Positions 1-21,464 of a stretch of 21,464 nt of DNA are shown one piece after another. A model generated the notes under the pieces. That model saw only the letters and a program-made list of their open reading frames with translations. It ran no database searches and had not been told where the DNA came from. The stretch spans positions 1 through 21,464 of IMG/VR virus record IMGVR_UViG_3300030331_000311. The stretch is one strand, 5' to 3'. The translations under genes and the position numbers were made by a program. The stretch's first letter is position 1. Every line of letters starts with the position of its first letter. The DNA is from a virus.

Positions 1-359
1 CGGCACAAAAAAGAGCTGAATTGGAGAGGTTGAGAATACAAAGAGAAGCTACTGCTGCACAACAACAAGCAAGTTTGCAGGCAATGCAGGCAGAGCAAGC
101 ACAGATAATTGCAGGCCAGAAATCACAAGCTGCTGGTCTTAGAGCAGAGCAAGAAGCAATATTAGGCGGTATCAGAGCCAGAGGGCAAGCTGTTACTGGA
201 TCTTTAAAAATATTATCCGAAGATCCAAGAAGAGCTCAAACAGCTCAAGTTGATACAAGAAACAGAACAAGACGAGGTGCTAAAACAACTCGTACATCAT
301 TAAAAATTGGTTCTGGTAGTCAATCAGACGCTGGATCTGGTGCAAACATTGCTGTCTAA
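1..359 (+). CDS. gp7.3-like tail assembly protein, 5' partial
   Basis: The reading frame is open from the first complete codon (base 3) to TAA at 357-359, so the gene begins left of the window; the TTG at 21 is an internal leucine codon, not a start. The visible part is about 118 residues. The first half is an Ala/Gln/Glu/Arg-rich helix, probably a coiled coil. The end is basic, then Gly/Ser-rich, finishing SDAGSGANIAV. The position directly before the portal gene and a tail of the form basic-Gly-Lys, Ser-Leu, Ser-Gly-Gly, Asn-Ile match T7 gp7.3, a small virion protein needed for tail assembly and adsorption. The family call rests on position and this short C-terminal resemblance. Only 2 nt separate it from the portal gene. 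Confidence 0.55.
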   Translation, partial: AQKRAELERLRIQREATAAQQQASLQAMQAEQAQIIAGQKSQAAGLRAEQEAILGGIRARGQAVTGSLKILSEDPRRAQTAQVDTRNRTRRGAKTTRTSLKIGSGSQSDAGSGANIAV

Positions 360-361
360 CT

Positions 362-1981
362 ATGGTTTATTCTACATCTACTGCTATGGCTGAGAAGTTC
401 TATAGAACTCATGAGCAAGACAGAAATTATCATCTTGATCGAGCCAGGACTTGTGCCAGATTAACAATGCCATATTTAATTCCAGAGTCAGCAGAACCTA
501 CATATAATTCAAAAGAAAATTATCCTGTACCCTGGAACGGTATAGGCCCAAGAGGAGTTCTTAACCTTGCAAGCCGTATGTTGCTTGCATTGTTACCTCC
601 AACGCAACAGATGTTTAGGTTTTCGTTAGACGAAGGGGAGTTAGCCAAGCAAGGTGTTGGCCCTGATGAAAAATCTGCGACAGAAGAAGCATTGAGCAGA
701 ATAGAAAGAATGGTTTTAAGAGAAATTGAAGCCAGTAATGACAGGGTTGTATTTCACGAAGCTTTATTGCACCTGATAGTTAGCGGCAATGCCATGCTTT
801 ATGTAGCAAGCGAAGGTTTGCGTGTATTTCATCTTAATAGATTTGTGATTACAAGAGATCCTATGGGTAATCCTATGGAATCTGTTATTTGCGAAGAATT
901 AGCCTATGAAGTATTGCCTGCTGTTATAAAAGACATGTTAATGCAAGAGGATGAAGAACTAGCGGGTGTAGAAGAAGATGACTATAACAATCAGCCAGAT
1001 AGTGAAAAGAAATGTCGTTTATATACGCATATTGAATGGAGAGATAGTCAAGTTTACTGGCATCAAGAAGTAAAAAATAAAATTGTACCAGGAACAGAAG
1101 GTAAAGCACCAAAAGATAGATCGCCCTGGCTACCTTTACGCATGACAAGAGTAGATGGTCAAGCATACGGTGTGTCTTATGTAGAGAGTGCAGCTTTAGC
1201 AGATTTACAAACAGTTGAAGCATTATGCCAGGCAATAGCAGAAGGTGCATTAGCGTCATCTAAAGTTTTATTTCTTACAAAACCGTCAGGGGTTACAAAG
1301 GCAGCAGATTTAGCTAGGGCTGCTAACGGTAGTTTTGTTACTGGCGATCCAAATGACGTATTGGCATTGCAAGTGCAGAAAAGTCAGGACATGTCAGTTG
1401 CAATGCAGGCTAAACAACAAATAGAAATGCGATTATCTCAAGCTTTTATGTTAGCCGACATGAGAGATGCAGAAAGAGTTACAGCAGAAGAAGTAAGACT
1501 TCAGGCATTGCAAATAGAAAATAGTTTAGGTTCTATTTATTCTATTTTAAGTACAGAATTTCAAATACCTTATGTTGCTCGCAAACTAGATATTTTAACT
1601 AGAGAAGGTAAAGTGCCAAAATTACCATCTGATTTAGTGCAGCCAGTAATAACTGTTGGTTTATCAGCAGTAGGTAGAGGTAATGATTTAGAGCAGTTAG
1701 TTAGATTTGTTCAAACACTAGGTCAAACAATGGGCCCAGAAGCTTTAGCAACTTATGTTAAACCTTCTGAATTAATAAAACGTCTAGCTTATTCTATGGG
1801 TATTGATATAGTTGGATTGGTAAAATCCGAGCAAGAGTTGATGCAAGAAATGCAACAGCAACAACAATTAGCTCTAGCACAACAGGCCATGCAATCAGGT
1901 ATGGCTGATCCACAAAAACTTGCAAATGCGGCAAAAATGACGCAAGAAATGCAAGCTCCAACAGAAACACCTACTGAATAA
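362..1981 (+). CDS. Portal (head-tail connector) protein, T7 gp8 family
   Basis: This 539-residue protein is almost exactly the length of T7 gp8 (536). The dodecameric portal nucleates capsid assembly, is the channel for DNA packaging and ejection, and carries the tail. Family features include an N-terminal RLTMPYLIP stretch, then NLASRMLLALLPPTQQMFR around residues 70-90, and a long helical C-terminal half with DAERVTAEEVRLQALQIEN around residues 365-385 (the portal crown/stem region). The C-terminus is Gln-rich with a QQQQQ run near residue 500, then a low-complexity tail. ATG at 362 follows the previous stop by 2 nt and has no clear Shine-Dalgarno, so translation is probably coupled to the upstream gene. 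The next gene starts 2 nt after its stop. Confidence 0.95.
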   Translation: MVYSTSTAMAEKFYRTHEQDRNYHLDRARTCARLTMPYLIPESAEPTYNSKENYPVPWNGIGPRGVLNLASRMLLALLPPTQQMFRFSLDEGELAKQGVGPDEKSATEEALSRIERMVLREIEASNDRVVFHEALLHLIVSGNAMLYVASEGLRVFHLNRFVITRDPMGNPMESVICEELAYEVLPAVIKDMLMQEDEELAGVEEDDYNNQPDSEKKCRLYTHIEWRDSQVYWHQEVKNKIVPGTEGKAPKDRSPWLPLRMTRVDGQAYGVSYVESAALADLQTVEALCQAIAEGALASSKVLFLTKPSGVTKAADLARAANGSFVTGDPNDVLALQVQKSQDMSVAMQAKQQIEMRLSQAFMLADMRDAERVTAEEVRLQALQIENSLGSIYSILSTEFQIPYVARKLDILTREGKVPKLPSDLVQPVITVGLSAVGRGNDLEQLVRFVQTLGQTMGPEALATYVKPSELIKRLAYSMGIDIVGLVKSEQELMQEMQQQQQLALAQQAMQSGMADPQKLANAAKMTQEMQAPTETPTE

Positions 1982-1983
1982 CC

Positions 1984-2829
1984 ATGACCGAAACACCAAA
2001 CAGTCCTCAAATTTCTACACCTGAACAATTAGAAGGTATTGTCGCACCAGGGCAAGAGAATTTATTGGAAGAATTTGTTCAAGAACAAGAGGCTGCACAG
2101 TCTAATAATAAAATTTTAGGAAAATTCAATACTCAGGAAGATTTAGAAAAAGCTTATACAGAATTAGAAAAACGTGTTGGGCAACAACAGGAAAAACCAC
2201 CAGCAGAACCACCAACTACAAATCAACCTGACGAAAATTATACGGCAGAAACGGCTTCTGAGTTATACGGAAAAGAATATGTAGAAGCTTTGGCAGAAAA
2301 AGGTTTAGATATGGCAGATATTATGAAAAGAGCTGATAGCGGTGAAGATATTAGTGAAAACTTTGATACTTTAGCCGAAGTTTTTAATGTTCCTAAAGCT
2401 GTAGTAGAAAACTATGTTAATGCTGCACAGCAATCGCAAGCACCTGTTGCTGGATTAACACCTGAAGATGGAGTAGAGGTAAGAAACGCTATTGGCGGGG
2501 ATGAAGCATTTAAAGAAGTTACTCAATGGGCTGAAAAAAATGTTGATAAAGATGTATTGGATCAATACAACCAAATAGCAGATACAAACAAAGAAGCTGC
2601 TACATGGGCGTTAAAATTTTTTCAGTCACAAATGAAATCTCCTGGAGCTGTAGTTGAGCCAAAACTTTATGGAGGTGGAAATGTACCAACGGAAAATAGA
2701 TATGAAAGCAAGCAACAGGTTTTAGATGCAATGAATAAAACTAACAGTAAAGGTCAAAGGTTATATGACGTTGACGAAGCTTATAGAGACAAAGTTGCAA
2801 AAATACTACTCAATTCTGACGTTTTTTAG
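1984..2829 (+). CDS. Capsid assembly scaffolding protein, T7 gp9 family
   Basis: The 281-residue product is highly acidic and rich in Gln and Glu, lies between portal and capsid genes, and is close in size to T7 gp9 (307). Scaffolding proteins form the internal core around which capsid subunits assemble, and then leave the procapsid. The N-terminal third is low complexity and probably disordered (EEFVQEQEAAQ, then a Pro/Glu-rich linker near residues 70-85). A helical region contains ELYGKEYVEALAEKGLDM near residues 90-115. The end, with YDVDEAYRDKVAKILLNSD, has the basic/aromatic helix expected to contact the capsid protein. ATG at 1984 is 2 nt after the portal stop, without a clear Shine-Dalgarno. 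The assignment relies on order, composition and the C-terminal pattern, since this family diverges fast. Confidence 0.88.
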   Translation: MTETPNSPQISTPEQLEGIVAPGQENLLEEFVQEQEAAQSNNKILGKFNTQEDLEKAYTELEKRVGQQQEKPPAEPPTTNQPDENYTAETASELYGKEYVEALAEKGLDMADIMKRADSGEDISENFDTLAEVFNVPKAVVENYVNAAQQSQAPVAGLTPEDGVEVRNAIGGDEAFKEVTQWAEKNVDKDVLDQYNQIADTNKEAATWALKFFQSQMKSPGAVVEPKLYGGGNVPTENRYESKQQVLDAMNKTNSKGQRLYDVDEAYRDKVAKILLNSDVF

Positions 2830-2871
2830 TATATTAAAAGCAGTTAGCATTTCAAGCACCAGGCCCGCTTA

Positions 2872-2943
2872 GGTGGATAACCTGTGGATGTTATTGAATT
2901 AGGCGAACTAAAAGTATTTTGTAAATTTAATTTTTTATCCACA
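2872..2943. promoter_or_regulatory. Cluster of DnaA-box-like sequences in the capsid leader
   Basis: A perfect match to the bacterial DnaA box, TTATCCACA, occupies 2935-2943, its last base being the A of the capsid ATG. On the opposite strand 2872-2880 reads TTATCCACC (one mismatch) and 2883-2891 reads ACATCCACA (two mismatches). The first and last form an 8-bp inverted repeat (GTGGATAA 2873-2880, TTATCCAC 2935-2942). I saw no other exact copy in the window. This may be a real host-DnaA binding cluster or simply a leader inverted repeat; the sequence alone cannot decide. Confidence 0.3.
2897..2914 (+). promoter_or_regulatory. Candidate phage RNA polymerase promoter (phi10 position)
   Basis: The spacer before the capsid gene contains AATTAGGCGAACTAAAAG. 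With a single-base gap it lines up with the T7-class promoter of SP6 (ATTTAGGTGACACTATAG) and with the AATTA...CACTAAAGGG layout of T3. The core CGAACTAAAA (2904-2913) recurs as CGACCTAAGA at 18756-18765, upstream of the tail fiber, at nearly the same distance from the start codon (29 versus 30 nt). T7 has phi10 and phi17 at these two places. Initiation near 2914 would leave a leader of about 29 nt. A weak sigma70 reading of the same area (TTGAAT 2894-2899, TATTTT 2915-2920, spacing 15) is possible but poor. Confidence 0.42.
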
Positions 2944-3968
2944 TGGCTGTAACTTTAAGCCGTCTGGGTCAGATTAAGGGTTCTGCTGCCACCTGGCAAG
3001 CTGGGGCTACTGGTCTTGATACAGACAGAGCGTTAATGCTCAAACTTGGCTCTGCCGAGGTTCTCGATGCTTTTGAAAGAGCTTGCGTTTTTAAAGGCAA
3101 AACTAGAGAAAGAAACATAAGAGGAGGCAAATCCGTGGCCTTCCCAATTACAGGCAAGCTAAGTGCCTCCTATCATCAACCAGGTACTGTCATTACAGGT
3201 GACGGCAACGATCCTTCAGATTTAAATGAGCGTATCATTAATCTTGACGCATTGATGGTTGCAGACGTTGCGATCTTAGAAGTTGATGAATTAATGTCTT
3301 ACTTTGACGTTAGACAAATTTATACAACTGAATTAGGAAGAGCTTTAGCCGTAGAATACGATAAGCGTGTTGCAAGAATGGTTTTTGCTGCTGCTTCTAA
3401 TGCTACTGAGCCTTTAAACAAATCATCTAACAGCGGTAGAACTGGTCAAGGCATAACACTTGGTACAGACTACACAGCCTCTGGTGCTACTCGCCAGGCA
3501 AAAGGCGATGCTCTTGTTAATGCAATCTTTGATGCCAGAGTTGGTTTTGAATCTAAAGATGTAAGCATTGAAGACATGTGTGCTGTTTTTGGCCCTGAAG
3601 ATTATTACTTGATTACACAGTCATCCAGAGCTATTAACGCTGACTTTGGCGGTAGCGGAACTATTGCAGATGGCCGCACCTTGCAAGTTGCTGGTATTCC
3701 AATCTTGATGTCTAATCACGTTACACAGGCAAACTATTCATTAGTAGCTGGTGATCATAACTCTGATTACGCACAAAACCTAAGCAAATGCAAAGGTCTT
3801 ATCTTTAACAAAGAAGCTGTAGGAGTTGTATCACTACTATCTCCACAACTACAAATGACAGGTGAAGAATTTAGAGTACAGCATCAAGCTGACTTAATGG
3901 TTGCTCGTCAAGCATTAGGTATGGGTGTCCTAAGAGCTGAATCTGCATGTAAAGTTGTAATTCCATAA
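2943..3968 (+). CDS. Major capsid protein, T7 gp10 family
   Basis: The 341-residue product matches T7 gp10A (345) in length and in its conserved core. Around residues 25-75 are LMLKLGSAEVLDAFERA and GGKSVAFPITGKLSASYHQP, which fits the N-arm and E-loop of the HK97-type fold. Then come INLDALMVADVAILEVDEL and YFDVRQIYTTELGRALA near residues 100-140, the spine helix region. Hundreds of copies build the icosahedral shell. ATG at 2943 is the first start after an in-frame TAA at 2928-2930, so it is the likely start, yet the preceding 30 nt contain no Shine-Dalgarno, which is odd for the most abundant virion protein. The gene stands apart from its neighbours: a 113-nt spacer upstream and a terminator downstream, as for T7 gene 10. 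No slippery site for a 10B-like extension was found. Confidence 0.96.
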   Translation: MAVTLSRLGQIKGSAATWQAGATGLDTDRALMLKLGSAEVLDAFERACVFKGKTRERNIRGGKSVAFPITGKLSASYHQPGTVITGDGNDPSDLNERIINLDALMVADVAILEVDELMSYFDVRQIYTTELGRALAVEYDKRVARMVFAAASNATEPLNKSSNSGRTGQGITLGTDYTASGATRQAKGDALVNAIFDARVGFESKDVSIEDMCAVFGPEDYYLITQSSRAINADFGGSGTIADGRTLQVAGIPILMSNHVTQANYSLVAGDHNSDYAQNLSKCKGLIFNKEAVGVVSLLSPQLQMTGEEFRVQHQADLMVARQALGMGVLRAESACKVVIP

Positions 3969-3988
3969 ATTTGATTTAATATCAAATT
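3968..3988 (+). other. Hairpin overlapping the capsid stop codon
   Basis: A perfect 8-bp inverted repeat, AATTTGAT (3968-3975) and ATCAAATT (3981-3988), encloses a 5-nt loop; the last base of the capsid TAA is its first base. It is AT-rich and not followed by a U tract, so it is not itself a terminator. It lies just before the intrinsic terminator at 4003-4030 and could protect the 3' end of the capsid transcript. Confidence 0.45.
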
Positions 3989-4002
3989 GCATACTTTGGT
4001 CT

Positions 4003-4030
4003 AAAAAGAGTCACTTACTGGCTCTTTTTT
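4003..4030 (+). terminator. Intrinsic terminator after the capsid gene (T-phi position)
   Basis: AAAAAGAGTC (4003-4012) pairs with GGCTCTTTTT (4020-4029), a 10-bp stem with one G-U pair and a 7-nt loop, and the 3' arm runs straight into a six-T tract. T7 has its main late terminator T-phi at exactly this place, between genes 10 and 11. It should lower transcription of the tail and internal protein genes relative to capsid. The flanking A tract could also let it act on the opposite strand, but no genes face it. Confidence 0.85.
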
Positions 4031-4053
4031 CTTATTCTTGTAGAATGTATTCA

Positions 4054-4063
4054 ACACATGTGT
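4054..4063. other. 10-bp perfect palindrome upstream of tail tube A gene
   Basis: ACACATGTGT is a perfect palindrome 8 nt before the ATG at 4072, in the 41-nt stretch between the terminator and the next gene. It could be a dimeric protein binding site or chance. No Shine-Dalgarno or promoter is convincing in this stretch. Confidence 0.2.
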
Positions 4064-4071
4064 AAATAATT

Positions 4072-4734
4072 ATGGGCATTAGAAACCAATCAATTACACA
4101 AGGACGTACTACGTTGTTAGACGCAGTAAATGTTTTGCTAGAAAATATTGGAGAGCAGCCCATAAACAGTTTAGAGACAGAGCAAATAGATGATTCTAAG
4201 CAAGCTGAAAGGACAATACTGGAGTTTCATAAAGAAGGTCAGACAAAAGGTTGGAGCTGGAATACAGAATTTCAATATCCTTTTCAAAAAGATTCAAGTA
4301 CAGGAGAGATAAAAGTTCCTGAAAATATTTTACAGTTTGCTTTAGATCCTTATTTATATGCTGGTCGGTATCAGTTAAGAGGTCAAAGAATATACGATCT
4401 ACAGGAAAGAAGATACATAATGGAATCAACAGTAACTGAAATTAAAGCTGATGTTATATGGTTACTAGCCTGGGATGATGTGCCAGAAGCTTACAACAGA
4501 TGGATAACAATAAGAGCTGCAAGAGTATTTTCTGATCGTGTATTAGGATCTGATGCTTTATTTAAATACACATCAAAAGATGAATTAGACGCAAAAATAG
4601 TTTTAGAACGCATGGAACAACAGCAAGAAGTGCCTAACATATTAACTGGTGGTCGTAATTACTTACCATTTCCTACTTATGATCCAGCGATGGGATTAGC
4701 AACAAGAAGAATAGGTACTGCATATAGACTATGA
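4072..4734 (+). CDS. Tail tubular protein A, T7 gp11 family
   Basis: The 220-residue product (T7 gp11 is 196) has the family's opening: LLDAVNVLLENIGEQPINSL near residues 16-35, then a helix with QAERTILEFHKEGQTKGWSWN near residues 44-64. Later segments with ALDPYLYAGRYQLRGQRIYD and RWITIRAARVFSDRVLGSD are also typical. Gp11 forms the dodecameric gatekeeper ring joining the portal to the tail nozzle. The gene is first after the terminator, preceded by a weak start context without a clear Shine-Dalgarno. Its stop overlaps the start of the nozzle gene (ATGA at 4731-4734), so the two tail tube proteins are translationally coupled. Confidence 0.94.
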   Translation: MGIRNQSITQGRTTLLDAVNVLLENIGEQPINSLETEQIDDSKQAERTILEFHKEGQTKGWSWNTEFQYPFQKDSSTGEIKVPENILQFALDPYLYAGRYQLRGQRIYDLQERRYIMESTVTEIKADVIWLLAWDDVPEAYNRWITIRAARVFSDRVLGSDALFKYTSKDELDAKIVLERMEQQQEVPNILTGGRNYLPFPTYDPAMGLATRRIGTAYRL

Positions 4735-7259
4735 GTTCTTTAACAAGTTATTCAATACCAAATTTAGCTCAGGGCATAAGCCAACAGCCTGATGCTCAAC
4801 GTGATCCTTCCCAAGCAGAAATACAAATTAATGGAATGTCTTCTATCGTAGAAGGTTTACGAAAAAGAGATTGTAGCGAAACAATAGGTTTAGTTTCTAA
4901 TAGTAGTTTTGGTGATTGTTTTATTCATAGTATTTTAAGAGATAAAGTAGAAGAATTTTTAGCAGTCATAACATCAAATACTATTAAAGTTTTTGATTTG
5001 GAAGGTAATCAAAAAACTGTAAACCCAGCAAGCAATGCTTATAATTATCTATCAACAATAACTGACGCAAAAACTCAATTAAGAGCTGTTACTATTGCTG
5101 ATTTTACATTTATAACTAATACGCTTACCAGCCCAGCAATGACAAATGACGTTGCACCTGTTGTTGCCAGGTCAACTACTCACGAAGCATTGATATGGGT
5201 TAGAGCTGCTACTTACGGACAAACATACAGAGTAAACATAAATGGTACGGAAGTAACGGTACAAACTGCGGTTGCACCTGTTGTTGCAAGTGGTAGCACG
5301 GTTACAGAAAATAGAATTAGTTCTGAAGATATTGCCACTAACATTATTAATGGATTTTCGTCTTTATCAGGCGTAAGTTTTTCCAGGAGTGGTGCTGTCA
5401 TACATGTCACATCTAATAATGCGATAACAATATCTGTATCTGATGCTAGGTCAAACGCTGATATAACTGCAATATTTGACAAAGTTCAAGCTTTTACGGA
5501 ACTACCAACTATAGCTCCAGAAAATTACCAGGTCACTATAGAAGGCGATCCAACAAATAGTTTTGATGATTTTCATGTATCTTTTGCACCTAAAAGTGGA
5601 ACATTTGGTGAAGGTACATGGAGTGAAACGGTAAAACCTGGCGATAAATACAAGATAAACAAAGATACTATGCCTCATTTATTAGTGGCATTACCAGATG
5701 GTACATTTTTCTTTGGCCCTGCAAATGGATCTACTCAATCAGGAACTATAAACGGTGTTGCCTGGGAAGTAAAAATTCCAAGTTGGGGAGAGCGTATTGC
5801 GGGAGATACAAATACAGCTCCAGATCCAAGTTTTATTGGAAATCCAATTAATGACATATTTATCTATAAAAACAGACTAGGGTTTCTTGCAGATGAAAAT
5901 GTAATACTTTCTAGGGTTAGATCATTGTTTAGTTTCTTTCCAGAAACAGTTACTACTGTTTTAGATAGTGACCCTATAGATGTTGTAGCCAGTAACAATA
6001 GGGTAAGTATTTTAAAATATGCAATACCTTACCAGGACGAATTAATTTTATTCAGTTCTCAATATCAATTTAGATTTAATGCAGCGGAAACAATATTAAC
6101 TCCAGCAACAGCACAAATAACAGTTTTAACGCAATTTGAAATAGATACAAATGTTAGGCCACAACTGGCTGGTGGAGGTATTATATTTTGCCAGGCAAAC
6201 GGTGACTTTTCACAATTTAGAGAGTTTAGTGTTCGTGGTGCTGGTACTGCCTTAACTGCTGATGCACAAGATTTAACAGGATATGTTTCCGCTTATGTAC
6301 CGAGCAGCGTATTTAAAATTACTGTTAATGACACAAGTAATGCTTTATTTGCATTAAGTCATAAAACAGGCTTTACCGATAGAATTTATGTTTATAAATA
6401 TTTTCTTAGAAGTGGTAGCGGTGGAGTAGAAAGAGCACAGTCAAGCTGGAGTCATTGGACTTTTGCTGGAGCAGATGAAATATTACAAGTTTTATGTATT
6501 AGAGAAACCTTGTTTTGTTTAATGAGATATGGCACAAAAGTATTTTTAGAAAAGATACCAGTACAAGATCGTAGCCCAGAACCCCCTTCTGGCAGCCCAT
6601 ATCCATTGTTATTAGATCGTAGGGTATCTACAACTACTGACACTCCAGCATCTATGAGAGTGGCTTCTGGAACTTATAACCCTACTGCAAACACAACCAC
6701 CTGGACTTTACCTTTTGCTGCTGCTGCCACTACTCAGGCATGGTCAGGATTTCATACTACTTTTAATGGCGGTGTTTTACTGTCAACAATAACTTCTGGT
6801 ACTTCAATAACTGCTTCTGGAAATTGGGCTGGTGCTCCAATATTCTTTGGTGAGCAGTATGAATTTAGATACAGGTTTACAAAATTCAAATTATATAAAG
6901 AAATTGGAGGGGGTAAAGCTGCTGCAAACGTAGAAAGAACACAGGTGAGACATGCAAAACTTAGATACCATGAAACTGCATACTTTGATATTGAAGTTAC
7001 GGCAGAAAGAAGAGATACATCTGTTTATAAATTTGACGGAACAGTATTAGGTAGCCGTATATCTTTAATAGGCTCTGCATTGCCTAACGGATACAACCCT
7101 GATGACAACAGGTTTAAAGAAGGTGTATTTACTATACCCATAATGTCCAGGGGAGAAAGATGTGTAGTTGAAATAAAGAATGACACACCGCATCCATGTA
7201 AGTTTTCTACTTGTGAATGGACTGCCTTAATTACAGGTAAAGCGAGGTCATTGCGATGA
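4731..7259 (+). CDS. Tail tubular protein B (nozzle), T7 gp12 family
   Basis: The 842-residue product (T7 gp12 is 794) starts with SIPNLAQGISQQPDAQRDP at residues 8-26 and continues SSIVEGLRKRDC, the conserved N-terminal signature of T7-type nozzle proteins. Six copies of gp12 form the tail nozzle below the gp11 ring. Later motifs FIYKNRLGFLADENVILSR (about residues 380-400) and SSQYQFRFNAAETILTPATA fit the beta-propeller platform. The mid-region around residues 150-260 (two TVAPVVA-like stretches and Ser/Thr-rich beta segments) probably adds a surface domain. The start overlaps the previous stop by 4 nt, and its own stop overlaps the next start by 4 nt (7256-7259). Confidence 0.95.
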   Translation: MSSLTSYSIPNLAQGISQQPDAQRDPSQAEIQINGMSSIVEGLRKRDCSETIGLVSNSSFGDCFIHSILRDKVEEFLAVITSNTIKVFDLEGNQKTVNPASNAYNYLSTITDAKTQLRAVTIADFTFITNTLTSPAMTNDVAPVVARSTTHEALIWVRAATYGQTYRVNINGTEVTVQTAVAPVVASGSTVTENRISSEDIATNIINGFSSLSGVSFSRSGAVIHVTSNNAITISVSDARSNADITAIFDKVQAFTELPTIAPENYQVTIEGDPTNSFDDFHVSFAPKSGTFGEGTWSETVKPGDKYKINKDTMPHLLVALPDGTFFFGPANGSTQSGTINGVAWEVKIPSWGERIAGDTNTAPDPSFIGNPINDIFIYKNRLGFLADENVILSRVRSLFSFFPETVTTVLDSDPIDVVASNNRVSILKYAIPYQDELILFSSQYQFRFNAAETILTPATAQITVLTQFEIDTNVRPQLAGGGIIFCQANGDFSQFREFSVRGAGTALTADAQDLTGYVSAYVPSSVFKITVNDTSNALFALSHKTGFTDRIYVYKYFLRSGSGGVERAQSSWSHWTFAGADEILQVLCIRETLFCLMRYGTKVFLEKIPVQDRSPEPPSGSPYPLLLDRRVSTTTDTPASMRVASGTYNPTANTTTWTLPFAAAATTQAWSGFHTTFNGGVLLSTITSGTSITASGNWAGAPIFFGEQYEFRYRFTKFKLYKEIGGGKAAANVERTQVRHAKLRYHETAYFDIEVTAERRDTSVYKFDGTVLGSRISLIGSALPNGYNPDDNRFKEGVFTIPIMSRGERCVVEIKNDTPHPCKFSTCEWTALITGKARSLR

Positions 7260-7702
7260 AATGGATAGAGCCTAACGAAAAAGTTATACAGGAAATTGGT
7301 TTAGCAATGAGAGAGGCCGATGAACTAGAAGTACGTCTAAGTCATGACCTAGATCCTTTAACTGCTGTTATGGAAAGTGCTAAAAATTCTGATATTTGCA
7401 GAGCCATAGAAGGAGACAATGGAGATCCAGTTGGCTTAACTGGTGTCACTAATCAATCTATTTGGCTACTAGGTACGGACGGATTGACTGCTACAAAAAA
7501 TCATAGGAAAAAATTATGTATTGATGGGCGTAAATGGGTTGAATATTGTTTAGATAAAACAGGAAAACCTATAGGTAATTGGGTGTATCATAAAAATAAA
7601 TCGTCAATAAAATGGTTAAAACATCTTGGTTTTACGGTAGAAGACCCAAGACCTTACGGCCATTCAAGAGATTTATTTTGTCAATTTTGGAGGATTAATT
7701 AA
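7256..7702 (+). CDS. Internal virion protein A, T7 gp13 family, GNAT-like fold
   Basis: The 148-residue product matches T7 gp13 (138) in length, position and its diagnostic C-terminal segment: residues 106-126 contain IGNWVYHKNKSSIKWLKHLG followed by F126, against the T7 pattern of Trp-Asn-Tyr-Val, Asn-Thr-Ser-His-Ile and Phe-Leu-Lys-x-x-Gly. The Asn near 114 and the W-L-K-x-L-G-F ending resemble the last strand-helix of GNAT acetyltransferases, but I see no acetyl-CoA loop (Q/R-x-x-G-x-G/A), so catalysis is doubtful. In T7 gp13 is needed for correct incorporation of the internal proteins. A GAGG at 7244-7247 is 8 nt before the ATG. Its stop overlaps the next start by one base (TAATG). Confidence 0.85.
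   Translation: MKWIEPNEKVIQEIGLAMREADELEVRLSHDLDPLTAVMESAKNSDICRAIEGDNGDPVGLTGVTNQSIWLLGTDGLTATKNHRKKLCIDGRKWVEYCLDKTGKPIGNWVYHKNKSSIKWLKHLGFTVEDPRPYGHSRDLFCQFWRIN
7689..7693 (+). promoter_or_regulatory. Shine-Dalgarno for the gp14-like gene
   Basis: GGAGG lies 8 nt before the ATG at 7702, one of the few strong ribosome sites in the window. It supports that start and suggests independent initiation despite the TAATG overlap. Confidence 0.6.
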
Positions 7703-8484
7703 TGATTGCACCAGCAGTAGGTTTTGGTATTGTTTCTGGCGGTCTTAATTTTTTAAGCGGAATAGCAAACTATCAGGCACAAAGACAAGATTATGTTAAT
7801 AAATTAGCTTATAAAAAAGCATCTGATGAATTTGCCACCTGGTCTGCCAGGCAGCAAGCATCTCAAACAGATTTAAATAATCAATATAGGTTTTGGGGAG
7901 AAAAAATAAATTATGGTCAAAGTCTTGCATATACAAATTCTCTTAGAAATTATGAATTAAGCAAAGCAATAGTTAGTGCAGAAGAAGTTACAAGAGCAAG
8001 GGCATCTGCTGGTGCAGATTACATAAGTACAAGCGAAGCGTTTGCTCAAGGGTTTCAACAAGAAGCAATGTCTGATGCCGTAGCTTTATATCAATACAAT
8101 GTGCAAGCATTAAAAGCTAGAAGTACTATTGCAGCGGGTGCTACTGAAGGGCCATCTGTAGATAGGTTGATGAATGATTACGCAAGACAGGTAGGAGATT
8201 TTACAACGTTAAAACGTATCAATGATGGATTCAAAGAAGGTCAATACAACAGGCAGCAAGCTGGTGCTGTATCTCAATTTTTAAATCAATACAATAGTCA
8301 GCAGTTTTATCAACAGCAAGAGTATCTTGATCCTATTCCACCATTTGCTCCATTGCCTACTTTAATTGGCCCAGCAGGGCCATCAATGGTTGGCAGCGGG
8401 CCAAGTGCAGGGGCAGCATTACTTGGTTCTGTTGCTGGTGGTTTATCTGCTGGGTTATCTACTTATGGAGCGTTGAAAGCGTAA
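7702..8484 (+). CDS. Internal virion protein B, T7 gp14 family
   Basis: The 260-residue product (T7 gp14 is 196) begins with a Gly/Ala-rich hydrophobic stretch, then long Ala/Gln-rich helices with YQAQRQDYVNKLAY near residues 24-38 and EEVTRARASAGADYISTSEA near residues 95-115. The C-terminus is Gln/Tyr-rich, then Pro/Gly-rich, and ends in a small hydrophobic Gly/Ala segment (about residues 225-258). In T7, gp14 is the first protein ejected and forms an outer-membrane pore continuing the tail. The Gly/Ala hydrophobic ends fit membrane insertion. The call rests on order, size and this composition. TAATG overlaps occur at both ends (7700-7704 and 8482-8486). Confidence 0.82.
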   Translation: MIAPAVGFGIVSGGLNFLSGIANYQAQRQDYVNKLAYKKASDEFATWSARQQASQTDLNNQYRFWGEKINYGQSLAYTNSLRNYELSKAIVSAEEVTRARASAGADYISTSEAFAQGFQQEAMSDAVALYQYNVQALKARSTIAAGATEGPSVDRLMNDYARQVGDFTTLKRINDGFKEGQYNRQQAGAVSQFLNQYNSQQFYQQQEYLDPIPPFAPLPTLIGPAGPSMVGSGPSAGAALLGSVAGGLSAGLSTYGALKA

Positions 8485-10730
8485 TGGTACAAGAACTTCC
8501 AAAAAATCAATTAAATCCTACTGCCAAGCCAGTAAATAGATTTTTGTCTTATAGGTCAGAACAGCCCGCTGCACCACCTAAGTTAGTAGAAATGCCGACT
8601 CCAAAAGGTGTCAATATTATTCAACGATCTAACGAGATGAATGTTCAAGGCTACAACAGCTTTAAACAGTTATCTGACGCTTTAAAGCAAACAAGCCAGG
8701 CTGTTAGTCAGCTAGGGCCAGTTGTTAAAAGCATTGAAGAGCAGAAAGGTAGAAATGATGTTTTAAAAGCTTACGCATTAAGCAATAAACAAGCTATAAA
8801 TAATGCAGAAAATTACGCTGCAACTAATAAGCAAGTGTCCAGGGAAGATGCCATTGCAGGCATGATGATGGATGAAGTTAATCCCTGGAGGCAAAAGGCA
8901 AGAGAAGACCAACTTAGTAAATTAGCTGCTGGTGAAGCTGGTATATATATGGATAGGGCCTACAACAAATATGCGGCAGAGATAGTATCTTTAGATCCTT
9001 TAAACCCAAGATTAGATCAAATAAAAGCAGAAGCCGTTACGCAATTAGCTCAAGATTGGGGGGTTGATGAAACAAGTGCAAGTTTTATTGATTTTACAAT
9101 TCCTTCTGTGAACAAGTCATGGCAGGGTTTTAACAGTAAGCATTTAAAAGCATATACAAAATTTCAAAAAGAATTACAAAAAACATTAACTAAAGCACAG
9201 CTATACCAGGCATTAACAAATTGGAAAAAAGAAGAATTAACAGAAAATGATTTAGTAGCAAGTTTAGGAACTATTCTTAATGACCAGGTAAAAAAATTAG
9301 GTTTACCTTTAGAGCCAACAGAATTTAAAAAGGATGTTTTATTGGCATTAAGAGCACAGCTTGAAGTAGAAGCTATAGATCCAAACAATAAACATTCCCA
9401 AAGAGCTGCTAGTTATCTAGGAATGTTAGAAAGTGTGCCAGTACACATGGTTACAGATGACGAAGGTAATGTCACAAAAATAACTACTGCTGGTGAAATG
9501 TTTGGTGCAGATTTTCTTATTGAATCTAATAAAATTGGTAATGCTGCACATCAAATAAATAAAAGAAGAGAAGAGGCGGCAGAAAAAGATTTTGTTCTTA
9601 AATGGGCCGAAACTATTGTTCCATTAGAAAAAGGTAGTGCAGAATATAACGCTGCTGTAGCTGAATTATTATCAGATGATAGCTTGCAATATGCTAAAAG
9701 AATAAAACTGTTCCAGGAAATAGATCAGTTAGATGAAACTGCTGCAAAAACTACATTTAATACTGCACCTGTAGAAGAAATATTTGCATTAAATCAAAGC
9801 AGGCATGGGGTTAAATACGATGAAGTTGCAGTTAGAAAAGAATTAACTGAAGCATTAGCTGGTATTCCACCAGAATTAGCAGCATATAAAACAAAGAAAT
9901 GGCAAGAATTTGCAACCATGACAAGACAAAAAAGATCTGAAGCTAGTGGTGCGTACGAAACAACCATAATTAATAAAAAAATAAAAGAAGCTACGCAGTT
10001 ACAAGTAGATACTTACTACAAAGATTTTGGCCCTTTGTATTTGGATAAAAATTTAGACTTAAGCAAACTTGATATGGATGCTTACATAAGTAATTTAAAG
10101 CCACTTCAGCAGGGAGGAGCTATGACTTATAGCGGAACATTAGAGGATAAAGTATTTGCAGATTTAACTAACGAAATAAACCAAAGAGGTAATTTAGATC
10201 CAGCAGAGCAAACACAAGTAATTGTTAAAAGTATTACTGAATTTAATAAAGACAAAGAAGCTATAAAAAATATGTTTCCTTTACCAAAAGTTAAACAAAA
10301 AAAAGATCAAAAACAAATAGATATTCCACCCGCTTACAGTCTTGGTGCGGGAGATACAATTCCTATGTCAAGAATAGAAAAAAACGACTATAAACAGTTT
10401 CCATTATTTAATAAAGAAAGCACACAAAAAGTATTGAAATTGGTAATGGAGGGAAATCCTATACCTGTACCTATGCGATCAGCAGCAAATAAATACAATA
10501 TCTCGCCATATCAGTTACTTATTGATACTTTAGAGCATTATAAAGATGAAGAGTTTTATCCTAATGAAGACACAAAAAACTTTCTTTTAAGAAAAGGAAA
10601 CAAGCTGAAAGGATTAAAAGATTCAGCTAAAGGGTTTTCTCCAGGAACAGGTCAATTATCTGATGCTACTAATTACATTGCTTATGTTTTAAGTGGCACA
10701 GCACCAAAACGATTTATTTACAGAGGTTAA
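8484..10730 (+). CDS. Internal virion protein C, T7 gp15 family
   Basis: The 748-residue product is essentially the same length as T7 gp15 (747). It is almost entirely helical and soluble-looking with no signal peptide or membrane segment. Residues 55-80 (SFKQLSDALKQTSQAVSQLG) and the later MMDEVNPWRQKAREDQLSKL fit the gp15 N-terminal helical bundle. The C-terminal 150 residues contain NKYNISPYQLLIDTLEHYKD and end TAPKRFIYRG. In T7, gp15 forms a hexameric periplasmic tube with gp16 for DNA transit. No lytic transglycosylase motif was found, so the muralytic function has not moved here. The ATG overlaps the upstream stop by one base; 3 nt separate it from the next gene. Confidence 0.85.
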   Translation: MVQELPKNQLNPTAKPVNRFLSYRSEQPAAPPKLVEMPTPKGVNIIQRSNEMNVQGYNSFKQLSDALKQTSQAVSQLGPVVKSIEEQKGRNDVLKAYALSNKQAINNAENYAATNKQVSREDAIAGMMMDEVNPWRQKAREDQLSKLAAGEAGIYMDRAYNKYAAEIVSLDPLNPRLDQIKAEAVTQLAQDWGVDETSASFIDFTIPSVNKSWQGFNSKHLKAYTKFQKELQKTLTKAQLYQALTNWKKEELTENDLVASLGTILNDQVKKLGLPLEPTEFKKDVLLALRAQLEVEAIDPNNKHSQRAASYLGMLESVPVHMVTDDEGNVTKITTAGEMFGADFLIESNKIGNAAHQINKRREEAAEKDFVLKWAETIVPLEKGSAEYNAAVAELLSDDSLQYAKRIKLFQEIDQLDETAAKTTFNTAPVEEIFALNQSRHGVKYDEVAVRKELTEALAGIPPELAAYKTKKWQEFATMTRQKRSEASGAYETTIINKKIKEATQLQVDTYYKDFGPLYLDKNLDLSKLDMDAYISNLKPLQQGGAMTYSGTLEDKVFADLTNEINQRGNLDPAEQTQVIVKSITEFNKDKEAIKNMFPLPKVKQKKDQKQIDIPPAYSLGAGDTIPMSRIEKNDYKQFPLFNKESTQKVLKLVMEGNPIPVPMRSAANKYNISPYQLLIDTLEHYKDEEFYPNEDTKNFLLRKGNKLKGLKDSAKGFSPGTGQLSDATNYIAYVLSGTAPKRFIYRG

Positions 10731-10733
10731 GTC

Positions 10734-13700
10734 ATGCCATTAGAACAAGATCCAAACACAAATGAATTAATTACTAAACCTGTCGAGGAAGAAGAAACTC
10801 TTGTAGCAGAAGTTGAGGAAGAAACAGAGAAGAAACAAGGAGAACTTGATCATCCTTGGTGGGATGTAACAGAAGGCAGAGGTGGTGCAGCATTAGAGTC
10901 AGTTAAAAATTTTGCTGGCAAAGTAAAAAAAGGTAATGTTACAGGCGGTGATGTTGGTGATTTATTTGGTTCATTATTGCATTTACAAGCTGAATTAACT
11001 TTGCCTGAGCATTTAGATAATACTTATGCTTTAGGAACAATCAAAGCTATTGGTAATGCTACAAAGGCTATTACTGACATGAGAAAAGGAGATTATACAG
11101 ATTATGCAATAGGTAGAGGTGCGGACGAATTTGTAGAAAGTGGATATAAAGCAGGCGGTTTTAAGCCTCCTTCAGAAATGACAACCGCTGAAAAAAGAGG
11201 TGATGATTTTAGGTCATCTTTAATGTTAAATGCTTATTTAGCGGCTGCTACAATCCCTGCTGGAGCGTTACTAAGTGCCTCTAAGATTCCTTTTGTTGTT
11301 AAAGCAGTTCAAGGTTTAGATCCTACAAAAGCAAAAACATTTATGAGGGCAATAGGTAGGGTTGCTGCAATAAATGCCATTGATGAAATACCAAGCACAT
11401 TCTTAGATGACAATAGAGGAAACTTTGGTACTAAACCTGGAATGAGTTTTTCTGAGGCATCAAATGCTGCTTTTGGATATAATTTAGCTCTTTCTTCTAC
11501 GGCTGCGGTTGGCTTAAATGCAATACCGTTAAAACAGCTTTTTGCAAAAAGAGCAAAAGAATTAAAACTTTTTCAGGAAGCTAAAAGAGCATTAAAAGGG
11601 GAATCTATGACTACCCCAAGAAGGATGTATAGAAATACGCAAAAAGCTAATGGAATTATCACAGAGGATGCTGGTGGTAAATTTGCTTTCACAAAAAACG
11701 TAGATCCTGATGGCACTAATGCTGAAAAAGTTACAGCAAAAACACCAGAATCAGATTCAGTTGAAGAGGCATTACAAAATTTAGATAATACATTAATAGC
11801 AGAAGTTGATAAGGTAGAAACAAACATACCTGAAGTAATAGAACAAATATCTAAAAGAGCTGGTGACGGTGATCAACAACCTTTAAGATATAGCGATGTA
11901 TCTGCACCGACAGAAAGCCTTGCAATAACTGATATTAATGCTCGTATAGGACAAGTGCCAACAGATAATTTAATGTCTCTTGCAAATCCTAAAAATGGCA
12001 CAGAGTTGTTTGACGTAATATCAGATGCCACAGGCAAAGAATTTGAAGAATTTACAAGAGTAGATGTTGTTAATGGTATTAAAAAATTAGAAGGTGAAGG
12101 CAGAACATTAATGCCTAACAGGTTAATGGGCATGCCATATATTAATGTAAATGAAATAAAGTTAGATCCAGTTAGGTTTCAATATAAAGGCGGTGTTGAT
12201 GCTCAAGGAGTACAAAAAGGTCAATCATTAGAAGGTGTAGAAAAATGGAATAACGATGCAGAAGGTGTAGTACAGGTATGGGAAGATTCAGACGGAATAG
12301 TTAATATGGTTAATGGACATAACAGATTGCAAAAAGCAAAAGAATTAGGCATACCTTCAGTTAAAGTTGAATTTTTAGATGCTCCAGATGCTATAACTGC
12401 GAGGCAACAAGGAGCATTAACTAATATTGCTCAAGGTGGTGGCACTCCTTTTGATGCTGCTAATTTCTTAAAAGAATCAAACATAACAAGTCCAGAGCAA
12501 TTAACAGATATAGGAGTTCCGTTAAAGTCTGGTTTAGGAGCTAAAGGTTTAGCTCTTAGCAAGTTGCCGCAAAATATTTACCAGGACGTATTAGACGGCA
12601 AAATATCACAAAACAGAGGATTCTTGCTTGGTGGTAGTGGTCTTGATGAAACTGGCATGCAAACTGCATATAAAGTTTTACAAAAGAAAGATGTAACTGA
12701 CGCAACTTTTTCTGAAGTATTGCAACAAGCTAAAAATGCTCCTACAGCAGAAGGCGGCCAAGTTGATTTGTTTGGTAATACAGAAATGTTGAATTTAATG
12801 ATTGAGAAGGGCCAGTTAGCAGCATCTATTAGAAGAAATTTAGTTCAGGATCGTAATTTATTTAGAAGAGCTGGTCAAGGTGCAGATAGACTAGAGGCTG
12901 CTGGTAGTAAAATTGACAGGTTTGAAGCTGCAAATCAAAAGAATTTTGCTGAATCTGCAATAGCACAGTTTGATGCTGACAAATATGCAGATACAAATAT
13001 AAGCAAATTATTAAACGAAGGTGCAGAACAGATTGGTCAGGGAGCAAAAGTTGGAGTAGTCACAAGAAGAATACAGCCAAAAATAATAAATGAAATATTA
13101 GATAATCCTGTCTTACCTACTAAAACACCTGAAATACAAACAGAATTACCTACTGCAACAGAATTACCTAGTAGGCAGGCAATGATAAACAATATAATTA
13201 AAAAAGCTGCAATGAATGGAGAAGTAAGGCCTCCTAGTACACCTTTAATACAAACTCCTAAGCCGTCAGACGTAAGCATCAGCAAAGTAATTAAAGAGCT
13301 AGACGAAGGTATAGAAAAAGGTCAGATAGAAGCAAGTGACGATGCAATACGTTTGTTTAGTGACGAATTAAGACTTGGCGATGAACACAAAACTTTAGAT
13401 GACGCTATAAATGCAGATCGTGTTGCTGCCAAAAGGGATGAAATAGGTTGGGATAATATGACTTACGAGCAGAAAAAGAATAAAGATTTTTTAAAAATTA
13501 TGGAAGAAAGTAGCAAAAAATTTGTTAGGCAAATGGAAACTGATCCTATTAATAAGTTAAAAAAAGAAATTCCTACTTTATCCGTAGATCAATTACAAGC
13601 TAAAAAATTAGAGTTAGAAAAAGGTGGCTATCCACTTACAAAAAGAGTTGCAGGCAATATACAAAGAAAAAGAAATCAATTCCCTTATGTAGAAACTAGA

Positions 13701-15293
13701 CAAAAAGCCGAACAAGCAAGATTAGATTTAGTTTCAGATGAAAATTTAAATAAAATATATAAAGATGGCGAAGAAATAGGTGATCAAATATTTGAAGCAG
13801 AATTGAAAAGAATTGAAGAGTTAGAAGCAAATGCGTCTAATAGTTTAGATCCAAGATTAATAGGTCAAGCAGAGTATGACCTGGTGTTAAATGAATTAAA
13901 CAATAAAACTACGCAAGGATTTAAATTACCTAATGAATTTGCAAGAATGAAACCTCGTTACGGTTTAGGTGAAATTGAATTTGATAATGATTTAGATAGG
14001 GTTGCATACATTATTAGAAGTAAAGCTAAAAAATCTGCAAGAGAAGATGACATAATTGCAATGCTAAAACAGCAAGGTGTAGATCCTGACAAGGCAAGAG
14101 CACATGGAAGCAAGGTGCATCAATTTGTAAAAAACTATGTAAAAGAAGAAACTGGTAGTGCTGCTGCAAACAATGCTGCGGGTATGGTCATAAAAGTACC
14201 TGACCAGGGATTCTTTGAAGCACCAAGCATGAGTTTTGCTCCAAATGTTGATTTTACTGGCGGTACTTATAACGAGGCAAACGTAAGGAGAGCATTAGAG
14301 TTGTATAAACAAAGGTTAAAAATTAACCAAATGGATCAACTTGCTGATTATGGACAGCGTATTGCAGATGATGCAGAAGGTATTTTGAATCAAAGCAAAG
14401 AGTTGGCTTATGAAGCAAATAAAGCTTTAAAAGAAGCGATGATTATTTCTGGTATAGAACCAGGCAAAGTTAAATTTTTAGATGAACTTAATATGGATCA
14501 AATGTTTTCGTTTGAAGATAATGTAAGATCTACTGCACAATGGCGGCCTGACATAGCTACTTTTATGGCTCGAAATCCTTCTGATCCATTAAGTAATATG
14601 GGGGTGGGTCAAACTTCGGCAATATTTGTTCCTCCTGATTATCAGGGCGCAATGAGAGGTTCGATTTATTTGTCTCTTCATGGAAATTTGAGAAGACGTT
14701 TAGGAGGCGAGTTATCAGGTGTTTCACAGAAAGGTAGGAGATTTTTTGCTGATGCTGGTCATGAAGCATTTCATGCTGTGCAGGCTATGTTAAATAATTT
14801 AGGTGATAAAAGGTTAGCTAATGCTTTAGAACAGCCAAAAGCTATAGAAGAGATGATTTCTATTATTAAACGATCTCAGGGTAATTTTCAACCTGGTATG
14901 AACAATAAAGAAATACAAGCGGAAGCATTTGGTCAATGGTTTAGCGACAGGACAGTAAAATTACAAGACGGTGGATTAAAAGCTGTATTTGAAAGAGCTA
15001 AAAAATATTTAAATGAATTTGGTAGAAAATTAAGATTAATACTAAAAAAAGATCCTACCTATGTTGATGTTTTTGAGTTAGCAGCAAGCGGTGCTATTGC
15101 AAGGAAGTCAAAAGTAAATAAACTTACACCAATACAACTAGAAACCATGATAGGTAAAATGGATGCTGAATTAGATCGAAGCATCCCTGAGCTAACGCAG
15201 CGTATTAATGATTATTTGGTCACTAAAAAGATTGAATATGAGAATATGCTTAACGGTTGGAATGATTCTGTAGCAAAAGGAGGTTGTATCTAA
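10734..15293 (+). CDS. Polyvalent-type internal virion protein: ParB-like plus HExxH metallopeptidase
   Basis: This 1519-residue protein sits where T7 encodes gp16 but shows a different architecture. Residues 1-45 are very acidic; residues 162-180 are hydrophobic. A ParB-like module spans about 469-560 with the G528-H529-N530-R531 motif, followed by KLPQNIYQDVLDGKISQNRG (610-629), closely resembling the ParB helix-turn-helix region. Residues 1075-1134 (GEIEFDNDLDRVAYII) resemble a module common in phage polyvalent proteins. Near the C-terminus GHEAFHAVQ gives a zincin site, H1343-E1344-x-x-H1347, with E1397 in EIQAEAF (or E1393) as the likely third ligand; GSIYLSLHGN precedes it. No lytic transglycosylase motif is seen. 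AGAGGT at 10722-10727 is a fair ribosome site. The likely role is an injected DNA-binding, protease-like effector that also fills the gp16 structural slot; that role is inferred. Confidence 0.75.
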   Translation: MPLEQDPNTNELITKPVEEEETLVAEVEEETEKKQGELDHPWWDVTEGRGGAALESVKNFAGKVKKGNVTGGDVGDLFGSLLHLQAELTLPEHLDNTYALGTIKAIGNATKAITDMRKGDYTDYAIGRGADEFVESGYKAGGFKPPSEMTTAEKRGDDFRSSLMLNAYLAAATIPAGALLSASKIPFVVKAVQGLDPTKAKTFMRAIGRVAAINAIDEIPSTFLDDNRGNFGTKPGMSFSEASNAAFGYNLALSSTAAVGLNAIPLKQLFAKRAKELKLFQEAKRALKGESMTTPRRMYRNTQKANGIITEDAGGKFAFTKNVDPDGTNAEKVTAKTPESDSVEEALQNLDNTLIAEVDKVETNIPEVIEQISKRAGDGDQQPLRYSDVSAPTESLAITDINARIGQVPTDNLMSLANPKNGTELFDVISDATGKEFEEFTRVDVVNGIKKLEGEGRTLMPNRLMGMPYINVNEIKLDPVRFQYKGGVDAQGVQKGQSLEGVEKWNNDAEGVVQVWEDSDGIVNMVNGHNRLQKAKELGIPSVKVEFLDAPDAITARQQGALTNIAQGGGTPFDAANFLKESNITSPEQLTDIGVPLKSGLGAKGLALSKLPQNIYQDVLDGKISQNRGFLLGGSGLDETGMQTAYKVLQKKDVTDATFSEVLQQAKNAPTAEGGQVDLFGNTEMLNLMIEKGQLAASIRRNLVQDRNLFRRAGQGADRLEAAGSKIDRFEAANQKNFAESAIAQFDADKYADTNISKLLNEGAEQIGQGAKVGVVTRRIQPKIINEILDNPVLPTKTPEIQTELPTATELPSRQAMINNIIKKAAMNGEVRPPSTPLIQTPKPSDVSISKVIKELDEGIEKGQIEASDDAIRLFSDELRLGDEHKTLDDAINADRVAAKRDEIGWDNMTYEQKKNKDFLKIMEESSKKFVRQMETDPINKLKKEIPTLSVDQLQAKKLELEKGGYPLTKRVAGNIQRKRNQFPYVETRQKAEQARLDLVSDENLNKIYKDGEEIGDQIFEAELKRIEELEANASNSLDPRLIGQAEYDLVLNELNNKTTQGFKLPNEFARMKPRYGLGEIEFDNDLDRVAYIIRSKAKKSAREDDIIAMLKQQGVDPDKARAHGSKVHQFVKNYVKEETGSAAANNAAGMVIKVPDQGFFEAPSMSFAPNVDFTGGTYNEANVRRALELYKQRLKINQMDQLADYGQRIADDAEGILNQSKELAYEANKALKEAMIISGIEPGKVKFLDELNMDQMFSFEDNVRSTAQWRPDIATFMARNPSDPLSNMGVGQTSAIFVPPDYQGAMRGSIYLSLHGNLRRRLGGELSGVSQKGRRFFADAGHEAFHAVQAMLNNLGDKRLANALEQPKAIEEMISIIKRSQGNFQPGMNNKEIQAEAFGQWFSDRTVKLQDGGLKAVFERAKKYLNEFGRKLRLILKKDPTYVDVFELAASGAIARKSKVNKLTPIQLETMIGKMDAELDRSIPELTQRINDYLVTKKIEYENMLNGWNDSVAKGGCI
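15278..15283 (+). promoter_or_regulatory. Strong Shine-Dalgarno that fixes the start at 15293
   Basis: AGGAGG at 15278-15283 lies 9 nt before the ATG at 15293 and directly against the TTG at 15284. Only the ATG has workable spacing, so the longer TTG reading (three extra residues) is rejected. It is the best ribosome site in the window and lies inside the upstream coding sequence. Confidence 0.75.
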
Positions 15294-18200
15294 TGTCTAA
15301 ATGTGATGATTTATTTGAAAAACGTCAATCTTTAATAAGAAAAAAGGCAGAAGTTGACGAGCAGATAGCAAGGATGAAGACAATACAAATGTCTAATCAA
15401 ATGCCAAATGATGATACGTTCCTGGATGCAATGGATCGTACTGCTAAATATTTAGAAGATTTAGAAACACAAAAATTTATTAAACAATCTATAGAAGCTA
15501 AAAAGAAACCAGGTGTAAGTATTCCGCAGAATCAACCTACTAATTTTGTAAAAGAATTAAGAGATAGGCCAGAAGATGTTGTAGCTAATTGGGCTAATTA
15601 TTCGCAGGCATTATTAAGAGCTGGCAAAGATACATTAGATTCCAGGTTTGCATTTTTAAATTCTGATCCATTAAAAAGTGCTCAAATGTTATCGGACGCT
15701 TATGACGGTAAATTAAACATAAACCAAGCGTTAGATGCTGTTAATAAACTAACTGAAGGTGATAAAACATTTGTAGAAGACTTGGTTAGAGCTAGATGGT
15801 TTCATGACAAAGGCAAAGAAGCTTATATAAAAGCTGTTGATGATATTGATATATTTATGGAAAGAAATCCTAATGCAGAAGTACCAGCAGAGCTATTAGG
15901 CAAAACTTTCAATACTTACAAGTTAGCTTTAATGAGTGAAGCTACTTATGATTTTTATAGAAACCAATGGTCTAAAGCTGGTAGAGCACAGCAAGGTAGA
16001 TTATTTCCTGACCAGTTAGAGGTAGTGAATGATGCTGGGTCTGTTATACCTGACAATATAAAAACTGCTGAAGCTTATGTAGATTCTTTAGGTATCCAGG
16101 GCAAAAAGATTACCGACACAACAGAGGAAGAATCTATATCAAGAGTAATTACTGCTGCTTCCGAAAATATAACAAGACCAAAAGAGGCGATGGGTCAGTT
16201 AAATCTTGAATTAAATAATATAAGAATACAAGGTACAGACGTTAGAAAAAGATATGATCCTAAAATGGTAAAAGATGCCAGGTTTAGACATACAAATTTA
16301 TTAGCAAAAGATTCCCAATTATTTAATTTAAGAACTATGGGCCTTGCTTTTAGTTCTAATGTAGCTATGGCAATAAGAGGGCCGTATCATGCTTTATACA
16401 AAAACACTTTTTACAGACCATACGGAACATCTTTATCACAAGGTTTTATGGAAGCATGGCAGGCAAACTGGAAAGGTTACGCTGCTGCATATAAAGCTGT
16501 AAGGGAGTCAGGGAAAGAATTGTTTATGGATGCCTGGAAAGGTGACAGAATGTTTTATTCGAGCAATGTAGAGACTTATGGTAAGTTTTATGAACCAGTA
16601 GAAAAGAGAATTGCTGAACTAGAAGCTGATTTAAATGTAGAAGGAAATTGGAAAAGTTATTTAAATCCAGAAAAATACAGAAGAGAAATACATGCTGCTA
16701 CACGTTTATGGTTATTTAGAAAGACAAAACACCCAGCGGCATTAAGACCAGGATTCTCCGCACTAGCAGCTTTAGATGCACCCTTTGGTTACGGCTATCA
16801 TGTCTATAAATTAAGAACAGATTTAGAAATACAAGCTAGAAGAAATGGAGTTCAGCTAGGTTTATTTGACGAAGAATCAATAAACAAATATGTAAATGAT
16901 AAATTTGCAGAACAATTTTATAAATTAGACCCAACAGAAGCACAGATAAAAGCTTATAGACAAGAACAAAATATTCCACCTGGAATAATGGATGATAGGG
17001 CTGTTGCCGATGAAATTATAGAAACTAGAGTTGCTAACACTTATGGAGGGCCAGTTAATTTAGATGACCTTAGCAGAGGTGCGTCTGAGTTTTCACAAGA
17101 CATGAGATTTCAAAGTCCTCCTGGCGAGGGTAACTTTTTAGGTAAAAAATTCTATGAAGTTGTTAATGGAGCTAGGCAGTCATCTCCATTGTTTGACATT
17201 ACTATTGCACCATACCTTGTTGCACCAATGAAAGGTGTTTCGTTAGACATGAAAGGTCTTGGTTTTGCAAGTATTAATGATTGGATAGGTCACGCTACTG
17301 GTGCTAGAAGGTTAAGTCCAGAACAGATAGCTAGTGCAAAATCCGATGCAATACTTGCAATGCACATTTGGAGCATGGCTCTTATAGCAAAAGCTAATGA
17401 TCAGATAATAGGTAATGGGCCAACAAATCCTACAGAAAGGGCGGCATGGCTTACAGAACTAAAAGCAAAAGGCAAGAAACCTAACAGCATGTTTGGTGTA
17501 CCTTTAATTGGTGGTTTACCTATTGTTAATACTATGTTTTTGATAAGTGACATAATTGATTCTGGGCAAACAGCGGTGAGAAGTGATTTTGACAAAAAGA
17601 AAATAGCTGGTGCAATCCTAGATGTATTAGTAGGAAACATTGTTAGAAATACGTCTTTAGGTACTATTTCACAAATATTTGACCTTGCTTATGGTGATCA
17701 GTACGGAAGAAGAAGGCCGATGAATCTATTTGGTTATATAGGTGGCAGTCAAATACCAGGCATAGGAATTATAAGAAGCACAGAAAGAGCAACAAACTCA
17801 CAAAAATCTGATTTATATAGAGATGCACAAATAACTAAAAAAGATGAAGAAATATATGATATTGGTGTTTTAGAAAATGCAGAAAGATTTTTAAAAAATG
17901 CTGCATATAGCGTGACAGGTCTTGCTGGTGTAGCTGGTGGTTCTTACAAAGATAAAGATTGGTTAGGGTCTAACATAAAATTGCCTTTTGGTATGGAACT
18001 TGTTCATTACTTAGAACATAGATTTTTCCCTCATTTGCATCCAAACGATAAAGTATATGCTGAATTGCAAATGCTGGAGCTATTAGAACCACCAAATCCA
18101 TTGTTAAGAAAAAGATTAATGGATGTACCAATGGACGATGATTTACAAAAAGAATTTAACGATACTTATGGGTCTATTGCTCCAGGAGCAAATGGTGTAC

Positions 18201-18715
18201 CTATGCTTGGGCCAGTTGCAAGGGCAGAACTAGGTGGGTCTAACAAGTCAATAAGAATTAGTTTACCTGTATTTGTAAATTTAAAAAGTTTAGGAATTAG
18301 ACAGAAAACATCAAAAGAAATAGTGGATATAAAAATTAATCCGTTACTTGAAAAGCATGTATTTGACGAAAAAGGTAACGGCAGAATATTTATAGATGCT
18401 GCCAGGTCACTAATGAATGATCCTATATATATAAACATGCAAGCAGACCCAACAACTACTGCTGATGTAAGAGTGGCAGATAAAACTAATGCAGATTTAA
18501 AAAGGATGCCTGGATACTTAATGATGGCTCAACTAAAGAAATATTATGAATTGATTACAACAGATGCTATAGGTAGAAGTGATTCTGCCGCAGCTTTAAA
18601 ATGGCAAGAACGTACTAATATGCTAGAGATTGAGCTAAGAGATCAGGCTTTAACAGAAGCGAAAGCTACAGTAAATAATTTATCTAGCCAAAATCCTGTT
18701 CTTGAGTCAAAATAA
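15293..18715 (+). CDS. Large internal virion (ejection) protein, second half of the gp16 position
   Basis: The 1140-residue product starts at the ATG at 15293, which overlaps the upstream stop by one base (TAATG). Residues 1-35 are charged and helical (DEQIARMKTIQ), probably a coiled coil. Residues 630-647 (SSPLFDITIAPYLVAPMKG) resemble the proline-aromatic segment of the large polyvalent-protein-associated domains near phage ejection modules (LPD38 type). Two hydrophobic segments follow, 686-701 (ILAMHIWSMALIAKA) and about 733-755 (MFGVPLIGGLPIVNTMFLI), suggesting membrane insertion. A Gly-rich stretch NLFGYIGGSQIPGIGII lies near residue 815. The likely role is a virion-packaged protein forming the inner-membrane part of the DNA conduit, like the C-terminal bulk of T7 gp16. 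I could not match a catalytic domain. It is followed by an 80-nt spacer. Confidence 0.65.
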   Translation: MSKCDDLFEKRQSLIRKKAEVDEQIARMKTIQMSNQMPNDDTFLDAMDRTAKYLEDLETQKFIKQSIEAKKKPGVSIPQNQPTNFVKELRDRPEDVVANWANYSQALLRAGKDTLDSRFAFLNSDPLKSAQMLSDAYDGKLNINQALDAVNKLTEGDKTFVEDLVRARWFHDKGKEAYIKAVDDIDIFMERNPNAEVPAELLGKTFNTYKLALMSEATYDFYRNQWSKAGRAQQGRLFPDQLEVVNDAGSVIPDNIKTAEAYVDSLGIQGKKITDTTEEESISRVITAASENITRPKEAMGQLNLELNNIRIQGTDVRKRYDPKMVKDARFRHTNLLAKDSQLFNLRTMGLAFSSNVAMAIRGPYHALYKNTFYRPYGTSLSQGFMEAWQANWKGYAAAYKAVRESGKELFMDAWKGDRMFYSSNVETYGKFYEPVEKRIAELEADLNVEGNWKSYLNPEKYRREIHAATRLWLFRKTKHPAALRPGFSALAALDAPFGYGYHVYKLRTDLEIQARRNGVQLGLFDEESINKYVNDKFAEQFYKLDPTEAQIKAYRQEQNIPPGIMDDRAVADEIIETRVANTYGGPVNLDDLSRGASEFSQDMRFQSPPGEGNFLGKKFYEVVNGARQSSPLFDITIAPYLVAPMKGVSLDMKGLGFASINDWIGHATGARRLSPEQIASAKSDAILAMHIWSMALIAKANDQIIGNGPTNPTERAAWLTELKAKGKKPNSMFGVPLIGGLPIVNTMFLISDIIDSGQTAVRSDFDKKKIAGAILDVLVGNIVRNTSLGTISQIFDLAYGDQYGRRRPMNLFGYIGGSQIPGIGIIRSTERATNSQKSDLYRDAQITKKDEEIYDIGVLENAERFLKNAAYSVTGLAGVAGGSYKDKDWLGSNIKLPFGMELVHYLEHRFFPHLHPNDKVYAELQMLELLEPPNPLLRKRLMDVPMDDDLQKEFNDTYGSIAPGANGVPMLGPVARAELGGSNKSIRISLPVFVNLKSLGIRQKTSKEIVDIKINPLLEKHVFDEKGNGRIFIDAARSLMNDPIYINMQADPTTTADVRVADKTNADLKRMPGYLMMAQLKKYYELITTDAIGRSDSAAALKWQERTNMLEIELRDQALTEAKATVNNLSSQNPVLESK

Positions 18716-18752
18716 GGTTACAATAGCGTTGAACTGTACTTAGCAGCAAAAA

Positions 18753-18768
18753 CCACGACCTAAGAAGA
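18753..18768 (+). promoter_or_regulatory. Candidate phage RNA polymerase promoter (phi17 position)
   Basis: The 80-nt spacer before the tail fiber holds CGACCTAAGA at 18756-18765, matching the capsid-leader motif CGAACTAAAA at 8 of 10 bases and at almost the same distance from the start codon (30 versus 29 nt). The two mismatches among the last bases are purine for purine. Downstream, ATACGAC (18768-18774) is identical to the core of the T7 promoter but is followed by the wrong spacing to AGGG, so I treat it as coincidental. T7 has phi17 here. Confidence 0.35.
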
Positions 18769-18778
18769 TACGACATTT

Positions 18779-18791
18779 AACCATTAGGGTT
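18779..18791 (+). promoter_or_regulatory. Small hairpin covering the tail fiber ribosome site
   Basis: AACC (18779-18782) can pair with GGTT (18788-18791) around the loop ATTAG. The only Shine-Dalgarno-like sequence for the fiber gene, AGGG (18786-18789, 6 nt before the ATG), lies within it. A GGTTA at 18716-18720 could compete for the same TAACC. The stem is only 4 bp, so an effect on translation is uncertain. Confidence 0.2.
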
Positions 18792-18795
18792 GTAG

Positions 18796-21464
18796 ATGCC
18801 ACTTTCTTATGCCACCTTTACTGGAAATTCTGGAAGTCCACAACATACTTTCACAATTCCTTTTAATTACATTCTTAAAGATCATATAAAAGTTTATTAT
18901 GGTCGTGATATTTTAGCCAATACACAAACAGCATTATTAGTAAGCGGAACAGATTATAACTTCACTAGCGATACAACAATACAATTAATAGGTTCAACAA
19001 TAAACTCAGGAACAGCTACTGGAAATCCGCATAATTTAGCTAATGGTGTTGTCTTAACTCTTGAAAGAGATACTCCTGATAGTAGTCAGATTGTTGAATT
19101 TGCAGATGGATCAAACCTTATTGGTGATAACTTAAATAATGCAAATTTACAGAATTTATTTGTTGTCCAGGAGCAGCAAGATAAGAATGATTTATCTGCT
19201 GCTAAATCCATATCTGCTGAAACCGCATCTACTACAGCTACTAATAATGTTGCAACTTTAAGTGCTACGCAATTCAGGTCTGATGGTAGTCAGGCTATGA
19301 CAGGAGATCTTAATGCTGGTAATAATAAAGTTAAGAATGTTAGTGACCCTACCAATGCACAGGATGCAGTAACAAAAGCATACCTGGAAAGAACTGGTAG
19401 TATTCAATCGGCACAAATATTAGACGGAACTATTGTTGATGCGGACATTAATGCAAGTGCAAACATTGCTGGATCTAAGGTGCAGGCAGCTTCTGGGTCT
19501 AACCCTGGTACGTTATCAGCTAGTGATAAAAGCAAACTAGACGGAATTGAATCGTCAGCTAAGGACGATCAGACAGGTGCAGAAATAAAGTCATTGTACG
19601 AAGGGGAAAGCGATACTAATGCGTTTACTGATGCAGAAAAAACAAAGCTATCAAACATCGAATCGTCAGCAAAAGATGATCAAACTGGATCTGAAATTAA
19701 ATCATTATATGAGTCACAAAACGACACTAATGCTTTTACTGATGCAGAAAAAACAAAATTAGCCAGTATAAATGCGTCTTTTATTAAAACACAATATGAA
19801 TCTAATGCTAATACAAATCCATTAACTGATGCAGAAAAAGCAGTTATAGATGGAGTTACGGCAAATACTTCTGAACTGAATAAATTAGATGGTTTTACAG
19901 GTGATGTAAATGATTTAAACCAAATATCAGGAATGGATAAGCAAACCACTATTACAAATAGTGATGCTCATTTTCCTACCTCTGGTGCTGTTGTAGATTT
20001 TGTAGCTAATCAAATAGCTCCTGTTGGTGGATTGGAAGTTATAGCGGATGAAGATAGTTTCCCTGCAACACAACCAGTATCAGGTGTTGTTATAAGTATT
20101 TCCAATGCTGATGGTCTTATTATTAATAATGCTGGAGAAGCAAGTAATGCCAGGACAGTAGGAAGTGGTTCTGACAATGTTACTATTAAAAACTTTCCAG
20201 CAAGTTTGAGAAATAAAACCTTGTCTCCAAATTTAGGATTACTTGTCAGTTCTACTGGTGCTGCACAAGAATATAATTATCACAAGTTATTGGCAAAAGA
20301 AGAAGATGTACTGCAATTATCTGATGATATAAATGATTTTAACGCTAGATATAGAGTAGTTTCTTCTAATCCTACAAGCAATAATGATGCAGGGGATTTA
20401 ATATTTAATACTTCTACTCAGAAATTATTAGTTTATAACTCAGTATCAGGCGCTTTTGAAGAAGCACAATCTGTTGGTAACTTCTTTATATCTACACTTA
20501 GCCCTGCATTTGATGGCAGTACTCAAAATTTTACAATTACAAATGCACCAAGTAATGCACAGCAAATAATTTTAAGTATTAATGGTGTAATACAAAAGCC
20601 GAATAGTGGTACATCTACACCGTCAGAAGGTTTTGCGTTAGATGGCAGCACAATTAAATTATCTGCCGCCCCTGCAAATGGGTCAGATTATTTTGCAATA
20701 GTTCTTGGTTCTACTGTAAACATTGGAACTCCCAGCAACGACACAATAACGTCAGCAATGATTATTGATGGCAGTATCCTTAATGCTGATATATCATCTT
20801 CCGCTGGAATAGAAGGCAGTAAATTAAGTCTTGTCTCTACATCATCTGCTCCTGGACTAGAAGTAAAAGGTGATGGATCTTCTGATGGGTACTTGCAGCT
20901 TAACTGTAGTCAGAATAGTCATGGTGTAAAGCTAAAATCCCCACCGCATAGTGCAAATGCAAGCTACACATTAACGCTCCCAAATAATATTGTTAATGGT
21001 CAATTTTTAAAAACAGATGCCAATGGTAATTTAAGTTGGTCTGCTGTAGTTACTGACCTGGTCAATGACACCTCACCACAGCTAGGCGGTAACTTAGATA
21101 CTAATGGTAATAATATTAGTTTTGATGACAATGACCAACTACGGTTTGGTAATGCAACTGGTGGAGATATAGTTATTAAACATACTACCAGTGATAATAA
21201 TGGGCATATAGAAAATCATACTGGTGATTTATTAATATCAACAAAAGGTGCTGGTGATGATATAAAACTTTTATCACAAGATGATGTTTTCATAAGAGAT
21301 GATACTGACACCACTACTATGGCTGCATTTATTCAAGGAGGAGCAGTAGAGCTATATCACAACGGCAGTAAAAGGCTGGAGACTATAAATACAGGTATTA
21401 ACGTAACAGGCAGAATAGGTATAGGTACTACAACTCCTAGTTATGACATTCATAGTTATGTTGC
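18796..21464 (+). CDS. Tail fiber protein, T7 gp17 family N-terminus, 3' partial
   Basis: The frame is open from ATG 18796 to the right edge: 889 codons and 2 bases, already far longer than T7 gp17 (553). Residues 1-140 match the T7 tail-fiber N-terminal domain that docks on the tail: FTIPFNYILKDHIKVYYG, VVLTLERDTPDSSQIVEFAD, NLNNANLQNLFVVQEQQD. Residues 170-195 (MTGDLNAGNNKVKNVSDP) form the usual shaft start. Residues 241-343 are tandem repeats. A segment near 570-640 (FTITNAPSNAQQIILSINGV, then IQKPNSGT) is a beta domain common in marine phage fibers. The visible end, GRIGIGTTTPSYDIH, is the type of motif preceding an intramolecular chaperone (S74 peptidase) domain, which would lie beyond the window. 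It should determine host receptor binding. Start chosen for fit to the family N-terminus. Confidence 0.92.
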   Translation, partial: MPLSYATFTGNSGSPQHTFTIPFNYILKDHIKVYYGRDILANTQTALLVSGTDYNFTSDTTIQLIGSTINSGTATGNPHNLANGVVLTLERDTPDSSQIVEFADGSNLIGDNLNNANLQNLFVVQEQQDKNDLSAAKSISAETASTTATNNVATLSATQFRSDGSQAMTGDLNAGNNKVKNVSDPTNAQDAVTKAYLERTGSIQSAQILDGTIVDADINASANIAGSKVQAASGSNPGTLSASDKSKLDGIESSAKDDQTGAEIKSLYEGESDTNAFTDAEKTKLSNIESSAKDDQTGSEIKSLYESQNDTNAFTDAEKTKLASINASFIKTQYESNANTNPLTDAEKAVIDGVTANTSELNKLDGFTGDVNDLNQISGMDKQTTITNSDAHFPTSGAVVDFVANQIAPVGGLEVIADEDSFPATQPVSGVVISISNADGLIINNAGEASNARTVGSGSDNVTIKNFPASLRNKTLSPNLGLLVSSTGAAQEYNYHKLLAKEEDVLQLSDDINDFNARYRVVSSNPTSNNDAGDLIFNTSTQKLLVYNSVSGAFEEAQSVGNFFISTLSPAFDGSTQNFTITNAPSNAQQIILSINGVIQKPNSGTSTPSEGFALDGSTIKLSAAPANGSDYFAIVLGSTVNIGTPSNDTITSAMIIDGSILNADISSSAGIEGSKLSLVSTSSAPGLEVKGDGSSDGYLQLNCSQNSHGVKLKSPPHSANASYTLTLPNNIVNGQFLKTDANGNLSWSAVVTDLVNDTSPQLGGNLDTNGNNISFDDNDQLRFGNATGGDIVIKHTTSDNNGHIENHTGDLLISTKGAGDDIKLLSQDDVFIRDDTDTTTMAAFIQGGAVELYHNGSKRLETINTGINVTGRIGIGTTTPSYDIHSYV
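19516..19824 (+). repeat. 37-residue tandem repeats in the tail fiber shaft
   Basis: Two adjacent 111-bp units (19516-19626 and 19627-19737; residues 241-277 and 278-314) share the pattern D-x-x-K-x-KL-x-x-IESSAKDDQTG, EIKSLYE, DTNAF. A third, shortened unit of 29 residues (19738-19824) keeps TDAEKTKLASI and QYESNANTNPL, and a fourth TDAEK begins at residue 344. The amino-acid match between units 1 and 2 is high, but about 11 of 17 identical codons in the best-conserved stretch use different synonymous triplets, so the duplication is old or the codons are under diversifying pressure. Confidence 0.85.

Follow-up and report, generated by a model that had tools for sequence, protein, structure and literature searches.

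A ParB-zincin protein and a gp16 core protein predicted to share the gp16 slot of T7-like phages

What is the large protein encoded between gp15 and the tail fibre of this T7-like virus, and what might it do as phage DNA enters the cell? The stretch of DNA analysed (the window) is an IMG/VR virus record of 21,464 bases, on which the genes, all on the + strand, follow a T7-type late order of portal, scaffold position, capsid, gp11, gp12, gp13 position, gp14, gp15 position, a protein of 1519 residues, a gene product here named gpX, and tail fibre. Matches to PHROGs identified the portal (gp8-like, 362..1981; phrog_449, head-tail adaptor, E 5e-149), the major capsid protein (gp10-like, 2943..3968; phrog_267, E 3e-57), tail tubular proteins A (gp11-like, 4072..4734; phrog_446, E 1.8e-43) and B (gp12-like, 4731..7259; phrog_457, E 6.5e-197) and the gp13-position internal virion protein (7256..7702; phrog_308, E 9e-25, with a weak Pfam gp13 match). 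The gp14-like ejection protein (7702..8484) was recognised through Pfam (PF24072, T7_gp14, E 2.6e-9), and these family matches bear out the T7-like setting proposed in a preliminary description of this DNA. The scaffold position (gp9-like, 1984..2829) was assigned from its place between portal and capsid and its alignment with an S31-C1 protein that is annotated as functioning in capsid assembly, and the gp15-like ejection protein (8484..10730) from position, size and synteny in relatives, with no similarity to T7 gp15 detected by hhalign. Direct similarity to T7 gp14, gp15 or gp16 was likewise not detected with hhalign. The ORF for the 1519-residue protein (10734..15293) was confirmed from ATG to stop. 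It follows gp14 and gp15 as the third of the ejection genes, and gp15 immediately precedes the corresponding gene in nearly all T7-like relatives.

The preliminary description had assigned this protein to the gp16 slot. Its position directly after gp15 agrees with that assignment, but it accounts for only the first half of the slot, which consists of two genes because the gp16 C-terminal core sits in the following gene, gpX (15293..18715, 1140 residues). Comparison using hhalign matched gpX to the C-terminal core of P-SSP7 gp16 (91.5%, E 8.5e-7) and to the C-terminal region of the fused proteins of P-SCSP1-type phages (95.7%, E 9.6e-9), with the fused C-termini in turn matching P-SSP7 gp16 (95.5%, E 1.6e-8). 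Both T7 and P-SSP7 also carry gp16 after gp15; T7 gp16, however, showed no similarity detectable by hhalign to either the 1519-residue protein or gpX, and profiles of the ParB, zincin and module regions described below gave no match to gp16 of T7 or P-SSP7. Whereas T7 gp16 has an N-terminal transglycosylase (PMC8954989), the N-terminal half of the slot here has ParB and zincin domains, and no lytic transglycosylase match was obtained for the 1519-residue protein with Pfam or PHROGs; this N-terminal transglycosylase is not universal among podophages (PMC8954989). A model of gpX built from 30 sequences (average confidence near 72) gave no significant match to the PDB. A Shine-Dalgarno sequence, AAAGGAGG, lies at 15276..15283 (+) within the last codons of the ParB-zincin gene, before the overlapping TAATG start of gpX, an arrangement pointing to translational coupling of the two genes. 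The conserved C-terminal Gly-Cys of the 1519-residue protein coincides with this Shine-Dalgarno region (15276-15295), and ParB relatives often end in EGC.

In P-SCSP1-type phages the ParB, module, zincin and gp16 C-terminal regions form one chain of approximately 2260-2630 residues. In Prochlorococcus phage P-SCSP1 (MPP-C) this is gene 21 (2571 residues; PMC9860041), which lies in the order gp14, gp15, fused protein, fibre and possesses NGHNR and HESFH with a Glu, but as a single chain rather than two genes. Genes 20 and 21 of that phage were suspected of encoding internal virion proteins on the basis of size and position (PMC9860041), with both left unannotated and no domains reported for gene 21. 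Among the computational evidence, nothing argues more strongly than this fusion that the 1519-residue protein belongs to the ejection apparatus. Of the named relatives, Nohivirus S31C1 (uncultured phage MedDCM-OCT-S31-C1) is the nearest to share the two-gene arrangement, and its proteins of 1484 and 1145 residues include all three domains; identity to the window is approximately 30%, the phage is known from a fosmid only and the proteins are annotated as hypothetical. Its T7-like genome was also found to have an integrase gene overlapping a tRNA (L251:38785-39869) and a phage-type RNA polymerase. The open-licence literature yielded no description of ParB within an ejection protein of a T7-like phage, and virion proteomics turned up for none of the family members.

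The ParB domain (residues 474-756; 12153..13001, +) comprises an Srx/CTPase-like part and a helix-turn-helix. An AlphaFold2 model of residues 440-1519 (alignment of 33 sequences, mean pLDDT 72) was searched with Foldseek and matched structures of ParB, Noc and KorB, the best being 7bnr (E 3.1e-5, probability 1.00), with a target TM-score of 0.64 for Caulobacter crescentus ParB (6t1f_D). The match spans approximately 200 residues and thus covers both the CTPase-like half and the helix-turn-helix DNA-binding half, in agreement with the ParB fold that the preliminary description had expected around residue 528. Although the predicted fold is shared with these CTPase clamps, sequence similarity is low: a profile of 54 ParB sequences matched Noc and ParB of the PDB at E ~0.009, aligning VNGHNR with AGERR. 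The counterpart of the GERR phosphate motif is GHNR, confirmed at residues 528-531 (12315..12326, +) of the ORF translation and found as NGHNR in 42 of 43 ParB domains of the survey described below; R531 and an Asn of the second nucleotide motif (ENxQR) are kept, whereas other residues stand in place of the Glu and first Arg of GERR. Residues 472-768 also matched phrog_21 (E 3.3e-33), whose label "portal protein" is inapplicable, as only its C-terminal positions 1023-1326 match. Assignment to the DdrB-ParB family (PF18763) was rejected, since P1 DdrB matched it at 1.8e-39 and the window protein did not, and hhalign of the ParB profile against P1 DdrB was negative. The domain is thus, by profile and predicted structure, ParB/Noc-like and not DdrB-type. 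A search for parS-like palindromes in S31-C1, P-SCSP1a and the window yielded none above shuffled sequences. Members of the same ParB family were also observed on contigs L053 (391-11512) and L058 (4958-11845), which represent other phages; there they lie close to portal and Mu F-like head genes (Pfam PF06381, PF04233).

The predicted zincin-like metallopeptidase domain (residues 1270-1464; 14541..15125, +) was delimited by profile, model and alignment. Its HEAFH motif (residues 1343-1347; 14760..14774, +), located there in the preliminary description, is the sole HExxH of the protein. In an alignment of 29 diverse zincins, some as little as 12% identical to the window, the only invariant residues were H1343, E1344, H1347 and E1393, which upholds the zincin signature of an HExxH and a Glu on a following helix; among the survey proteins, HExxH with a downstream Glu was present in 32 of 32 zincins, a regularity that, like the NGHNR count, exceeds what chance would give. 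The downstream Glu had been given as E1397, a residue that is not conserved (Ile in S31-C1 and P-SCSP1a), and the predicted third zinc ligand is instead E1393 (14910..14912, +), within an E-x-x-A-x-A-F motif (EIQAEAF). In the model, the HExxH helix (1337-1355; model 898-916) is followed by two short helices and the long helix bearing E1393 (1391-1411; model 952-972). No zincin structure was among the 50 Foldseek matches listed for the residue 440-1519 model, where ParB dominated, and the zincin profile gave only chance-level matches to the PDB. In the reading favoured below, the predicted zincin would be a real peptidase.

Between the two domains lies an LPD-like module (residues 1063-1140; 13920..14153, +), which contains the polyvalent-type segment noted earlier at residues 1075-1134. 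By hhalign (97.3%, E 1.9e-11) it recurs in a protein of Sphaerotilus phage R1 (Krylovirinae) that occupies the gp16 position and bears the annotation internal virion protein. P-SCSP2 has the module as well, as do giant phage proteins, among them one with additional ddrB-ParB, helicase, RadC and ART-PolyVal domains. Because of this distribution across the R1 protein, P-SCSP2 and giant polyvalent-domain proteins, the label polyvalent-type is fair for the module, though it has no Pfam LPD match. None of the named Pfam polyvalent domains (LPD, MPTase, ddrB-ParB, ART) exceeded the curated cut-off in either the window protein or the 33 aligned members, such a match being a naming aid and not a strict definition of polyvalent proteins; NCBIfam likewise gave nothing above cut-off for the 1519-residue protein. 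An ART domain suspected by eye in P-SCSP1a received no support from Pfam. The 1519-residue protein does join several disparate predicted activities (ParB fold, zincin signature and module) in one large polypeptide, and is encoded in a phage late-gene context adjoining virion genes. The polyvalent proteins described by Iyer et al. 2017 (PMC5512222) are likewise large products of phage late genes in which ParB, MPTase and LPD-type modules are combined; the part of that source drawn on here gives no T7-like gp16 example, and the ParB domain of the window differs in not being of the DdrB type. A further enzyme domain within a gp16-type protein was observed on contig L161 (5393-11380), where the gpX core is joined, in a protein of 1996 residues, to the LPD-like module and a domain of zeta-toxin type (Pfam E 3.1e-9).

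A scan of IMG/VR seeded with gpX, covering metagenomic contigs and with iterative-search E-values relative to the fetched loci, gave 68 new loci, with the upstream gene off the contig or not visible in 14. Every gpX gene with a visible upstream neighbour (54/54) was preceded by a member of the ParB-zincin protein family. The detected domains of these neighbours, among which very divergent ones could be missed, were ParB, module and zincin in 19, ParB only in 14, ParB and zincin in ten, zincin only in six (one of these a fragment at a contig edge) and ParB with module in five, so that 19 of the 54 are without a detected zincin. The survey of the gp16 locus proposed in the preliminary description thereby shows an arrangement, unfamiliar to its author among T7-like phages, to be widespread, and in the sequenced cyanophage isolates P-SCSP1 it is fused into one chain. 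This slot, ordinarily the source of the largest protein for DNA injection, codes for two proteins in a large, mostly uncultured T7-like phage group. Two of the contigs (L177 and L178) were binned as Cyanobium and Sphingomonadaceae genomes, giving possible host hints. Zincin-only orthologues possess counterparts to window residues 75-365, 814-1008 and 1150-1518 and lack the intervening ParB stretch; the N-terminal scaffold (residues 75-365; 10956..11828, +) is retained at 31-33% identity (blastp). Since these orthologues match around the missing ParB, the scaffold appears to be constant and ParB and zincin optional, and as each of the two is missing from otherwise orthologous proteins, neither would be essential to the conduit. 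Purifying selection was evident across all regions, strongest in ParB (dN/dS ~0.07-0.11 against the window) and the module, with zincin at ~0.23-0.29.

We favour, with a probability of roughly 0.7, the reading that this is an ejection protein of gp16 type, split in two, with exchangeable polyvalent cargo in its N-terminal half. The gp16 of these phages would be split into, or built from, two genes, with gpX retaining the C-terminal core and the 1519-residue protein providing a conserved scaffold that accommodates polyvalent domains as cargo. This 1519-residue protein is probably packed in the virus head, in an internal core with gp14, gp15 and gpX, and injected with the DNA. In T7, the head first releases gp14, gp15 and gp16, which build a tunnel, and a cytoplasmic DNA-binding role has been assigned to gp16-C (PMC8954989). 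By analogy, the ParB/Noc-like half would meet the leading DNA and may bind it. The most likely use of the zincin would be self-cleavage, by which the ParB half would be released from the envelope-bound conduit, cutting of host proteins being less likely. Self-cleavage is among the functions proposed for polyvalent MPTases (PMC5512222) and, we infer, would fit the place of the zincin between ParB and the gp16 core; with 19 of 54 paired proteins without a detected zincin, such cleavage cannot be universal. Counted in favour of the split ejection protein were gene order, the 54/54 pairing with gpX, the P-SCSP1 fusion, the matches to P-SSP7 gp16, the R1 module, the invariant catalytic residues, purifying selection, the ParB fold match and ejectosome density of P-SCSP1u, a phage that encodes the fused ParB-zincin protein; this internal density is visible but unresolved in slices of the map, according to the PhiM1 paper (PMC11440229). 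Counted against it were the dissimilarity of T7 gp16 to either half, the gpX model without a significant PDB match, the proteins without a detected zincin, and the cryo-EM study of P-SCSP1u, whose models cover just the portal, adaptor, nozzle, fibre and capsid and not the products of genes 20 and 21 (PMC10575957).

Some of these observations may be explained otherwise. The protein could be a late morphogenesis factor whose zincin processes itself, gp15, gpX or the scaffold in the prohead while the ParB half aids core assembly or DNA packaging, with no action in the host required. Proteolytic processing before packaging is described for P1 DdrB, a protein of the head that combines ParB and MPTase domains (PMC5512222), and the strict conservation of the zincin active site would suit such a peptidase; a general maturation step is argued against by the 19 of 54 proteins in which gpX and gp15 stay and no zincin is detected, and we regard this explanation as possible but doubtful. 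Exchange of domains between orthologues is what would be expected of arms-race cargo, and one giant protein, of a class proposed as injected (PMC5512222), combines the module with helicase, ART-PolyVal, RadC and ddrB-ParB domains. Both are consistent with the counter-defence role suggested in the preliminary description; in this reading ParB and zincin would be injected effectors disarming host defences, and the conduit only a delivery route. However, no target or link to defence was found, and ParB is the most conserved part of the protein, unlike arms-race effectors, which often evolve fast; this role seems unlikely to us.

A purely structural role, in which the ParB and zincin folds are inactive building blocks of a large tunnel protein, would account for GHNR in place of GERR and the altered ENxQR, and ejection proteins are generally large and poorly conserved. 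It is improbable given that the zincin invariants are H, E, H and E alone, and gain or loss of ParB and zincin while the scaffold remains would be odd for tunnel walls. Within the split ejection protein reading, one quite speculative extension, to which we give little credence, is that the ejected ParB half is a nucleotide-gated clamp which would load onto the leading phage DNA upon its emergence from the tunnel, there to serve as an entry ratchet (or a nuclease-protective coat), the zincin cutting the clamp from the conduit. If true, genome internalisation in these phages would be partly driven by an injected ParB-type clamp.

The favoured reading would join two hitherto separate fields, the ejection tunnel of T7-like phages and polyvalent injected proteins, and the analysis assigns predicted domains to a large set of proteins currently labelled hypothetical. 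Among orthologues in the gp16 slot, the gain or loss of ParB, module or zincin offers a natural series for studying the role of each domain at DNA entry, and a cultured host and phage are available (Prochlorococcus MED4 and P-SCSP1).

Downstream of gpX, the tail fibre gene (gp17; 18796..21464, +) is truncated at the contig end and matched phrog_21412 (E 6.5e-133), with its N-terminus matching phrog_2710. Compared to contig L001 (18062-20155), the fibre is 63% identical over residues 1-342 and then divergent, while neighbouring proteins of that contig are approximately 83-99% identical; this divergence points to an exchange of fibres. Identities of contig L008 (1-8091) to the window are mosaic (ParB-zincin protein 89%, gpX 76%, fibre 97%), which suggests recombination within the ejection cluster.
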